In this document: one piece after another, positions 1-64,000 of the stretch | How positions within the stretch are numbered: position 1 is the stretch's first letter | How the letters are laid out: every line of letters begins with the position of its first letter | NCBI RefSeq assembly: GCF_023208015.1 | Contig: NZ_CP051627.1 | Location: 1,488,001 to 1,552,000 of the forward strand | Direction: 5' to 3' | Length of the DNA: 64,000 bases | Source: Thermobifida alba | GTDB taxonomy: Bacteria; Actinomycetota; Actinomycetes; Streptosporangiales; Streptosporangiaceae | The notes under the pieces: model-generated | The model's database searches: none | What the model was told of the DNA's origin: nothing | What the model saw: the letters and a program-made list of their open reading frames with translations, nothing else | Position numbers and translations under genes: made by a program

Positions 1-794
1 GCGTGGCGGAACTGGTTGACCAGAAGCCCGGCCAGGCCGGTGGGCTCCTCCGGGAGGCCGAGCGGGTCGTTGAGGTCGGGCCGCTCCCACGGGGCGAGGT
101 CGGCCTCGCCGGTGCCGGGATAGGGGATGTTGAGAATCAGGCTCTCGAACAGGGTGCGGCCCAGCGGGTGGTAGGAGACGGTGCCGCGCAGCGGACCGGC
201 GGTGACGTTGCGTTCGCTTCTTCCTCGGACAACACGGGTCGAGCACATTCCCGACGGCCCGTAGCCCAGGGTCGCCAGCAGGTGCCAGGCCGCCTCGGCG
301 GTGTCGAGCGGACGGGGGTCGAGGTCGTGGTGGTGGCCGCCGAGCCACACCTGGTTCTGTCCGGCGGTGCGCCCCCACGCCAGTTTGTTGACGCCCGAGC
401 TCTTCGGGCACTCCTCACGCAGGCGCGGGTCCTGCAACCAGGGGCGTTCCGGGTGGAACAGGTCGAAGCGGCCCGCATGCTCGGCGAAGTACGCGTCGAC
501 CGCTGCGGGGTCGAGGCGGCCCTCGCCGAGGAGCCGGCTGCGGCGGGCCTGCCACCTCGACTTCGGGTTCTTGCCCAGCGCCTGGTCGAGTCCGGTGATC
601 CGGGCGGTGACCAGTGCGAGCAGTCGCCACAGCACGGCCGAGGCGGGGGGAAGCGGGAGCTCCACGTCGGCGAGTTCGTGGGAGCGGACGAGGACGTCGC
701 GCAGCCCCAGCATCTCAGGCGCGGCCAGGACGTCGCGGCCGCGCGCGACGAGCCACGGCGCGGCGGTCAGGTCGAATGACGGCGGTGAGGAAAT
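1..794 (-). CDS. cas8e: Cas8e (Cse1), large subunit of type I-E Cascade, 5' part only
   Basis: The gene runs off the left edge, so only about the first 264 residues are present. Reading leftwards, the frame is open and begins SSPPSFDLTAAPWLVARG, the usual N-terminal pattern of Cas8e. It continues with RLDPAAVDAYF, RFDLFHPERPWLQDP, a WHLLATLGYGPSGMCSTR segment and HPLGRTLFESLILNIP, all in family order. Cas8e recognises the PAM and recruits Cas3 once Cascade has opened the target. The expected start codon reads ATT (794-792) instead of ATG, four bases after a GGGAGG ribosome site. The only in-frame conventional start is GTG at 806, which would place that ribosome site inside the gene. The remaining Cascade and adaptation genes should lie to the left. 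Family identity is secure; the start is not. Confidence 0.88.
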   Translation of the reverse strand, partial: MSSPPSFDLTAAPWLVARGRDVLAAPEMLGLRDVLVRSHELADVELPLPPASAVLWRLLALVTARITGLDQALGKNPKSRWQARRSRLLGEGRLDPAAVDAYFAEHAGRFDLFHPERPWLQDPRLREECPKSSGVNKLAWGRTAGQNQVWLGGHHHDLDPRPLDTAEAAWHLLATLGYGPSGMCSTRVVRGRSERNVTAGPLRGTVSYHPLGRTLFESLILNIPYPGTGEADLAPWERPDLNDPLGLPEEPTGLAGLLVNQFRH

Positions 795-963
795 GGCTCC
801 TCCCACAGGGACATACGGGACAGCCGACGGGCACGGTCGGCTGGATCGGACGAGATGGACGGCACGGTAGCCGCCTGCGGTGACAAGAATGTCAGGGCTG
901 CGGAGCAGGCGAGGGAGATCTGCGAAAAATCCCCTCAATTGACTAAATGCGACCCCTTGCACG

Positions 964-979
964 TTCGTTTCAGAACGAA
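964..979. promoter_or_regulatory. Palindrome upstream of cas8e, operator candidate
   Basis: TTCGTT-TCAG-AACGAA is a perfect inverted repeat of two 6-base arms around 4 bases, in an A/T-richer stretch about 170 bases upstream of the cas8e start. The stretch from about 807 to 1330 has no supportable gene and is the only room for a promoter of the leftward Cascade operon. That the palindrome binds a repressor or activator of this operon is inference from position alone. Confidence 0.35.
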
Positions 980-1332
980 AACGGACTGCAAAGAACAGGA
1001 AAGCCCTGACGCCACTGCCAGGGCCCTCCGTTTGGTTAATCGTGCCGTTCCAGATCTGGGCAGAGAGCCTGTCCCCAGGGTCACACTCGTCTACCGATCA
1101 TGCGCCTGGAGCCACGGGGAACAGGGGCATGGCCGGTCGTTCTTCAGGTCGGCGAGGAAGTTCACGAGAACTCTCCTCTGATCCTTTCGATCAGCCTGCG
1201 CGACGCATCGGGTGGGAGCGCAGCTCCCCGAAGGGGTGCGCATAGTGGTGCAGCTCGTCGGGTGTATCGACCGCTGTTCCGGAGATCCGTGTCTCTGGAC
1301 AGGGATCTGCCTCGATCGGGAACCGTGATCAC

Positions 1333-1725
1333 TTGGAATCCCGCCATGAGTTCGGGGTGGAACTCGGTCGACATCGGAACCACGTGGATCATCTCCCCCG
1401 CCCCGGCGCACCTCCCGGGGACTCGCCCACGTGCTGTGCTCCGTGCCGGGGACGGCCCGGTGACCGTCGCGTCCACGTCCTTTCCGGCGTCCCGGCCCGT
1501 GTGGCCGCCGCCCGCCGGTTCGTCGCCGCGGCGATCCGCCTGCCTGTGCCCGCAGGCCACCGCCCCGGACGAGGTGGTGGACCGGGCCGTCCTGATCACC
1601 TCGGAACTGGCCACCAACACCCTGCGCCACACCCACTCCGGCGACCCCGGTGAGACGTTCACCGTCCGGGTGTGCACCAACACCCGCGGCGTGCACCTCG
1701 CCGACCAACTCTCCACCACAAGGCC
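1333..1725 (+). pseudogene. Remnant of a small HATPase_c_2 (RsbW-like) regulatory ATPase
   Basis: Two reading frames together give the first half of a typical actinobacterial anti-sigma/ATP-binding protein. VPARVAAARRFVAAAI is read in one frame near 1490. APDEVVDRAVLITSELATN, with the N-box of the GHKL fold, then TLRHTHSGDPGETFTVRV and GVHLADQ, is read in another up to about 1710. The frame change lies near 1530-1560. The homology stops just before the hairpin at 1735, so the C-terminal nucleotide-binding motifs are missing. It sits between cas3 and cas8e, genes that are normally adjacent, so it looks like inserted and decayed DNA. No function is expected. Confidence 0.6.
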
Positions 1726-1734
1726 CGCACGTTT

Positions 1735-1780
1735 TTGGCACTGCGGTCAGAAAGGCCAGCGATTCTGACCGCAGTGCCAA
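1735..1780. terminator. Strong hairpin at the 3' end of cas3
   Basis: Perfect 18-base arms (1735-1752 and 1763-1780) flank a 10-base loop. The hairpin begins 9 bases past the cas3 stop codon and immediately follows the HATPase remnant, so it could stop transcription from both sides. Neither strand carries a proper U-tract, which is common for actinobacterial hairpin terminators. A role as the end of a small mobile element is the alternative. Confidence 0.6.
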
Positions 1781-1789
1781 GATCGTTGG

Positions 1790-4627
1790 CTAGAAGACCA
1801 GCCCCTTACGCGGATCGAGCAGCCACTCGCGCCCGCCCGCCTCGGTGGGGAGCACGGTGCCCTCCTCCGTCACCTGCTGGGGGATGAGCACCAGGTCGCG
1901 CAGGTGGAACGACTCCCGCCACGCCTCGGGCGACCGGTAGGCCTCGGACAGCCGGTCGAACCAGAGCCCCATGCGCACCGGAACCGTCCGGGCCACCAGG
2001 TCACGGCAGTCCGCCACGGTGAACCGGCCGCCTTGGCCCGTCCCCTTCTCGGGAAGTTCGACCGTGCAGTCGCGGTCGAGCCAGCGCTGCCCCGCCGCGT
2101 CGACGTAGTAGCACAGCACCCGCACCGAACCGGCACCGAACCGGGTCGCGAGCAGGTGCTCGTCCACGTCGAAGTCGAACTGGGTGAGCCCGTGCAGACT
2201 GTCCTCGACCTCGTCCACGTCGGGGATGACCGCGTTGCGGGCCAGGCCGCGCTTGGCCAGCTCGTCCCCCATGCGTTCCAGGTCGGCGTCCAGGTCCTCG
2301 GCGAGCGAGTCGTCGTCGTACACGTCGTCCACCAGTGACTGCACGTCCTCGGGAATCCGCACCGGTTCCCCGTCCCGGCGGCGCAGCAGCGCATGCGTGC
2401 GCTGGAGCAGCGACAGCGGGTACACCGCCTGCCAGGAACGGGGGAACCGCGGCGGACCGTCGGCCTCGGCGTCCTGCTCGGGAGTGAGCACCACGAGTTC
2501 GGGACGCTCGGCCCACGCGGGACGTTCGACGACGTCCAGGTGCTCGTGCCGCCAGCAGCGGCCCGCGCGTTGCAGCAGCAGCGACACCGGCGCGATGTCG
2601 CTGACCATCAGGTCCAGGTCGAGGTCGAGGGACTGTTCCACGACTTGCGTGGCCACCAGAACGGCGCCGTGCGTCGGCCGTTTCCCGTGCTTCGCGCCGT
2701 CCTTGCCGAACAGGTCGACGACGGTCTCGGTGATCTCGGTGCGCTGCCGGTTGGGGAACCGCGAGTGCAGCAGGTGGAGCTCGGGGGCGTTGCCGCCCCG
2801 CTCCGCGAACCAGCCCGCGAGCAGGTCGTAGACCTCCTGGGCCTCGGCGACCGTGGTGCAGATGACCGCCGCGCAGCCGCCTCCCTCCAGCAGCGGGGTC
2901 AGCTCCCTGCGCAGCGCCTCCGACCGGTCGGGGCTTCCGTTCCTGACTGGTATGTCGACGAGCCGCACCGCCAGCGGCTCGCGTGGAGTCGTGGTGATGG
3001 GCACGGGATCGACGTCGGCGCTGCGGGTCACCTTCCCGGTACGGGCGTCGGCGTGCAGCCAGCCGGGGTAGGAGACCTCGGGGACGGGCTGCGGCTCAGA
3101 CCTGCGCCAGCGGTATCCCCGGGCGCCCTCCAGGTACGCCTTGACCAGCGAGTTCGCGATGCTGTGGTGCAGGGTCGCCGACAGCAGCACGACAGGCGTG
3201 TCGAGCGTGCCCAGCCAGCGCAGCAGCTGCTCCAGGAGGAGCTGCATGTAGGGGTCGACCGCGTGCGCCTCGTCGACGACGACCACCTTCCCGGCGAGCC
3301 CGAACAGGCGCAGCGCGTTGTGCTTGGCGCGCAGCACCGCCATGAGCGCCTGGTCGATCGTGCCCACCGCCCAAGAGGCGAGCAGACCGCGTTTGCGGCC
3401 CATCAGCCATTCGGTCGCGGCGAACGGATCGCGGTGGTCGGCGCCGTCGGAGAGGACGGTCGACACTCCCGGCGCGTCGGCGGGGGCGTAGTCGGGATTC
3501 AGCCACGCCATCGAGTGCAGCAGGGCCAGGGTTGAGGGACGGGCCGGATCGGTGCCCTTCGTGCGGTGCCGCGCGTACTCCTTGAAACGGGAGTGCATCT
3601 GGTCGGCGGTGGCTGTGGTGGGCAGCGCCAGGAAACGGCCTGGGCGTCCGGTCGCCGCACCGAGCAGGTCCGCCACGTGGTAGGCGGCCTCGGTCTTGCC
3701 CTCGCCCATGGGGGCGGTGATCAGCACCAGCCCCGGGCCGGTGCACAGCGACGGCAGGTGTTCGGCCAGCGAGGTCTGCAGGCCGTTGGGTTCGTCGATG
3801 TGGGGAAACGACTTGGCGAACGTGGCCGGGGGAACCGTGATCGGCCGCAGGCCGGCGGCGTCCAGCAGAGCGGGGACTCGTCGCTGCGACTCCTCGAAGT
3901 GGGTGCGCAGCGCGGACACAGAACCGTCGGCGGGAAGGGAGCCGAGGCGTTCCAGGATGAAGTCCTCCTGGCTGACCAGCCAGTCGGCGAGGATGACCAG
4001 CCCGCACACGACCGCGGCCGTCGGCCCGTCCAGCATGTCCGGTGCTCCGGGGCAGCCTGTCGCGTCAAAGACCGCGTGCAGCAGTGCGCGACGCTGCTCC
4101 TCCCACCGGGCGGAGGAGAAGCCGAGTTCCACCAGCGGACTGCGACTGTGGGCAGTGGGGTGTTCGTGGAAACGACCGTGGTGGCCGCCGAGCAGCTGGG
4201 CGGCCAGCCACGCGGCCTGTCCCGTGGGCGGGTAGCCGACCGAGGACAGCACGAACGGCAGCCACTGTCCGGTGGCTGCGGCGTGGGACCGTCGTTCGCC
4301 GCTGAGTTCCTCTCCGGGATAGTCGGACAGGTCCACGGCGATCTGCTGCTGGAACTCGCGGGTCAGTTTCCCGATGTCGTGCAGCCCCGCCCAGAAAGCG
4401 ATGCAGCGCCCCGCGTGCTCCTCGTCCGTCTCCATGGCCGAGGCGATCGTCTTCCGCAGCCCAGGAGACAGGTACTCGCGCCACAAGACGAGTGCCGCAG
4501 CGGCGGTGTCCAGGGAATGGCAGGCGAGCGGGTACACCTTCCCCCGGAGTCCGCGTTCCTTGGCCCAGAACCTCAAGTCGACCGACGGGGCGCCGCGCTT
4601 CCCGTCTGCGGGGTCGTGCTCGGGCAC
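1790..4627 (-). CDS. cas3: Cas3, type I-E helicase-nuclease
   Basis: This 945-residue protein has the full Cas3 layout: an HD nuclease domain, an SF2 helicase and a C-terminal domain. Counting from GTG at 4627, the HD metal ligands include H37 and H83-D84 in GLHDIGK, followed by H116 and the HH pair in LLGGHHGRF. The helicase shows Walker A APMGEGKTEAAYHVADLLG, motif II VVVDEAHAVDP, motif III SATLHHS and motif VI QRAGRCWRH. The start at 4627 follows GGGGGAGG by a normal distance; an in-frame GTG at 4702 would add 25 residues without a good ribosome site. Cas3 is recruited by Cascade and unwinds and degrades target DNA from the non-target strand. It is transcribed away from the array leader. 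The sequence is very close to T. fusca Cas3 as I remember it. No disabling change is visible. Confidence 0.97.
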   Translation of the reverse strand: MPEHDPADGKRGAPSVDLRFWAKERGLRGKVYPLACHSLDTAAAALVLWREYLSPGLRKTIASAMETDEEHAGRCIAFWAGLHDIGKLTREFQQQIAVDLSDYPGEELSGERRSHAAATGQWLPFVLSSVGYPPTGQAAWLAAQLLGGHHGRFHEHPTAHSRSPLVELGFSSARWEEQRRALLHAVFDATGCPGAPDMLDGPTAAVVCGLVILADWLVSQEDFILERLGSLPADGSVSALRTHFEESQRRVPALLDAAGLRPITVPPATFAKSFPHIDEPNGLQTSLAEHLPSLCTGPGLVLITAPMGEGKTEAAYHVADLLGAATGRPGRFLALPTTATADQMHSRFKEYARHRTKGTDPARPSTLALLHSMAWLNPDYAPADAPGVSTVLSDGADHRDPFAATEWLMGRKRGLLASWAVGTIDQALMAVLRAKHNALRLFGLAGKVVVVDEAHAVDPYMQLLLEQLLRWLGTLDTPVVLLSATLHHSIANSLVKAYLEGARGYRWRRSEPQPVPEVSYPGWLHADARTGKVTRSADVDPVPITTTPREPLAVRLVDIPVRNGSPDRSEALRRELTPLLEGGGCAAVICTTVAEAQEVYDLLAGWFAERGGNAPELHLLHSRFPNRQRTEITETVVDLFGKDGAKHGKRPTHGAVLVATQVVEQSLDLDLDLMVSDIAPVSLLLQRAGRCWRHEHLDVVERPAWAERPELVVLTPEQDAEADGPPRFPRSWQAVYPLSLLQRTHALLRRRDGEPVRIPEDVQSLVDDVYDDDSLAEDLDADLERMGDELAKRGLARNAVIPDVDEVEDSLHGLTQFDFDVDEHLLATRFGAGSVRVLCYYVDAAGQRWLDRDCTVELPEKGTGQGGRFTVADCRDLVARTVPVRMGLWFDRLSEAYRSPEAWRESFHLRDLVLIPQQVTEEGTVLPTEAGGREWLLDPRKGLVF

Positions 4628-4792
4628 GTTTCCTCCCCCATTCTGCTGTCTCGGTACGCGCAGAACGTAGCGAGCAAACCGCCGCGAGCGGGGCGCTTTC
4701 ACGAAAATGGCCTAAAGTGGTGCCAGTGAGAAGGCTGCCCGCAGGATAGGTAACGCGGAGATAACGTGCCGCAAAACCGCAGGTCAGCTTCT
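4628..4792 (+). promoter_or_regulatory. CRISPR leader and divergent cas3 promoter region
   Basis: These 165 bases separate the cas3 start from the first repeat. The repeats read 5'-GTGAGCCCC on the plus strand, the same polarity as I-E repeats elsewhere (GTGTTCCCC/GAGTTCCCC), so the leader and newest spacers should be at this left end and the array should be transcribed rightwards. The stretch is less GC-rich than its surroundings, with CGAAAATGGCCTAAAGTGG and GGATAGGTAACG as the A/T-rich parts. I cannot assign exact promoter boxes. Confidence 0.65.
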
Positions 4793-7750
4793 GTGAGCCC
4801 CACGCACGTGGGGATGGACCGGAGGAGCGGCTGCTCCTCCTCGCGATCGCTGAGTGAGCCCCACGCACGTGGGGATGGACCGGCGGTCCCAGTGTTGCAT
4901 ACGAAACGGACACTGTGAGCCCCACGCACGTGGGGATGGACCGTAGGCCGTCCAGGTCAGGTGCGTCAGCCGTGGGTGAGCCCCACGCACGTGGGGATGG
5001 ACCGCACCCACCCCGCCCGGCCCCTCACCCGCGCCCGTGAGCCCCACGCACGTGGGGATGGACCGGGCCTCCCCTGGTACCCAGGGCCGTGGGGAGGGTG
5101 AGCCCCACGCACGTGGGGATGGACCGTGGAGGAGTCCCCGGGTGGGCAGTGACGGTTCGTGAGCCCCACGCACGTGGGGATGGACCGGCACACACGCAGG
5201 CAGCACAGAAGACACCACAGTGAGCCCCACGCACGTGGGGATGGACCGAGAACCCGCACCGGCCCCGGACTCGGGACCTAGTGAGCCCCACGCACGTGGG
5301 GATGGACCGCAACGCTTGGGGTGCCTGCCAAAACACTGGGGGTGAGCCCCACGCACGTGGGGATGGACCGGACTGTGTCGGTAACGAAAACCTACCGGTA
5401 CTGTGAGCCCCACGCACGTGGGGATGGACCGCCCCCCAGGTGTCGGTCTGGGGGGCGTTGGCGGGTGAGCCCCACGCACGTGGGGATGGACCCTGGTCTC
5501 GGATTTCAACGGGCTGCTCGCGGTGGTGAGCCCCACGCACGTGGGGATGGACCGCGGACGGCGTGGCGGCGCAGGCGGCCCTCCGCGTGAGCCCCACGCA
5601 CGTGGGGATGGACCGACCCGAGGCCCCGGACTCGGGGCCTATGTCCGGTGAGCCCCACGCACGTGGGGATGGACCGAGTTCCCAGTGCGCCTGCGGCCTG
5701 CAAACCTGGTGAGCCCCACGCACGTGGGGATGGACCGGAGGAACATCATGCTGCTCCACCAGACCCCCGGTGAGCCCCACGCACGTGGGGATGGACCGCG
5801 CCGATGGTCATCGACGACTCCCCGAACGTGGTGAGCCCCACGCACGTGGGGATGGACCGCCGACCGCCGTGATCTACCTGGATGGTAAGGGGTGAGCCCC
5901 ACGCACGTGGGGATGGACCGTGTACAACTGAATCAGTTCCGACATGTGTCGTGTGAGCCCCACGCACGTGGGGATGGACCGCCCCCCGGGGCGGGGGGTG
6001 CGCATCACACAGTGAGCCCCACGCACGTGGGGATGGACCGCCGTGGCCACGCCGCCCGCCCGTCGGGGGTGGGTGAGCCCCACGCACGTGGGGATGGACC
6101 TACGGAATCAAGAACTTCGTGAAGCCCCTTAGAGTGAGCCCCACGCACGTGGGGATGGACCGGGCCGCGCCACCGTGACGGTAGTGGTCGCCGTGTGAGC
6201 CCCACGCACGTGGGGATGGACCGCCCCTCAGACGCGTTTCTGGGGGGCTTTCGCTGTGAGCCCCACGCACGTGGGGATGGACCGGTGGCGGTGTCCGCCG
6301 TGGCAGTGGTCGGTACGTGAGCCCCACGCACGTGGGGATGGACCGCCCAGTTACTACCGACCACCACGAGGACGGGAGTGAGCCCCACGCACGTGGGGAT
6401 GGACCGAACGGCAAGGTCCCGTCCTACCGGTGCGTGGGGTGAGCCCCACGCACGTGGGGATGGACCGGCCATCGCCGAACGCGCCCGCGCCATGCGCACC
6501 GTGAGCCCCACGCACGTGGGGATGGACCGGAGCGGGAGCGCGCCCTGACCGTGCTGACCGAGTGAGCCCCACGCACGTGGGGATGGACCGTACGGACGTC
6601 AACGCGATGATTCGGGCGCTGGGTGAGCCCCACGCACGTGGGGATGGACCTCAGGCACCTCGGTGAGAGCGCTGGGTGTCTCCGTGAGCCCCACGCACGT
6701 GGGGATGGACCGTCTCGATCAGGGTGGTCTTGCCCGCGCCGGTCGTGAGCCCCACGCACGTGGGGATGGACCGCAGTTTCTACCGCGCCCTAAACTCGCT
6801 GGTCAGTGAGCCCCACGCACGTGGGGATGGACCTCCTGGGTGCGTCGCAAACTCGACGGAGCCCTCGTGAGCCCCACGCACGTGGGGATGGACCGGGTAT
6901 CCGGTTGTTGGCGGAGGCGGGGTTTGTGTGAGCCCCACGCACGTGGGGATGGACCGATCACTGGATGCGCAGAGAAAATACTGGCCTCGTGAGCCCCACG
7001 CACGTGGGGATGGACCGCGGGGACGTCGCTCCCGAATCGCGCGGACACCGTGAGCCCCACGCACGTGGGGATGGACCGCGGCGGCAGAGCCGCCTTTCTG
7101 ACTGCCTGACGTGAGCCCCACGCACGTGGGGATGGACCGCGTCGCGGCTGGGGCGGCCCAGCGCATACAGGGTAAGCCCCACGCACGTGGGGATGGACCG
7201 CGGAGATGGCCCGCACCGCCGAGACCCGCGCGGTGAGCCCCACGCACGTGGGGATGGACCGTACCCCGTGCCCGACGGTGTGCGGTTGGAGATGGTGAGC
7301 CCCACGCACGTGGGGATGGACCGCCGTCCTCGTCGAGGTCGTCGGCGTCGAACTGGTGAGCCCCACGCACGTGGGGATGGACCGGCCACGACCCAGCAGA
7401 TGTTCGTCGACGGCTAGTGAGCCCCACGCACGTGGGGATGGACCGACGTGAAGGTTCGCGGACTCGGGCAGGTCGACGTGAGCCCCACGCACGTGGGGAT
7501 GGACCGTGCTCCCCCAGTCCGGGCGCTGTGGGGATTTTGTGAGCCCCACGCACGTGGGGATGGACCGCGGCGGCAGAGCCGCCTTTCTGACTGCCTGACG
7601 TGAGCCCCACGCACGTGGGGATGGACCGGCGGCGCCGAAACCGTTGTCTGCGAGGTAGCTGTGAGCCCCACGCACGTGGGGATGGACCGGGACGGAGGAC
7701 GCGCCGGTGAACACGACGCACGTGAGCCCCACGCACGTGGGGATGGACCG
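4793..7750 (+). CRISPR. Type I-E CRISPR array, 49 repeats and 48 spacers
   Basis: The repeat is 29 bases, begins GTGAGCCCCACGCACG and ends TGGGGATGGACCG; CCCCACGCACGTGGGG forms its stem-loop. Repeats recur every 61 bases, so spacers are 32 bases, except 33 at 5432-5464, 6468-6500 and 7262-7294, and 30 at 5982-6011. One repeat (7172) carries GTAAG for GTGAG. Four repeats end in a base other than G: position 5493 is C, and 6101, 6651 and 6834 are T. The spacer at 7079-7110 is identical to that at 7568-7599. About nine spacers contain self-complementary arms. The last repeat (7722-7750) is not visibly degenerate. The array lies next to cas3 and so serves the cas3/cas8e system. I found no clear full-length spacer match elsewhere in the window. 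Confidence 0.99.
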
Positions 7751-7799
7751 ACGCCAAGGGGTGAACGTGCCTGTCTGTGCAGTCAGCAGGGGGTTCTGC

Positions 7800-7832
7800 G
7801 GGGCAGGCCGCCTACCGAAGCCGGCCTGCCCC
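7800..7832. terminator. Hairpin between the array and the next gene
   Basis: GGGGCAGGCC (7800-7809) pairs perfectly with GGCCTGCCCC (7823-7832) around a 13-base loop. It stands 50 bases after the last CRISPR repeat and 30 bases beyond the stop codon of the leftward gene that ends at 7862, so it can end both transcripts. Confidence 0.75.
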
Positions 7833-7861
7833 CGATCCGGCGAATGTTTCGGGCCCTTGGG

Positions 7862-8302
7862 TCAGGGCTTCCATTCCTGCCGGTAGTCGGGATGGTCGGC
7901 GTAGGGCAGTGCCAGGAGTTTCAGCAGGTGCTGTTGGGTCTGGGAGGTCAGGTCCAACTCCTTCAGCATGCGCCGCTTCGCCTCGATCTCCTGCAGCGTT
8001 CGAGCCGGGGCCCATCGGGCGATGTAGTCCGCGGCTCCTGGCATGACCTCGGTGGCTTCGTCGATGACGAACGCGGGGAGATTGAAGGGGGGTATTTCTG
8101 GGAGGTCTTTGAGGGGTTTGGTCAGATAGCGTTCGACGGTGCGCAGTGATGCGACGCGCAGGTATCCGTTCCTGTCGGGTGTGGCGGGGGTGTCATCGTC
8201 CGGATTGATCCACCGCCAGTGCGTGCCGGGCCGGTCGGGATCGATGGCAGCGCGCGCTACCCGCTCGTCTTCGTCGAGGCGGGCTTCGATGAACTTGATC
8301 AG
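7862..8302 (-). CDS. DUF6221-like small protein
   Basis: The protein has the pattern I know from DUF6221 proteins of actinobacteria: an N-terminal LIKFIEARLDEDERVARAAID, a central HWRW, then ADYIARWAPARTLQEIEAKRRML and the closing LALPYADHPDYRQEWKP. Its function is unknown; such genes are common in actinobacterial accessory DNA. The start is a problem. The frame stays open upstream to 8788 without family resemblance, and near the expected start there is no ATG, GTG or TTG. A CTG at 8302 lies 7 bases after a CGGAG motif and would give 146 residues. An ATG 29 bases upstream (in MPQENG...) is in another frame, so a start-proximal frameshift is possible. The product is recognisable, the 5' end is not settled. 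Confidence 0.6.
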   Translation of the reverse strand: MIKFIEARLDEDERVARAAIDPDRPGTHWRWINPDDDTPATPDRNGYLRVASLRTVERYLTKPLKDLPEIPPFNLPAFVIDEATEVMPGAADYIARWAPARTLQEIEAKRRMLKELDLTSQTQQHLLKLLALPYADHPDYRQEWKP

Positions 8303-8896
8303 GGTTGTGCTCCGTTCTCCTGCGGCATAGTCGTGTGCGGTTGAGTTCGCAGGCGCGGGTTGCGGCCTCCCCTGTCGTGGGCGGTCGGCCGCGACTCCCG
8401 GACACGGTCGGCAGCGTTCACCGCCTGGATGGCCTCGGGATAGGGACCGGTCGGCGAGGCGCTGTCGGACGGTTCGGGACCGGTCTGCATGGTAGAGGGT
8501 GCGGCCGACTTTGCAACCGGCACGCCCGGTCACGACTGGGCTCCGGGAGTTTGCGGGCGCGGTGTGACGCGGTGTCGCGGACTGTTCCGTTCCGGTCTTG
8601 TGGAGGGCTTGGTGTGCTCCGCGCTTTCGGAGTCGCCTTCCTGGATGTCGGGACCACGTGTCCGCGGGGAGGCGTTGGGGGATGACGTGGGCCCCGGCCG
8701 GATCCGCGGGGTCGTGGATCTGATCGGGGCTGGCTGCTGCCTCAGCGATGTGGCACGGGACGAAGACCCAGGCGTCGGTGGGGGACACCGCCCGACTGGC
8801 CGACGACGCGTCGCCTTCTGTTGGTCTGCTTCCCTGTTCCTCAGGGCGGTCTTCGGTTTCTTCGTCCTCTTCTTGGGCTTGTCCCGGCCCGCGCTT
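8303..8896. other. 594-base stretch without a supportable gene
   Basis: Long open frames exist on both strands but encode low-complexity, Pro/Arg/Ser-rich sequence with no family pattern and no good ribosome site. One minus-strand frame (8937-8530) would give a basic protein overlapping the next gene by 41 bases; I do not support it. Confidence 0.4.
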
Positions 8897-9358
8897 TCAG
8901 CTCTTTCCGCCCGGTTCGTGGTGGTGCTGCACTCCAATCACGTTGCCCCGTGCCCGGGCACCACGTTGGTCGATGTGGTCGCCGTGGTAGACGATGGTTC
9001 TGACCCCGCCGGAGATGCTGTGGGCCTGGACCACGGTTCCGCTCACGTCGCCGACCGTGTTGACCACCGGTCCTGAAACGGAGTCGAGGTCGGCGAGGAT
9101 CTTGCGGAGTTCCCGGGCGGCCTCGGGGTTGTGTTTGAGCAGGCGGCGCAGTTTGGGTCGCCATTCGTTCTCGACCTCGGCGGGCGTGCTCTCGTTGCTG
9201 GTGAGTTCGTCGCGGGTCTGTTGCAGTTCGGCCTCGACGGTTTGGCGGTTGTGGCCGAACAGGGCGGCCATCCGCTGCCGCACCGTCTCCCAGGTTGTGC
9301 TGGTCATGGACTGGACCAGGGCCGTGGTCCCGGCCGCCACCAGTTCACTGCCGTCCAT
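8897..9358 (-). CDS. Hypothetical protein with GDVSGTVVQAHSISGGV tail
   Basis: I do not recognise a named family. The 153-residue product begins MDGSELVAAGTTALVQSMTS, has a central charged, probably coiled-coil helical stretch (about residues 35-90: RQTVEAELQQTRDELTSN and RKILADLDS), and ends with GDVSGTVVQAHSISGGVRT followed by a His-rich tail. This type of glycine-spaced tail (SG-VVQA-SI-GGV) recurs at the ends of many actinobacterial signalling and regulatory proteins of unknown role. GCAGGGG lies directly before the ATG. It lies 232 bases downstream of the membrane kinase gene on the same strand and may share its transcript. A role with that kinase is only suggested by proximity. Confidence 0.65.
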   Translation of the reverse strand: MDGSELVAAGTTALVQSMTSTTWETVRQRMAALFGHNRQTVEAELQQTRDELTSNESTPAEVENEWRPKLRRLLKHNPEAARELRKILADLDSVSGPVVNTVGDVSGTVVQAHSISGGVRTIVYHGDHIDQRGARARGNVIGVQHHHEPGGKS

Positions 9359-9590
9359 CCCCTGCGGACCCCTTCGTGCATTCGGTTGTGTGCCGCGATG
9401 CTTTCCATGCGGTCTTGTCCGGGCGGTGGAAACTTCACGCTAGCCATCCCCGTTCCGCTGCGCCACCCACTTTGCCGCATCCGGCGACCCCTGCCCCACA
9501 GGACTTTCTGAAACCCGCTGCCTCTGCCAGGGCGGAAGGGAAAAAGGTTCACCGCCCGCGCCTGCCCCAACGGCGTGTGCGGTGAGGGAA

Positions 9591-11306
9591 TTACAGTTGT
9601 TCGAAATAGGCGTCAGCGGCGAACCAACGCAGTGCCGCGTGGAACCGTCGACGCCTCTTCTCGCTGCTCACGAAACCGAGGCGGTCGATCTGGTACCTGA
9701 TGGTGCCGTCCGGGCTGTTCGCCCCCTCCAGCCAGTGGTCGGCTCCACGGGGCCAGAGGACGAGTACGGAACCCCGTTTCTCTTCGATCACACTGACCTG
9801 TCCGACACTGTCCCACCTGACCGGCTTATTGGCTTCGGAGGAGAAGGGGAACACAATTCCGCTGTTGTTCAAGGTGAGCCGACGAGAGGACACCATGTTG
9901 AGCAGGGTGGTCAGGATGCCCAGGACCAGGCTGGCCACCAGGGTCATGAACGGCATCAGCCCTCCTAGCAGCAGGAGGGACGCTGCCGACAGGATGATGG
10001 CCGACACCGCCGTCCCTTTGAACATCAGTTCCATTCTCGATGTCCAACTCGGAGTGAACGTCACGGCCTGAACCGCTTGCGGCGCGGCACCGCGCTTCCT
10101 GGGAAGGTCGTAGGCCATTCTGACGGTGGCGCCGTCGGCTGCTTCGATGCGTCGGACGACGCCGCGGTGTCTGGTGCTCTGCACCAGCAGGGAGTGGACG
10201 CCCGGGGTGAGGGGGAAGGTGCGGGTCTCGTATGCGGGGACCGTGCCCAGGGCGGCGTCGTCCACGGCCAACTCCAGGCCGGTCGGGCCGAGGTTGCCGA
10301 TCACCAGGCTCACCCGGCCCGGTTGCTCCTGTTTCTCCTGGTCCGCTGCGGGTCGGTGTCGGGATTCTTTGGTGGGGAGGTTGGCTGCGCCGGTGGCCGG
10401 TCCGGTGTCGTTTCGAGGCAGCAGCAGGGTGGCGCGGTGGGTGATGATCTCGGTGACCGGTTCGGGCAGCCAGCGCCTCTCGGGGTGGGACGGCTCGGGG
10501 GCGGCCAGTGCGGTCAAATCGGCCAGCAGGTCCTGCGGGGAGGGCCGCTCGACAGGGTCCTTGGCCAGACAGGCGGTGATCGGGGCGACCAGGGGCGCGG
10601 GCAGGTCGGACAGGTCCGGTTCGGCGTGCACGACCCGGTAGACCACCGCGTGCAGGGGGCCTTCGCCGAAGGGGCTGCGGCCGGTGGCGGCGAAGGTGAG
10701 GACGCAGCCGAGGGAGAACACGTCCGAGGGCGGGCCGACCTTTTCGGCGCGGGCCTGTTCGGGGGACATGTATGCGGCGGTGCCCAGCACGGTGGCGGTG
10801 TGGGTGTGGCTGGTGGTGTCCAGGGCGCGGGCGATGCCGAAGTCGATGAGGCGGGGTCCGTCGGCGGCCAGGATGACGTTGCCGGGTTTGAGGTCGCGGT
10901 GGACCAGGCCGCTGGCGTGGACCGCGGTCAGTCCCTCGGCCAGCCCGGTGCCCAATACCACCACCGACTCCAGCGGGAGGGGGCCGTGGTCGGTCACGGC
11001 GGCCTGCAGGCTGGGGCCGGGGATGTAGGCGGCGGCCAGCCACGGTGGATCGGCCTCGGTGTCGGCGTCCACCACCGGGGCCGTGTAGAAGCCCCCTACT
11101 CGGCGGGCGGCTTCGACTTCGGCGGCGAAACGTCGCCGGAACTCCGGATCGTCGGCGAGTTCGGGGCGCACCACCTTCACCGCCACCCAACGCCCACCAC
11201 GTGATCGACCCAGGAACACCTGTCCCATCCCACCGCCCCCTAACCGGGAGTGCAGTCGGTAGGGGCCGATCCGGGCAGGGTCGCCGTTGCGCAAGGGGTG
11301 GGCCAT
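9591..11306 (-). CDS. Membrane-anchored Ser/Thr protein kinase with C-terminal PH-like domain
   Basis: A PknB-type kinase domain covers roughly residues 13-275. It has the glycine loop LGGGGMGQVFLG, the ATP-binding lysine in WVAVKVV, catalytic loop VHRDLKPGNVILA, DFG motif LIDFGIARA and activation-loop end GTAAYMSPEQA. A linker follows, then a beta-rich segment around VSLVIGNLGPTGLELAVDD, two adjacent membrane helices (AVSAIILSAASLLLLGGLM and FMTLVASLVLGILTTLL), and about 90 cytosol-like residues resembling a bacterial PH domain (NNSGIVFPFSSEANKPVRWDSV, ending RRRRFHAALRW). Usual bacterial PASTA repeats are absent. ATG at 11306 has GGAAAGG upstream; a start at 11348 would add 14 residues. Substrates are unknown. 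Confidence 0.88.
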   Translation of the reverse strand: MAHPLRNGDPARIGPYRLHSRLGGGGMGQVFLGRSRGGRWVAVKVVRPELADDPEFRRRFAAEVEAARRVGGFYTAPVVDADTEADPPWLAAAYIPGPSLQAAVTDHGPLPLESVVVLGTGLAEGLTAVHASGLVHRDLKPGNVILAADGPRLIDFGIARALDTTSHTHTATVLGTAAYMSPEQARAEKVGPPSDVFSLGCVLTFAATGRSPFGEGPLHAVVYRVVHAEPDLSDLPAPLVAPITACLAKDPVERPSPQDLLADLTALAAPEPSHPERRWLPEPVTEIITHRATLLLPRNDTGPATGAANLPTKESRHRPAADQEKQEQPGRVSLVIGNLGPTGLELAVDDAALGTVPAYETRTFPLTPGVHSLLVQSTRHRGVVRRIEAADGATVRMAYDLPRKRGAAPQAVQAVTFTPSWTSRMELMFKGTAVSAIILSAASLLLLGGLMPFMTLVASLVLGILTTLLNMVSSRRLTLNNSGIVFPFSSEANKPVRWDSVGQVSVIEEKRGSVLVLWPRGADHWLEGANSPDGTIRYQIDRLGFVSSEKRRRRFHAALRWFAADAYFEQL

Positions 11307-12134
11307 GACGCCCTTTCCGTACAGGGAGCGGGGACTCAATGGTCCCAAAAAGGAACCTGTCCGGGAATCACGGATGCGGGCCTGTCCGCATTGCGCCCGG
11401 TGTGCGTCTTCTGGCAGCGGGCTCGGTTTCTTCTCCCGCTGTTTCTCCGGCCCCGTGGTCGAATTGCTTTTCGCTGGCCTGGCTGTGTTTTCCTCGCGGC
11501 CCGATGGTGGCCTGCCGTCGTCGGTGAGAGGCGGTCTTCTTGTTCATGCTCCGGGCACCGGGCCGATGGTCGAGTTCTCCCTTGCCCAAGGTGCCGCCTC
11601 CGTCAGGGAAGCGACGCCCGGTTCCGTCTCTCCGGTGCGGTGGCCCCGGCCGTCTCCACCGGTCTGTCCCGTTCCAGACGCGGGTTCGAGGTGTGCGTGG
11701 ACAGCATGCAGAAAGCCGGACGGGTCGAACATCCTGCCTGTAGAGATGGCACCGACCGTCCTGGTCTGCCCTGTGAGGAGGCGGCCGACCGCTTCCATCA
11801 CGGGTGACGCGGCGACGGCGTCGACGCCCCCGTCGTCTCCTGGGCACGGTGCTCTGTTGACCGCCGCTGGAACGTACGACCGCCCCGGCGGGAAGGCCTG
11901 TGCCGGACCGCCTTCGCTCATCGGCCGGGCCAGCACCGGGGTGTCCGGGCGGTGATGTCCCCGGCCGCTTCGGCCGTCATGGCCGAGTCGGGTGGGCCGT
12001 GCCAGGGCTGTCCCGGTTGCACGCGCTCGTACCGGCCGGGCGCGGAACCTTTCCCGCAGGGACATCGCCGGTGGAGTCGGCCTCCCCTCCAACAGATGGG
12101 AGTCACCGTCTTCCGGGACCGGCGGGGCCGGGAA
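11307..12134. other. About 830 bases without a supportable gene
   Basis: Open frames here are GC-bias artefacts with no family pattern. A minus-strand frame from ATG 11544 (MNKKTASHRRRQATIGPRGK, 59 codons) is the only one with a passable ribosome site (CGGAG) and unusual composition, but nothing supports expression. The region probably carries the promoter of the leftward kinase gene. Confidence 0.4.
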
Positions 12135-12184
12135 CGCGTGAGGGCCCGCACTCCGGACACGACCGGAGTGCGGGCCCTCACGCG
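12135..12184. terminator. Very strong hairpin downstream of hsp20
   Basis: Perfect 22-base arms (12135-12156 and 12163-12184) flank a 6-base loop, 48 bases past the hsp20 stop. This is the longest uninterrupted stem in the window. No U-tract follows. Confidence 0.8.
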
Positions 12185-12231
12185 GCGCCGCGCGGTGCGG
12201 CGCCGTGGGTGGACCGGTGGGCGGGACCGGA

Positions 12232-12696
12232 TCAGCGTTCGGTGATGGCGATCCGGCGCGGCTTGAGGGCCTGGCTCTTGGGGACGCGGACGGTCAGCAC
12301 GCCCTTGGACAGGGTCGCCTCCACGCCGTCGGGGTCGATGCCCCGGGGCAGGGTGACCGCGTAGTAGAACCGGCCGACGCTGCGGGTGCGGTAGCGGAAC
12401 CAGCCCTCGCGCTCGCGTTCCTTGCGCTCGCCTTCGATGACCAGTTCGGTGCCGGACAGGTCGATGGTGATGTCGTCGCGGGCGACACCCGGGAGTTCGA
12501 GCTCGACGGTGTAGGCGTCCTCGGTTTCGGACAGGTCGGCCGGCGGCGACCAGAGCGAGTGGTCGGTGCCGACGGCGGCGGTCCGGTCGAACACCGCGTC
12601 CATCCACCGGTGCATCTGCGCGTGAAGGTCGCTCAGTTCGCGGAAGGGGTCCCAGTGGGTCGGGGTCTGAGAGGAACGGACGACGGGCAGTGCCAT
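12232..12696 (-). CDS. Small heat-shock protein, Hsp20/alpha-crystallin family
   Basis: This ATP-independent chaperone is 154 residues long. It shows the alpha-crystallin domain from about residue 50: LSETEDAYTVELELPGV, ARDDITIDLSGTELVIEGER, a GWFRYRTRSVGRFYYAVTLP segment and GVLTVRVPKSQ (the family reads GVL-V-VPK). The C-terminus PRRIAITER contains an I-x-I-like anchor used for oligomer assembly. The ATG at 12696 follows AGGAGG at an ideal distance; a frame open to 12768 adds unrelated residues. An HspR-type operator lies about 90 bases upstream, indicating repression in the absence of heat stress. Hsp20 proteins hold unfolding proteins for refolding by DnaK and ClpB. Confidence 0.95.
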   Translation of the reverse strand: MALPVVRSSQTPTHWDPFRELSDLHAQMHRWMDAVFDRTAAVGTDHSLWSPPADLSETEDAYTVELELPGVARDDITIDLSGTELVIEGERKEREREGWFRYRTRSVGRFYYAVTLPRGIDPDGVEATLSKGVLTVRVPKSQALKPRRIAITER

Positions 12697-12785
12697 GGTC
12701 GGTACCTCCTCGGAACTCGTGGGCCACCGGGTTGGTGGCGTGTCCAGCGGGACTGTGGCTCCTTGCACTGCCTGACATTCCCCCT

Positions 12786-12806
12786 GTTGAGTCTCGTAAA
12801 CTCAAG
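12786..12806. promoter_or_regulatory. HAIR operator for HspR
   Basis: GTTGAGT-N7-ACTCAAG matches the HspR-associated inverted repeat CTTGAGT-N7-ACTCAAG at 13 of 14 arm positions. A further TTGAGTG half-site follows at about 12811. It lies upstream of the leftward hsp20 gene. HspR with DnaK as co-repressor controls heat-shock genes through such sites in actinobacteria; control of this hsp20 is inference from the match. Confidence 0.85.
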
Positions 12807-12829
12807 TTTGTTGAGTGTGTCTGTTTTCA

Positions 12830-13833
12830 CACGTTTTGGGTGCTGTCGGAGCGCCCGGGGTCCGCGCCCCGCCCACCGCACCGGTCACGTCACCGGCCGG
12901 GACGCGGGTGCAGGCGTTGCAGTCTTCGGCTCTCTCCGGGGCTGCGCCGGGGAGCGCACCTGCGCGGGGAGGCGGGCACCGGCCTCCGCGACGATGTCGG
13001 TCGCCCCCGGCAGCGGCCAGGCGCGGTCGAGTGTCCTGCCCCGTTCCGTGCGGCGCAGCAGTGAACTGCAGAGAAGGCCGGACGCAACGCCGTCATCGTC
13101 GTTCCTGGCGGCCAGGATCGTGACCGGTTCTTCCGGGATCTGCTCGCGTGCCTCGTTCCGTGGTGCGGGGTGCCCGGTGTCGCCGCGTGGAGCGCCTCGC
13201 TCCAGTCCCCGGCGTCCAGCGGCAGGCCGAACCGTTCCGTCTCGACCGTCATCGGTCGCAGGGGCGGCCGGTCGTAGCACCTGATGGTTTCTTCGACCGC
13301 CTTCACCAGTGGCGCGGATGCTTTCAGGCGGGCGTCCTGCGGGCCGGTCCCGGCGGTTGCCGTGGCCCCTTCGGGACGGGGTCGGTCGGGCTGCGGATCT
13401 GCACGTCCTCCTCGTCGAGGCTGCGGAGGGCGTCGGTGCCGTAGGCCTGGCAGGGGTGGTGCGGGGCCGACGCACCGCACGCCGCCCCGACGGTGGTTGG
13501 GCGGGGGCCGGAGTGGAGGAGCGTCCGTGCAGGGAACGTCGTGGTGTCCGCCGCCGAATCCCCCGCGGGTCCCGGTGGACTCGCCGGTAGCGGATCGGGC
13601 GTGTCCGGCTCCGTTTCCCGGCCGCTGCGTCCGGGGACCGTCATCTGCGCTGTGAACGGGCCGACGTTCCGCCGTCTGCGGGTGCACGGCCCCGCGCCGT
13701 GCGGCCGCTGTCGACGGCGCGGCCCAGCGGATCATCGGAGTGGGCGGCCGGTGGGGCACGACCGCGCCCGAACCGCCGCACGGCCGGACGCCCCTGCCCC
13801 CTGGCGCGCGGCGCGGCGGCGCCGGGAACGCCG
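12830..13833. other. About 1 kb with no intact gene, possible coding relics
   Basis: Several long frames overlap on both strands. On the minus strand, short stretches look protein-like in different frames: APLVKAVEETIRCYDRPP near 13300 and PEEPVTILAARNDDDGVASG near 13130. They do not join into one frame. This may be a decayed gene I cannot name, or chance. Confidence 0.3.
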
Positions 13834-14265
13834 TCAGCGGACCCTGGCGCCGTAGACGTGCTCGACCTGCATCACCACGAGCACTCTGCGCTCGGCGACC
13901 ATCGCTGCCCGGTACTCCTCCCAGTCCGGATGCTCCCCGGCGGCGGCACGGTAGTAGTCCACCAGGGCCTCGACCTCGGCACCGTGGGGGTCGCTTCCCG
14001 GGCCGGTGAGGGTCACGGTGCCCTCGGCGGTGGCCCACGACCAGCCGTCGGGGCTGGTGACCTCCAGTGCGGCCCGCGGGTCCCGGCGCAGGTTCGCCGT
14101 CTTGGCCCGTCCTTCGGCCGTGGAGATGTAGACGGTGTCGGCCTGCAGGTCGTAGAAGGGCGTGACGGGGGAGAGTTGGGGACGGCCGTCCGACTTGATG
14201 GTCGCGAGGACACCGAGTCGGCTCTCCGCGAGCAGCGCTCGCGGGTCGAACGGTGCGTCGGTCAC
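13834..14265 (-). CDS. PPOX-class flavin/F420-dependent enzyme
   Basis: The 143-residue product has the split beta-barrel of the pyridoxamine-5'-phosphate oxidase-like class: LLAESRLGVLATIKSDGRPQ, LSPVTPFYDLQADTVYIS, GRAKTANLRRDPRAALEV and the closing RRVLVVMQVEHVYGARVR. Actinobacterial members of this size use coenzyme F420 (or FMN/heme) to reduce small molecules; the substrate cannot be read from the sequence. GTG at 14265 follows AGAGGA. It is not in an obvious operon; the next gene on the same strand ends 335 bases upstream. Confidence 0.85.
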   Translation of the reverse strand: MTDAPFDPRALLAESRLGVLATIKSDGRPQLSPVTPFYDLQADTVYISTAEGRAKTANLRRDPRAALEVTSPDGWSWATAEGTVTLTGPGSDPHGAEVEALVDYYRAAAGEHPDWEEYRAAMVAERRVLVVMQVEHVYGARVR

Positions 14266-14599
14266 GTCGCAGATCCTCTCTCGAACGGTTGCCGGACGGT
14301 CCCGGCGGATACGGAGCCGACGAGGTGTCCCGGCCGTCTCCCCGGGGTTCGTGGGCGGGCCCGGCGGTGCAGACGGCGGGCCGCGGCACCGTGCGGACCC
14401 ACCGCCGAGTATCCCCCACACCGCGGCCCACGGGAAGAAGGACACTGCGGGGGCGAGCGCTCGCGGTCGGGGTTTCCCGCCGGGAGGGCTCGGGGCGGGT
14501 GGCGGGGCTGGTCAGGGCCGACGCGGGAAAGCGTCTCGGGTGGCGGCGAGGACAGTCCGGTGGCACCGCTACCGGTGGCCGGTTCCGGCCCGCGCCCCC

Positions 14600-15088
14600 T
14601 CAGCTGTCCCCCGGTGTCGTGGCCGGGACACGGGCCCAGGGGTGGCGGTACCTGACCCAGAAGCCCAGCAGCACGAGGGTGAGGAGGAGTGCGCCGCCGT
14701 CGGTGACCAGCGACGGCAGCAGCCCGACCGGGCCGTAGGTGTCGGCCGCCGCACGGAACATCTCGCGGGGGATCAGGCCGAACGGGCCCGCCGCCTGTGT
14801 CGCGTTCACCACGAGCACCACCCAGAACACCCAGGCACTGCCGCGCAGCGCCAGCATGCCCACCGCGTTGCCCGCCACGTACAGCGCGCCGACGGTGCGG
14901 AAACCGGTCAGGAACCCCGGCGCCGCCTCGGCGGCCTCGCCCGGCGCCATGCCGGCCAGCCGCATCGTCGCCTCCACGGTCCGGGGGTTCATGATCACGA
15001 AGCCGTGCAGGACGGTGCCGACGGCAAAGACCAGTGAGCAGGAGAACACCAGGATCTGCAGTCGACGTGTCCACACCGTCGCCGTCAT
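14600..15088 (-). CDS. Four-helix integral membrane protein, unknown function
   Basis: The 162-residue protein has four predicted membrane helices: LQILVFSCSLVFAVGTVLHG (about 10-30), the segment after FRTVGALYVAGNAVGMLAL (about 64-82), WVFWVVLVVNATQAAG (about 86-101) and LVTDGGALLLTLVLLGFW (about 127-144). A short loop MNPRTVEATMRLAG follows the first helix. I know no function for this type. The ATG follows GAGGGGGGCGCAC. The 547 bases upstream to the sigma-factor gene hold nothing I can support. Confidence 0.7.
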   Translation of the reverse strand: MTATVWTRRLQILVFSCSLVFAVGTVLHGFVIMNPRTVEATMRLAGMAPGEAAEAAPGFLTGFRTVGALYVAGNAVGMLALRGSAWVFWVVLVVNATQAAGPFGLIPREMFRAAADTYGPVGLLPSLVTDGGALLLTLVLLGFWVRYRHPWARVPATTPGDS

Positions 15089-15635
15089 GTGCGCGCCCCC
15101 CTCGTTGCATGGCAGTGGAGATTCCCGTGGGAAACGCCGGTACCCCGGAAATCGTCATCTCCGCGGTGGCTTCTGCGCCCGCTGCGCGGTGGGCGGCACA
15201 GCGGGCGCGGCGCGGGGCACGGGAGTCGCCTCCGTGCTTCCCGGGGGCGGCCGACCCCCGGGGCTTCTGCGGTGGGGTGGGGTCGAGCACGCACGCTGCC
15301 CCGGGATGGGCGTGACTGCTCTCCTCCCCTCTCTTTCGGCTCTGTCGGCCCCTGGGGGCAGGTACGCGGCGACTCGCACCGCGGAAGGGGCCGGTGGCGG
15401 ATGGGGGCCGGCCCGGGCCGGGTCGGACCGGTCCCGGTTCGGGCCCGCCGACAGCACGCCCACGCCCGGCATCGGAACGGTGCCCCGGCTGCGCCGCAAG
15501 ACCAGCCGGCGGTGGCGGCAACGGCTGCGGCTTTGGGGGTGCTTCTCGACCGGGGGCGGGCGATGCCGTGCGGGCCGCCGGACCGGGGAGCGCCCTCTCG
15601 GCGGCGGGGACGGGCCCCACAAACGGCCGTCGGGG

Positions 15636-16559
15636 TCAGTCGGTCCGTCGACGGGCCTGCCGCACCTCGCGGTCGACGGCCCAGGCGTCGGCGACCGGTC
15701 CGAGGTGGGCGAGTTTGCCGGGGTTGATCACTCCGCGGATGGCCTGGATCTTTCCGTCGAGCACGTCCAGGACCAGGACGCACAGGACCTTTCCGTCCCG
15801 CTCGGAGAAGACCGCGCCGGGCTGGCCGTTGATCTCGTGCTGCTGCATCGTCACGCCGCTTCGGGCCAGCCACGGGAAGGCCGCGCCCAGCAGTCGGGCC
15901 ACGTTCTGTGCGCCCGTGACGGTCCTGGCCAGTTGCGGGGCCCTGCCGCCGCCGTCCCCGGCCAGGTGCACGTCGGCGGCCAGCAGTTCCCGCAGCCCGT
16001 CCACGTCGCCGTGGTGCAGCGCGCCGAAGAACCGTGCCGCCAGTTCCCGCTGCTCCCGGCGGTCCGCGGCGAACCTCGGCCGTCCCGCGCGCATGTGTCG
16101 CCGGGCCCGCACCAGCAGCTGGCGGCAGGCCGCCTCCGAGCGGCCCACCGCCTCGGCGATCTCGTCGAATCCGAAGGCGAACACCTCGCGCAGCAGGAAC
16201 ACCGCCCGCTCCCGTGGAGTGAGCCGCTCCAGCAGCAGAAGCGCCGCCATGGAGACCGAGTCGGCCAGCTCCGCCGACCGCTGCGGGTCCTGGTAGGGGT
16301 CGGCGAGCAGCGGTTCGGGGAGCCACGGGCCGACGTACTCCTCCCGCCGCTTCCGCGCCGAGCGCAGCACGTCGATGGAGATCCGGGTCACCGTGGCCGC
16401 CAGGAAGGCCTTGGTCGAGGCGGGGCGGGTCGTTGAGCGATCGAAACGCAGCCACGTCTCCTGCACCGCGTCCTCGGCTTCGCTCACGCTGCCCAGGATC
16501 CGGTAGGCGATCGAGAACAGCAGCGGCCGCAGCTCCTCGAAGTCCTCGGCCTTGGTCAT
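15636..16559 (-). CDS. ECF41-like RNA polymerase sigma factor with SnoaL-like C-terminal domain
   Basis: Region 2 (FEELRPLLFSIAYRILGSVS, then EAEDAVQETWLRF) and region 4 (LTPRERAVFLLREVFAFGFD, EIAEAVGRSEAACRQLLVRARR) are intact. They are followed by about 115 residues of NTF2/SnoaL-like fold (ALHHGDVDGLRELLAADVHL). The end resembles the INPGKL motif used by this group (GVINPGKLAHLG). Sigma factors of this group lack a separate anti-sigma factor; the C-terminal domain itself controls activity. They are usually encoded beside a carboxymuconolactone decarboxylase/AhpD-like gene, present here directly upstream. ATG at 16559 follows AGGAGG; GTG at 16562 is the alternative. Confidence 0.93.
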   Translation of the reverse strand: MTKAEDFEELRPLLFSIAYRILGSVSEAEDAVQETWLRFDRSTTRPASTKAFLAATVTRISIDVLRSARKRREEYVGPWLPEPLLADPYQDPQRSAELADSVSMAALLLLERLTPRERAVFLLREVFAFGFDEIAEAVGRSEAACRQLLVRARRHMRAGRPRFAADRREQRELAARFFGALHHGDVDGLRELLAADVHLAGDGGGRAPQLARTVTGAQNVARLLGAAFPWLARSGVTMQQHEINGQPGAVFSERDGKVLCVLVLDVLDGKIQAIRGVINPGKLAHLGPVADAWAVDREVRQARRRTD

Positions 16560-16662
16560 CACCCGGCCTCCTCTCCCCCGGTTCGGGGTGCTGTCCGTTG
16601 GCGCCCGCCGGAGCGGGCGGGCTGGGGCGCGGCTTCGGGGCCGGCGGCCCGTGGTCGTGGCG

Positions 16663-17124
16663 TCAGTGGGACTGTCCGGGTTCGTCGTGTCCGGCGGGCG
16701 GCCGGGTGAGGGCGTCGGGCCGGTTCACCGTGTTCCCGAAGGCGGCCAGGGCCATCGGGGCGGTGAGCTGTTCTTCGTCGTGGTGCCGGGTGGCGCGTTC
16801 CCCCACCTCGTCGGTGCCCCCGGTGGCCGTGTCCGCGATGCGGGCGCCCTGCTCCGCCAGTTCCGGTGCGGCGCGTTCGGCCCCGCCGAAGACCGTGGCC
16901 TCCCGCCACGCCGCCACCGGGTTCGGCCGCACCGGGGTTCCGCCTGCTGCGGCGGTCTCCTTGGTGTGCCTGTCGACGCAGAACGCGCAGCCGTCGGGCT
17001 GGCTCACGCGCAGCGCCACCGGTTCCTGCGCCGTGGCCGGCAGCGGCGAGTCCCCGACGGCACGGCCCGCCGCCGTGACATGGTGGACGATCGGGCCGGC
17101 GAAGTCGTTCGGTCGCGCTTCCAT
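16663..17124 (-). CDS. Carboxymuconolactone decarboxylase / AhpD-like protein
   Basis: The 153-residue product contains the AhpD signature PVALRVSQPDGCAFCVDRHTKE, with the redox CxxC pair (CAFC) and the following histidine. The C-terminal part (TAPMALAAFGNTVNRPDAL) also fits. Such proteins reduce peroxides or act on lactones. Encoded 103 bases upstream of an ECF41-type sigma gene on the same strand, it is the usual partner and likely target of that sigma factor. ATG at 17124 follows GGAGG. The stretch between the two family motifs is somewhat shorter and more Pro/Arg-rich than usual. Confidence 0.85.
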   Translation of the reverse strand: MEARPNDFAGPIVHHVTAAGRAVGDSPLPATAQEPVALRVSQPDGCAFCVDRHTKETAAAGGTPVRPNPVAAWREATVFGGAERAAPELAEQGARIADTATGGTDEVGERATRHHDEEQLTAPMALAAFGNTVNRPDALTRPPAGHDEPGQSH

Positions 17125-17639
17125 GAGGGGGTTCCTCCGTGCTCGTCGGCGGCTCCACCCCCTGGGACGAGGTGGCCCGGGGCCCTGTGACACCGGTGGA
17201 TGTGACCTGAGTCTCCCCGTTGTGGGCGGTTGGGGAACAGGGCGGGTGCACAGGCGCCGGCCCGCTCCCCCTCTTCGCACCGGCCGCGGTCCTGCCGGTC
17301 CGCACCGCACCACCGGAGGGTTCCGCGGCGGTGCGGTCGCCCCCGGGCTGCGGCGGTGTCGACCACCGGCTGCTGTGGTCCCGCCGGGGGTGCGCGCCGA
17401 CCGTCAACGGCGGGGCAGGCCGGTGCGCGGGCCGCTCCCGAACCGGGGGCGGTGAGGACGGTCACCGCCCACCGGTCCACTCCGCTGCTTCGCCGAGAGC
17501 CCGTCCCCAGGGGCTCGCATCCGGGCGCCGGTCCTGCGGGACGGGAGAAAGTGTCCGACTGCCGTGTCAGGGTGGTGCGCAGACCGCAGCGGGCGGGACC
17601 GGGGCCCGCCCGGACCGCGTCGGTCGGAGGAGGTTTTCC
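17125..17639. other. 515-base intergenic region between divergent genes
   Basis: This region holds the promoters of the leftward AhpD/sigma pair and of the rightward small gene at 17640. Frames through it show no family pattern. Confidence 0.4.
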
Positions 17640-18053
17640 GTGGGAGTGTCGCTGTACTACACCGCCTACCGCGACCGGGGGCTGGACGCGCGCGAGCAGG
17701 TCCTCGTCGAGCGGATCGCCGAGGACGCGAACCGGCGCCTGGCCGAGGCCCTGACCGAACGGCTGCCGCACTGGCACCGCAGCGGCGAGGTGCCGCCGTC
17801 GCTGACCGACGTCAGCGAACTGTACGAGGGCCTGCACCTGTACGGCCCCGCCCACCTGAACCCCGGGGAGCTCCTGTCCGGGGCCAGCAAACTCTCCCAC
17901 CTCGACTGCGGCCTGGACCCCATGTTCGTGCAGCTGGAGCACCTGGCTGACGCGCTGGCGCAGATGCGCCGGAGCCTGGCCGGGGCGCGCTGGCGCGTGC
18001 ACGTCGACGACGCCGACCTACCGTGGAACGGAAAGCACTACGACCTCTGGTGA
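17640..18053 (+). CDS. Conserved-looking hypothetical protein (137 aa)
   Basis: I do not recognise a named domain. The protein reads VGVSLYYTAYRDRGLDARE, then a helical part (ANRRLAEALTERLPHWHR), LYEGLHLYGPAHLNP, a core around SKLSHLDCGLDPMFVQLEHL and the end RVHVDDADLPWNGKHYDLW. It is soluble and mixed alpha/beta, with balanced actinobacterial codon use. GTG at 17640 sits 6 bases after GGAGGAGG, which decides the start. It lies 103 bases ahead of a TetR-like gene on the same strand, but the spacing suggests a separate promoter. Confidence 0.7.
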   Translation: MGVSLYYTAYRDRGLDAREQVLVERIAEDANRRLAEALTERLPHWHRSGEVPPSLTDVSELYEGLHLYGPAHLNPGELLSGASKLSHLDCGLDPMFVQLEHLADALAQMRRSLAGARWRVHVDDADLPWNGKHYDLW

Positions 18054-18156
18054 GCCCCTCCGGCCCCGCGCCTTCGCCTGCCTCCACCATCCGAATGGTG
18101 ACATCATCCAGATTCTTCGAGTATCGTCGTGGGTGTCGTCGGAGGAAGGAACGGTG

Positions 18157-19260
18157 ATGGCTCGGCTGACACGGGCCCAGCAGCAGGCACGCACCCGCGC
18201 CTCGGTGCTGGCGGCGGCGAGGCAGGAGTTCGTCGAGCACGGATACGGCCAGGCCAAGGTCGACCGGATCGCCGAACGGGCCGAACTGACCCGCGGCGCG
18301 GTGTACTCGAACTTCCCGAGCAAGCGCGCCCTGTACCTGGCGGTGCTCCTCGACCTCGTCGAGACGGCCGGCGGGGCCGACGCCACCGTCCTCCCGGGGT
18401 CGGTGGGCGATGCGCTGGGTTCCTTCGCCCGGGTCTGGCTGGAGCGGCTGCCCCTGACCGAGGACACCGCGGCGGGCGGCCGCCTGCACCTGCGCTCACT
18501 GGTGGGCGTCGTCGACGACGACCGGCACCGCGCCGTCCTCGCCCAGCTCGCGCGGCTGGAAGCGCTGCTGCTCGCCCTCGGCCTGGAGGCGTGCTCGCCC
18601 GAGCGGCCGGCACGGCTCGTGCGGCTGGCCGAAATCGCGGTGACCCTGCTGGGCGGATCCGGGCTTCTGGCCGAGCTGGCGCCGGGCTTCGGCGACCCCT
18701 TCGACCGGGCCCGCGCCTGCGCCCACCTGGCGCACCTCGACCTGTCCGACACCTGGGCGCCGCCCCACCTGCCCTACGTCACCCCCGCCACCCCCTGCCA
18801 GGACCCCTGGACCCCGCCCACGGGCCTGGTGGACCGTATCACCGGCTCCCCCGTCGACCTGGGCGCCGACGGCCTGGTCGTCGTCCTGGGCGCCCAACGC
18901 CTGGCCGCCGCCGAGGAGGCCGTCCGCTCGGCCCGCCCCGGTGAGCAGGTCACGGTCGCCGCCGTCACCGGCGACCCGGCCGAGACCGGCGCTCTGGTGC
19001 GGCTCAGGACCGGCGACCTCATCACCTGTCTGCGGCGCGTGTTTCCTCCCCGGACCTGGGAGCCCCTGCGGCTGGTCGTCGACGACACCGCCCGACTGGC
19101 CGAGGCGGTCGGCCTCACCGACGTCGGCGACGGCACCGAAGCGGCCGTGCGCGTCCGCGACGGTGCCGTCGTCGCCCGCGCCGGCGGGCGCGGCGCCGCC
19201 CACGCGGCCGCCACCAGCGGCACCGACCACGACACGCACCCGCGCGAGGTGGGGACGTGA
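18157..19260 (+). CDS. TetR-like regulator with long C-terminal extension
   Basis: Residues 1-60 form a TetR DNA-binding domain (TRASVLAAARQEFVEHGYGQ, RIAERAELTRGAVYSNFPSK). At 367 residues it is much longer than the usual 200. After a ligand-binding-like helical part to about residue 195, a Pro-rich linker leads to an alpha/beta domain: ADGLVVVLGAQRLAAAEEAV, RTGDLITCLRRVFPPRTWEP and LRLVVDDTARLAEAVGL. Its strand-helix pattern suggests a thioredoxin-like fold, without a CxxC. ATG at 18157 follows GGAGGAAGGA. The last four bases overlap the next gene, so the three genes 18157-21511 form one translationally coupled operon that this protein may control. Confidence 0.82.
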   Translation: MARLTRAQQQARTRASVLAAARQEFVEHGYGQAKVDRIAERAELTRGAVYSNFPSKRALYLAVLLDLVETAGGADATVLPGSVGDALGSFARVWLERLPLTEDTAAGGRLHLRSLVGVVDDDRHRAVLAQLARLEALLLALGLEACSPERPARLVRLAEIAVTLLGGSGLLAELAPGFGDPFDRARACAHLAHLDLSDTWAPPHLPYVTPATPCQDPWTPPTGLVDRITGSPVDLGADGLVVVLGAQRLAAAEEAVRSARPGEQVTVAAVTGDPAETGALVRLRTGDLITCLRRVFPPRTWEPLRLVVDDTARLAEAVGLTDVGDGTEAAVRVRDGAVVARAGGRGAAHAAATSGTDHDTHPREVGT

Positions 19261-19883
19261 CCCCGCCCAACAGCCCGCGCACGGCCCAGGACCTGCTGGT
19301 TCTCCACGCCCTGCGCTGCGGGGGCTCTTCCGGTGCCGCCCGCGTGGCCGCGGCCACCGGCCTGGATGTCGCCGAGGCCGAGTCCGAACTGATCGACCTC
19401 GCACGCCAGGGCCTCATCACGTATGTGTCCGGCGTGTTCGGCGCCTGGGTGCTGACCGGGGAGGGCCGCGCCGCCGACGCCCGGCGCATCGCCGAGGAGC
19501 TGGACTCGGCCGGTGCCCGCGAGGCGGTGACCGCGGGGTACGAGCGTTTCCTGGTGCTCAACCCCGAACTGCTCGACCTGTGCACGGCCTGGCAGCTGCG
19601 GCCCGTCGACGGCACGGCGACCGTCAACGACCACAGCGACCCCGCCTACGACGCCCGCGTCCTGGACCGGTTCGCCGCGCTGCACGAGCGGGCCGTGCCG
19701 GTCTGTGCGGACCTGGAGGCCGCGCTGCCCCGTTTCGGCCGGTACCGCGTCCGCCTCACCGACGCCCTGGAGCGCGCCCGCGGCGGCGAGGTCGCCTGCG
19801 TCGCCGACACCACCGACTCGTACCACACCGTGTGGGCCGAGCTCCACGAAGACCTCCTCGCCACCCTCGGCATCCCCCGATGA
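19257..19883 (+). CDS. Winged-helix-like protein encoded with the PPDK gene
   Basis: The 208-residue product begins with a helix-turn-helix-like domain: AQDLLVLHALRCGGSSGAAR, AAATGLDVAEAESELIDLAR and GLITYVSGVFGAWVLTGEGR. A helical domain follows with FLVLNPELLDLCTAWQLRP and an ARGGEVACVADTTDSYHTVW segment. It looks like a MarR-like or sensor-type regulator rather than an enzyme. GTG at 19257 overlaps the preceding stop and its own stop overlaps the PPDK start (ATGA at both junctions), so the three products are likely made in fixed proportion. A direct role in controlling PPDK activity is possible but not shown. Confidence 0.72.
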   Translation: MTPPNSPRTAQDLLVLHALRCGGSSGAARVAAATGLDVAEAESELIDLARQGLITYVSGVFGAWVLTGEGRAADARRIAEELDSAGAREAVTAGYERFLVLNPELLDLCTAWQLRPVDGTATVNDHSDPAYDARVLDRFAALHERAVPVCADLEAALPRFGRYRVRLTDALERARGGEVACVADTTDSYHTVWAELHEDLLATLGIPR

Positions 19884-21511
19884 GGAGGAGGTGGACCCGT
19901 CCGCTGGACGCGCGGCTCGACGATCCGGTGGAACTCCTGGGGGCCAAGGCCCACGGGCTGGTGGCGCTCCACCGTCTGGGCCTGCCGGTGCCGCCCGGGT
20001 TCGTCGTCACCACCGCCGCCTGCCGGGCGTTCCTCGACCGGGGGCGTCTTCCGGACGGGCTGCGTGCGGAGCTGGCCGCCGCCGTGGGCGAACTGGAGGC
20101 CGCGACCGGGCGCCGGTTCGGCGGCGTACCGCCGCTGGCGGTGTCGGTGCGCTCCGGGGCGAGCGTGCCGCTGCCCGGCATGATGCACACCGTCCTCAAC
20201 CTCGGGCTCACCCGCCGCGCCACCGCGGCGCTGGCCGCCGAGCACCGGGACGAGCGTTTCGCGTTGGACTCGCGGCTGCGGCTGCTGTCGACCTTCACCT
20301 CGGCACTCACCGGCCTGCCCGCCCCCGGCCCCGGCACGGCCGCGGAGTGCGGCGCCGCGGCCACGGCAGCGGACCTGGCCCGCACCGTCGCCGCGGTCGA
20401 ACACGACGTCGAGCGGCGGTACGGGCGCGCGATCCCCGACGACGCGGCCGAACAGCTGGCGTTGGCCGTCGAGGCCGTCCTCGCCTCCTGGAACACGCCC
20501 CGCGCGCGGACCTACCGCGAGATCCACGGCATCGACCACGGCCTGGGCACCGCCGTCATCGTGCAGGCCATGGTGTTCGGCAACCGCGACGAGCGCAGCG
20601 GCACCGGGGTCGCGTTCAGCCGCAACCCCGACACCGGGGAGAACACCCCCTTCGGGGACGTCCTGTTCACCCGCCAGGGCGAGGACGTCGTCTCGGGCCG
20701 GTCCCGGCCCCTGCCCCTGCGGGAACTCGGCGCGCGGGAACCGGCGGTGTGGGCCGCGCTCCTCGATGCGCTGCGCCGCGTCGAGCGCCACTACCGCGAC
20801 GCCTGCTACCTGGAGTTCACCTTCCAGTCCGGTCGGCTGTGGCTGCTGCAGGCCCGTCCCGGCCGGTTCGTCGGCGCCGCCGCCGTGCGCCTGGCGACCG
20901 ACCTCGCCAATGAAGGCGTGATCACCCGGCGCGAGGCGCTGCTGAGGGTCTCGCCCGAGCAGCTGCGGCACGCCCGCACACCGCGTATCGCACCGTCGGC
21001 GGAGACGAGTGTCCTCGCCCGCGGTACGGGCGCCAGTCCCGGGGTGGCCGTCGGCAGGGTCGCGACCACCACCAGCGCGGCGATCCGCATGGCCGCCGAG
21101 GGCCCGGTCGTCCTCGTGCGTCCGGAGACCTCCCCCGACGACATGAACGGCCTGGCCGCGGCCGCGGGGGTCGTCACCGCGCGCGGCGGAGCGGCCAGCC
21201 ACGCCGCGGTCGTGGCCCGGGCGATGGGCAGGCCCGCCGTCGTCGGTGTCGGCGGTCTCCTCGTGGACCCCGCCCGTGCCGCGATCCACGTCGCGGGACG
21301 CACGATCGAGGAGGGGACCGTCGTGGCCGTCGACGGCAGCAGCGGGCAGGTGGTGCTCGGCCGTCCACTCATCGTCGCCGACGGCGCCGAGGCGCCCCTG
21401 CGGCAACTGCTCGCCTGGGCCGACGAGGTGTCGGGCGGCCCCTCCGACCGCGACGAGGTCCAGCGCCTCGAAGCGGCCCGTGCCGTGCTCCGCGGCCAGC
21501 AGTCCGACTGA
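19880..21511 (+). CDS. ppdK: Short pyruvate phosphate dikinase-like protein lacking the PEP-binding barrel
   Basis: The 543-residue protein has the N-terminal ATP-grasp domain of PPDK (GAKAHGLVALHRLGLPVPPG, VSVRSGASVPLPGMMHTVLN, QAMVFGNRDERSGTGVAFSR, YLEFTFQSGRLWLLQAR) and the phosphohistidine swivel domain with the catalytic histidine in ARGGAASHAAVVARAMG. Full PPDK is near 880 residues; the C-terminal TIM barrel that binds PEP/pyruvate is absent. The protein could still transfer phosphate from ATP to its histidine. Short PPDK-like proteins are annotated as ppdK in other actinobacteria, so this is not simply a truncation. The partner accepting phosphate is unknown. ATG overlaps the upstream stop. 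Confidence 0.88.
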   Translation: MRRRWTRPLDARLDDPVELLGAKAHGLVALHRLGLPVPPGFVVTTAACRAFLDRGRLPDGLRAELAAAVGELEAATGRRFGGVPPLAVSVRSGASVPLPGMMHTVLNLGLTRRATAALAAEHRDERFALDSRLRLLSTFTSALTGLPAPGPGTAAECGAAATAADLARTVAAVEHDVERRYGRAIPDDAAEQLALAVEAVLASWNTPRARTYREIHGIDHGLGTAVIVQAMVFGNRDERSGTGVAFSRNPDTGENTPFGDVLFTRQGEDVVSGRSRPLPLRELGAREPAVWAALLDALRRVERHYRDACYLEFTFQSGRLWLLQARPGRFVGAAAVRLATDLANEGVITRREALLRVSPEQLRHARTPRIAPSAETSVLARGTGASPGVAVGRVATTTSAAIRMAAEGPVVLVRPETSPDDMNGLAAAAGVVTARGGAASHAAVVARAMGRPAVVGVGGLLVDPARAAIHVAGRTIEEGTVVAVDGSSGQVVLGRPLIVADGAEAPLRQLLAWADEVSGGPSDRDEVQRLEAARAVLRGQQSD

Positions 21512-21596
21512 GCCCCGCGGGCCGAGCGGTGGCCGGGGCCGCCGCGCCCGACTCCTGTCCGCCCCGGCTCGGCCGGCCCCGTCCCAGGCGTCGCAG

Positions 21597-21626
21597 GCTG
21601 CTCCCGGCACCGCTGCCGGGAGCAGC
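21597..21626. terminator. Hairpin after the PPDK operon
   Basis: GCTGCTCCCGGCA pairs perfectly with TGCCGGGAGCAGC around a CCGC loop, 85 bases past the PPDK stop. Confidence 0.8.
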
Positions 21627-21656
21627 AGCCCGCCGGATGCGGGCAGGGGCTTCGAC

Positions 21657-22208
21657 CGCGACGGCCTCGTGGGGACCACCGACGCCCCACCCTTCTGGGC
21701 ACCGGAACTCGCTCGGTGGGTGGACGCGGTCGACCTGGAACCGGGCACCTGGCTACGCACCAGCGCGGGCCCCTGGGTCCAGGTCAGCGCCGTCACCGTC
21801 CGGACGGCCGAGAACCAGCGGGTGCACAACCTCACCGTCGACGGCCTGCACACCTACCGCGTCGCCGCCGGAAACGCCGACCTGCCCGTCCACAACGACA
21901 GTGTCGGCGGCCTCTGTCCTGAAGCGGGGGCGATCGCGGAGCACGCCAACGAGCGCTTCGACCAGGGCGCCACGGACCACTACGTCAGAGGCATTGCCCA
22001 CACCGAACTCGCGGAGTACGTCGATGACGTCCTCAACCAGGAGATCCCGGGCCTGGGGGTACGGTACGGGTTGCGGAACGGGCGTACCGCTTACTGGGCC
22101 CTGAGCGGGGAGTCGTCGTCATCGAGGATGCGGGCTCGCCTCACGGCGGCACCGTGTTCACTCCCTCTGCCCCTCTGAGGGAGAACGTATTTCGAGGAAC
22201 TGGAGTAG
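21657..22208 (+). pseudogene. C-terminal remnant of a HINT-containing polymorphic toxin
   Basis: The frame begins abruptly with GLVGTTDAPPFWAPELARWV and runs through DLEPGTWLRTSAGPWVQVSA, RVHNLTVDGLHTYRVAAGNA and DLPVHND, the end of a pretoxin HINT self-splicing domain. The toxin tip that follows (EHANERFDQGATDHYVRGIA, GVRYGLRNGRTAYWALSGES) loses its frame. Restoring one base near 22100 gives WDPERGVVVIEDAGSPHGGT, a sensible continuation, and a second shift near 22170 gives the ending TYFEELE before the stop at 22208. No start, secretion signal or N-terminal repeats are present. It is thus a broken toxin cassette 11 bases ahead of an intact small gene. Confidence 0.72.
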
Positions 22209-22218
22209 CGGGCCCGCA

Positions 22219-22638
22219 GTGGAAGAAGAGCACACCGCCGTTCTCCTCACCCGTGGCGGTTTCTCCCTGCTCTACCGTCTCGCAGCGGAGACGGAGAACA
22301 TGGCCGGCTACCGGTTTCTCACTTCCCCGGCCCAAACGGCCCTGGGAAGGCTGCGGGAGGTACGCGGACCGCTGCGCGGTGTCCGCGAACAGTTGCGGCA
22401 CAGCCAGGACAGCCACCCGAGTCCTCCTCCCGGCGGTGGGGAGGAGGCGGTACGCCTGGTGCGCCTGGACGCGGACTCGGTGCTGCTGTCCCTGCCGACC
22501 GCGGTCCTGGACGGGATCCTCGCAGGGGCGGTGGCGGTCCGGGACGGTCTGGGGGACAGCGAGTTGCAAACCCGTACGGGCTTCTCCCCGGCCGAGTTCG
22601 ACACGCTCCTCACCTGTCTTGAGGCGGGAGGTCCGTAG
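22219..22638 (+). CDS. Candidate immunity protein for the broken toxin
   Basis: No family is recognised. The 139-residue product is small, acidic and soluble: MEEEHTAVLLTRGGFSLLYR, a helical part (SPAQTALGRLREVRGPLRGV), then EEAVRLVRLDADSVLLSLP and TGFSPAEFDTLLTCLEAGG. Its position 11 bases after the toxin remnant, on the same strand and followed by a terminator, is where an immunity gene of a polymorphic toxin is expected. GTG at 22219 has only a weak ribosome site, consistent with translation coupled to the former toxin gene. Retention of an intact frame beside a dead toxin suggests selection for protection against related strains, which is inference. Confidence 0.6.
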   Translation: MEEEHTAVLLTRGGFSLLYRLAAETENMAGYRFLTSPAQTALGRLREVRGPLRGVREQLRHSQDSHPSPPPGGGEEAVRLVRLDADSVLLSLPTAVLDGILAGAVAVRDGLGDSELQTRTGFSPAEFDTLLTCLEAGGP

Positions 22639-22798
22639 GAGGGCAAGCCGTGCCCCCGCCGGGGCGGAGCCCTCTCGGCCGGGCCGCGTCCGCGCCCTGG
22701 AACCCGCTTCCTCCCGGATGACCGGTCGAGTGGCGGGCACCGTTCACGGTGGACTGCCACGCCGTGTCCCACCGGGACCGCGGCGACCGGAGCGCAGA

Positions 22799-22833
22799 AC
22801 CGGGGCGGGACTGCTCCCCGCCCCGGTGTTTTT
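22799..22833 (+). terminator. Rho-independent terminator after the immunity gene
   Basis: ACCGGGGCGGG pairs with CCCGCCCCGGT around a 7-base loop and is followed by GTTTTTA, a proper U-tract on the plus strand. Confidence 0.85.
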
Positions 22834-22839
22834 ACTCCG

Positions 22840-24115
22840 CACGGCAGCAGTCGACAGGTCAGTGGTGCGGCGGTGAGGGGCCATCGGGCCGATCGGTCTC
22901 CGCTACAGCAGTGCCCTCTGGTTCCTCGGCGAAGCCCGGACCTGTCGACCCTCTGGGCGGTTTCCGTGTGAGGACGCCGAACATCCGTACGTCCAGACCG
23001 CCTTCGGCGTCCGGTTGGTCGAGAACCAGCAGGGCGCACAGCCCCGCCGCCGCTCTGCCCACCCACCATGCCGCGATCGGTGGAGCAGACGTCGCGACGA
23101 GGATCGGTTACCACCCGGGAAGAGCGGTGGACCGGGTCCGCCTCCGACGGCTCCGGTCCACCGGCCGCACAGCGGTTGACCGCCGACGACACCAGGGACG
23201 ATGAGAACCGTCCGCCCCGCAACATGCACAACCTTCCGGCCAGTCAAGGACCGGAATTCGATGCTCCGCACAGAGCTCCCGGACCGGTCAGGTCACCGAC
23301 CACACAGGCTCTGATCACAACAGGCACGCGATCAAGCGCGGCGGTGCCGGAATGCTGCGGGAGTTCCCCCACCCCGTGTCGTCTCCTACGAGCACACCGA
23401 ACCACGTCCGACAACCCCCGGGCCGTGCCCCCACACAGCCAGCCCGACGGACTCCCCCGTCCATGACCGGCAGACACGCAGAAGGCACCGGCCCCTGTCA
23501 CACGACGGCTGGGGCACGGCACAAGCTCCCGTTGACGAGCTGCGTCTGTCCGCGGTTCCTTCGCAACGCCCGAGCAGCGAAGCGTCGGCACCGCAGGACC
23601 ACACCCGTTCCGGACAGGCGTTGACGACCGGAGTCCGGGAGGCGATACCGCTGCCCTGCCCCGTCCTCCGCGGTCGCCCACTGCTCCCGTGGCGGAGGAC
23701 CGCGAGGAGGAGCTGTCCGAGTCGGCGCGGTCTGGCGCCCGAGCCGACGACCGTGCTTCGAGTGACCGCGACCGGTGGACGCGGTGGCAGGCAACTGCGG
23801 GGCAGGGGCGATGGTCTCGAAACCACTTCCCGTTCACCACGCCTCGGACCACTCCCGTCAACCTTCTTCCACGAGACCTCCGGTTTCTCGCACCGTTCAC
23901 TCGCCCGTTGGAGCCGTGTCCGACCGCAGCGACCGGACCGCGCCGGGACTGCGTCCCCCGGTCCGGCACCGCGCCGGTGCGGGCCGGGCATCGGCCGTGG
24001 TGACAGGACTGCTGGCGAGGAGGGCTGTGCTGCTGTCCTCGTGGCCGGTGCCGCAGGCTGCGTCCGCCAACTCTCCCTGCCGCTCCTGCACCGGTCGAAC
24101 CACCGACCCCCGTCA
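22840..24115. other. About 1.3 kb with no supportable gene
   Basis: Frames on both strands are long only because stop codons are rare at this base composition. None shows a family pattern, and none starts with a convincing ribosome site. No RNA gene is recognised. Confidence 0.45.
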
Positions 24116-24167
24116 ATACTCTCACCATCGAGATACTCTCATCATTCAGATACTGCTAACATCTGAA
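24116..24167. promoter_or_regulatory. Iterated 17-base repeats and inverted repeat before the exporter genes
   Basis: Three related units start at 24116, 24133 and 24150 (ATACTCTCACCATCGAG, ATACTCTCATCATTCAG, ATACTGCTAACATCTGA). The last two contain a perfect inverted repeat, TTCAGAT-N9-ATCTGAA (24145-24167). This A/T-rich block ends 33 bases before the exporter start, so it likely holds the promoter and the binding sites of a repressor, as is usual for DrrAB-type exporters. The regulator is not identified. Confidence 0.6.
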
Positions 24168-24200
24168 ATCCGGTTGGATCCGAGACGAGGAACGGTGACG

Positions 24201-25163
24201 GTGAGCGACCACGGACTGGAAACCGAGAACCTGACCAGAAGATTCGGCAGGGTCACCGCGCTCGACGGCGTCAGCCTGGCCATCCCGCGCGGACAGGTGC
24301 TCGGCCTGCTGGGCCCCAACGGCGCGGGCAAGACCACCCTGATCCGCATCCTCGCGACCCTGCTGCGCCCCGACGGCGGACGGGCCCGCTTCGCCGGCTT
24401 CGACGTGGCCCGCCAGCCGGGACAGGTCCGTCGGCGCATCGCACTGTCGGGCCAGCACACCAGCGTGGACGAGGAACTGACCGGCCTGGCGAACCTGGTC
24501 ATGATCGGCCGACTCCTCGACCTGCCCCGCCGCCAGGCGCTCCGGCGCGCCGCCGACCTGCTGGCCCGGTTCGGCCTGGAGGACGCGGCCGACAGGCCGG
24601 TGGCCGGCTACTCCGGCGGCATGCGCCGACGCCTCGACCTGGCCGCGAGCATGGTCGGCCGCCCCGAGGTCGTCTTCCTCGACGAACCCTCCGTGGGACT
24701 GGACCCCGGCAAACGCGACGAACTGTGGCAGATGATCCGCGGCCTGCGCGCCGACGGCGTCACCGTCCTGCTGACCACCCAGTACCTGGAAGAGGCCGAC
24801 GCCCTCGCCGATGTCATCGCCGTCCTCGACCGGAGCCGCACCATCGCCTCGGGCACCCCCGCGGACCTGAAGCGCCGGGTCGGCGGACACACCGTCGCCG
24901 TGCGTCTGGACGACCCCGCCGAGGCCGACACGGCCGCCGCGATCCTGGCCGACGTCACCGGACGGCCCCCGGAGCGCTCCACCCGTCACGGGCTCGTCGC
25001 GCCCGTGACCGACCGCGCGCACTTCTTCGAGGTCGCCGCCCGGCTGCGCGAGCACCGCATCGGCGTCTGCGAACTGTCGCTCCGCCTGCCCAGCCTCGAC
25101 GAGGTCTTCCTCGCCCTGACCGCATCCCCCGCCCCCACCGACGACGCACCGAAGGCCGCATGA
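24201..25163 (+). CDS. DrrA-type ABC transporter ATPase
   Basis: The 320-residue ATPase has Walker A LGPNGAGKTTLIRIL, Q-loop region RRRIALSGQHTSVDEELTGL, signature YSGGMRRRLDLA and Walker B VVFLDEPSVGLDPG. The C-terminal extension LREHRIGVCELSLRLPSLDE, then VFLALT, is typical of the daunorubicin-resistance (DrrA) group. It powers export of a drug-like or lipophilic compound with the permease encoded immediately downstream. GTG at 24201 lies 9 bases after AGGA; GTG at 24195 is too close to it. The stop overlaps the permease start. Confidence 0.92.
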   Translation: MSDHGLETENLTRRFGRVTALDGVSLAIPRGQVLGLLGPNGAGKTTLIRILATLLRPDGGRARFAGFDVARQPGQVRRRIALSGQHTSVDEELTGLANLVMIGRLLDLPRRQALRRAADLLARFGLEDAADRPVAGYSGGMRRRLDLAASMVGRPEVVFLDEPSVGLDPGKRDELWQMIRGLRADGVTVLLTTQYLEEADALADVIAVLDRSRTIASGTPADLKRRVGGHTVAVRLDDPAEADTAAAILADVTGRPPERSTRHGLVAPVTDRAHFFEVAARLREHRIGVCELSLRLPSLDEVFLALTASPAPTDDAPKAA

Positions 25164-25972
25164 TGAGCACCACCGCACCCGTCACCGAACCGCTGCGGTC
25201 CCGTTTCCGGCCGCCGGCCTGGCTCCGGCACAGCCTCGTGCTGGCCCGCCGCAGTCTGGCCAAGAGCGCCCGCAACCCCGGCCCGATCGTCAACGGGGTC
25301 GTCACCCCCGCCCTGTTCCTGGTGCTGTTCCTCTTCCTGTTCGAGGGCTCGGTCGCCGGCTCCACCGCCGACTACGTCCAGTACCTCTTCCCCGGCATCC
25401 TCGTCATGGGCGCCGGACTGGCCGGAATGGTCTCGACCGGCACCAGCCTCACCATCGACCTCACGAAGGGCGTCACCGACCGGTTCCGCAGCCTGCCCAT
25501 CAGCCGCCTGGCGCCCCTGCTCGGCTCCGTGCTGGCCGACCTCGTCCGCTACCTGCTCGCCGTCGCCCTGCTGTTCGGCATCGGCATGCTGCTCGGCTTC
25601 CGCAGCCACGGCGGCCTCACCGCCGCGCTCGCCGCCGCCGCGCTGGCCGTCGGTTTCGGCTTCTGCCTCAGTTGGGTCACCGTGTTCGTCGGCGTCCTGG
25701 CCAGGAACGCCGACACCGTCCTGGCCGTCAGCTTCATCAGCTTCCTGCCGCTGCAACTGGGCACCAGCCTCGCCGCTCCCGTGGAGACCCTGCCCCCGTG
25801 GCTGCGCGCCTGGGCCGGGGTCAACCCCGTCACCCACGTCATGGACGCCTGCCGTGCCCTTCTCAACGGCACCCCGGTCGGCGGCGCCGTCACCGCCACG
25901 CTGCTCTGGTGCGCGGCCCTCTTCCTCGTGTTCTGCCCACTGGCCGTGTACGCCTACAGCCGCCGGGAGTGA
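25160..25972 (+). CDS. DrrB-type ABC transporter permease
   Basis: The 270-residue ABC-2 permease has six membrane segments, beginning GVVTPALFLVLFLFLFEGSV and YLFPGILVMGAGLAGMVSTG. It carries the ABC-2 family stretch DLTKGVTDRFRSLPISRLAP, the part that meets the ATPase, and ends VFCPLAVYAYSRRE. The start overlaps the ATPase stop (ATGATG), so the two subunits are translationally coupled. The substrate is unknown. No biosynthetic genes adjoin, so self-protection or lipid export are both possible. Confidence 0.92.
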   Translation: MMSTTAPVTEPLRSRFRPPAWLRHSLVLARRSLAKSARNPGPIVNGVVTPALFLVLFLFLFEGSVAGSTADYVQYLFPGILVMGAGLAGMVSTGTSLTIDLTKGVTDRFRSLPISRLAPLLGSVLADLVRYLLAVALLFGIGMLLGFRSHGGLTAALAAAALAVGFGFCLSWVTVFVGVLARNADTVLAVSFISFLPLQLGTSLAAPVETLPPWLRAWAGVNPVTHVMDACRALLNGTPVGGAVTATLLWCAALFLVFCPLAVYAYSRRE

Positions 25973-26171
25973 CCCGGTCCCCGGGGCGGTTCCGGCGGTG
26001 CGGAGCAGTCGTCGGGGCGGCGTCGAGCCCCTGGCCGGGCCGCGGCGTCCGGGCACCCGGCGGGGAGAACGGGCCGGTCCGGGGAGCGGCCCGGTCCCCT
26101 GCCCCGGGTGCTTCGCCGCCCCGGGCCGCGTGGCCTCGGCGGAGGTGTCGCGCCTCCGCCCCGCCGGAACA

Positions 26172-26191
26172 TCGACCGACCGGGCGGTCGA
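26172..26191. promoter_or_regulatory. TetR operator candidate, copy 1
   Basis: TCGACCGACCGGGCGGTCGA is a 20-base palindrome with one mismatched pair, 231 bases upstream of the TetR gene at 26423. Near-identical copies stand upstream of the SDR-led operon at 30258 and 30383, which suggests that this regulator binds all three. The rest of 25973-26422 shows nothing else I can name. Confidence 0.65.
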
Positions 26192-26422
26192 CAAGTGTTG
26201 GTAGTCTTCGACCAGGACCCGTCCCCCCGTCCGCGCGGCTCCCCGCGCACGGCGGGGAGCCCCCTGTGCGCGTCGGCGGGGCATCCGCGCCCGCCGCTGC
26301 CCCACCGGGTGGCTGGGCGGACCGGTCCACGGGGGACTTCCGCGCCGGCCGACCACCGCCCCGGTGGGAACCGGGGACGGACCCTGAGCACCGAGAACCG
26401 CAACGTCGAGAAGGAACAGCCC

Positions 26423-27049
26423 GTGAACAAGGCCGACACCGCCCGGGACCGGCAGGAGCGACGCCACCTGTCGACCGACCAACGGCGCCGCGACATCGTC
26501 GCCACGGCGGCCGACCTTTTCGACCGCAACGGGTACGTCAACACGTCCATGCAGGACATCGCCCGTGCCGCGGGAATCGCCAAGCCGACGCTCTACCACT
26601 ACTTCACGAGCAAGGACGAGATCCTGTGCCGGATCCACGAGGAGTTCATCGACCAGCTCCTGAGCCGGCACGAGAACCGCCTCGCGGCGCGGCTGCGGCC
26701 CGACCAGCTGGTCCTCGAAGTGATGGCGGACATCCTCGAACTGATGGAGACCCACCGCGGCCATGTCCGCGTGTTCTTCGAGAACCACCGGGAACTGCCG
26801 GAGAGGGAACAGGCCGAGATCCGCCTGAAACGGGACCGCTACCAGACGATGGTGGAGGAGACGTTCGCCGCGGGCACCGCCGAGGGGCTGTTCCGGGACG
26901 TGGACCCGAGGACCGCCGCGCTGGCCCTGTTCGGCATGTGCAACTGGGCCTACCAGTGGTACCGCAAGGACGGGACCATGCGGACCCGCGACCTCGCCTA
27001 CGTCTTCTGGGACTACCTCGTCCACGGCGTGGGCGCGGGACGTCCGTAG
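26423..27049 (+). CDS. TetR-family regulator, likely of the adjacent SDR/ACAD operon
   Basis: The 208-residue protein has a canonical TetR DNA-binding domain (RRRDIVATAADLFDRNGYVN, TSMQDIARAAGIAKPTLYHY, FTSKDEILCRIHEEFI) and a helical ligand domain with VFFENHRELPEREQAEIRLK and ALFGMCNWAYQWYR. That pattern is common in regulators of acyl-CoA and steroid or lipid catabolism. GTG at 26423 follows AAGGA. It is convergent with the three-gene operon 30233-27125 whose promoter region carries matching palindromes. An acyl-CoA ligand is a reasonable guess from the gene context. Control of the upstream DrrAB genes is the alternative. Confidence 0.88.
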   Translation: MNKADTARDRQERRHLSTDQRRRDIVATAADLFDRNGYVNTSMQDIARAAGIAKPTLYHYFTSKDEILCRIHEEFIDQLLSRHENRLAARLRPDQLVLEVMADILELMETHRGHVRVFFENHRELPEREQAEIRLKRDRYQTMVEETFAAGTAEGLFRDVDPRTAALALFGMCNWAYQWYRKDGTMRTRDLAYVFWDYLVHGVGAGRP

Positions 27050-27071
27050 CGGCCGCGGGCCGCCGGCCCCG

Positions 27072-27117
27072 CGGGTGGGGAGGGGCCGCTGTCGGGGTGC
27101 GGGCCGCTCCCCACCCG
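27072..27117. terminator. Hairpin between convergent tetR and phosphotransferase genes
   Basis: CGGGTGGGGAG (27072-27082) pairs with CTCCCCACCCG (27107-27117); the loop can itself fold further (GGGCCGC against GCGGGCC). It lies 22 bases past the tetR stop and 7 bases from the opposing stop, so it can serve both. Confidence 0.75.
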
Positions 27118-27124
27118 GAGTCCG

Positions 27125-28192
27125 TCACCGCTGCCGCAGGAACGACAGGGCGCGTGCGGTCAGGACGGGAACGGCGCGGGCGACCTGGCCGTAGCCCTCG
27201 CCCACGGTCTTCCCGCTGAGGTAGCGGGCGTGCACCCCTTCGAGGATGACCGCCAGCTTCATCGCCCCGAACGCCCGGTAGAAGGAGAGCTGCGACAGGT
27301 CGCGGCCGGAGGAGCGCGCGTAGCGTTCGGCCATCTCCTCCGCGGCGGGGAAGCCGGGGTGGTCGGTCAGGTGGGCGGTCGGCTCGAAGGCCGGGTCCTC
27401 GGACAGATGGCTGTCGTACCAGTAGGTGAGGAACAGGCCCAGGTCGGCCAGCGGGTCGCCGAGGGTGGACAGCTCCCAGTCGAGGATCGCGGCGATGCGA
27501 GGACTCGGCCCGGAGACGTCGATGACCGTGTTGTCCAGCCGGAAGTCGCCGTGGACGATCGCGCTGTCGGTCTGCTCGGGCACGCGTTCGTCGAGCAGGG
27601 CGAACAGCTTCTCCATATCGGGGAGTTCGCGGGTCGCGGAGCGTTCCCACTGCTGCGCCCAGCGCCGGATCTGGCGGGCGGTGTACCCGGCCGGGCGGCC
27701 GAACCCGCCGAGGCCCACCTCTTCGGGGTCGACCCGGTGCAGGGTGGCCAGGGCGTCGACGAGCGCGGTGGAGACCGCGGCGCGGACGTCTTCGGTGAGG
27801 GAGCCGGTCTGGGCGGCCGAGCGCAGCACCTGTCCGGCGACGTCCTCCATCACGTAGAACGGCGCGCCGATGACGTTCTGGTCCGTGCACAGGCCCAGCA
27901 TGCGGGGCACCGGGGTGGGGGTGGCCGCCAGTGCCGCCTGCACGGTGTACTCGCGCACCATGTCGTGGGCGCTGGGCAGGGCGCCCGCCAGCGGCGGGCG
28001 GCGCAGGATCACCGTGCCGTCGGCGGTGTGCAGCCGGTAGGTGATGTTGGACAGGCCGCCGGTGATGATCTCGGCCGTCCAGTGCGGTCCCAGGTCCAGG
28101 GAGGGCACGGCCTCGCGCAGCCAGGCGGCGACCTGTTCGCGGGGCAGTCCGGCGACCTCGGTCGGCCGGCGGGTGTGCTGGTCGGTGGTCAT
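27125..28192 (-). CDS. Aminoglycoside-phosphotransferase-fold kinase of the ACAD10/11 type
   Basis: The 355-residue product has the APH fold. Its nucleotide-binding part shows GGLSNITYRLHTADGTVILR. The catalytic loop is SAIVHGDFRLDNTVID and the metal-binding motif is IAAILDWELSTLGDPLADLG. Proteins of this sequence type, encoded with acyl-CoA dehydrogenases, phosphorylate hydroxy-acyl groups so that they can be eliminated, as in ACAD10/11; that function here is inferred. It is the last gene of a three-gene operon and its ATG overlaps the stop of the dehydrogenase gene. It is unlikely to be a drug-resistance gene despite the domain name. Confidence 0.9.
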   Translation of the reverse strand: MTTDQHTRRPTEVAGLPREQVAAWLREAVPSLDLGPHWTAEIITGGLSNITYRLHTADGTVILRRPPLAGALPSAHDMVREYTVQAALAATPTPVPRMLGLCTDQNVIGAPFYVMEDVAGQVLRSAAQTGSLTEDVRAAVSTALVDALATLHRVDPEEVGLGGFGRPAGYTARQIRRWAQQWERSATRELPDMEKLFALLDERVPEQTDSAIVHGDFRLDNTVIDVSGPSPRIAAILDWELSTLGDPLADLGLFLTYWYDSHLSEDPAFEPTAHLTDHPGFPAAEEMAERYARSSGRDLSQLSFYRAFGAMKLAVILEGVHARYLSGKTVGEGYGQVARAVPVLTARALSFLRQR

Positions 28193-29376
28193 GCGTGTGC
28201 TCCTGCGGTGATGCGGCGGACGGCGCGTTTGGCGATGGACATCTTGTGGGTCTCGGTGGAGCCGTCGTAGATCCGGAAGGCGCGGACCTCGGCGTAGACG
28301 CGGCCGACGACCAGGTCGTCGGTGGTGCCCAGACCGCCGCACAGCTGCACGGAGCGGTCCACGATCCGGCCCACGGCCTCGCTGACGAACACCTTGGTGC
28401 GGCTGGAGGACTCCGAGCCGCGGTCGCCGGTGGCCAGCAGCCAGCAGGTCTGCCACAGCAGGGCGCGGGCGGCGTGCAGGTCGATCTCGTTCTCGGCGAT
28501 CAGCGCCTGGGCCATGCCCAACTCGGCCAGCCGGGAGCCGAACATCTCCCGCTCCGCCGCGCGGGCCACTGCGATCTCGTGGGTCCGCCGGGCCGCGCCC
28601 AGCCAGCGCATGCAGTGGGTCAGGCGGGCCGGGGCCAGGCGCACCTGGGCGTAGGCGAACCCCCGGCCCGCCTCGCCCAGCACCCGTTCGTCGGGGACGA
28701 ACACGTCGCGCAACTCCAGCTGGCAGTGGCCGCCGATCATCATCCGGTCGATGGTGGAGGCGTGTCCGGTGATCCGCACGCCTTCGGTGTCCATGTCGAC
28801 CAGGAACATGGTCGCGCCGGTGCCGTCGTCGTGGCCCCCGGCGGCCATGACGATCGCGAAGGCCGCGCCGTCGGCGCCGGTGATGAGGTGCTTGCGGCCG
28901 TTGATCACCCAGCCCCGGCCGGCGCGTTCGGCCCGGGTCTGCAGGGCCGCGGGGTCGGAGCCGGCGCCGGGGGCGGGTTCGGTCATCGCGAAGCAGGAGC
29001 GCACCCGGCCGGCGACCAGGGGTCTGAGGTACTGCTCCTGCTGCTGGGGGGTGGCGATCTGGGTGAGCATGTGGATGTTGCCCTCGTCGGGGGCGGCGCA
29101 GTTGAGGGCCAGCGGCCCCAGCAGGCTGGTGCCCGCCTCCTCCAGCAGGACCGCGGCCTCGTCCAGCCGGAAACCGCCGCCGCCCCACTCCGCGGCCGCC
29201 TGGGGTGCGAAGATCCCCCGTCGGCGGGCCTCCTCCTGCAGTTCCGTCCGCAGCTCCTCGGTCAGTCCGAGGGCGAACGCCTGCTGCTCCCGGGGGATGA
29301 CGAACTCCTCGACGAACTCCCGGATCCGGTCCCGCCACTGCACGGTCCGCTCATCCAGTTCCAGGTCGAATCCCAT
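28189..29376 (-). CDS. Acyl-CoA dehydrogenase
   Basis: The 395-residue flavoprotein has the three-part ACAD fold. The middle domain shows CFAMTEPAPGAGSDPAALQT and WVINGRKHLITGADGAAFAI. The C-terminal helical domain carries RWLGAARRTHEIAVARAAER, QLCGGLGTTDDLVVGRVYAE and RAFRIYDGSTETHKMSIAKR, the usual family ending. It introduces a double bond into an acyl-CoA, passing electrons to ETF. Its pairing with an APH-type kinase and an SDR points to breakdown of branched or hydroxylated acyl chains. ATG at 29376 follows GGGAG. Confidence 0.94.
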   Translation of the reverse strand: MGFDLELDERTVQWRDRIREFVEEFVIPREQQAFALGLTEELRTELQEEARRRGIFAPQAAAEWGGGGFRLDEAAVLLEEAGTSLLGPLALNCAAPDEGNIHMLTQIATPQQQEQYLRPLVAGRVRSCFAMTEPAPGAGSDPAALQTRAERAGRGWVINGRKHLITGADGAAFAIVMAAGGHDDGTGATMFLVDMDTEGVRITGHASTIDRMMIGGHCQLELRDVFVPDERVLGEAGRGFAYAQVRLAPARLTHCMRWLGAARRTHEIAVARAAEREMFGSRLAELGMAQALIAENEIDLHAARALLWQTCWLLATGDRGSESSSRTKVFVSEAVGRIVDRSVQLCGGLGTTDDLVVGRVYAEVRAFRIYDGSTETHKMSIAKRAVRRITAGAHA

Positions 29377-29459
29377 GGTGCTCCCTGTCCTTCCTTTTCC
29401 GCCTGTCCGGGGCCGGGTGCCCGGTCTGCTCGGTTCGGGGTCCGGTGCGCGCGGGGCCG

Positions 29460-30233
29460 CTAGGCCGCCGTCCACCCGCCGTCGACGGCCAGGACCGATC
29501 CGGTGACGTAGGACGAGGCCGGGGAGGCGAGGAACACCGCGGCGGGGACGAGTTCTGCGGGGTCTCCGAAGCGGCCCATCGGGACCCGCTGCAGGAGTGC
29601 GGAGGCGAAGCGCCTGCTGTTGCGCAGGCCCGCGGTCATGTCGGTCTCGAAGTAGCCGGGGGCGAGTGCGTTGACGCGGATCCCGAACTCGGCCCAGTCC
29701 ACGGCGAGGTTCCTGACCAGGGCCTCCACCGCTCCCTTGCTCGCCGAGTAGGCGCCCAGGCGCGAGCCCGCCGCCCGGGCGTGGATCGACGAGACGACGG
29801 TGATCGACCCCGGGGTGTTGGTGGCGCGCATGATCCGGGCGGCCTCCCGGACCGTCCAGAAGGTGCCGTCCAGGTTGACGCCGAGGACGGTGCGCCACTC
29901 CTCGTCGGTGATGTCGACCGCGTCCTTGAGGTAGGGGGAGACCCCGGCCGCGGCGACGCACGTGTCCAGTCCTCCCCAGGAGCGTTCGAGCTGCCCGGCG
30001 GCCGTGCGCACCGAGTCCGGGTCGCTGACGTCGGCCGGCAGGGGCAGCGCCCTGGCGCCCCGCTCCTCGATCTCCGCCGTGACCTCGGTCAGGGCCTCGC
30101 CCGAGCGTGCGGTCACCGCGACGTCGTAGCCGGCGGCGGCCAGCCCGACGGCGATGGAGCGGCCGAGCCCGCGGCTCGCGCCGGTGACCCACGCCCGCAT
30201 CCCGGCGGGCTCCGCTGCGGCACTTTGCACCAT
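29460..30233 (-). CDS. Short-chain dehydrogenase/reductase
   Basis: The 257-residue classical SDR has the cofactor loop WVTGASRGLGRSIA, the structural AAAGVSP in place of NNAG, the catalytic serine in ITVVSSIHARAAGSRLG, the YSASK motif and the end YVTGSVLAVDGGWTAA. It oxidises or reduces a hydroxy/keto group, probably on an acyl-CoA, as the first gene of the SDR-ACAD-kinase operon. ATG at 30233 is placed best behind GAGG; GTG at 30236 is in frame. Two TetR-type palindromes lie directly upstream. Confidence 0.92.
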   Translation of the reverse strand: MVQSAAAEPAGMRAWVTGASRGLGRSIAVGLAAAGYDVAVTARSGEALTEVTAEIEERGARALPLPADVSDPDSVRTAAGQLERSWGGLDTCVAAAGVSPYLKDAVDITDEEWRTVLGVNLDGTFWTVREAARIMRATNTPGSITVVSSIHARAAGSRLGAYSASKGAVEALVRNLAVDWAEFGIRVNALAPGYFETDMTAGLRNSRRFASALLQRVPMGRFGDPAELVPAAVFLASPASSYVTGSVLAVDGGWTAA

Positions 30234-30257
30234 CACCAGTCCTCACCACCACTCTCT

Positions 30258-30277
30258 CGACCGACCGGTCGGGCGAC
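30258..30277. promoter_or_regulatory. TetR operator candidate, copy 2
   Basis: TCGACCGACCGGTCGGGCGA begins 24 bases upstream of the SDR start and differs from the copy upstream of tetR (26172) at two bases. Binding so close to the start would block the promoter or early elongation. Confidence 0.65.
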
Positions 30278-30382
30278 ACCACGATACGAGGCCCCGGTGG
30301 AGGGTGGCAACAGAGGGGGCCGTCTGCGCTGCCTCTCCTGGCCGGGGAGCGCGATTCGGGAACGGCCGACGGGCGGTCGCCG

Positions 30383-30402
30383 TAGACCGTCCGGGCGGTC
30401 GG
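30383..30402. promoter_or_regulatory. TetR operator candidate, copy 3
   Basis: TAGACCGTCCGGGCGGTCGG matches the copy at 26172 in 17 of 20 bases. It lies 150 bases upstream of the SDR start, in the same intergenic region as copy 2. Confidence 0.5.
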
Positions 30403-30599
30403 TTATGGCTCTCCTGGAGCCGCCGCTCGCCGGGACGCCGCGGACGGGAACACGGCCCGCGGCCTTTGCGGGCGGGCTTTCCGTGTCGGCCTCCCCCGCG
30501 CGGCCGGCCGCTTCCCGCCCGAGCACCGCGACCGAACCCGCCCGGCCCCGCCCCGGCCGGACCGGCCGTCCCCCGCGGGACACCGAGCTTTCAACGACA

Positions 30600-30619
30600 C
30601 CCCTGACGATCGTCAGGGG
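30600..30619. promoter_or_regulatory. Perfect 20-base palindrome before the MacB-type exporter
   Basis: CCCCTGACGATCGTCAGGGG is a perfect palindrome 84 bases upstream of the exporter ATPase. It is the likely operator of a repressor or activator of that operon; the regulator is not encoded next to it. A possible minus-10 box, TAGCGT, lies at about 30664. Confidence 0.6.
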
Positions 30620-30703
30620 CCCTCCCCAACGGTCGGCACTGTCGGCCGGGCACCGCGCCTTCCTAGCGTGGCCCTCCACCGAGTCCAGCAACGGGAAGGC
30701 GCC

Positions 30704-31453
30704 ATGACCCCATCGATCCCCGGGCGAAAGGACCCCGCCCTCGAAACGGTCGACCTCGTCAAACGGTTCGGGGCAGGAGAAACAGCGGTCACCGCCGTGG
30801 CCGGAGTGACCCTCGGTTTCCGCCGCGGCGAGTTCGTCGCCGTCATGGGCCCCTCCGGCTCCGGCAAGTCCACCCTGATGAACCTCCTCGCCGGACTGGA
30901 CACCCCCACCTCGGGCCGGGTGGTGATCGAGGGAGTCGACCTCACCGAACTCGACGACCGGCAACTGACCCGCCTGCGGCGCAGGCGCATCGGCTTCATC
31001 TTCCAGGCGTTCAACCTGCTGCCGGCCCTCAACGCCGAGCAGAACATCCTGCTCCCCCTCACGCTCGCCGGCCGCCGCCCCGACAGGGAGTTCTTCGACG
31101 AGATCGTGCACTCCCTGCGCATCCAGGACCGGCTCCGGCACCGCCCCGCCGAGCTGTCCGGCGGCCAGCAGCAGCGTGTCGCGATCGCCCGCGCCCTGCT
31201 GACCAGACCGGCGGTGGTCTTCGCCGACGAACCGACCGGCGCCCTGGACGTCTCCGCCAGCCGCGAGGTCCTCGACCGGCTACGGCAGGCGAGCACCCGG
31301 CTGGAGCAGACCGTCGTCATGGTCACCCACGACCCCGTCGCCGCCGCCCACGCCGACCGGGTGCTGCTGCTGTCCGACGGCGCAGTCCGGGGCACCGTCG
31401 AACAGCCGACCGCCCCCGCCGTCCTGGATGCCATGGCCCGGATGGAGGGCTGA
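30704..31453 (+). CDS. MacB/LolD-type ABC transporter ATPase
   Basis: The 249-residue ATPase has Walker A GPSGSGKSTLMNLLAGLD, the group-specific RLRRRRIGFIFQAFNLLPAL, signature LSGGQQQRVAIARAL and Walker B VVFADEPTGALD. This type uses ATP for mechanical work with FtsX-like permeases, for example in peptide or antibiotic export and resistance. ATG at 30704 follows GGGAAGG. Its stop overlaps the start of the permease gene by one base (TGATG). Confidence 0.94.
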   Translation: MTPSIPGRKDPALETVDLVKRFGAGETAVTAVAGVTLGFRRGEFVAVMGPSGSGKSTLMNLLAGLDTPTSGRVVIEGVDLTELDDRQLTRLRRRRIGFIFQAFNLLPALNAEQNILLPLTLAGRRPDREFFDEIVHSLRIQDRLRHRPAELSGGQQQRVAIARALLTRPAVVFADEPTGALDVSASREVLDRLRQASTRLEQTVVMVTHDPVAAAHADRVLLLSDGAVRGTVEQPTAPAVLDAMARMEG

Positions 31454-33897
31454 TGTTCGGCTACGCCTGGGCGCAGGTCAGCGCCCGCCCCGCCCGCCTG
31501 TCCGCGGTCCTGTCCGCGATCGCCCTGGGCACACTGTTCCTGGCGGCCACCGCCGTGTTCGCCGCCACCTCCTCCGCCGGCCTGCGCGCGATCGCCGCGG
31601 CCCCGCTGACAGCGGCCGACGTGGTCGTGGACCGCGACCCTGCCGCCGCCGACCCCGGCGCCGACTGGCCCGCACTGGTCCTCGACCATCCCGACGTCAC
31701 GGCCACCGCGCCGGTCCACGCCGACACCGTCCAGCTCGTCACCGACGGCCTGCGTGCCACCACCACCGTCTACAGCGTCTCCGAACGGCCCGAACTCCGC
31801 TGGTTCGACCTGGCCGAAGGGACATGGCCCACCGACGCCACCGAGGTGGTGGCCGACGCGCCCACCCTGGACTCCGCGGGACTCGCGGTGGGCGACACCG
31901 TGCGCCTCCGCTCCGACGGCGGCGCGGAGACCGAGGTGACCGTGGTCGGCGTGGCCGACCTCGGATTCCGACCCCTGACCGGGGTGCAGTACCAGTTCTA
32001 CTCGTCCGAGGACTTCTTCGCCGACCAGAGCCCGCTGGGCGTCACGGCCCGCGTCGCCGACGGGGCCTCCCCCGAGGCGGTGGTGGAGAGCCTGGACGCG
32101 GTCCTCCCCGACAGCCTGTTCCCAATGACCGCACAGGAACAGGCCCGACTGGCGGCGGACCGGTTCGCGGGCGGCTCCCAGCAGCTGGACCTCCTCCTGC
32201 TCACCTTCGCCCTCATCGCCCTGCTCGCGGCCGCGCTGGTCATCGCCAACACCTTCACCATCCTGCTGTCCCAGCGGCGCCGCGACACCGCGCTCCTGAG
32301 GCTGGTGGGCGCGGACCGCTCCCAGGTGAGGAACCTGGTCCTCGCCGAGGCGCTGATCGTCGGCTCCCTCGGCTCGGCGGTCGGCGTGGCCGCGGGCGTG
32401 GGCGTGGGGTACGCGGGCGCGTCGCTGATGGGGCTGACCGGGGACGGGCTGCACGTGAGCGCCTCGGCCCTGGCCGGGGCGTTCCTGGCGGGCGTGGCCA
32501 CGACCGTGTGCGCCGCGTGGTTCCCGGCGCGCACGGCGGCGGCGACCGCACCGGTCGAAGCGCTCCGGTCGGCGTCGCTTTCCAGCGACGTCCGTTTCCG
32601 TGCCGTCCACGCGGTGGGACTCGTCGCGGCCGGGAGCGGCGTGGCGGCGATGGTGGCCGGCACGGCGGCGGCGAGCCTGCCCGTGGCCGTCGCGGGCGGT
32701 TTCCTCGGCGCGGTCGGCCTGCTGCTGTTCCTCCGCTACGCGATCGCCCGTCTCCTCGGGGGCGTCGACCGTCTGCTGCGGCGCGGGGGAGGCGTCGCGG
32801 AGCTGGCCGGGGCCAACCTGCGGCGCAGCATCGGCAGGGCCGCCACGGCCACGCTCACCCTGGTGCTCGGCTTCGGACTGATCACCGCCCTGGCCACGGC
32901 CGCCAGCACCGGGCGCGCCACCATCGACGGCGACCTCGACGAGCGTTTCCCGGTGGACGTGAGCGCCCGGGTGGCCCACGGCTCGGTCTCCCCCGACACC
33001 GTGGACATGGTCCGCGGCATCGACGGACTGGAACTGGTGGAGGCGCCGCGCACACAGCGGGCGAGTGTCGGGGGCCTGGGAGAAACCACTCTGGTGGGGA
33101 TCTCCCCGGAACTGGCGCGGGCCGCCGGAGCCGAGGCGTTGACCGCCGACGACTCCCGGGCACCGGTGATGCTGGTGTCGGGGGACCAGCTGACCGCGCT
33201 GGGCGCCGAGTCCGGGGACAGCGTCGACCTCACCGTCAACGGTGAGGCCCACCGCTTCACCCTGCACGCCTCCACCCTCGCCACCGCTTCCGGCACCGCG
33301 AGTCCGGTGGTGCGCGCCGACGTCCTGGACTCCCTGCTGCCCGGGGAGGAGCGGGGCATGGTGTGGGGCATCGCCGCCCCGGGCGTCGACAGGGACGTGC
33401 TCGCCGAGCAGATGAACCGGGTCGCCGGCGCGGACCCCGAGATCGCCGTGAGCGGAGCCCTCAGCGAACGGGGTGACATCACCGGGGTCCTCGACGTCCT
33501 GGTCAACCTGTCGCTGGCGATGCTCCTGGTCACCGTGCTCATCGCCAGCCTCGGGGTGGCCAACACCCTGAGCCTGTCCGTCCTGGAACGGACCCGTGAG
33601 CTGGCCCTGCTGCGGGCGCTGGGGCTGACCCGGGAAGGCCTGCGGGCCACCCTCGCGGTCGAGGCCGCGGTCATCGCCCTGCTGGGCGCCGTGCTGGGGC
33701 TCGTGATCGGTGTTCCGTACGGCCTGGCGGGGGTGGGGGCGGTCATCGGGGAGACCGCGCCCCTCGTCGTGGCGGTCCCCTGGGGCGACCTGCTGCTCGT
33801 CCTCGTGGCCGCCCTGGTCGTCGGACTGGCGGCGACCCTGTTCCCCGCCCGGCGGGCGGCACGGATCGCCCCCGCCGAGGGATTGGGCGGCGACTGA
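31453..33897 (+). CDS. FtsX-like ABC permease, two-repeat form
   Basis: The 814-residue permease is the duplicated actinobacterial form. It has an N-terminal helix (LSAVLSAIALGTLFLAATAV), an extracytoplasmic domain (about 45-240) and an FtsX core (DLLLLTFALIALLAAALVIA, then TFTILLSQRRRDTALLRLVG). Middle helices, a second extracytoplasmic domain (about 490-680) and a second FtsX core follow (LSLAMLLVTVLIASLGVANT, RTRELALLRALGLTREGLRA). It ends with FPARRAARIAPAEGLGG. With the ATPase it exports or senses a peptide- or lipid-like compound. The substrate is unknown. Confidence 0.93.
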   Translation: MFGYAWAQVSARPARLSAVLSAIALGTLFLAATAVFAATSSAGLRAIAAAPLTAADVVVDRDPAAADPGADWPALVLDHPDVTATAPVHADTVQLVTDGLRATTTVYSVSERPELRWFDLAEGTWPTDATEVVADAPTLDSAGLAVGDTVRLRSDGGAETEVTVVGVADLGFRPLTGVQYQFYSSEDFFADQSPLGVTARVADGASPEAVVESLDAVLPDSLFPMTAQEQARLAADRFAGGSQQLDLLLLTFALIALLAAALVIANTFTILLSQRRRDTALLRLVGADRSQVRNLVLAEALIVGSLGSAVGVAAGVGVGYAGASLMGLTGDGLHVSASALAGAFLAGVATTVCAAWFPARTAAATAPVEALRSASLSSDVRFRAVHAVGLVAAGSGVAAMVAGTAAASLPVAVAGGFLGAVGLLLFLRYAIARLLGGVDRLLRRGGGVAELAGANLRRSIGRAATATLTLVLGFGLITALATAASTGRATIDGDLDERFPVDVSARVAHGSVSPDTVDMVRGIDGLELVEAPRTQRASVGGLGETTLVGISPELARAAGAEALTADDSRAPVMLVSGDQLTALGAESGDSVDLTVNGEAHRFTLHASTLATASGTASPVVRADVLDSLLPGEERGMVWGIAAPGVDRDVLAEQMNRVAGADPEIAVSGALSERGDITGVLDVLVNLSLAMLLVTVLIASLGVANTLSLSVLERTRELALLRALGLTREGLRATLAVEAAVIALLGAVLGLVIGVPYGLAGVGAVIGETAPLVVAVPWGDLLLVLVAALVVGLAATLFPARRAARIAPAEGLGGD

Positions 33898-33900
33898 CCG

Positions 33901-33931
33901 GGGCGGGGCCGTCCCTTCCACGGCCCCGCCC
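33901..33931. terminator. Hairpin after the MacB-type operon
   Basis: GGGCGGGGCCGT (33901-33912) pairs with ACGGCCCCGCCC (33920-33931), starting 4 bases past the permease stop. Confidence 0.8.
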
Positions 33932-34010
33932 TGGTCTGCGGGGCGGTGGGGGCGGTAGGAAGGGCGCGAGGCGAGAATCCGTCCCCACCGCCGCGCGAAA
34001 GGACACCTCC

Positions 34011-34820
34011 ATGCCCCACACCGCTCTGCGTGCCCGGACCGCGCTGGTCACCGGTGCCTCCTCGGGAATCGGTGCGGCCGTCGCCGCCGCGCTGGCCGCC
34101 CGGGGCCTGCGCGTGTACGGCACCAGCCGCACCCCCGAGGCCGTGCCCGACCCCGTGCCGGGGGTGGAGTACCTGCCGCTCGACCTGGCCGACACCGCGT
34201 CGGTGGAGGCGTGCGCGCGGGCCGCCGGTGCGGTGGACGTGCTGGTGAACAATGCCGGGGAGAGCCAGAGCGGCCCCCTGGAGGAGCTGCCCGCCGACGC
34301 GGTGGAGCGGCTGTTCCGCGTCAACGTGTTCGGGGCGGTGCGGCTGACCCAGCTGCTGCTGCCGGGGATGCGGGAGCGCGGGTACGGGCGGGTGGTGATG
34401 GTCGGGTCGATGCTGGCGAGCTTCCCGCTGGCCTACCGCTCCTCCTACGTGGCCGCCAAGGCCGCGCTGCGCGGGTTCGCCGACGCCGCGCGCCGCGAGG
34501 TGGCCCCCTACGGGGTGGCCGTCACGACCGTGGAGCCGGGGTCGATCAACACCGGCATCAGCCAGCGCCGCACCGTCTACCTGCGTGAGGGCTCGCCGTA
34601 TACGGCCGAGTTCCACACCATGCTCCGGGCGCTCAACGCCAACGAGGCCCGCGGCATCTCCGCCGAACGGGTCGCGAAGACCGTGCTGCGGGCGGTCTCG
34701 GCCCGCCACCCGCGCCCGCTGTACGCGGTGGGCAGCAACGCGCCCGTGGTGTTCCCGCTGCGCCGCCTGCTGCCCCACTCCGCGGTGCTGCGCCTGGTCT
34801 CCCGCAGGCACGGCCTGTGA
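34011..34820 (+). CDS. Short-chain dehydrogenase/reductase
   Basis: The 269-residue SDR has TALVTGASSGIGAAVAAALA, the structural DVLVNNAGES, catalytic serine in RVVMVGSMLASFPLAYRSSY, the YVAAK motif and VTTVEPGSINTG. The long C-terminal part (REGSPYTAEFHTMLRAL, then SAERVAKTVLRAVSARHPRP) resembles SDRs acting on lipophilic or retinol-like substrates. The ATG has AAGGACACC in front. It stands alone, 190 bases after the exporter operon. Confidence 0.9.
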   Translation: MPHTALRARTALVTGASSGIGAAVAAALAARGLRVYGTSRTPEAVPDPVPGVEYLPLDLADTASVEACARAAGAVDVLVNNAGESQSGPLEELPADAVERLFRVNVFGAVRLTQLLLPGMRERGYGRVVMVGSMLASFPLAYRSSYVAAKAALRGFADAARREVAPYGVAVTTVEPGSINTGISQRRTVYLREGSPYTAEFHTMLRALNANEARGISAERVAKTVLRAVSARHPRPLYAVGSNAPVVFPLRRLLPHSAVLRLVSRRHGL

Positions 34821-34896
34821 AGCCCGGGCCGGGGGCCGGCGCACGTGTCCGATCCGTACACGACAGCACGCCCCCGGCCCCGGCAGGCTCGACCCC

Positions 34897-35448
34897 ATGA
34901 CACAGGTACTGAAACGCTACGACTTCCTGGCCGCCGAGTTCACCCGCCGTGTCGCCGGCGTCCCCTCCCCCGGGGCGTGGGACGCCCCGTCGCCGTGCGC
35001 CGGGTGGAGCGCCCGAGACGTGCTGCGGCACGTGGTCGAGACCTGCGCGGCCATGCCCGGGTACGTGGGCCTGACCGTCGAACTGGCCGGGTCGGTGGCG
35101 GAGGACCCGGCCGCGGCGTGGGCCGAGGCGCGCGACGCGCTGCGGGAGATCCTCGCCGACCCGGCGCGCGCCGCCCTGGAGTACGACGGGTTCTTCGGCC
35201 GCACCAGGCTGGAGGCGACCGTGGACCGCTTCCTCGGCATCGACCTGCTCGTGCACGGCTGGGACATCGCGCGTGCCACCGGGCAGGACGAGACGCTGCC
35301 GGACGCGGAGGTCGCCCGCGTGTACGCCGACGTCGTAGCGTTGGGCGACAGCCTGCGCGCGGAGGGCGTCTGCGGGCCCGCGGTCGAGGTGCCCGCCGAC
35401 GCCCCCGCCCAAGACCGGCTGCTGGCGTTCCTGGGCCGCACCCCCTGA
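34897..35448 (+). CDS. TIGR03086/maleylpyruvate isomerase-fold protein
   Basis: The 183-residue product has the DinB-like four-helix fold of the TIGR03086 group: RYDFLAAEFTRRVAGVPSPG, SPCAGWSARDVLRHVVETCA with the first metal-ligand histidine, and FLGIDLLVHGWDIARATGQD with the second. Such proteins may use mycothiol or act as metal-dependent transferases; the substrate is unknown. The 3' end overlaps, on the opposite strand, an open frame reading through from the rhamnulokinase remnant. Confidence 0.85.
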   Translation: MTQVLKRYDFLAAEFTRRVAGVPSPGAWDAPSPCAGWSARDVLRHVVETCAAMPGYVGLTVELAGSVAEDPAAAWAEARDALREILADPARAALEYDGFFGRTRLEATVDRFLGIDLLVHGWDIARATGQDETLPDAEVARVYADVVALGDSLRAEGVCGPAVEVPADAPAQDRLLAFLGRTP

Positions 35449-35499
35449 CCGGTCCTCTCCGCACCGCCCCGGCCGCCGGTGTGCCTCCCGGTGCGGTCG

Positions 35500-35957
35500 G
35501 GGCGGCGGCGGGCTGGTCGCCCCCGCCGAGCCGGGCCGCGGCCGCCGCCCAGGCCGCTTCGTCGCCGGAGGAGTCGTACCGGCGCACCGGCTGGGTGGCG
35601 GCGCTGAGGGCGCGCATCGCGGCGAGGTCGCCGAGGAGTCCGGCGGCGCGCGCCTGGACCAGCAGGTTGCCGACGGCGGTGGCCTCCACCGGCCCGGCCA
35701 GCACCGGCAGGCCCACCGCGTCGGTGGTCAGCCGGCACAGCAGCGCGTTGCGCGCTCCCCCGCCCACCACGTGCACCACCGACACGTCCCGCCCGCTCAG
35801 CCGGGCCGCGGTGCGGATGACGCGGCGGTGCGCCAGCGCCAGGCTCTCCAGGATGCAGCGCAGCGGTGCCGCACGGTTGCGCGGGGGCTGCTGCCCGGTG
35901 TCGCGGCAGTAGGCGGCGATGCGGGCGGGCATGTCGCCGGGCGGCAGGAAACGCGGG
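35500..35957 (-). pseudogene. rhaB: C-terminal remnant of rhamnulokinase-like sugar kinase
   Basis: About 150 residues of an FGGY-type kinase are readable: DPRFLPPGDMPARIAAYCRD, RCILESLALAHRRVIRTAAR, then VVHVVGGGARNALLCRLTTD and EATAVGNLLVQARAAGLLGD. This is the normal C-terminal half of rhamnulokinase. The whole N-terminal half is missing; the fragment is joined directly to the end of a binding-protein gene at about 35958. The frame has also lost its stop and stays open into the opposing gene as far as 34940. It cannot be a working kinase. Confidence 0.75.
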
Positions 35958-36240
35958 TCGTCGATGCTGTCGGCATTGAAGCGGGTGGGCTCGCCCAGGA
36001 CGATCTCGCCGTTCTCACCGATCTCGTAGCCGCCCGGGTGTCCGGCGCGGTGAAGGTCTGGCCCGCCTCGCCGGTGATCTGCCCGACGACCAGTACCGCG
36101 CCCGCGTACCCGGGGGAGGCCATGTCCTTGGGGTTCCACAGCGCGACCCCCTCGACGGTGCCGTCGGCAACGTACTCGCACATCTGGTTGAGGGCGCCCC
36201 TGCCCCTGTGGTCGGAGTCGCTGAGGTGGCGGGCCGCCGA
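35958..36240 (-). pseudogene. rhaS: Remnant of rhamnose ABC transporter substrate-binding protein
   Basis: The last part of a RhaS-like binding protein is split over two frames: ALNQMCEYVADGTVEGVALW, NPKDMASPGYAGAVLVVGQI and TGEAGQTFTAPDT in one, then GGYEIGENGEIVLGEPTRFN in another, with a frameshift near 36045. It ends ADSIDD, where a binding protein would stop, but runs straight into kinase sequence. Leader peptide and N-terminal lobe are gone. Confidence 0.68.
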
Positions 36241-36389
36241 GGACCGGTCGGGCACCGGACACCAGTTCACCTCTTGTGTGGTGCGGGTGGGGTGGAGGGG
36301 TGGCGGCCCGGCCGGTCGGCGGGGCCGTGCTCCGGCGGCGCCGGAGGCGGGCCGCGACGGTGGGCAGGACCACCGAGACGACCGGCAGC

Positions 36390-36570
36390 AGCCCGGTGGC
36401 GCGGTCGCACAGGGCGAGGCCCTCGCCGAAGCGGTGGGAGACGGACCGGATCGCCGTACCGGAGCCGCGCAGCGAACGCGCCGCGGTGAACAGCCGCTGC
36501 ACCTCCACTCCCGACAGCGCGGCGGCGGGCCCGTCCACGACCAGGACCCGGCGTTGTCGACGGGCGCGGG
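36390..36570 (-). pseudogene. Remnant of a sugar ABC transporter ATPase
   Basis: A short piece resembles the second half of an RbsA/RhaT-type ATPase domain: VLVVDGPAAALSGVEVQRLF (family VLI-DEPTAALS-VEV), RSLRGSGTAIRSVSHRFGEG and LALCDRAT. The Walker B glutamate is replaced by glycine (DGP for DEP), so even this piece is not functional. Its order ahead of the binding protein and kinase remnants matches a collapsed rhamnose uptake operon. Confidence 0.6.
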
Positions 36571-36595
36571 GCCACGGCGTCCTCCCTGACGGTTC

Positions 36596-37572
36596 GGAGC
36601 TTTCCGCGGCGACCGTGTCCAACGTCCTCAACCGCCCCGAGCGGGTGGCCGAGGCCACCCGGCTGCGGGTCGAGCAGGCGATCCGGGAGCTGGACTACGT
36701 GTGCGACTCCTCCGGCCGCAGCCTGCGCGCCGGCTGCAGCGACTCGGTCGGTCTGCTCGTGCCGGACGTCACCAACCCGTTCTTCACCACGGTCGCGCTG
36801 GGCGTGGAGGACCAGGCCGCCGAGTACGGCCTGACTGCTGAACTCGGCCGAGAGCCCCGAGCGGCAGCGGCGGTCGCTGCGCGTGCCGGCCGGGCACCGC
36901 GCGGCCGGGGCCGTGGTGCTGCCGGTCGACGACGACTTCACCGACCTGCTGTGGCTGCGGGAGCGCGGCATCCCGTGGGTGCTGCTGGACCGCGGCGACG
37001 TCGCGACCGAGGTGGGCAGCAGCGTGTGCGTGGACCACCGCGGCGGCGCCCTGGCCGCCGGACGCCGCCTGGTCGGCCTCGGACACGAGCGGATCGCGTT
37101 CGTGAGCGGGCCGCCGGCGCTGGAGCAGTGCCGCATCCGCCCGGCCGGGCTGCGTGACGCCCTCGCGGAGAACGGCGTGACCGCGGAGGACGCGGTGCGG
37201 GTGGTGCAGACCCCGTCGCTGACCGCCGACTCCGGGGAGAAGGCCGTCGACGAGGTGCGGGCGGCGGCCCCCGCCGCCCGCAGGCGGTGTTCTGCGCCAA
37301 CGACCAGCTCGCGCTCGGCCTGTGCTCAAGGGGCTGGGCGCCCGGGGGCTGAACGTGCCCGAGGACCTGTCGGTGGTGGGCTACGACGACACCGACGTGG
37401 CCGCCCTGGTCCATCCCGGGCTGACCACCGTCGCCCAGCCCGCCTACGGGATCGGCCGGGCGGCGATGCGTCTGCTGGCGGCCGGGATCGACGACCCCGG
37501 CCGCCCCCGCGGACGCCTGGTGTTCACCCCCGGCTCGTGGTGCGCGGGTCCACGGCCGCCCGCCGGGACTGA
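36596..37572 (+). pseudogene. Broken LacI-family regulator, divergent from the rhamnose remnants
   Basis: Pieces of one LacI-type repressor lie in successive frames. SAATVSNVLNRPERVAEATR and SDSVGLLVPDVTNPFFTTVA come first; after a shift near 36843, GAVVLPVDDDFTDLLWLRER and LVGLGHERIAFVSGPPALEQ; after a shift near 37275-37325, LNVPEDLSVVGYDDTDVAAL; and after a shift near 37525 the ending LVVRGSTAARRD. The first residues of the DNA-binding domain are missing. At least three frameshifts make it non-functional. It probably controlled the rhamnose genes. Confidence 0.82.
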
Positions 37573-37584
37573 CCCGCCGCCCCC

Positions 37585-37636
37585 TCTCCGCGCCCCCGCG
37601 GCGGAGAGCGGTGGGCGGCCGCGCGGCCGCCCACCG
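37585..37636. terminator. Double hairpin between convergent LacI remnant and xylA
   Basis: CTCTCCGC pairs with GCGGAGAG at 37585-37608. A perfect palindrome follows at 37609-37636 (CGGTGGGCGGCCGC and its complement, no loop). The xylA stop is 18 bases further on. Confidence 0.7.
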
Positions 37637-37653
37637 TCAGGGGCCGAGCAGGG

Positions 37654-38811
37654 TCAGCGCACGCCCAGGAGGTGGTCCAGGGCGAGCTGGTCGAGACGCT
37701 CGAAGTGGTAGCCGCGCTGCGTCACCGCGTCCAGGTCGATGTCCTCGGCGAGCAGGTCCTCCAGGCTCTCGCCCTCGTCGAGGGTGGGCTGCTGCAGCTC
37801 GAAGACCCGGGAGGCCTCCATGGCCGCCCGCACCTCGGGGTCGGCGCGGAAGGCCGCCGCCTTCTCCTTCATGATCAGGTAGTTGCGCATGCAGTTGCGC
37901 GCCGCCTCCCACACCCCGTCCATGTCCTCGGTGCGCGGGGTCTTGAAGTCGAAGTGCCGCGGACCGTCGTAGCCGCTGCTCTCCAGCAGGTTGACCAGGA
38001 AGAACGCGTCGCGCACGTCGCCGGCGCCGAAGCGCAGGTCCTGGTCGTACTTGACGCCGCGCTGGCCGTTGAGGTCGATGTGGAACAGCTTGCCGTGCCA
38101 CAGCGCCTGGGCCACCCCCTGGGTGAAGCTGAGCCCGGCCATCTGCTCGTGGCCGACCTCGGGGTTGAGCCCGACCATCTCGGGGTGCTCCAGCTCGTTG
38201 ATGAAGGCGATGGCGTGCCCGATGGTGGGCAGCAGCACGTCGCCGCGCGGCTCGTTGGGCTTGGGCTCGATGGCGAACCGCAGGTCGTAGCCCTTGGCGC
38301 GGACGTATTCGCACAGCACGTTGAACGCCTCGCGCAGCCGGTCCAGGGCTGCGGCGACGTCCTTGGCCGACTCGTACTCGGCGCCGTCCATGCCGCCCCA
38401 GCACACGTAGGTGCGCGCGCCCAGCTCGGCGGCCAGGTCGATGTTGCGCATCACCTTGCGCAGGGCGTAGCGGCGCACGTCGCGGCTGTTGGAGGTGAAG
38501 CCGCCGTCGCGGAACACCGGGTGGCTGAACAGGTTGGTGGTGACCATGGGAACGGACAGGCCGCTGTCCTCCAGCGCCCCGGTGAAGCGCTTGATGATCG
38601 CGTCGCGTTCGGCGGCGCTGCTGCCGTGCGGGACGAGGTCGTCGTCGTGGAAGGTGATGCCGTAGGCGCCCAGCTCGCTCAGCTTCCACACCGCGTCGAC
38701 CGGGTCGAGCGCGGGACGCACGGCCTCCCCGAAGGTGTTGTGGCCGCGCCATCCCACGGTCCACAGCCCGAAGCTGAACCGGTCCTCGGGAGTGGGCTGG
38801 TAGTTGCTCAT
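37654..38811 (-). CDS. xylA: Xylose isomerase
   Basis: The 385-residue TIM-barrel enzyme converts D-xylose to D-xylulose. It shows [20 protein letters not shown], the catalytic histidine region [56 protein letters not shown] with metal ligands, [20 protein letters not shown] and [20 protein letters not shown]. It is a class I (short, actinobacterial) form. ATG at 38811 follows AAAGAGG. It lies 35 bases downstream of xylB in the same operon. Confidence 0.97.
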
Positions 38812-38846
38812 CTGTGCCTCTTTCATGGTTGTACGGGACTTGCGGT

Positions 38847-40235
38847 TCAGAGCCGGTCGCGGGCGGCGGCGTAGCGCTCCCGCACCTGCGGGGTGGGGTC
38901 GGCCTCGCTCACGGCGGTGACGGCGTTCTCCCACTCGGGCGGGGTCGGCCGGCCCGACAGCGCCCAGGCGGCCTGGCGGGCGGCGCCGTCGGCGACGTAC
39001 TCGCCCTCGGCGGGCACGGTGACGGGGCGGCCCAGGACCTGCGGGGCGATGGCGCGGACCGCGGCCGAGCGGGCGCCGCCGCCGATGAGCAGCACGCGGT
39101 TGACCGGCACGCCCTGGTCGACCAGGGCGTCCACGGCGTCGGCCAGGCCGCACAGCATGCCCTCGACGAAGGCGCGGGCCAGGTTGGCGGGGGTCAGGTT
39201 GGCGCGGGTCAGCCCGTCCAGGCGACCGGTGGCCTCGGGCAGGTCGGGGGTGCGCTCGCCGTCCAGGTAGGGCAGCAGCACCAGGCCGCCCGCACCGGGC
39301 TCGGCCGACAGCGCCAGCCGGTCGAACTCGGCGTGGGACACGCCCAGCGTTGCGGCCCCGGCGTCCAGGACGCGGGCGGCGTTGAGGGTGCACACCAGCG
39401 GCAGGAAGCGGCCGGTGGCGTCGGCGAACCCGGCGACGGCGCCGCTGGGGTCGGCGGTGGGCTTCTCGGCGACGGCGAAGGCGGTGCCGGAGGTGCCGAC
39501 GGAGACCACGACGTCGCCGGGGCGGGCGTCCAGGGCCAGTGCGGCGGCCATGTTGTCGCCCGTTCCCACGCCGACCACGCCGATGGACGGCAGTCCTTGG
39601 GCCCTGACCTCGCCGACCGTCTCGGCGGGGCCGGCCACGCGGGGCGTGCGCAGCTCCCGGCCGAAGGCCAGGGTGAGCAGGTCGGTGCGGTAGGCGCCGG
39701 TGGCGGGGTCGTAGTAGCCGGTGCCGGAGGCGTCACCGCGGTCGGTGACGGGCTCGGCCACACCGGTCAGCCGCTGGGTGAGCCAGTCGTGCGGCAGCAG
39801 GATGCTCTCGGCGCGCGCGGCGTTGCCGGGTTCGTGCTGGGCGAGCCAGCGCAGCTTGGTGACGGTGAAGCTGGCCACCGGCACCGAGCCGACGGCCCGG
39901 CTCCACTCGGCGGGGCCGCCGAGTTCGGCGACGAGGTCGGATGCCGCGCCCGCGGAGCGGGTGTCGTTCCACAGCAGCGCGTCGCGCACGGGCACGCCGT
40001 CGGCGTCGAGCGCGACCATGCCGTGCTGCTGGGCAGCGACGGAGAGGGCGGCGACGTCGTCGAGGAGGCCCCCCGAGGCGGCCTGGAGCAGGGCCTGCCA
40101 CCACGCCTGGGGGTTGACCTCGGTTCCGTCGGGGTGGGGGGCGCGGGCCTGCCGGACGAGGGCTCCGGTGTCGGCGTCGCGCACGACGATCTTGGTGGCC
40201 TGGGTGGAGGAGTCGACTCCGGCGACGAGCGGCAT
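38847..40235 (-). CDS. xylB: Xylulokinase
   Basis: The 462-residue FGGY kinase phosphorylates D-xylulose for the pentose-phosphate pathway. Visible motifs: [37 protein letters not shown] with [75 protein letters not shown] and [23 protein letters not shown] at 40235 follows AGAGAGG. It is the first gene of xylBA, divergent from a ROK repressor gene 151 bases away. Confidence 0.96.
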
Positions 40236-40268
40236 GCTGCCTCTCTTTGGTGGGACGGCTGGACATCT

Positions 40269-40292
40269 ATTAGTTTTGTGTTTGAACGAATT
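40269..40292. promoter_or_regulatory. A/T-rich imperfect inverted repeat in the xylB-xylR gap
   Basis: ATTAGTTTTG (40269-40278) and TGAACGAATT (40283-40292) form an imperfect inverted repeat in an otherwise GC-rich region, 33 bases upstream of xylB. ROK-family xylose repressors bind A/T-rich inverted repeats of this kind (TTAGTTTGTTT-like). The half-sites resemble those at 63877 beside the second ROK gene. Confidence 0.55.
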
Positions 40293-40386
40293 GGTTGTCA
40301 ATCCTCGGCGGGGCGGTAACCAGGAGACTGGTGGGAAAACACGGAGAAACGCCGTGGAGGGCGTGGAGCGGGAGGGGAGCCGCCGC

Positions 40387-41640
40387 ATGGTGGGCGCTAC
40401 CGAGGGACCGGCCGGATTCCAGGCCGTCAGGGAGACCAACCTGGGCATCGTGCTGCGCACGATCCGCACCAGCGCACCCTGTTCACGGGCGGTGGTCGCC
40501 GCGTCGACCGGACTGACCAAGGCCACCGTCTCCAGCCTGGTCGCCGAACTGATCGACCGGGGCCTGGTGTGCGAGACCGGGCTGGTCAACCAGCGCCGGG
40601 TGGGCCGCCCCGGCATGATGCTGACCATCAACGGCTCCACCCTGGTCGCGATCGGCCTGGAAGTCAACGTCGACTACCTCGCCCTGGCCACCGTGGACCT
40701 GCTGGAACGCGAGGTGATCACCCGCCACGTGGCCTTCGACGCCCGCGCCGCCGGCCCCGAGGAGTGCGCGGCCCGGCTGCGCGACCTGCTGCTGGAGGCC
40801 ACCGCCGACCCGCTGCTGCGCGACCGCCCGCTGCTGGGGGTGAGCGTGGGCGTGCCCGCGCTCGTCGACGTCGCCGCCGGAACCGTCACCAACGCCCCCA
40901 ACCTGGGCTGGCGCGACTTCCCCCTGAAGCAGCGGCTGACCGGCCTGCTGGCCGACACCGCGCTGGCCGGGGCGCCCGTGCTGGTCGACAACGACGCCAA
41001 CCTGGGCGCGGTCGCCGAGTACCGGGGCGGGCACCTGGCCCGCACCATGGACCTGGTGTACCTGACCGGCGAGGTCGGCATCGGCGCGGGCGTGCTCATG
41101 AACGGCGAACCGCTGCGCGGGGCGAGCGGATTCGCCGGGGAGATCGGGCACATCCCGCTGCTCAAGGACGGGCCGCGGTGCGCCTGCGGACAGCGCGGCT
41201 GCCTGGAGGCGCTCGCCGGACTCGACTCCATCCTGCGCCGCGCCGTCCCCGACCTGGTGCCCGACGGACCGGTGCGCGGCAGCGTCGTGGAGTCGCTGGT
41301 GGCCGAGACCGCGCGCCGCGCCGAAGCCGACGACCCCACCGCGCTGGACGCGCTGACCAGCGCCGGGGAGTGGCTGGGCCGCGCCGCGGCGACCCTGGTC
41401 AACCTGCTCAACCCCAGCGCCATCATCCTCGGCGGCTACTTCGTGCCGCTGTCGCCCTGGCTGCTGCCGCCGTGCCGCGAGGCGATGGCCGCGCACTCCT
41501 TCGCCCCCGACAGCGGCAACTGCCGCATCGAGCCGTCCACCCTGGGGCTGAGCGCCGCCGCCCGCGGCGGGGCCATGGCCCTCATCGACGCCCTGGACAC
41601 CGGTTCGCTCCCCCTGCCCCCGGGCAGCAACGCGGCCTGA
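40387..41640 (+). CDS. xylR: ROK-family xylose repressor
   Basis: The 417-residue protein has an N-terminal winged helix ([40 protein letters not shown]) and a ROK sugar-binding domain. That domain shows [40 protein letters not shown] and [20 protein letters not shown], then GCLEALAG, the intact zinc motif. Divergent transcription from xylBA identifies it as the xylose-responsive repressor of that operon. ATG at 40387 follows GGAGGGGAGC. Confidence 0.93.
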
Positions 41641-41642
41641 CC

Positions 41643-41717
41643 CGGCCCGCACCGGCATGGTCCGGGGGCCATGGTCACGCGTCGGGCCTGTCCCTAGGGC
41701 CATACCGGTGCGGGCCG
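41643..41717. repeat. Large inverted repeat after xylR, related to sequence downstream of the Wadjet genes
   Basis: The arms at 41643-41660 and 41700-41717 (outer part CGGCCCGCACCGG) pair with one mismatch and can end the xylR transcript. The loop contains GTCACGCGTCGGGCCTGTCC (41674-41693), which resembles ATCACACGTCGGGCATGTCC at 50697-50716. The matching stretch is 26 of 32 bases. The two copies bracket the four-gene Wadjet operon. Confidence 0.55.
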
Positions 41718-41850
41718 CCGGCCGTTCATCCCTCGGGGCCGGTGGGGAAGGCGGCCCGCCCACGCCCGGGGCAGCCCCGGACCGTGACCGCTTCCGGCCA
41801 GTCACCGGTTTCCCGCAAAAGAGTCGGTCTGGTTGCTTATCGTGCGGAAC

Positions 41851-43446
41851 ATGGACGAACCCCACGGCGCCGGACCCGAGCCCTCCGGTCCGGGCGGTGA
41901 CGGCGCCTCCCCCACCGGGCCGTCCGGAGCCGCGCCGCCCGACTACGCACGGCTGACCGCCTACACCTACCTCACCGTGCCGGAACGGGCCGACTACATC
42001 GCTGTCATGCGGGTCTTCACCGGCACGCTGCTGGCCGACCTGTCCGCGCACGAAGTCGCCGAGAAACTCGCGCACAGCGGGGACCCCAAGCCTGTCGACC
42101 TGGTCGCGCTGCGCCTTGACCAGCTCCGTGCCTGGGGTGCGCTGCTGCCGAGCGCACGGCCGGTGCGCGCCGCGACCGTCACCGAGTACCAGCGCAGTCG
42201 GGGCCGCTACCAGCTCTCCCCCGCAGGGGAGATGGTGCAGCGGCACAGCGACGAACTCCTCGCCGCCGACTCCGTCCGCGAGGTGAGCCGGGAACTGCTG
42301 GGGCTGGTCGCCGAGGGGCTCACCGCCCTCCGCGACCTCGCCCAGGAGCCCGGCGGTGTCGCCGGACAGGACGCCCTGGGCCGCGTCTCCACGATCTTCG
42401 CCCAGTTCGAGCGGTTCGTGGAATCGGTCCGCGAGTTCTACGCCTACCTCGGCCACGTCCTCAACCGCTTCGACCTCGGCGACACCGAGTTCCGCGTCTT
42501 CAAGGACGTGCTGCTCGACTACGCCGAGACCATCACCGAGGACGTGGCCCGCCAGACCCCGGTGATCCGCGAAGCGCTCGACGGGCTGTGGCCGGTGCTG
42601 CCCGACCTGCTGGCCCGCATCGACGCCGCCGACCAAGGACTGAGCGCTCTCGGCGACTCCGACGTCCGCATCCGCCGCAGCAGCGGACGGCACCTGCGCG
42701 ACTGGCAGGAACTGCGCGGCTGGTTCATCGACTCCGGCGGACGGGGCAGCGGCGTCGGCCAACTGCGCCTGGCCACCATGAAGGCGCTGCAGTCGCTGCT
42801 GGGAAACGCCAAGCGGATGCTGCGCTCCTCCGCCATGGGAGAACTGTCTCGCCGCAACGACCTGCTCCGGCTCGCCCGGTGGGTCGACGCCGCCGACGAC
42901 TCCCAGGCTCACGACCTCGTCGCCGCCGCGTTCGGCATGTACGGGGTCCGCCACCTCGGCGGCGCCCGCGGTGACCGGGACACCGCCACCAGCTCCACCA
43001 GTTGGTGGCACGACGACCCCGTCGACGTCCCCGTCAGCATCCGCGAACGCGGCGACCGCAGGCCCCGGGGCGCGGTGCGGCGCGAAGGCGAGGACTACAC
43101 GCAAGCACGCCGGGACCTGCTGCGCACCGCCCGGGAACGGGAGGAGCGGCGCGCGGCCGGAGCCGCCGAACTGGTTGCGGCCGCGGGCCGGGAGGACACG
43201 GTCGTCTTCTCCGCCGCAGCGTTCGAACTCTTCAACGAACTGCTCGGACGCGCCATGGCCCAGCCGTCGGGAGAACCGGGTTCCCGCGTGTTCCGCACCG
43301 CCGACGCCGGTCTGCGCCTCAGCCTGGAAGTGCGTGAGCAGGCCGACCGGACCACGGTCGTGCACAGCCGCGGCGGCGACCTCGTCCTGGAGGGCTGCAC
43401 CGTCCACCTCAGCTCCTCCAGAACCCGGGAGGCGACCGGATCATGA
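41851..43446 (+). CDS. jetA: Wadjet JetA, TIGR02677/DUF2397 family
   Basis: The 531-residue protein matches the TIGR02677 pattern: RLTAYTYLTVPERADYIAVM, VALRLDQLRAWGALLPSARP, EFYAYLGHVLNRFDLGDTEF and GWFIDSGGRGSGVGQLRLAT. In the condensin-like JetABCD complex it takes the kleisin role, bridging the JetC ATPase heads. The complex extrudes DNA loops and leads to cleavage of circular plasmids. It is the first gene of the operon; its stop overlaps jetB (ATGA). ATG at 41851 has a weak GCGGAA in front; TTG at 41833 is an alternative. Confidence 0.9.
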   Translation: MDEPHGAGPEPSGPGGDGASPTGPSGAAPPDYARLTAYTYLTVPERADYIAVMRVFTGTLLADLSAHEVAEKLAHSGDPKPVDLVALRLDQLRAWGALLPSARPVRAATVTEYQRSRGRYQLSPAGEMVQRHSDELLAADSVREVSRELLGLVAEGLTALRDLAQEPGGVAGQDALGRVSTIFAQFERFVESVREFYAYLGHVLNRFDLGDTEFRVFKDVLLDYAETITEDVARQTPVIREALDGLWPVLPDLLARIDAADQGLSALGDSDVRIRRSSGRHLRDWQELRGWFIDSGGRGSGVGQLRLATMKALQSLLGNAKRMLRSSAMGELSRRNDLLRLARWVDAADDSQAHDLVAAAFGMYGVRHLGGARGDRDTATSSTSWWHDDPVDVPVSIRERGDRRPRGAVRREGEDYTQARRDLLRTAREREERRAAGAAELVAAAGREDTVVFSAAAFELFNELLGRAMAQPSGEPGSRVFRTADAGLRLSLEVREQADRTTVVHSRGGDLVLEGCTVHLSSSRTREATGS

Positions 43447-44780
43447 AACCACTGGCCGACGACCGCGCCGCCAAGGTCGAGATCCGCGAAGCGATGCGGC
43501 TGCTGCTGCGCACCCCGCTCCTCACCGCGCGGCGCGACCCCGAGGGGTTCGCCCTGGTCCGCAGGTATGCCGACGAACTCAAAAGCGAGTTCCACCAGTT
43601 CCTCGGCTACCGGCTGGTCGTCGAAGGCCGCTTCGCCCGCCTGCACAAGCCCGGTCTGGGCCCGGACTGCGGCCGCAGGCTCACCCGCGCCACCACCGGA
43701 ACCGTCTTCTCCCCGCGCACCTACACCTACCTGGTGCTCGCGCTCGCAGCCACCGTCACCGCCCCCGAGCAGATGCTGCTGTCCGAACTCGTCGCCGAGA
43801 TCCGACTCGCCGCGGCCGACGCCGCGATCGACCTCGGCGACCCCGACGGCGCCCAGAAACGGCACCTGACCGCCGCGCTGCGCACACTCATCGAATGGGA
43901 CGTGCTGACCGAGACCGAGGGCAGCGTCGACGCACTGCTCGCCGACGACGAGCGCGAAGCCCTGCTCACCATCGACACCGACCTCGCACGCCGCATCGTC
44001 AGCGGCCCGCTCGGCGCTTCCCGCACTCCCGAGGAGTTCCTCCGCGCCGCCGAACGTCCGGACCGCGACAGCCCCCGGCTCGCGGTACGGCGGCGCATCG
44101 TGGAAACCCCCGTCGTCTACCTGGACGACCTCGACGAGGCCGAACGCGCCTGGCTGCGCCGGAACCAGCGCCGCGAACAGCTCAACTTCCACGAGATCCT
44201 CGGCGCCGACCTGGAGATCCGCGCCGAGGGGGTCGCCCTGGTCCGTGACCAGGACGACTTCAGCGACATCGACTTCCCCGGAACGGGCACGGTCGCCCAG
44301 GCCGCGCTGCTGCTCGTCGAACGGCTGCTGGAGACCGAGCGCCCCGAACAGGCCGGCCATCCCGCCACGGGCGGCACACTCGTCATCGGGGTGGCCGTCC
44401 CCACCGAACGCCTCGACGCGATCCTGACCGACCTCGCGGCCGAGTACGCCTCGGCCTGGGCCAAAAGCTACGTCACCGACGTGAGCACGCTCCGCGCCGA
44501 CGTGTGCCGCCTGCTGTGCGACATGCGGCTCATGGCCCCCGTGGCCCCCACTCGGGCCGAACGCGCCGCTCGCGAGCGGGACACCGCCGCGGAACACCCC
44601 AATCGCCAGGTCACCGACGTGAGCAACGCACGCGGACAGCTCGCCACACCACCGCCCCGGCCCGAGGCAGGCCACTGGGTGCTCCTCGCCGCCGCGGCAC
44701 GCTACCGCCCCACCACGTCCGGCCGCACCGACCGGCCACGCCGACACACCACCCCCTCCCCGAAAGGCGGTGCCCGATGA
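43443..44780 (+). CDS. jetB: Wadjet JetB, TIGR02678/DUF2398 family
   Basis: The 445-residue protein matches TIGR02678: REAMRLLLRTPLLTARRDPE, FALVRRYADELKSEFHQFLG, YRLVVEGRFARLHKPGLGPD and the FSPRTYTYLVLALAATVTAP segment. In JetABCD it acts as the KITE-like subunit binding the kleisin. Its start overlaps the jetA stop and its stop overlaps the jetC start, so translation is coupled along the operon. The last 60 residues are Pro/Arg-rich and probably disordered. Confidence 0.9.
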   Translation: MKPLADDRAAKVEIREAMRLLLRTPLLTARRDPEGFALVRRYADELKSEFHQFLGYRLVVEGRFARLHKPGLGPDCGRRLTRATTGTVFSPRTYTYLVLALAATVTAPEQMLLSELVAEIRLAAADAAIDLGDPDGAQKRHLTAALRTLIEWDVLTETEGSVDALLADDEREALLTIDTDLARRIVSGPLGASRTPEEFLRAAERPDRDSPRLAVRRRIVETPVVYLDDLDEAERAWLRRNQRREQLNFHEILGADLEIRAEGVALVRDQDDFSDIDFPGTGTVAQAALLLVERLLETERPEQAGHPATGGTLVIGVAVPTERLDAILTDLAAEYASAWAKSYVTDVSTLRADVCRLLCDMRLMAPVAPTRAERAARERDTAAEHPNRQVTDVSNARGQLATPPPRPEAGHWVLLAAAARYRPTTSGRTDRPRRHTTPSPKGGAR

Positions 44781-47700
44781 GCGACACCGGAGCCGTCCGC
44801 CCACTGCCCGCCCCGCGCCCGCTCGGCTTCCCGCACCGGTTCCGCCTGCACCGGGCCGGTATCCACAACGTGTGGCAGTACGACCAGGTGTTCCACTTCG
44901 GCACGGGACGGCTGCTGCTGCGCGGCACCAACGGCGCGGGCAAGTCCAAGGCGCTGGAGATGCTGCTGCCGTTCCTGCTGGACGGCCGTACCCGGTCCAT
45001 CGACTCCACCGGAAGCGGCAAGACCACGCTGAAGTGGCTGATGCTCGACGGTTACCGGGACAGCGTCAACCGCCTCGGCTACCTGTGGGTGGAGTTCCAC
45101 CGCACCGACCCCGAGGGCCGGGAGCACCTGCTGACCCTCGGCGCAGCGATCACCGCGTCGCAGAGCGCGAAACGCGCCGACGCCGAGTACTTCATCACCG
45201 ACATCCCCGTCGGCCCCCGACTGCCCCTGCACGACCGCACCCGCAGGCCCACCGTCCGGGAACTCCGGGAGACCGTCGGCGAGGGCTGCCACTTCACCCA
45301 GGCGAGCGCCTACCGCGCCGAGGTGATGCGCCGCCTGTTCGGTGTGCAGGACAGCGGCAAGTACCACAATCTCCTGCACCTGCTCTACCAGTTGCGCAAG
45401 CCGACGGTCGGCGACCGGGTGCTCGCCGGAGAACTCACCAAGATCCTCGACGAATCCCTTCCCCCGCTCGACGACGAGATCATCGACACCGTCGCCCGCA
45501 ACCTCAACGACCTGGACAGCGTCCGCGACGAACTGGCCCGGCTGGAGCAGACCACCACGGCCGTGGCACAGTTCCTCCGCGACTACCGCCGCTACCTGCA
45601 CGGAGTGCTGCGCGGGCGGGTCGACGACGTCCGCGGCTTCCTCGGGGAGCTGGCGCAGCGACGGCGCGCGGCAGGAGACCGGCAACGCGAACACGCCGAA
45701 CTGGTCGAGCGGGAACGGGAGGCGGCGGCCGAGGCGGAAACGGTCGCCGCCCAACTGGAAACGGCCCGCGGCGACCTGGCCACCCTGGTCAACAGTTCGG
45801 CCTACCAGGCCCTCGGCGACCTGCGCGAGAAGCAGGAAACCGTGCGGGCGCTGCACACCGGCGCGGTGAACACCTGGCAGGGACTGCACCGCACCCTCAC
45901 CACCGAACGCGGTCAGGCGGAGCGGCTCACCGAGGAATTCACCACGATCGCCAAGGCCCTTGTCGACCTCCGGGACCGGCAGCGCGGCCTCCGTGACGCC
46001 GCGCACCACTGCGGCATCGACGGGACGCTGCTGGGCACTCTCCCCCAACCGGTCCGCGACACGTCCACCGCCGTCCCCAGCACCCCGCTGACTTCCCCCG
46101 ACGGCGAACGGGTCGAGATCGCCCGTCCTCGGCTCGCCGCCCTGCCTGACGGGCTGGCCGGACACCTGCGGGACACGGCCGCCAAGCTGCACGGTGTGGA
46201 GCAGATCAGACGCAACCACGTCCGCACCGTCGCCGACGTCCGCAGTCTCTTCCAACGGGCCGAGCAGGCCTGGCACGTGGCCCGTGGCGCCGAGGCCGAA
46301 GCCGACCGCTGCGAGGACGAACTGGCGCGGGCCCACGAACGGCACACCGAACACGCCGCCGCGCTGCTGGAGCACGCCGAGCGGTACGCCGAAGCCGTCC
46401 GCTCCTGGGCCGCGGCGCTCCCCGAGACCCCGTCGCAGGAGAGCCGCCCCGTCGTGGCCCTCGCCGCGGTCGGCGCAGAGACCGAAGGCAGCGTCGCCGA
46501 CCGCGTCCCCGGCCCCGAAACGCCCGAACAGGTCGCCGAGGCCGCCCGCCTCCTGCTGGCCCCGCGCCTGGCCGAGCTCGACACCGAACGCGACCGGGTT
46601 GGCGCCGCAGGTCAGGCGGCAGCGCAGCGGGCCGCCGACCTGGAACGGGAACTCGCCGAGTGGCAGCGGCGCGCCGACCCGGAACCACCCCGCCCGGACT
46701 GGGCCGTGGCACCACGCCCCGAGGACGCAGGGGCCGCGCTGTACCGGCTGGTCGACTTCGCCGACCACCTCGACGCGGCCGAACGCGCCGGGCTCGAAGC
46801 GGCTCTCCAGGCGAGCGGACTGCTGTCCGCGTGGTTGGACCCGGCGGGGCGGCTGCGCGACTCCCGCACTCGCGATCTCCTCGCCGTCCCGGGGCGGCCG
46901 GTGGACGGTCCCAGTCTCGCCGACGTGCTTCGCCCCGTCGCCACCGAAACGGTGTCCGAGACCGCCGTCGCCGGCGTGCTGCGCACGATCGCGCTCGCCG
47001 ACACCGAGACGGCCGCTGAGCACTGGGTGGCTCTGGACGGCCGCTGGCGACTGGGCCCGCTGCGTGGGACGCACGGCAAACAGCAGGCCGAGTACGTCGG
47101 CGCGGGGGTGCGCGCCGAAACCCGCCGCCGCCGGATCGCCGACCTCACCGCGCGGCTGGAGGAGGCCCGGGCCGCAGCCGAGGCGTTCGCCGACCAGTTG
47201 GCCGCGATCGACGAACGCCGGGAAGGACTGCGGCGGGCGCTGGGCGCTCTGCCGTCCAGCCGCGCGTTCGTCAGCGCCTGGGAGGCCCACCGGCTCACCG
47301 AGGACGACATCGCAACAGCCGCCGAAAAGCTGCGCACGGCCCGCCGCCGGGCTGAGACCACCCGGGCCGAGGCCACCGCCGCACACGCCAGAGCGCGCGC
47401 CAAGGCGAGCTCTGAACGGCTCCCCGAGGAGGCGGACGGACTGGACCGCCTGGCTGTGGCGCTGGAGAGATTCCAGGGGACACTGGCCCGTTTCGTCGAC
47501 GACGTGGAACGCCTGGCCGGGGCGGTCGAGAAGTTCGAGGCGTCCCGCTCCGCCCTGGCCGCAACGGGTGAGACGGTGCAGCACGCCGTGGACGACTACA
47601 CCTCCGCGTTCGACCGCCTCACCACCGAACAGCGGAAGCTCGCTGTTCTCCGCGATTCCCTGGGTGCGGGCGAGGAGGAGCTGCGGCAGCGGGAAGCCGA

Positions 47701-48988
47701 GTTGCGCAGGCGCATCGGTGCCGCCGAGCAGCGCCTGCCCCGGCTGACCAGGCACGTCCAGGACCTTCACGACCGCCGGATCGCCGCCGAGGTCGAACAC
47801 CGGCGCGCCACCGAGGCCCGCGCGCAGCAGGAGGCGGCCACCGTCGAGGCGGCCGGTCGCCTGCTCGGCCCCCTCGGTTCGCCCGGCCTGGCCGCCGCCG
47901 CGGGCATCACCGGTGCGACCGACATGGTCGACCGGTTCGACGCCGCCCAGGAGGGGCCGGTACGCGACCGCATCGCAGCACTGGCACGACTCGCCGACGA
48001 GGTCGCCGCGGCACTCGGCCCGCCCAAGTCCGACGTCTCCGCGAACACGCTGCTCAACCGGGGCAACGAACTCAAGGACCGGCTCGCCGGCGGTTATGAC
48101 GCCACGTTCCGCCTGGCGCACGGCGACATCCAGATGTGGGAGCTGGCCGACGACACCGGAACCCACGACATCGCGACCGTGGGACAGCGGCTCGAAGCCA
48201 ACCTCGCAGCCGACCGGGACCGCGTCTCCGCCCGGGAACAGGAGGTGTTCCAGCGGTACCTGCTCGGCGAACTGGGTGACCATCTGACCCACCAACTGCT
48301 CCAGGCCCGCCAGGCGGTGCAGCGGATGAACCGGACCCTGCAGGACGTGCGCTCCTCGCACGGCATGGGAGCCACCGTGGAGTGGAAGCTCTCTCCTGGC
48401 GCCTCTCCCGACGTCCAACTCGCCGTCGCACTGCTGGACGAGACCTCCGCCACCCGCCACCCGGACGACGCCGCACGGCTGCGCGACGCGCTGCGGCGGC
48501 ACATCGAGACGATCCGCCGCGACGATCCCACCGCCGGATACGGGGTGCACCTGCGGGCGGCCCTGGACTACCGCACCTGGTTCGAGTTCCACCCCTACGT
48601 ACTCGGCGCGGACGGCAAGAGCCGCCGCGCGTTCAACCACCGCATCGCGCTCAGCCAGGGGGAACAGCGGGTGATCAGCTACCTGCTGCTGTTCGCGGCG
48701 GCGGCGTCGCACTTCACCTCGCTGGCCGAGACCGCGCCGCACGCCCCCCGGCTCATCCTGCTCGACGACGCCTTCGCCAAGGTCGACGAGCCCACCCACG
48801 CCCGCCTGCTGGGGCTGCTCATCGACTTCGACCTCGACTTCGTCATCACCAGCGAACGCCTGTGGGGCACTTTTCCCAACGTCCCCGACCTGCACATCTA
48901 CGAGTGCCTGCGCGACCCGGCCCGGCGCGGGGTCGCCACCGTCCACTTCACCTGGAACGGCAGGGAACGGAGGCTGGTCTCCACATGA
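44777..48988 (+). CDS. jetC: Wadjet JetC, TIGR02680 SMC-like ATPase
   Basis: The 1403-residue protein is an SMC-type ATPase. Walker A is RGTNGAGKSKALEMLLPF (about residues 49-66). Long coiled-coil arms follow (rich in REHAELVEREREAAAEAETV-like heptads). The C-terminal head has the signature IALSQGEQRVISYLLLFAAA and Walker B RLILLDDAFAKVDEPTHARL. A region near the middle (VDFADHLDAAERAGLEAALQ) marks the hinge side. JetC dimers use ATP to extrude plasmid DNA. All catalytic motifs are intact. Confidence 0.95.
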   Translation: MSDTGAVRPLPAPRPLGFPHRFRLHRAGIHNVWQYDQVFHFGTGRLLLRGTNGAGKSKALEMLLPFLLDGRTRSIDSTGSGKTTLKWLMLDGYRDSVNRLGYLWVEFHRTDPEGREHLLTLGAAITASQSAKRADAEYFITDIPVGPRLPLHDRTRRPTVRELRETVGEGCHFTQASAYRAEVMRRLFGVQDSGKYHNLLHLLYQLRKPTVGDRVLAGELTKILDESLPPLDDEIIDTVARNLNDLDSVRDELARLEQTTTAVAQFLRDYRRYLHGVLRGRVDDVRGFLGELAQRRRAAGDRQREHAELVEREREAAAEAETVAAQLETARGDLATLVNSSAYQALGDLREKQETVRALHTGAVNTWQGLHRTLTTERGQAERLTEEFTTIAKALVDLRDRQRGLRDAAHHCGIDGTLLGTLPQPVRDTSTAVPSTPLTSPDGERVEIARPRLAALPDGLAGHLRDTAAKLHGVEQIRRNHVRTVADVRSLFQRAEQAWHVARGAEAEADRCEDELARAHERHTEHAAALLEHAERYAEAVRSWAAALPETPSQESRPVVALAAVGAETEGSVADRVPGPETPEQVAEAARLLLAPRLAELDTERDRVGAAGQAAAQRAADLERELAEWQRRADPEPPRPDWAVAPRPEDAGAALYRLVDFADHLDAAERAGLEAALQASGLLSAWLDPAGRLRDSRTRDLLAVPGRPVDGPSLADVLRPVATETVSETAVAGVLRTIALADTETAAEHWVALDGRWRLGPLRGTHGKQQAEYVGAGVRAETRRRRIADLTARLEEARAAAEAFADQLAAIDERREGLRRALGALPSSRAFVSAWEAHRLTEDDIATAAEKLRTARRRAETTRAEATAAHARARAKASSERLPEEADGLDRLAVALERFQGTLARFVDDVERLAGAVEKFEASRSALAATGETVQHAVDDYTSAFDRLTTEQRKLAVLRDSLGAGEEELRQREAELRRRIGAAEQRLPRLTRHVQDLHDRRIAAEVEHRRATEARAQQEAATVEAAGRLLGPLGSPGLAAAAGITGATDMVDRFDAAQEGPVRDRIAALARLADEVAAALGPPKSDVSANTLLNRGNELKDRLAGGYDATFRLAHGDIQMWELADDTGTHDIATVGQRLEANLAADRDRVSAREQEVFQRYLLGELGDHLTHQLLQARQAVQRMNRTLQDVRSSHGMGATVEWKLSPGASPDVQLAVALLDETSATRHPDDAARLRDALRRHIETIRRDDPTAGYGVHLRAALDYRTWFEFHPYVLGADGKSRRAFNHRIALSQGEQRVISYLLLFAAAASHFTSLAETAPHAPRLILLDDAFAKVDEPTHARLLGLLIDFDLDFVITSERLWGTFPNVPDLHIYECLRDPARRGVATVHFTWNGRERRLVST

Positions 48989-50256
48989 CCGACGGTCTGC
49001 CCCCGCAGATCCGACGCCACCTCGACCGGCCGCAACTGTCGCGGCTGTGGGACCTGCTGCACGACCGGCTGCGCCGCAACGGGCTGGCGGTGCGGGGACG
49101 GCTGCGCGTGCCCGGAACGACTCCGGAGGAACGCGAGGCGCTGTCCTTGCTGATGCGACGCACTCTCACGGCCGAGAACGTGACCGTGGACCTGGCGGAC
49201 CTCGACGCCCGGCTGCGGGCCAGCGCCGCCCGGCGCGGTCTGGTGGACGTGGTGGCCGAACTACGCGGCACGATCACCGACCGCCCCCGTGAGCTGCGCG
49301 ATCAAAGAGACGCGCGACAGCATCTGCGCGAGTCCGCCCAGTCGAGTGCCGCACGCCTGGGGGCGGACCCTTGGGTGCAGCAGTGGCTGGACGAACTCTT
49401 CCGGTCGGGAATCCTGGGCCGTCTGACCCCAACGGAGGCAGCCGACCTCGTCGATCGGGCCGTACGCGTGCTGGAGGGAATCCCCGCACTCTCCGGGAAC
49501 GGCACGGGGACCGTGGGACGCCACGAACTCGCCGAGCGGGTCACCGGCACCGCGCACGGCCTCGACGACACCTCGCTGCTGGCGCGGACCGTACAGCGTG
49601 CCCTCGCCCTGGCCCTGGACCTTCCACTGCCTGCCGACGCCGCGCAACGCCGCTGGCTGTGGGCCGAGGCCGGGGTGAGCACGGACAACGTGTCCAGCAC
49701 CGTGCTGACGTACGGTCTGCGCCCCGCCGGCCCGGACTGGCTCGCCCGACAACTCCGCGAACGGGCCGAACACCATGCCGAGACCCATCTGAGCCTGCGG
49801 GACCTCCGCCGGCTGCGGTGGGGCTTCCCCGGAACCGATCCGGTGGTGTACGTCTGCGAGAATCCTCGGATCGTGGAGGCCGCCGCAGACCACGGCTGCG
49901 CGGCACCGGTCGTGTGCACCTCGGGCAACGCCACGACGGTGGTTCTCACCCTGCTGGACGCGCTCTGCGCGGCCGGAGCGGTGCTGCACGGACGCTGCGA
50001 CTTCGACTGGCCCGGGGTGGCGATGATGAACCGCCTGGTGGCCCGCTACAACGTCCAACCGTGGCGGATGCGCGCCGGTGACTACGAGGAGCACGTCACC
50101 CGCGCCCGGCAGCGGAGGACTCCGCTGAATCCGCTCTCCGGTCCCGCCCGCGAGGCTGACTGGGACCCCGAACTGGCGGCGGCCATGCACTCCCTGGGAG
50201 TGGCCGTCCACGAGGAGTCCGCTCTGGACCTGCTGGTTTCCGACCTGAGCGGGTGA
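48985..50256 (+). CDS. jetD: Wadjet JetD, TIGR02679/DUF2399 nuclease subunit
   Basis: The 423-residue protein matches TIGR02679. The N-terminal part has RPQLSRLWDLLHDRLRRNGL and the EEREALSLLMRRTLTAENVT segment. The Toprim-like C-terminal part includes DPVVYVCENPRIVEAAADHG with the glutamate and ARPVV-type strand, AVLHGRCDFDWPGVAMMNRL with the D-x-D motif (DFD) and ALDLLVSDLSG. JetD is the nuclease that cuts DNA caught by JetABC. The start overlaps the jetC stop. The set of four families in this order (2677, 2678, 2680, 2679) is complete, so the system is probably functional. Confidence 0.92.
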   Translation: MTDGLPPQIRRHLDRPQLSRLWDLLHDRLRRNGLAVRGRLRVPGTTPEEREALSLLMRRTLTAENVTVDLADLDARLRASAARRGLVDVVAELRGTITDRPRELRDQRDARQHLRESAQSSAARLGADPWVQQWLDELFRSGILGRLTPTEAADLVDRAVRVLEGIPALSGNGTGTVGRHELAERVTGTAHGLDDTSLLARTVQRALALALDLPLPADAAQRRWLWAEAGVSTDNVSSTVLTYGLRPAGPDWLARQLRERAEHHAETHLSLRDLRRLRWGFPGTDPVVYVCENPRIVEAAADHGCAAPVVCTSGNATTVVLTLLDALCAAGAVLHGRCDFDWPGVAMMNRLVARYNVQPWRMRAGDYEEHVTRARQRRTPLNPLSGPAREADWDPELAAAMHSLGVAVHEESALDLLVSDLSG

Positions 50257-50435
50257 GAGGCCGGGGAGAAGGCGGCCTGGTCTGCGGGGGTGAAGCCCGC
50301 ATGTCCGAGGCGACGGTTCCGGGGATCCCGGCCCGGGACAGTCCCGGAGGCCCCGGCGGCCTCGACGCGGCGCCCGCCATCCTCCGGGAACTGTCCGGAA
50401 GGAGCACGGCGGTGGCGCGGGGGTCCGCGAGGCGG

Positions 50436-50618
50436 CTAGCGGGGGCCGCCGCGGGCTCTCTTCTTCGCGTCGCGGACCGCCACCACGAGCCAGACGGCGA
50501 TAAGAACGACCAGAGCCGCCGATGCCGCGACGGCGTAGTAGGGGAGGTCGACGGCGAGGATCGATGCGGACAGGGCCGCAGCGAGCAGGCCGAAGGTCGG
50601 ATGCGGTGTCGGCTTCAC
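50436..50618 (-). CDS. Small two-helix membrane protein
   Basis: The 60-residue product has two hydrophobic stretches, TFGLLAAALSASILAVDLPY and YAVAASAALVVLIAVWLVVA, followed by a basic tail (VRDAKKRARGGPR). It is either a small membrane subunit or an unstudied anchor. GTG at 50618 follows a GGTGGA motif; a TTG at 50642 would add eight residues. It is opposite in direction to the Wadjet operon and convergent with it. Confidence 0.5.
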   Translation of the reverse strand: MKPTPHPTFGLLAAALSASILAVDLPYYAVAASAALVVLIAVWLVVAVRDAKKRARGGPR

Positions 50619-50689
50619 TCTCCACCCACTCTCTGTGGCCAACTACCCACGGGACTTGGTCCGCCAACCCGGCGTGATCGTGTCCCTGG

Positions 50690-50793
50690 AGCCAGGATCA
50701 CACGTCGGGCATGTCCCCAGCGTCCGGATCGCGGGTGATGGTGTCCCCAGTGCCATCCTGAGCTGTCCCAAGGGCGCTGGGGACACCATCACC
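50690..50793. repeat. Palindromic element downstream of the Wadjet operon
   Basis: GGTGATGGTGTCCCCAG (50734-50750) pairs perfectly with CTGGGGACACCATCACC (50777-50793); the stem extends inwards by four pairs including one G-T. Just to the left, 50690-50721 resembles the sequence in the loop of the 41643-41717 inverted repeat. GTCCCCAG occurs twice within the element (50713-50720 and 50743-50750), so alternative folds are possible. It may be a terminator, a non-coding RNA or the end of a small mobile element. Confidence 0.6.
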
Positions 50794-51091
50794 GACGGCT
50801 GACTGTTGGGTCCACGTCCGCCTCACCAGACTCCGGGACAGGAGCGGGGAACGTCCCCTCCGAAGCCGGATCGGTGTGCCGGATCTGGTGGATGCGCCCT
50901 CGACTCAACCCCGCCTGCTCGGCGATCTGGGCATACGACAACCCCTGAGCGTGCAGGTCCTGAATCACACGGCGACGCAACCGAGCCAGATCGGTCACCT
51001 CCTGCTGTGCCCGGGCAAGGCGTTCGGTCGCCGCCCGGAGCAGAGCGAACGGATCGTCGATCGACGCGATGCGCTCGTACTCGCCCGGCAC
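50789..51091 (-). CDS. Small HTH DNA-binding protein, sigma-70 region 4-like
   Basis: The 100-residue product has a helical start (PFALLRAATERLARAQQEVT) and a helix-turn-helix: QDLHAQGLSYAQIAEQAGLS, RGRIHQIRH. The tail is acidic and Pro-rich. It resembles the many small actinobacterial regulators that carry only a sigma-4-like HTH. GTG at 51091 follows AGGAGGGG, which decides the start over GTG at 51118. Its last bases overlap the palindromic element at 50777-50793, which could terminate it. Confidence 0.72.
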   Translation of the reverse strand: MPGEYERIASIDDPFALLRAATERLARAQQEVTDLARLRRRVIQDLHAQGLSYAQIAEQAGLSRGRIHQIRHTDPASEGTFPAPVPESGEADVDPTVSRR

Positions 51092-51119
51092 CTGCCCCCT
51101 CCTCTCGACCCCAGCCACG

Positions 51120-52176
51120 CCGCTACGGGGCTGGGCTTCGCCGACCGGTATCCCACCACAGCACGGGCCGGGCCGTCAGACCATCGCGGAAACTGGCAGG
51201 ATCCGGCCACGCGCCCGGCGGCCTGTTCCCGGTTCGTGGTTGCTCGCCGTTGTGGTTGCGGATGTCCCGGGCCGGGCAGACATGAAAACCCCACTGTCGC
51301 CGAAGTGCCGACGCCATCCCCAAAGGAAAACGCGTGACACTGGTAAGAAGAGGGCGAGCCTCATCACCGTTTGACGGTGACACCCACCGATGGCGCGGAC
51401 GCCACCGGCCGGCCTACACCCAAGGGTTCTGTGCGACACCGCTGGCCTTCACCGTGGAACTCGCCGACAACCCCGGGCAGGCTCTCATGGTCACTGCCCC
51501 ACTCCCCCACCCGAGCAACTGAACGGGCGCACCATCCGTGGCCGTCACCCCCCGCCACAGTGGCCGAGGCCATCAGGACCGTACTCGCCGAGCAATGGCG
51601 CCCCGGTTCCTCCGGACCAGCGCACCGCCGCAGACTCTGAGAAACCCCAGTGCCCGACACCCGTCCCGCGTCGCCACGAGTCATAAAGCCTGCTGCTCAG
51701 CGGACACCCTTCCACTCCGCTTCCCAAGCGGACGTGTCGTCAACGACTTCGGCAGCGAACTGCCCAATTCCTCCAAATGCCTTGATTTAGGCGAATACGC
51801 CCCAGGGAGGCGAATAGCAGTTCTGCGGCGGTGTCGACCTGGGGCTCGTCCCCTGCTGACCAATACACGGTAGGTGTGGTGGTCCACGATGCTCCTCCTG
51901 TCCCTGCCGTTTCCCCAATCACGGCGAGAACCTTCCTCACCTTGTGTTCCTTCGCTTTCCCGCGGTCCTTCCAACTACTCGTCCTCGGTTCTCCGGCCAC
52001 GACACCTCGGGTCGTTTCCCCTCCGACGGTGCTGGTCGCATGGAACCGAGGGGAAGCCACAACGTTGGTCGCAACGACCGCAGAAAAACCATGGTCCACA
52101 CTCCGACTTTCAGAAGAGTGAGCTCTCACCAATCAGTCCGTACTCTGTTCCCTTCCAATGGCGCTAGGGTTTCCTT
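51120..52176. other. About 1.05 kb with no intact gene
   Basis: This stretch is noticeably less GC-rich than its surroundings. Short protein-like pieces occur in different plus-strand frames: a GTG at 51334 behind AAAGGAAAA begins a 62-codon frame (with LAFTVELADNPGQALMVTAP), and ATVAEAIRTVLAEQWRPGSS lies at about 51560 in another frame. They may be one frameshifted gene that I cannot name. TCACCGT-TTG-ACGGTGA is a small palindrome near 51365. No transposase pattern is seen. Confidence 0.35.
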
Positions 52177-53592
52177 GTGGTTGACTCTTCGATTCGCACC
52201 AGGTTCGCTCCGTCACCGACCGGCATGTTCCACGTGGGCAACGCCCGGTCGCTACTGCTGAACTGGGTGGTCGCGCGACAATCCGGTGGAACCATGGTGC
52301 TGCGGATCGAGGACACCGACACGGCCCGCTCCCGTCCCGAGTGGACCGAGGGCATTCTGCAGGCCATGGCCTGGCTGGGTGTGGACGACAGCCAGTACGA
52401 GGGCCCCTACTTCCAGACCGACTACGCCGCCAAGCACGCCAAGGCCGCCCAGCGCCTGTTCGCGGAGGGTTTGGCCTACTACTGCGACTGCACTCGCGAG
52501 CAGGTGCAGCAGCGCCGTGACAATCCCAACCTCGGCTACGACGGCCACTGCCGGGAGCGGGGCCTGGAGGCCGCGGCGGGCCGGGCGTTGCGGTTCCGGG
52601 TTCCTGAGGGCGGCACCACGGTGGTGGAGGACCGGATTCGGGGTCGGGTGGAGTTTCCGCACTCCGCACTGGAGGACTTCGTCATCGCCCGCGGTGACGG
52701 TTCGGCGCTGTTCGTGCTGGCCAATGTGGTCGACGACGCCGAGATGGGCATCGCCCACGTCATCCGCGGTGAGGAGCACCTGTCCAACACACCCAAGCAG
52801 CAACTGCTGTGGCAGGCCCTGGGACACATCCCGCCGGTGTGGGCGCACGCGCCGGTGCTGGTCAACGACAGGCGGCAGAAGCTGTCCAAGCGCCGTGACA
52901 AGGTCTCCCTGGAGTCCTACCGGGCCGAGGGCTTTCTACCCGAGGCGATGGTCAACTACCTGATGCTGTTGGGCTGGGCCCCGGGCGAGGACCGCGAGAT
53001 CATGCCGTTGGACCAGATGGTGCCGCTGTTCGACCTGGCCGACGTCAACTCCTCTCCGGCCTTCTTCGACGAGAAGAAACTGCGCGCGTTCAACGGGGAG
53101 TACATCCGCGCCCTGGACACCACGGAGTTCGTCGAACGCTGCACCCCCTATCTGCACGCCGAGAACGTGCCCTGGCCGAAGGAGGCCTACGACGCGGCCA
53201 CCTTCGCCCGGGTGGCGCCGCTGGCGCAGAGCCGTGTCTCCGTGCTCGGTGAGATCGCCGCCTACGTCGACTTCCTGTTCCTGGAGCAACCGGTGCGGGA
53301 CGAGAAGAGTTGGGCCAAGGCGATGCGGTCCGACACCGCCCGACCGGTGCTCGCCGATACGCTCGACCGCTTCACCGATCCGGCGCTGGCCTGGGAGGCC
53401 GCCTCGCTGAAGAGCGCGTTGGAGGAGGTCGGGGCGGGCCACGGCCTCAAACTCGGCAAGGCCCAGGCCCCGGTACGGGTTGCCGTGACCGGCCGCACCG
53501 TCGGGCTGCCGCTGTTCGAGTCACTGGAAGTCCTCGGCCGTGACCGCACCCTGCACCGGATTCAGGCCGCCCTGGACAGACTGAATGCCTGA
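52177..53592 (+). CDS. gltX: Glutamyl-tRNA synthetase, atypical lineage
   Basis: The 471-residue class I synthetase charges tRNA(Glu). It has the HIGH-type motif [15 protein letters not shown], then [59 protein letters not shown] and the KMSKS-type [13 protein letters not shown]. The HVGNAR form and the compact middle part differ from the HVGLVRTALFNWAFAR pattern I associate with the main actinobacterial enzyme, so this may be a second GluRS. GTG at 52177 has AGGG upstream. It converges on the lasso-peptide operon and shares a terminator with it; there is no sign of a joint transcript. Confidence 0.92.
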
Positions 53593-53597
53593 CGGCA

Positions 53598-53634
53598 GTG
53601 GCAGCGGTCCCGCTCGGAGCAGGACCGCTGCCAC
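53598..53634. terminator. Bidirectional hairpin between gltX and the lasso operon
   Basis: GTGGCAGCGGTCC (53598-53610) pairs perfectly with GGACCGCTGCCAC (53622-53634) around 11 bases. It lies 5 bases past the gltX stop and 2 bases from the stop of the opposing methyltransferase gene. Confidence 0.88.
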
Positions 53635-53636
53635 GG

Positions 53637-54662
53637 TCAGACCAACTCCGCGCGCACGGTCCAGCCGTCGGCCTGCCGGTACAGCACGGGGCGCAGGTCC
53701 GCGTAGCCGGGCCGACCCGCTGTCCTCCATTCCTCCACCCAGGAACACAGACGGTCGAACGCGGTCTGTTCTCCCGCGCACACGGCGTCACTGGCCTGGC
53801 GTCTGGTGACCAGCGCGGCCCCGGACGGGCTGGTGACGCCGAGCCGCCATCCGGTCTGTCCCAGGCCGACCACGCCGAACTCCTCCGGGCGGGTGGCGTA
53901 CAGGAACGCCACGAAGTCCTGCCCCGACTCGTCCTCTGCCAACAGGGGACGGGCTTCGGCCCCGGTACCGAGAAGAGCGAGTAGGTGTTCGGCCGCAGCC
54001 CGGTCCCGTCCGGCCCAGTCGGCGGAGAGCCACCACGGCTGCCCCTGCGTGTCGTGGACGAGCGCGTCGACGCCCCGGGGCGGCACCAGCCACTGGGTGA
54101 GTTCTTCGGAGTGCATCTCCACGTAGCCGCCTGCGAACACCTTGTCCGCGACCGGGTCGCCGCCAGGGGTGGTGTGCAGGCGGACGATCGCGGTGGTGCG
54201 CACCCGCGCGGTCAGTTCGACCGGGACCACCAGCACCGCGCCCGCGACACTCTGCTCCACCCAGGCCCGAAAGATGCGTTCGGCGCTCGCCCAGGCGACG
54301 ATCCGGTCGAACGGGCCGCGGGTGGGCGCTCCCAGGAGTCCGTCGCCGAGGAGCACGTCGATGTCCTCGCGCCCGCGCTTGGTGTGCAGGTCACGGGCCC
54401 GGTCGACCAGGTCCGCCACCACGTCCACCGACACGACCTGTCCCGTTTCGCCGACCAGTTCCCGCAGCAGGGCACCGGAGAATCCCGACCCGGTGCCGAT
54501 CTCCAGCACCCGGTGTCCGGGGCGGACGTCGAGTGCGTCCAGCATGCGCGCGATCGTCCGCGCCGACGTGGTCTGGGCGAGCACGCTCCCGTCGGGACGG
54601 CGCGTGTAGTAGTCCTCGTCGACAGTGGCCAGAGCGGCAGCGATAGGCGGACTGATGGACAT
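53637..54662 (-). CDS. Lasso-peptide protein-isoaspartyl methyltransferase (aspartimide-forming)
   Basis: The 341-residue product is a PIMT homologue with SAM motif I VLEIGTGSGFSGALLRELVG, the RTIARMLDALDVRPGHR lead-in, motif II region GDGLLGAPTRGPFDRIVAWA and a C-terminal extension of about 150 residues beyond canonical PIMTs. In lasso clusters such enzymes methylate an aspartate in the threaded ring, and the ester then collapses to a stable aspartimide; this was described for cellulonodin-2 of Thermobifida cellulosilytica. ATG at 54662 follows GGAAAGG; an in-frame ATG at 54695 overlaps the B2 stop (ATGA) and is the alternative. It is the last gene of the operon. Confidence 0.93.
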   Translation of the reverse strand: MSISPPIAAALATVDEDYYTRRPDGSVLAQTTSARTIARMLDALDVRPGHRVLEIGTGSGFSGALLRELVGETGQVVSVDVVADLVDRARDLHTKRGREDIDVLLGDGLLGAPTRGPFDRIVAWASAERIFRAWVEQSVAGAVLVVPVELTARVRTTAIVRLHTTPGGDPVADKVFAGGYVEMHSEELTQWLVPPRGVDALVHDTQGQPWWLSADWAGRDRAAAEHLLALLGTGAEARPLLAEDESGQDFVAFLYATRPEEFGVVGLGQTGWRLGVTSPSGAALVTRRQASDAVCAGEQTAFDRLCSWVEEWRTAGRPGYADLRPVLYRQADGWTVRAELV

Positions 54663-54691
54663 GGCAGGCCTTTCCAAGAAGGTGTGGTGGG

Positions 54692-55111
54692 TCATACACG
54701 AAGCAGCAGTAGATAGGGGCGATCTGGTGTGTGGGGTTCCCCCACAGGTCGGTTACCGGTTTCAACCCAGGCGTGCGCGGCGTAGGGCATGAGTCGCGCC
54801 CCGATACACCAGTCGAGACGGCGACGCAGCAGAAGAGAAGTGAATGTGGCGGCCAGGGAATTCTCCAGACAGGCCGCCCGGCCAGGAAACCAGCGGGCCG
54901 CGTTCCTGGCCGCAACCACCGCGGTCAGGGCCTCATCCGGGGAGGCAGGGGAAGCCACACAATTTTTGACTCGGGTGACAACCACCACGGCACGACCTAT
55001 GGGAAATCTGAGCAGTACCAGGGCCAATACGAAGCCGAGCAGACCCGCGGCACGATGCCGGATTTTCAGCCGGACGGTGGGAGGAGGAGGCAGAGCCATG
55101 TGCATGCTCAC
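54692..55111 (-). CDS. Lasso peptide leader peptidase B2
   Basis: The 139-residue protein has the transglutaminase-like fold of lasso B2 proteases: catalytic cysteine in GRAACLENSLAATFTSLLLR (C81), catalytic histidine in LMPYAAHAWVETGNRPVGEP (H113). An N-terminal hydrophobic stretch (AAGLLGFVLALVLLRFPIGR) may hold it at the membrane. B2 cuts the leader after the conserved threonine-containing site once B1 presents the precursor. Its GTG overlaps the B1 stop (GTGA), fitting tight coupling with B1. Confidence 0.93.
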   Translation of the reverse strand: MSMHMALPPPPTVRLKIRHRAAGLLGFVLALVLLRFPIGRAVVVVTRVKNCVASPASPDEALTAVVAARNAARWFPGRAACLENSLAATFTSLLLRRRLDWCIGARLMPYAAHAWVETGNRPVGEPHTPDRPYLLLLRV

Positions 55112-55383
55112 TTGGCTGTCCTTCTCTCGTCGATGAGACGGTGTCGGCGCAGAACCTCAACGAGCTCACGAATATCGGTTTTCATCCGTTCCTCGCCAAC
55201 TTCGAATCTGGACGCCAACTCCGGTACAAGCGCGGCCATGTCCTTGCCGGTGGCGAGCTCGGCCCAGATCACCGCAGCGGTCGGATTGAGCCCGAAAAAC
55301 TTCCCGGTGCCGAGGTCCAGGAGTACCGCTCCGTCGTCGGTAGCCACGGAACACACGTTCGAGGCCGGCTTGACAGCTGTCAT
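55108..55383 (-). CDS. Lasso peptide RiPP recognition element B1 (PqqD-like)
   Basis: The 91-residue protein has the PqqD/RRE winged-helix pattern: DDGAVLLDLGTGKFFGLNPT, AAVIWAELATGKDMAALVPE and IRELVEVLRRHRLIDERR. B1 binds the precursor leader at its YxxP-containing segment and delivers it to B2. ATG at 55383 follows GGAGG and overlaps the stop of the cyclase gene (TGATG). Confidence 0.93.
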   Translation of the reverse strand: MTAVKPASNVCSVATDDGAVLLDLGTGKFFGLNPTAAVIWAELATGKDMAALVPELASRFEVGEERMKTDIRELVEVLRRHRLIDERRTAK

Positions 55384-57219
55384 CAACACACCTCCAGCAG
55401 CGTCGATGGGGAGAAAGACACACGGGGTTGGTGGTCAAGTCCGCGCAACCACACCTCGAAGGCGAACACCTCCCCGAGGGAGGCCATCGCCGCGTATGCA
55501 CCGCTGGCTGCGGCCTCCAGTTCGCGCAGCACCGAAGAAGGATCGATGATTCCGAGATCACCGAGCCGGGAATCCCGGAGTAAGGAGCGCAGCGCTGCCG
55601 CATTGCGGCGGATTCCGTGGTACTCACTGGCGCTGTAGTCGCCCTTGGTTCGCCGTTCGAACAGTTCAGGGGGAAGCAGACCGGTCATAGCTGCCCCGAG
55701 CAGAGGTTTGACCCGGTCGACCGAGGCCCGTTGCGTGGCAGGAACGCTGAGGCAAGCTGCCACGACCTGGTTGTCGAAGAAGGGCATGGCGATCTGCACA
55801 CCCAGGTGTTCGGCGATATCGATGAAGGACCGGGAGGCAGCCGTGTGCCGATGGATCGTGCGTAGTGTGTGCGTCGGCCCCTTCAATACCTGTCACGGTT
55901 TCGGCTGCGCGGCGGAGGCGTTCTGCCACGGCTGTCCGCGCCGCACGGGTCCCCCAGTCTGCCGCTCGGGAGAGGGACGCCCACACGATGTTGCGTTCGA
56001 CAGCCGGGTGACGCCTCCATTCAGGGGGATCGTTGCTCTCCAGTTCGTGGGCCAGGTGTGTGAGTGTGGCGGAATAGCTTGTGCGGGCGGTGTCCACGGC
56101 GGCTTGCACAACACGGTGTACCGGCCGGTGGCGAAGTCTTGCCCAGGCCCCGGACTCTCGGAGGAAGCGGAGCAGATGACGTGGACGAGCCAGGTCAGCA
56201 AGGTAGGTGAGAGGGGCTCCGAGCACCACGTCGCCTCCGTCTCCGGTCAAGTGCACCGAGGTGCCCACGACGGGTAGAAGCCGGGCTCGGTCACGGGCGT
56301 AGATGACCGAGTCGAGGCTGGGTTCCTCTGTGAACGGCGTTGCCGCCATGTTGGTGAAGGGCAGAGTTTGCGTGGTTCCTTCGACAACGGTCTGTCTCAG
56401 AGAGGACTCCATTCCTGCGAAACGCGCCGCATGGACGATGTCGTCGTCGTTGCGGGCGAACGGGTCGGCGTAGGTGACCACTTGTATTGGTTCCTGGTGG
56501 TGCTGAGCTGCGAGCAGTGCCAGCGTGGAGGAGTCCAGACCACCGGAGAAGTCTGCAGAAACAGCGGCAGCTTTCGCGGTGCGGTGGTGCACGCTCTCCT
56601 GCAGAGCATGACGAAGTGCTGTGCTCGCGGCGAAGAAGCCCGTCTGCTCGATCGGGAACATGCGTCGCAGTACCGTTGCCGTGCCGTTCCGGACGAGAAG
56701 TATCTGATCTGGTGCCAGCGCTCTGACGCTGTCGAACAGCGAATCACCGCCCAGGCTTGGACTGAACTTGGCGCAGAACAAGTGGGCGGCCAGTGCCTCC
56801 TGATCCAGGCGGTACCCATTCATGGCAGCCAGTGGGAGTGGGCTGGACGCGTACTGGACTTCTCTTTCACCACGGCGAAACCAGATCCGGTGCAGACCCG
56901 CGATGTCTCCTGTGACCGCTGTGGTTACTCCGTCGGTGACAACAGTGCTGTAAGAGCCCGCCAGTCTTGCCAACGCCTCCGCGGCTTCGGGGAGGGAAGC
57001 GTCATCGGTCAGGGCGTCTACAAGATTTTGGTCGGAGGCGAAGCACTCCCCTAGCAGGGTCACGTGGCGTCCCTCAGCGTGCAACCGTCGAACCCTGGAT
57101 TCCGGCCATTCACCGACCAGGGTTAGTGTGTGCTGCTCGGCCAGTGGTACCGATCTGTGGGTTTGCCGCCTTCCGGCGGCTTTCCGCACGGACCCGATGA
57201 AGAACTTCCGTATCGCCAT
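55383..57219 (-). pseudogene. Lasso cyclase (asparagine-synthetase-like), interrupted by a one-base insertion
   Basis: Joined across one shift, this is a normal lasso cyclase of about 611 residues. It has an N-terminal glutaminase-like half and the PP-loop SADFSGGLDSSTLALLAAQH, with HLTGDGGDVVLGAPLTYLAD for substrate activation and ISMPFFDN-type AMPFFDNQVVAACLSVPATQ near the C-terminus. The frame breaks at a run of four G (minus strand; CCCC at 55878-55881). With three G the protein reads IEGPTHTLRTIHRHTAASRS without a gap. Translation as written ends at 55666 with unrelated residues. It could be a sequencing error in a homopolymer, a real recent mutation, or slippage. ATG at 57219 follows AAGGAA. 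Confidence 0.88.
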
Positions 57220-57241
57220 GGACGCGTTCCTTCGGTTTGAA

Positions 57242-57269
57242 GGGTGGGCCTCTCATGGGAGGCCCACCC
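57242..57269 (-). terminator. Attenuating hairpin between precursor and cyclase genes
   Basis: GGGTGGGCCTC (57242-57252) pairs perfectly with GAGGCCCACCC (57259-57269). It lies in the 126-base gap after the precursor gene. Partial termination here would give far more precursor than enzyme transcript, the usual arrangement in lasso clusters. Confidence 0.75.
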
Positions 57270-57345
57270 CGTCCTGCGGCTGAGATCCGCTTGCTCACCC
57301 ACGTCGCCGAAACGGCTGTTCCGCGGTTCCTGCGGACAGAGCGGC

Positions 57346-57462
57346 CTAGTAGTACTTGGCCGTGTTCATGTCGGCGGTGTCGTCGTCCGCCGCTCCCAGC
57401 GTCACTTCACGGGCGTCTCCCAGTTCGACCAGTTCGGGGGGCTGATAGATCTCCTCGTCCAT
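57346..57462 (-). CDS. Lasso peptide precursor with aspartimide-type core
   Basis: The 38-residue peptide starts MDEEIYQPPELVELGDAREV and continues TL before the core GAADDDTADMNTAKYY. The leader has the Y-x-x-P and L motif bound by B1 (IYQPPELVEL). Threonine stands two residues before the core, the hallmark of lasso leaders, and the core begins with glycine. An isopeptide bond from G1 to D9 would give a nine-residue ring (D4, D5 and D6 being too close for a normal ring) and a seven-residue tail MNTAKYY. D6-T7 fits the Asp-Thr site used for aspartimide formation by the associated methyltransferase. ATG at 57462 follows GGAAGG. The ring and modified residue are inferred. Confidence 0.9.
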   Translation of the reverse strand: MDEEIYQPPELVELGDAREVTLGAADDDTADMNTAKYY

Positions 57463-57537
57463 CTTTTCCTTCCGCAGCAAGAAGAAATCAGGGATACGAC
57501 ACGTGTCTGTCCGCAGCAGCAAACTGACACACCCATG

Positions 57538-57586
57538 AGGATAGCCACGGAGCACAGCAGATCAACGCTATTCCCGAAAGGGAATA
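57538..57586 (-). promoter_or_regulatory. Precursor promoter with upstream palindrome
   Basis: Read leftwards, TTGATC (57565-57560) and TATCCT (57543-57538) are spaced 16 bases apart, a good vegetative promoter for the precursor gene. Directly upstream lies the perfect inverted repeat TATTCCC-GAAA-GGGAATA (57586-57569). Its place just before the minus-35 box fits an activator; the XRE regulator encoded 9 bases further up is the obvious candidate. Confidence 0.65.
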
Positions 57587-57594
57587 AAATGGAT

Positions 57595-58434
57595 TCAAGA
57601 CTGGTTGCGGAAGTCCTTGGCGATATTCGCGATAAAGCCGCGAGCCGCGCCATCGAAGAGAGCTGCGCGCTCGAAGGAAGCGAAGAGTTCCAGGTAGTAG
57701 TGGACGTCACGAGGGTCACGGAGCAGCAGGGCCCCGGTGAACATCTCTACGGTAGCCAAAGCGTCGTCGTAGATCGTGAACGTGGTGAGCGGCCCTTCGG
57801 GGATCGGAGACGACCGGAGCGGAATGACTCCGATACGAACATTCGGCAGTTCCGAAAGAGAAGAAAGACGCCCCATCTGAACCGACATGGCCTTCCCCCG
57901 GCAGAGTGGCCATCGCAGGGCCTGTTCGGTCAGGATGAAGGTGAAGTGCTTGTCCTCCTCATAAAGCACCGCCTGTCGATCGAGACGTCTGGCTATGGCC
58001 TTGGAATGGTCCCCCCGGGTGGTGGCGAGACTGGCTCTGGCGTACTCGGGAGTGTGGAGCAGGCCGGTGATCATCGCGGGTAGGAAATAGCGGAACCGCG
58101 AGGAAGTGGCTTCCAGGGTGGCAAGCTCCTGCTGCTTGTGGTGAAGGCCTCTGCGCAGGGATGCCTTCCAGTCCTGGTAGTCGGTGTTGGCGCGGCGAGC
58201 GAGTGCGGACAGCTCCTCCACGACCCGCGGCTCGGCACCGAGCGCGCGGAGGAGGCGCTCCACGTCGAGGAGCGAGGGCAGAATCTTGCCAGTTTCGATC
58301 TTGGAGATCTTGCTCTGACTCATACCCGCACGCGCGGCAAGCCGGTCTCCCGTGAGACCAGCTTGCCTGCGCAGCCGTCGCAACTCCTGTGCGAGGTCAC
58401 TCTTGCGTTTACCGAGATCTTCTGGTTCCAGCAC
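57595..58434 (-). CDS. XRE-family regulator with DUF5753 domain
   Basis: The 279-residue protein has an N-terminal helix-turn-helix (LAQELRRLRRQAGLTGDRLA, ARAGMSQSKISKIETGKILP) and the DUF5753 ligand or partner domain (FRYFLPAMITGLLHTPEYAR, RQAVLYEEDKHFTFILTEQA, then MGRLSSLSELPNVRIGVIPL). Such regulators are widespread in actinobacteria and often act with a small partner protein. It is transcribed in the same direction as the lasso precursor, and is probably its regulator. GTG at 58434 overlaps the stop of a preceding short frame. Confidence 0.9.
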   Translation of the reverse strand: MLEPEDLGKRKSDLAQELRRLRRQAGLTGDRLAARAGMSQSKISKIETGKILPSLLDVERLLRALGAEPRVVEELSALARRANTDYQDWKASLRRGLHHKQQELATLEATSSRFRYFLPAMITGLLHTPEYARASLATTRGDHSKAIARRLDRQAVLYEEDKHFTFILTEQALRWPLCRGKAMSVQMGRLSSLSELPNVRIGVIPLRSSPIPEGPLTTFTIYDDALATVEMFTGALLLRDPRDVHYYLELFASFERAALFDGAARGFIANIAKDFRNQS

Positions 58435-58574
58435 TATCCGTCGAGCCTAGCCCGGTACTCCTGGTAGGGGGTGGCCATGGCGAGCGCCGCATCCTTGCGG
58501 GCGATGTACTCGTCGACGTCGACGTCCTCCAGCAACAGACGGTCGATCTGGGTGCCGTCCTCCTCATAGCGCAT
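58434..58574 (-). CDS. Short conserved-looking protein or C-terminal remnant before the XRE gene
   Basis: About 46 residues read MRYEEDGTQIDRLLLEDVDV, DEYIARKDAALAMATPYQEY and RARLDG. The pattern looks like the C-terminus of a small protein often paired with XRE-DUF5753 regulators, but I cannot name it. The frame is open further upstream to 58769 with no sensible sequence, so the N-terminal part seems lost. Its stop overlaps the XRE start (TAGTG), which suggests former translational coupling. Confidence 0.45.
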   Translation of the reverse strand: MRYEEDGTQIDRLLLEDVDVDEYIARKDAALAMATPYQEYRARLDG

Positions 58575-59022
58575 CAGCACCACATGGCAACACGGCCACT
58601 GGACCGCACACACCCCACGCCCACTCGGTCCACCGGTGGAGACGGTGCGAGCCTCCCGTCCCGACCGGTCTGGTGGCTGCGGGCCGAGGACATGGCAGCG
58701 GGCGGCTGCGGTCCCCCGGGGGGACTGGCGGTGGGACGCGGCCCACGGACCGTCCTCGGCCACGGACACCGGGGCCCCGAAAGCCTGGAGTCACGCACTG
58801 AAGGACTCCACACCAACCACCCGGCGCACCCGACCAGGTCCGCTCCACCGTCCACGGCCGCACCGGCGCCGCCCCTGCCCTGCTGTCCGAAGCAAAGCAG
58901 ACCCCTCGGACAAAGGGACCGCGAAGGGAAATCCATACACGAAGCAGTGATTGCTTTGGGCTTTCTCGGCTAGCGGGCCGCACGACCTTCAACCCTGCTT
59001 CTCGCCTTTGGAGGCGCTTGCG
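58575..59022. other. About 450 bases between divergent genes, no supportable gene
   Basis: The only frames are overlapping low-complexity ones. Promoters for the leftward XRE group and the rightward membrane gene must lie here; I cannot place them precisely. Confidence 0.4.
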
Positions 59023-59691
59023 ATGCAGATGCAGATGATGCAGATGGCCCAGCGCAACACCGTGGTGCGCGGACTGCACGACCTGGGCCTGGCCGCGTGG
59101 TTCGGCGGTTCCCTCATGGGGGCGGTCGGTCTGAACAAGGCCGCGGACCAGGAGTCCAAAGGACTCAACGAGTCGATCCGCATCTCCGGCGCGGGATGGG
59201 ACAAGTGGGCCCCGCTCAACCTCGCCGCGATCGGCGCGCACCTGGTCGGCGGCGCCGGACTGCTGGGCGCCAACCGGGAACGGGTGATGAACCAGAAGGG
59301 CGTGGGCGCCTCGACCGTCGCCAAGACCGCGGTGACCGCCGCGGCGCTGGGCGCCACCGCCTACTCCCGGATGCTGGGACGGCGCGCCGAGGAGGCCGCC
59401 ACCTCGCCCGAGCCGCTCGACAGCGCGTCCTCCGCGAACAGCCCCGAGACGCTGGAGGACACCTCGCGCAAGCTGCGGATCGCGCAGTGGGCGGTGCCCG
59501 CCCTGACCGGCGCCCTGGTGGTGCTCAACGCCCTGCACGGCGAACAGCAGAAGGCCACCCAGCAGAAGCTGGGGTTCATGCGGGCGATGGGCTCGCGCAT
59601 GGGCATGGGAGCCAAGACGGGTTCCCGCATGGGCCTGGGGTCCAAGATGGGTCTGGGGTCCAAGATGGGCCTGGGCATGGGCGCGGCGTGA
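59023..59691 (+). CDS. Membrane protein with Met/Gly repeat tail
   Basis: The 222-residue protein starts MQMQMMQMAQRNTVVRGLHD and has hydrophobic segments at about 20-38 (LAAWFGGSLMGAVGLN), 65-85 (LNLAAIGAHLVGGAGLLGA), 97-115 (ASTVAKTAVTAAALGATAYS) and 157-175 (AQWAVPALTGALVVLNAL). The tail is a short repeat (MGSRMGMGAKTGSRMGLGSK, then MGLGSKMGLGMGAA). I know similar uncharacterised proteins from actinobacteria but no function. ATG at 59023 follows GGAGG. Confidence 0.75.
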   Translation: MQMQMMQMAQRNTVVRGLHDLGLAAWFGGSLMGAVGLNKAADQESKGLNESIRISGAGWDKWAPLNLAAIGAHLVGGAGLLGANRERVMNQKGVGASTVAKTAVTAAALGATAYSRMLGRRAEEAATSPEPLDSASSANSPETLEDTSRKLRIAQWAVPALTGALVVLNALHGEQQKATQQKLGFMRAMGSRMGMGAKTGSRMGLGSKMGLGSKMGLGMGAA

Positions 59692-59695
59692 CCCG

Positions 59696-59729
59696 GGGTG
59701 GGCGGCGTTGCGCGCGACGCCGCCCACCC
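59696..59729. terminator. Bidirectional hairpin between membrane protein and GH3 genes
   Basis: GGGTGGGCGGCGT (59696-59708) pairs perfectly with ACGCCGCCCACCC (59717-59729), 4 bases past one stop and 7 bases from the opposing one. Confidence 0.85.
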
Positions 59730-59736
59730 GCGCCTG

Positions 59737-62523
59737 TCAGGACAGGTCGACCCAGGCCAGGGCCGTCCCGGCGGTCTCGAACACCACGTAGAGGTCGCGC
59801 CGCTGGGACAGGCCGGCCACCGGGACGCGGACCTCGGTGAAGTCGAACCGGTCAGCTGATGCCGCCACCTCGGCGGTGCCGACCACGGGTCCGCCGATCG
59901 GGTTGTCCACCCGCAGGGTCAGCCGTCCCGCCTCGGCGGCGTTGACCGACAGCACCGCCTGCTCGGGCCGCGCGGAGAAGTCCACGTCGAGGAAGGCCAC
60001 CCACGCCGCGGACTCGGTGGCGCGCACCGCGTCGCCGCTCTCCTTCGCCGCGGCGCACAGCACCACCCCGTGGTACTCGTCGTTGTCGGCGGCCTGGATG
60101 CGTGCGGCCGCGCGCGGCCCGATGGCCTCACCCGGGACCTGGAGCGGCGCGCACACCCGCAGGTCCTTGGCGGAGCGTCCCAGGTGCACGGTGCGGGGCG
60201 CGTCCTCCACCACGAACCGGGATCGGGTGACGTCCCAGACCGCCAGCGCCGCGACGGGGAACTCCACGCGCACCCGCCGGGTCTCCCCCGGTTCCAGGGC
60301 CACCCGGGCGAACCCCTGGAGTTTGCGCAGCGGCTGCTTGACCCGGGAGACCCGCTGGTGGGTGTAGCACTGCACGACCTCCTCGCCGAAGCGGTCCCCG
60401 GTGTTGGCGACGCTCACCTCCACCGCCACCCGGTCGCCGTCCACGTGCACCCGGGGGTCGGCGTAGTCGAAGGTGGTGTAGCTCAGCCCGTGCCCGAAGG
60501 GGTACAGCGGCGAGCCCAGGTAGTACAGGTAGGTGGCGTCGTTGGCGATGATGTCGTAGTCGAACAGGTCGGGCAGTTCGGCGGCGGAGCGGTACCAGGT
60601 CTGGGTGAGGCGCCCGGCCGGGTCGGCGTCGCCGAAGAGCACCTCGGCCAGTGCCCGCCCGTACTCCTGTCCGCCGTGCGCCGACCACAGGATCGCCGGG
60701 ACGTGCTCGTCGGCCCAGACCACTCCGAAGGGGTAGCCGCTGCTGAGCACCAGGACGGTGGCGGGGTTGGCGGCGCGCACCGCGCGCAGCACCTCCTCCT
60801 GGGCGGCGGGCAGGTCCAGGTCGGTGCGGTCCTCGGTCTCGCGTCCGTTGACCAGCGGGTGGTCTCCGGCGACCACGATCGCGACCTCGGCGGTGGCGGC
60901 GACCGCGGCGGCCTCGGCCGCGCCCGAGCGCAGCACGTCCACGGTGAACACCGCCGCCGCGTCGGCGTCGGGGGTCAGCGTCACCACGCCGCCCTCGCCG
61001 ACGGCGACGTAGCGGCCGGTGGCGAGGTGCTGCAGCACGCCGGTGCCGCCGGGGTCGGGCTGCCAGCGGAAGGTCTGGCGCACCTCCCAGCCGTTGGGTC
61101 CGGGCTGGTCGTTGGTGAGGTGGCCGTCCTCGGTCTCGGAGACGTAGCGGCCGTTGACGACCGCGCGCAGCGCCCACGCCCCGCCCCAGTCGAACAGGTC
61201 GAAGGCCGCGGACTCGGCGACGGGTCCGAACCCGGGGGCGGGGGTCAGCGTCAGCGGCGTGCCCTCGGCTCCGGCGGTCAGGTACCCCTCGTCGGTGCGC
61301 AGCGCGATGCGGTCCACGCCCTCGCAGAACACGGTCTCGGTGCGTTCGGCCAGTCCCGTCCGGGCGGTGACGGCGTAGGGCAGGGTGCCGCTGTACCAGT
61401 CCTCCATGAGGGTGTCGGCGAGCTGGCCGATGACGGCGACGCGGCGCGGGGCGCACAGCGGCAGCAGGCCGTCGTTCTTGAGCAGCACCATGGAGCGGCG
61501 GGCGGCGGTGCGCGCCAGCGCCTGGTGGGCCGGGCAGTTGACGACGTCGGTGCCGACGCGGAGCGGCAGGCCGGGGTCGAACTCGCCCAGGCGGGTGCGC
61601 ACCGACAGGATGTGGGTGACGGCCCGGTCCAGGTCGGCCTCGGTGAGCAGGCCGCGGGCCAGGGCGTCGCGGAGGTGGCCGAGGGTGGCCTCGGCGCGGT
61701 CGTCGTCCTGGGTGAAGCTGTCGACCCCGGCGCGCAGGGCGTGGGCGTAGGCGGTGGCGTGGTCGGCGTGGTAGTGCTGCGGGTCGACGAGGTTGCCGGG
61801 GGCCATGGCGTCGCTGACCACCATCAGCTCGTCGGGGGCGGCGGCGCGCAGCACCTCGTTGATGAGGGGGCTCAGGTGCGCGGGGCGGCCGTTGACCAGG
61901 TTGTAGGAGGGCATGACGGCGACCGCGGAGCCGTCGCGCAGCGCGGGCAGGAACGCGGGCAGTTCGTACTCGTGCAGTACGCGCGGGGGCAGGTGGCTGG
62001 AGCTGGTGCAGCGGTCGGTCTCGTTGTTGTAGGCGAGGAAGTGCTTGAGGGTGGGGGCGGTGTCCAGCCGGTCGGGGTCGTCCCCGGCCAGGCCGCGGGC
62101 GTAGGCGACGGCCATGACGCCGGTGAGCCAGGGGTCCTCGGAGTAGCCCTCCTCGTTGCGGCCCCAGCGGGGGTCGCGCAGCGGGTTGACGACCGGCGCC
62201 CAGACGTTGCGGCCCGCTCCGGCGGGGTCCTTGGTGTGGAAGGCGAGCACTTCGGCGGCGGTGGCCGCGCCCACCCGGCGCACCAGGTCGGGGTCCCAGG
62301 TGCTGGCCAGGCCGATGGCCTGGGGGAACACGGTGGCCGGGCCCAGCCAGGCCAGGCCGTGCAGGGCCTCGGTTCCGGTGCGGAACGGGCCGATGCCCAG
62401 GCGGGGCACGGGCCGCTGGTACTGGTGGAGCAGGCCGATCTTCTCCTCGGTGGTGAGCCGGGCCACGAGGTCGCGGACCCGCTCTCGGGGGCTGAGGGAG
62501 GGGTCGCGGAAGGGTTCGGTCAC
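59737..62523 (-). CDS. GH3 beta-glycosidase with inserted beta-trefoil-like and terminal CBM6-like domains
   Basis: The 928-residue intracellular enzyme (no signal peptide) has the GH3 catalytic barrel (VWAPVVNPLRDPRWGRNEEG with YSEDPWL, APTLKHFLAYNNET) and the nucleophile aspartate in ELMVVSDAMAPGNLVDPQHY. The second alpha/beta domain carries MVLLKNDGLLPL and WSAHGGQEYGRALAEVLFGD. Between its halves, about residues 440-540, is a beta-rich insertion (RAVVNGRYVSETEDGHLTND, LQHLATGRYVAVGEGGVVTL). A fibronectin-III-like part (PLYPFGHGLSYTTFDYADPR onwards) and a CBM6-like end (YHGVVLCAAAKESGD, ending LDVDFSARPEQAVLSVNAAE) follow. It splits beta-glucosides or beta-xylosides; the specificity cannot be fixed. 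GTG at 62523 is preferred over TTG at 62535. Confidence 0.92.
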   Translation of the reverse strand: MTEPFRDPSLSPRERVRDLVARLTTEEKIGLLHQYQRPVPRLGIGPFRTGTEALHGLAWLGPATVFPQAIGLASTWDPDLVRRVGAATAAEVLAFHTKDPAGAGRNVWAPVVNPLRDPRWGRNEEGYSEDPWLTGVMAVAYARGLAGDDPDRLDTAPTLKHFLAYNNETDRCTSSSHLPPRVLHEYELPAFLPALRDGSAVAVMPSYNLVNGRPAHLSPLINEVLRAAAPDELMVVSDAMAPGNLVDPQHYHADHATAYAHALRAGVDSFTQDDDRAEATLGHLRDALARGLLTEADLDRAVTHILSVRTRLGEFDPGLPLRVGTDVVNCPAHQALARTAARRSMVLLKNDGLLPLCAPRRVAVIGQLADTLMEDWYSGTLPYAVTARTGLAERTETVFCEGVDRIALRTDEGYLTAGAEGTPLTLTPAPGFGPVAESAAFDLFDWGGAWALRAVVNGRYVSETEDGHLTNDQPGPNGWEVRQTFRWQPDPGGTGVLQHLATGRYVAVGEGGVVTLTPDADAAAVFTVDVLRSGAAEAAAVAATAEVAIVVAGDHPLVNGRETEDRTDLDLPAAQEEVLRAVRAANPATVLVLSSGYPFGVVWADEHVPAILWSAHGGQEYGRALAEVLFGDADPAGRLTQTWYRSAAELPDLFDYDIIANDATYLYYLGSPLYPFGHGLSYTTFDYADPRVHVDGDRVAVEVSVANTGDRFGEEVVQCYTHQRVSRVKQPLRKLQGFARVALEPGETRRVRVEFPVAALAVWDVTRSRFVVEDAPRTVHLGRSAKDLRVCAPLQVPGEAIGPRAAARIQAADNDEYHGVVLCAAAKESGDAVRATESAAWVAFLDVDFSARPEQAVLSVNAAEAGRLTLRVDNPIGGPVVGTAEVAASADRFDFTEVRVPVAGLSQRRDLYVVFETAGTALAWVDLS

Positions 62524-62559
62524 GGTGGGTCCCAATCTGGTCGTGGGGGCGGGCCGGGG

Positions 62560-63810
62560 TCAGCGGGGGGCGCGGGCGGCCGCGGCGAGGTCGTGGGTCG
62601 GGGTGGTGCCGTCGGGGAGGCGGCCCTCCTCGACGGCGTCGAGGATGCGGGCGGCAGCACCCAGCGCGGGGGCGTCCAGGCCGAGGGTGGAGGGCACCGC
62701 GATGGGCTCCTCGACCGCCACGCCGCGCGTGTCGAGCAGGCCGTTGACCACGGGCAGCAGCCAGGGCGCGAGTTCGGCGTAGTAGCCGCCGAGGATGACG
62801 CGTTCGGGGTCGAGCACGCTGACCAGGGTGAACACACCTGCGGCCAGGTCGTGGGCGGCCTCGTCGAGGCGGGTCAGGGTGGTGGTGTCGCCGGCGCGGG
62901 CACGGGCGACGATCTCGTCGATGCGTAGTTCCACCTCGGCCAGCGACAGGTGTCCGTCATCGCGGGCCTCGTCGGGCAGGGTGCGGCGGGCGATCGCGGT
63001 CACCGACGCGACCGTCTCCAGGCGCGCCGAGCCGCCGGGGGCGGGCACCGGGATGTGTCCGGCCTCGCCGCTGTAGCCGGAGTGGCCGCGGCGCAGTGCC
63101 CCGTCGACGAGCAGGCCCGCGCCCAGGCTGGTGCCGCCGGTGAGGTAGACGAGGTCGCGGGTGCCGACGTGCTCGCCGAAGCGGTGTTCGGCCAGGACCG
63201 CGTAGTTGGCGTCGTTGCCGATCTCCACGGGGAAGCCGGGGCCGCGCAGCGCGTCGACGAGTTCGGCGGCGAAGTCGACGTCGCGCCAGTGGAGGGCGGG
63301 GACGAGGCGGGCTCGGCCGTCGGGGTCGACCAGGCCGGGCAGGGCCACGCCCAGGCCGAGGACCTGGCGGCCGTCGTGCTCGATGCGGGTGACGACGCGG
63401 CGGGCCAGGGCGGTGACGGCGGTGACGGCGCGCGCGGGGGGGACGGTGCTGGCGGGGAAGGCGCGCCGCCACGACAGCACGGGGCGGCCGGCCAGGTCGA
63501 CGGCGACGGCGGTGAGGTAGTCGGCGTTGACCTCGATGCCGATGGCCGCGCACGAGGCGCCGTCCAGGGTGAGCATGATGGCGGGGCGGCCCACCCGGTT
63601 CTCGGTGGTGCCGGTCTCGCGCAGCAGCCGGCGCCGCAGCAGTTCGGAGACCAGGCTGGAGACGGTGGTCTTGTTCAGTCCGGTGGCCGCGGCGATGTCG
63701 GCCCGCGAGCAGGGGCCCTGTTCGCGGACGCAGCGCAGCACCAGGGCCAGGTTGGTGGCGCGGACGTCGCCCACCTCTGCCTTGTTGGGGTCTCTTGTCC
63801 TGCCGATCAC
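62560..63810 (-). CDS. ROK-family transcriptional regulator without zinc motif
   Basis: The 416-residue protein has a winged helix (RATNLALVLRCVREQGPCSR, AATGLNKTTVSSLVSELLRR) and a ROK domain (VEIGNDANYAVLAEHRFGEH, VYLTGGTSLGAGLLVDGALR, GEAGHIPVPAPGGSARLETV). The CxCGxxGC zinc cluster normally following GHI is replaced by PAPGGSARLE, so it lacks the metal site. It lies 36 bases upstream of the GH3 gene, the first gene of a likely two-gene operon, and divergent from a gene starting at 63980. It probably represses both on absence of an oligosaccharide inducer. GTG at 63810 is the start. Confidence 0.9.
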   Translation of the reverse strand: MIGRTRDPNKAEVGDVRATNLALVLRCVREQGPCSRADIAAATGLNKTTVSSLVSELLRRRLLRETGTTENRVGRPAIMLTLDGASCAAIGIEVNADYLTAVAVDLAGRPVLSWRRAFPASTVPPARAVTAVTALARRVVTRIEHDGRQVLGLGVALPGLVDPDGRARLVPALHWRDVDFAAELVDALRGPGFPVEIGNDANYAVLAEHRFGEHVGTRDLVYLTGGTSLGAGLLVDGALRRGHSGYSGEAGHIPVPAPGGSARLETVASVTAIARRTLPDEARDDGHLSLAEVELRIDEIVARARAGDTTTLTRLDEAAHDLAAGVFTLVSVLDPERVILGGYYAELAPWLLPVVNGLLDTRGVAVEEPIAVPSTLGLDAPALGAAARILDAVEEGRLPDGTTPTHDLAAAARAPR

Positions 63811-63876
63811 CGTGTGTCCCGTTCCCGTTTCGCAGCGCTTCGGTTGCGGATCTTGTGGTCCGCATCACTCACGAGT

Positions 63877-63905
63877 AATTTGTTTGTCTATAACCCGAAC
63901 TAATT
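63877..63905. promoter_or_regulatory. Inverted repeat, ROK operator candidate
   Basis: AATTTGTTTG (63877-63886) and CGAACTAATT (63896-63905) are inverted copies matching at 8 of 10 positions, separated by 9 bases in an A/T-rich patch. It lies between the ROK gene and the divergent gene at 63980. The half-sites resemble those in the xylB-xylR gap. Confidence 0.65.
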
Positions 63906-63979
63906 CTATCGCGGTCGCCCTCCGGACTCCAGAGAGTGACCGCAAAACAACAGGGCCTCCCTCCCCCGAAGGGACCACC

Positions 63980-64000
63980 ATGAGACACTCCCGCCCCTCA
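63980..64000 (+). CDS. Start of a gene cut by the window edge
   Basis: ATG at 63980, nine bases after a GAAGGGA motif, begins MRHSRPS before the window ends. Its place, divergent from a ROK repressor with an operator between, fits the first gene of a sugar-transport operon (often a substrate-binding lipoprotein), but seven residues prove nothing. Confidence 0.4.

What the first reader, a model, noticed from the sequence alone, without database searches (positions are those of the whole stretch)
57346..57462. Lasso peptide precursor whose core carries a DDDT aspartimide-type site
The core GAADDDTADMNTAKYY (leader cut after TL) has glycine 1, a ring-closing D9 and an Asp-Thr at 6-7, encoded with a lasso PIMT homologue. 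This predicts a ring with four aspartates, one as macrolactam and one as aspartimide, and a very short polar tail ending KYY. PIMT-modified lasso peptides are known (cellulonodin-2, lihuanodin); whether this exact core is identical to a described one I cannot tell.
Basis: partly seen in the sequence, partly recalled or inferred. Interest (0 to 1): 0.72.

Follow-up and report, generated by a model that had tools for sequence, protein, structure and literature searches.

The report
Cellulonodin-2 precursor beside a broken cyclase
The gene encodes a small knotted-peptide precursor identical to one in the bacterium from which the known natural product cellulonodin-2 was described, but here the enzyme gene that should tie the knot carries a reading-frame break, so this strain probably does not make the product as sequenced.

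Summary
In detail: the minus strand at 57346-57462 encodes MDEEIYQPPELVELGDAREVTL|GAADDDTADMNTAKYY, a lasso precursor with B1, B2 and PIMT genes downstream. It is not new. Precursor, B1, B2 and PIMT are each 100% identical to a locus of Thermobifida cellulosilytica TB100, the species from which cellulonodin-2 was described; of TB100's two lasso B2 loci only this one was found to have a PIMT. Its DTAD at core 6-9 is the published signature: D6 aspartimide, D9 ring. So this is very probably cellulonodin-2 itself.

A 2-nt contraction of a CA run splits the 612-aa TB100 cyclase into two frames. The cellulonodin-2 methyltransferase acts only on the threaded lasso, so neither lasso nor aspartimide is expected unless the shift is a sequencing error or is suppressed. 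The upstream DUF6879 gene is truncated too. Of 15 DTAD-type loci found in this order, window included, 10 have a near full-length, single-frame cyclase, 3 a frame break, 2 only an N-terminal piece. Known system; a probably decaying copy.

The parts
57346..57462 (-). Lasso precursor (TceA-type), 38 aa plus stop; 22-aa leader ending TL
   Evidence: 100% identical to TB100
57349..57396 (-). Core peptide GAADDDTADMNTAKYY; predicted ring G1-D9
   Evidence: sequence; published DTAD rule
57370..57381 (-). DTAD motif, core 6-9: D6 predicted aspartimide, D9 predicted ring residue
55864..57219 (-). Cyclase (AsnB-like), first 452 residues in register with TB100; the open frame then runs on out of register to 55666
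55865..55871 (-). Frame break: CA run one CA unit (2 nt) shorter than in TB100
55383..55886 (-). Cyclase C-terminal part in another frame; matches Asn_synthase profile positions 230-354 of 354
55108..55389 (-). B1, PqqD/RRE-type leader-binding protein, open frame
   Evidence: 100% identical to TB100
54692..55111 (-). B2, lasso transglutaminase-like leader peptidase, open frame
   Evidence: 100% identical to TB100
53637..54695 (-). PIMT homologue (TceM-type O-methyltransferase), 352 aa, with C-terminal WRTAGRP = WXXXGXP motif
57595..58434 (-). XRE-type regulator with DUF5753 domain, upstream of the precursor; a same-strand homologue lies just upstream of the precursor in 8 of the 14 relatives besides TB100
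58434..58586 (-). Remnant of a DUF6879 gene: only the last part remains (177 aa, full match in TB100)

Best explanation
This is the cellulonodin-2 gene cluster (regulator-A-C-B1-B2-M) in a Thermobifida genome closely related to T. cellulosilytica. In a working copy, B1 binds the leader, B2 cuts after TL, the cyclase C joins Gly1 to Asp9 around the tail, and the PIMT homologue methylates Asp6 of the threaded peptide; the Thr7 amide then closes the aspartimide. In this genome as sequenced, the cyclase has lost two bases in a CA run and is split about three quarters of the way along, so the pathway should stop at a linear peptide, with no lasso and no aspartimide. Shown here: the genes, their identity to TB100, and the frame break. 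Taken from the literature or general knowledge of lasso enzymes: the chemistry. Inferred: that the core letters equal the published ones, and that this copy is inactive.
For: Precursor, B1, B2 and PIMT are 100% identical to TB100. TB100 has two lasso B2 loci; no PIMT was found in a 13-kb stretch around the other. DTAD at core 6-9 and WXXXGXP in the PIMT match the published traits. TB100 has a 612-aa cyclase in one frame; the window's is in two. The alignment shows one 2-nt gap in a CA run. Of the four small indels in the two alignments covering 47969-64000, this is the only one that breaks a recognised gene of the window. At 50945 the window has an open 109-aa HTH frame that TB100 lacks; at 62624 the window has a 416-aa ROK-family frame where TB100 runs on to 1227 aa; at 58722 none of the four frames scanned had a Pfam match. 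Upstream, the DUF6879 gene has lost its 5' part, a second lesion. Codon differences from TB100: cyclase 5' part 3 silent and 4 amino-acid changing; B1+B2+M together 1 silent and 0 changing (small numbers). The cellulonodin-2 methyltransferase needs the threaded lasso.
Against: The printed core letters of cellulonodin-2 could not be read: the original paper is not held, figures are not held, and no paper in the library contains the letters searched. The strain used in the original paper was not seen in any text read. A 2-nt contraction could be an assembly error; no reads or second genome of this species were available. A, B1, B2 and M are open with almost no changes, so the break, if real, is recent.
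Confidence: 0.65

Rival explanations
1. The frame break is a sequencing or assembly error and the cluster is fully functional, making cellulonodin-2 exactly.
For: All other genes of the cluster are open. The difference is one unit of a short CA run. TB100, 99.6% identical over 47969-58586, has the cyclase in one frame.
Against: The genome is one contig scored 100% complete with 0.04 contamination. Of four small indels in 47969-64000 no other breaks a recognised gene of the window; at two of them it is TB100's frame that differs. The run is not a homopolymer. The neighbouring DUF6879 gene is also damaged, by a 740-bp difference too large for base-calling error.
Confidence: 0.3
2. The split cyclase still works, by ribosomal or transcriptional slippage at the CA run or as two separately translated pieces.
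For: Both halves still match the Asn_synthase profile well (59.5 and 67.5 bits), and frame breaks in this gene also occur in two relatives.
Against: No recognised slippery heptamer or long homopolymer at the site (by eye). The breaks in relatives lie elsewhere (about residues 167 and 473 of the TB100 cyclase against about 452 here), which argues against a conserved recoding site.
Confidence: 0.03
3. A different ring or cut: the leader is cut elsewhere, or ring closure uses another aspartate (D4, D5 or D6).
For: The core has four aspartates in its first nine residues.
Against: In all 15 DTAD loci G1, D6, T7, A8 and D9 are kept, while positions 4 or 5 are acidic in only 3 of 15 (window, TB100, G091). 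The two characterised members use D9 for the ring and D6 for the aspartimide.
Confidence: 0.02

Closest known systems
Cellulonodin-2 (tce cluster, Thermobifida cellulosilytica)
   Same: Precursor, B1, B2 and PIMT 100% identical in amino acids to the TB100 locus; same gene order. DTAD at core 6-9.
   Different: Cyclase frame-broken; upstream DUF6879 gene truncated.
Lihuanodin (Lihuaxuella thermophila)
   Same: DTAD at core 6-9 and PIMT with WXXXGXP, as reported in PMC13001092.
   Different: From a firmicute (PMC9266682, passage); core letters not available here, so not compared.
   Same: Same leader pattern, G1 and DTAD; order A-C-B1-B2-M in the 11 where all five were found.
   Different: PIMT 44-59% identical in the 11 that have one; none has the DDD run of this core.

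Membership tests
Lasso peptide cluster | Precursor with lasso leader motif and G at core 1 | tested here: met
   NF033521 31.3 bits, cut-off 19; sequence
Lasso peptide cluster | Leader-binding B1 and peptidase B2 | tested here: met
   PqqD 58.9 bits, cut-off 23.4; NF033537 76 bits, cut-off 33. The lasso-specific model NF033530 scores B1 at 68.3, just under its cut-off of 70
Lasso peptide cluster | Intact AsnB-like macrolactam cyclase | tested here: not met
   Gene in two frames; one frame of 612 aa in TB100
Lassimiditide, group 1 | D(T/S)AD at core 6-9 | tested here: met
   rule
Lassimiditide, group 1 | PIMT homologue with C-terminal extension and WXXXGXP | tested here: met
   352 aa, PF01135 at 40-164, WRTAGRP
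Lassimiditide, group 1 | Threaded product with aspartimide at D6 and isopeptide at D9 | not testable with these tools
   needs mass spectrometry or NMR; doubtful in this strain given the cyclase break
Cellulonodin-2 | Precursor and PIMT identical to the T. cellulosilytica locus | tested here: met
   100% over 38 and 352 residues; TB100 is named
Cellulonodin-2 | Core letters as printed in the 2021 paper | not testable with these tools
   paper not held; letters not found in the library

The most novel reading that the evidence does not exclude
Loss of the cyclase is recurrent in this lasso family (5 of 15 loci as sequenced) while the precursor stays, hinting that the peptide or, in three of the five, the intact PIMT is kept for some use other than making the lasso, or that the product is repeatedly selected against.
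Probability: 0.05. Interest if true: 0.5.

Novelty: already known. Interest (0 to 1): 0.18.

Why it matters
It saves a wasted discovery effort: the peptide is very probably cellulonodin-2. It also warns that this strain should not be the one grown for mass spectrometry without first checking the cyclase gene. The damage seen in several relatives is a modest lead on how these clusters are lost.

Tried and rejected
Looked for a solved structure of the precursor (best hit E = 1, MS-271 precursor; chains under 20 residues are not in that library). Looked for the core letters in print (0 papers; 9 papers name cellulonodin, of which passages or a section of 3 were read, PMC13001092, PMC9266682 and PMC13352647). 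Considered that the second lasso locus of this genome supplies a cyclase in trans: its cyclase frame is open, but the precursor-like frame beside it has no Asp after the presumed cut and looks fusilassin-like (name recalled, not compared); whether that cyclase would take this precursor was not testable. Considered programmed frameshifting: rejected for lack of a shared site among relatives. Searched for papers on frame-broken lasso cyclases (1 paper holds all four terms; in its passages, the frameshifts concern a chloramphenicol gene). The genome-contig scan with the PIMT returned only TB100, so wider sampling came from the genome search in the order. A PDB search with the PIMT gave ordinary protein-repair methyltransferases.

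G232 (L054) was left out of the DTAD counts because its core lacks the motif and no PIMT was found in its 12-kb stretch.

Full report
What is there. The minus strand of 57346-57462 encodes a 38-residue lasso precursor, MDEEIYQPPELVELGDAREVTLGAADDDTADMNTAKYY. Its leader scores 31.3 bits against NCBIfam lasso_leader_L3 (cut-off 19). Downstream on the same strand follow an AsnB-like cyclase, a PqqD-type B1 (55108-55389), a transglutaminase-like B2 (54692-55111) and a PIMT homologue of 352 residues (53637-54695). Upstream lies an XRE regulator with a DUF5753 domain (57595-58434). A glutamyl-tRNA-synthetase-family gene ends at 53592 on the other strand.

What it is. The window lies in a 4.90-Mb single-contig genome. 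A genome of the same genus, G001, carries a precursor 100% identical over 38 residues; the other two genomes of the genus searched have no match at E<=0.01. The genome scan with the PIMT returned one locus, 100% identical over 352 residues, on NZ_KQ950181.1 of Thermobifida cellulosilytica TB100; the contig length, 870,518, equals that of G001:C2. B1 and B2 are also 100% identical. TB100 has two lasso B2 loci; no PIMT was found in a 13-kb stretch around the other. T. cellulosilytica is the source of cellulonodin-2, which has DTAD at core positions 6-9, aspartimide at D6 and ring closure at D9 (PMC13001092, passages and section 8; PMC9266682, passages). PMC10787088 (passages) reports 67 PIMT-lasso clusters, one group with DTAD in the ring. 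The window core has DTAD at exactly 6-9, and its PIMT has the WXXXGXP motif as WRTAGRP. I conclude that this is the cellulonodin-2 cluster. The printed core letters could not be checked: the original paper is not held and no held paper contains the letters searched.

The cyclase is broken. The frame starting at 57219 matches the cyclase profile only up to position 405 of 561; positions from 426 on match in another frame. TB100 has one frame of 612 residues. The DNA alignment shows one 2-nt gap, a CA run one unit shorter in the window. The break falls after residue 452 of 612, so the last part of the Asn_synthase domain (profile 230-354 of 354) is out of frame. The literature states that the cellulonodin-2 methyltransferase does not modify linear precursor, linear core or the ring alone. 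So the PIMT, though its own frame is open, would have no substrate.

Error or real? In the two alignments with TB100 covering 47969-64000 there are four small indels. One is the cyclase break. One (50945) lies in a small HTH gene (50789-51118 minus, Sigma70_r4 28.4 bits) whose frame is open in the window and interrupted in TB100. One (62624) lies in a ROK-family gene of 416 aa in the window, where TB100's frame runs on to 1227 aa. The fourth (58722) lies in no gene that Pfam recognises in the four frames scanned. So the window's assembly is not seen to be prone to indels here; the TB100 draft has doubtful spots, but its cyclase frame is supported by nine other relatives with a near full-length single-frame match. 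Next to the cluster the window lacks 740 bp present in TB100 (junction at 58586), leaving only the end of a DUF6879 gene that is complete in TB100. Codon differences are 3 silent and 4 changing in the cyclase 5' part against 1 silent and 0 changing in B1, B2 and M together; the numbers are small. I lean to a real, recent loss (about 2 to 1) but cannot exclude an assembly error.

Relatives. Of 345 genomes of the order searched with the precursor, 16 match at E<=0.001. Fifteen of these, window and TB100 included, have DTAD; the exception is G232. PIMT genes were found in 11 of the 14 relatives besides TB100; these 11 and TB100's all carry WXXXGXP (12 of 12). Of the 15 DTAD loci, the cyclase matches in one frame over most of its length in 10. 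It is frame-shifted in 3 (window, G094, G151), and only an N-terminal piece was found in 2 (G105, G118), where no B1, B2 or PIMT was found in the 12-kb stretch. The shift in G094 is a 1-nt gap against G103; that in G151, a single-contig assembly, is seen as two frames. The breaks lie at different places, so this looks like independent decay or, in part, sequencing error, not a conserved recoding signal. Read support was not available.

Verdict. A sound observation of a known peptide. The new point is that this copy probably no longer makes it.

Noticed in passing
window 58434-58769 and junction 58586: DUF6879 gene reduced to its C-terminal end; TB100 has 740 bp more here and a 177-aa gene with full DUF6879 match directly upstream of the XRE/DUF5753 regulator.
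   Followed up: partly
L056 5474-7558 minus (G000:C1 about 558473-560557) and a frame ending at L056 7347: Second lasso locus of this genome with an open cyclase frame; the frame ending at 7347 holds ...KKYTAPQIAKAGGFKESTGWYTANSGVEIYLIFPRWLR, which resembles fusilassin (recalled, not compared). TB100 has the related locus (89% identical DNA over 3.36 kb).
   Followed up: partly
L047 about 4590; L055 about 5655; L051; L053: Other DTAD lasso loci with damaged cyclase genes: frame shifts in G094 and G151, N-terminal piece only in G105 and G118.
   Followed up: partly
L043, L044, L046, L049, L051, L052, L053: Seven DTAD precursors have Ile (six) or Val (one) instead of Thr at the penultimate leader position; a paper on penultimate isoleucine exists (PMC10368454, seen only in the listing).
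   Followed up: no
window 37583-64000 against 10420-35460: The stretch 37583-64000 is 98-99.9% identical to TB100, while further left only short pieces at 83-90% align in the TB100 stretches fetched: a sharp change in similarity.
   Followed up: no
window 50789-51118 minus: Small HTH gene (Sigma70_r4-like), open in the window and interrupted by a 1-nt difference in TB100.
   Followed up: partly
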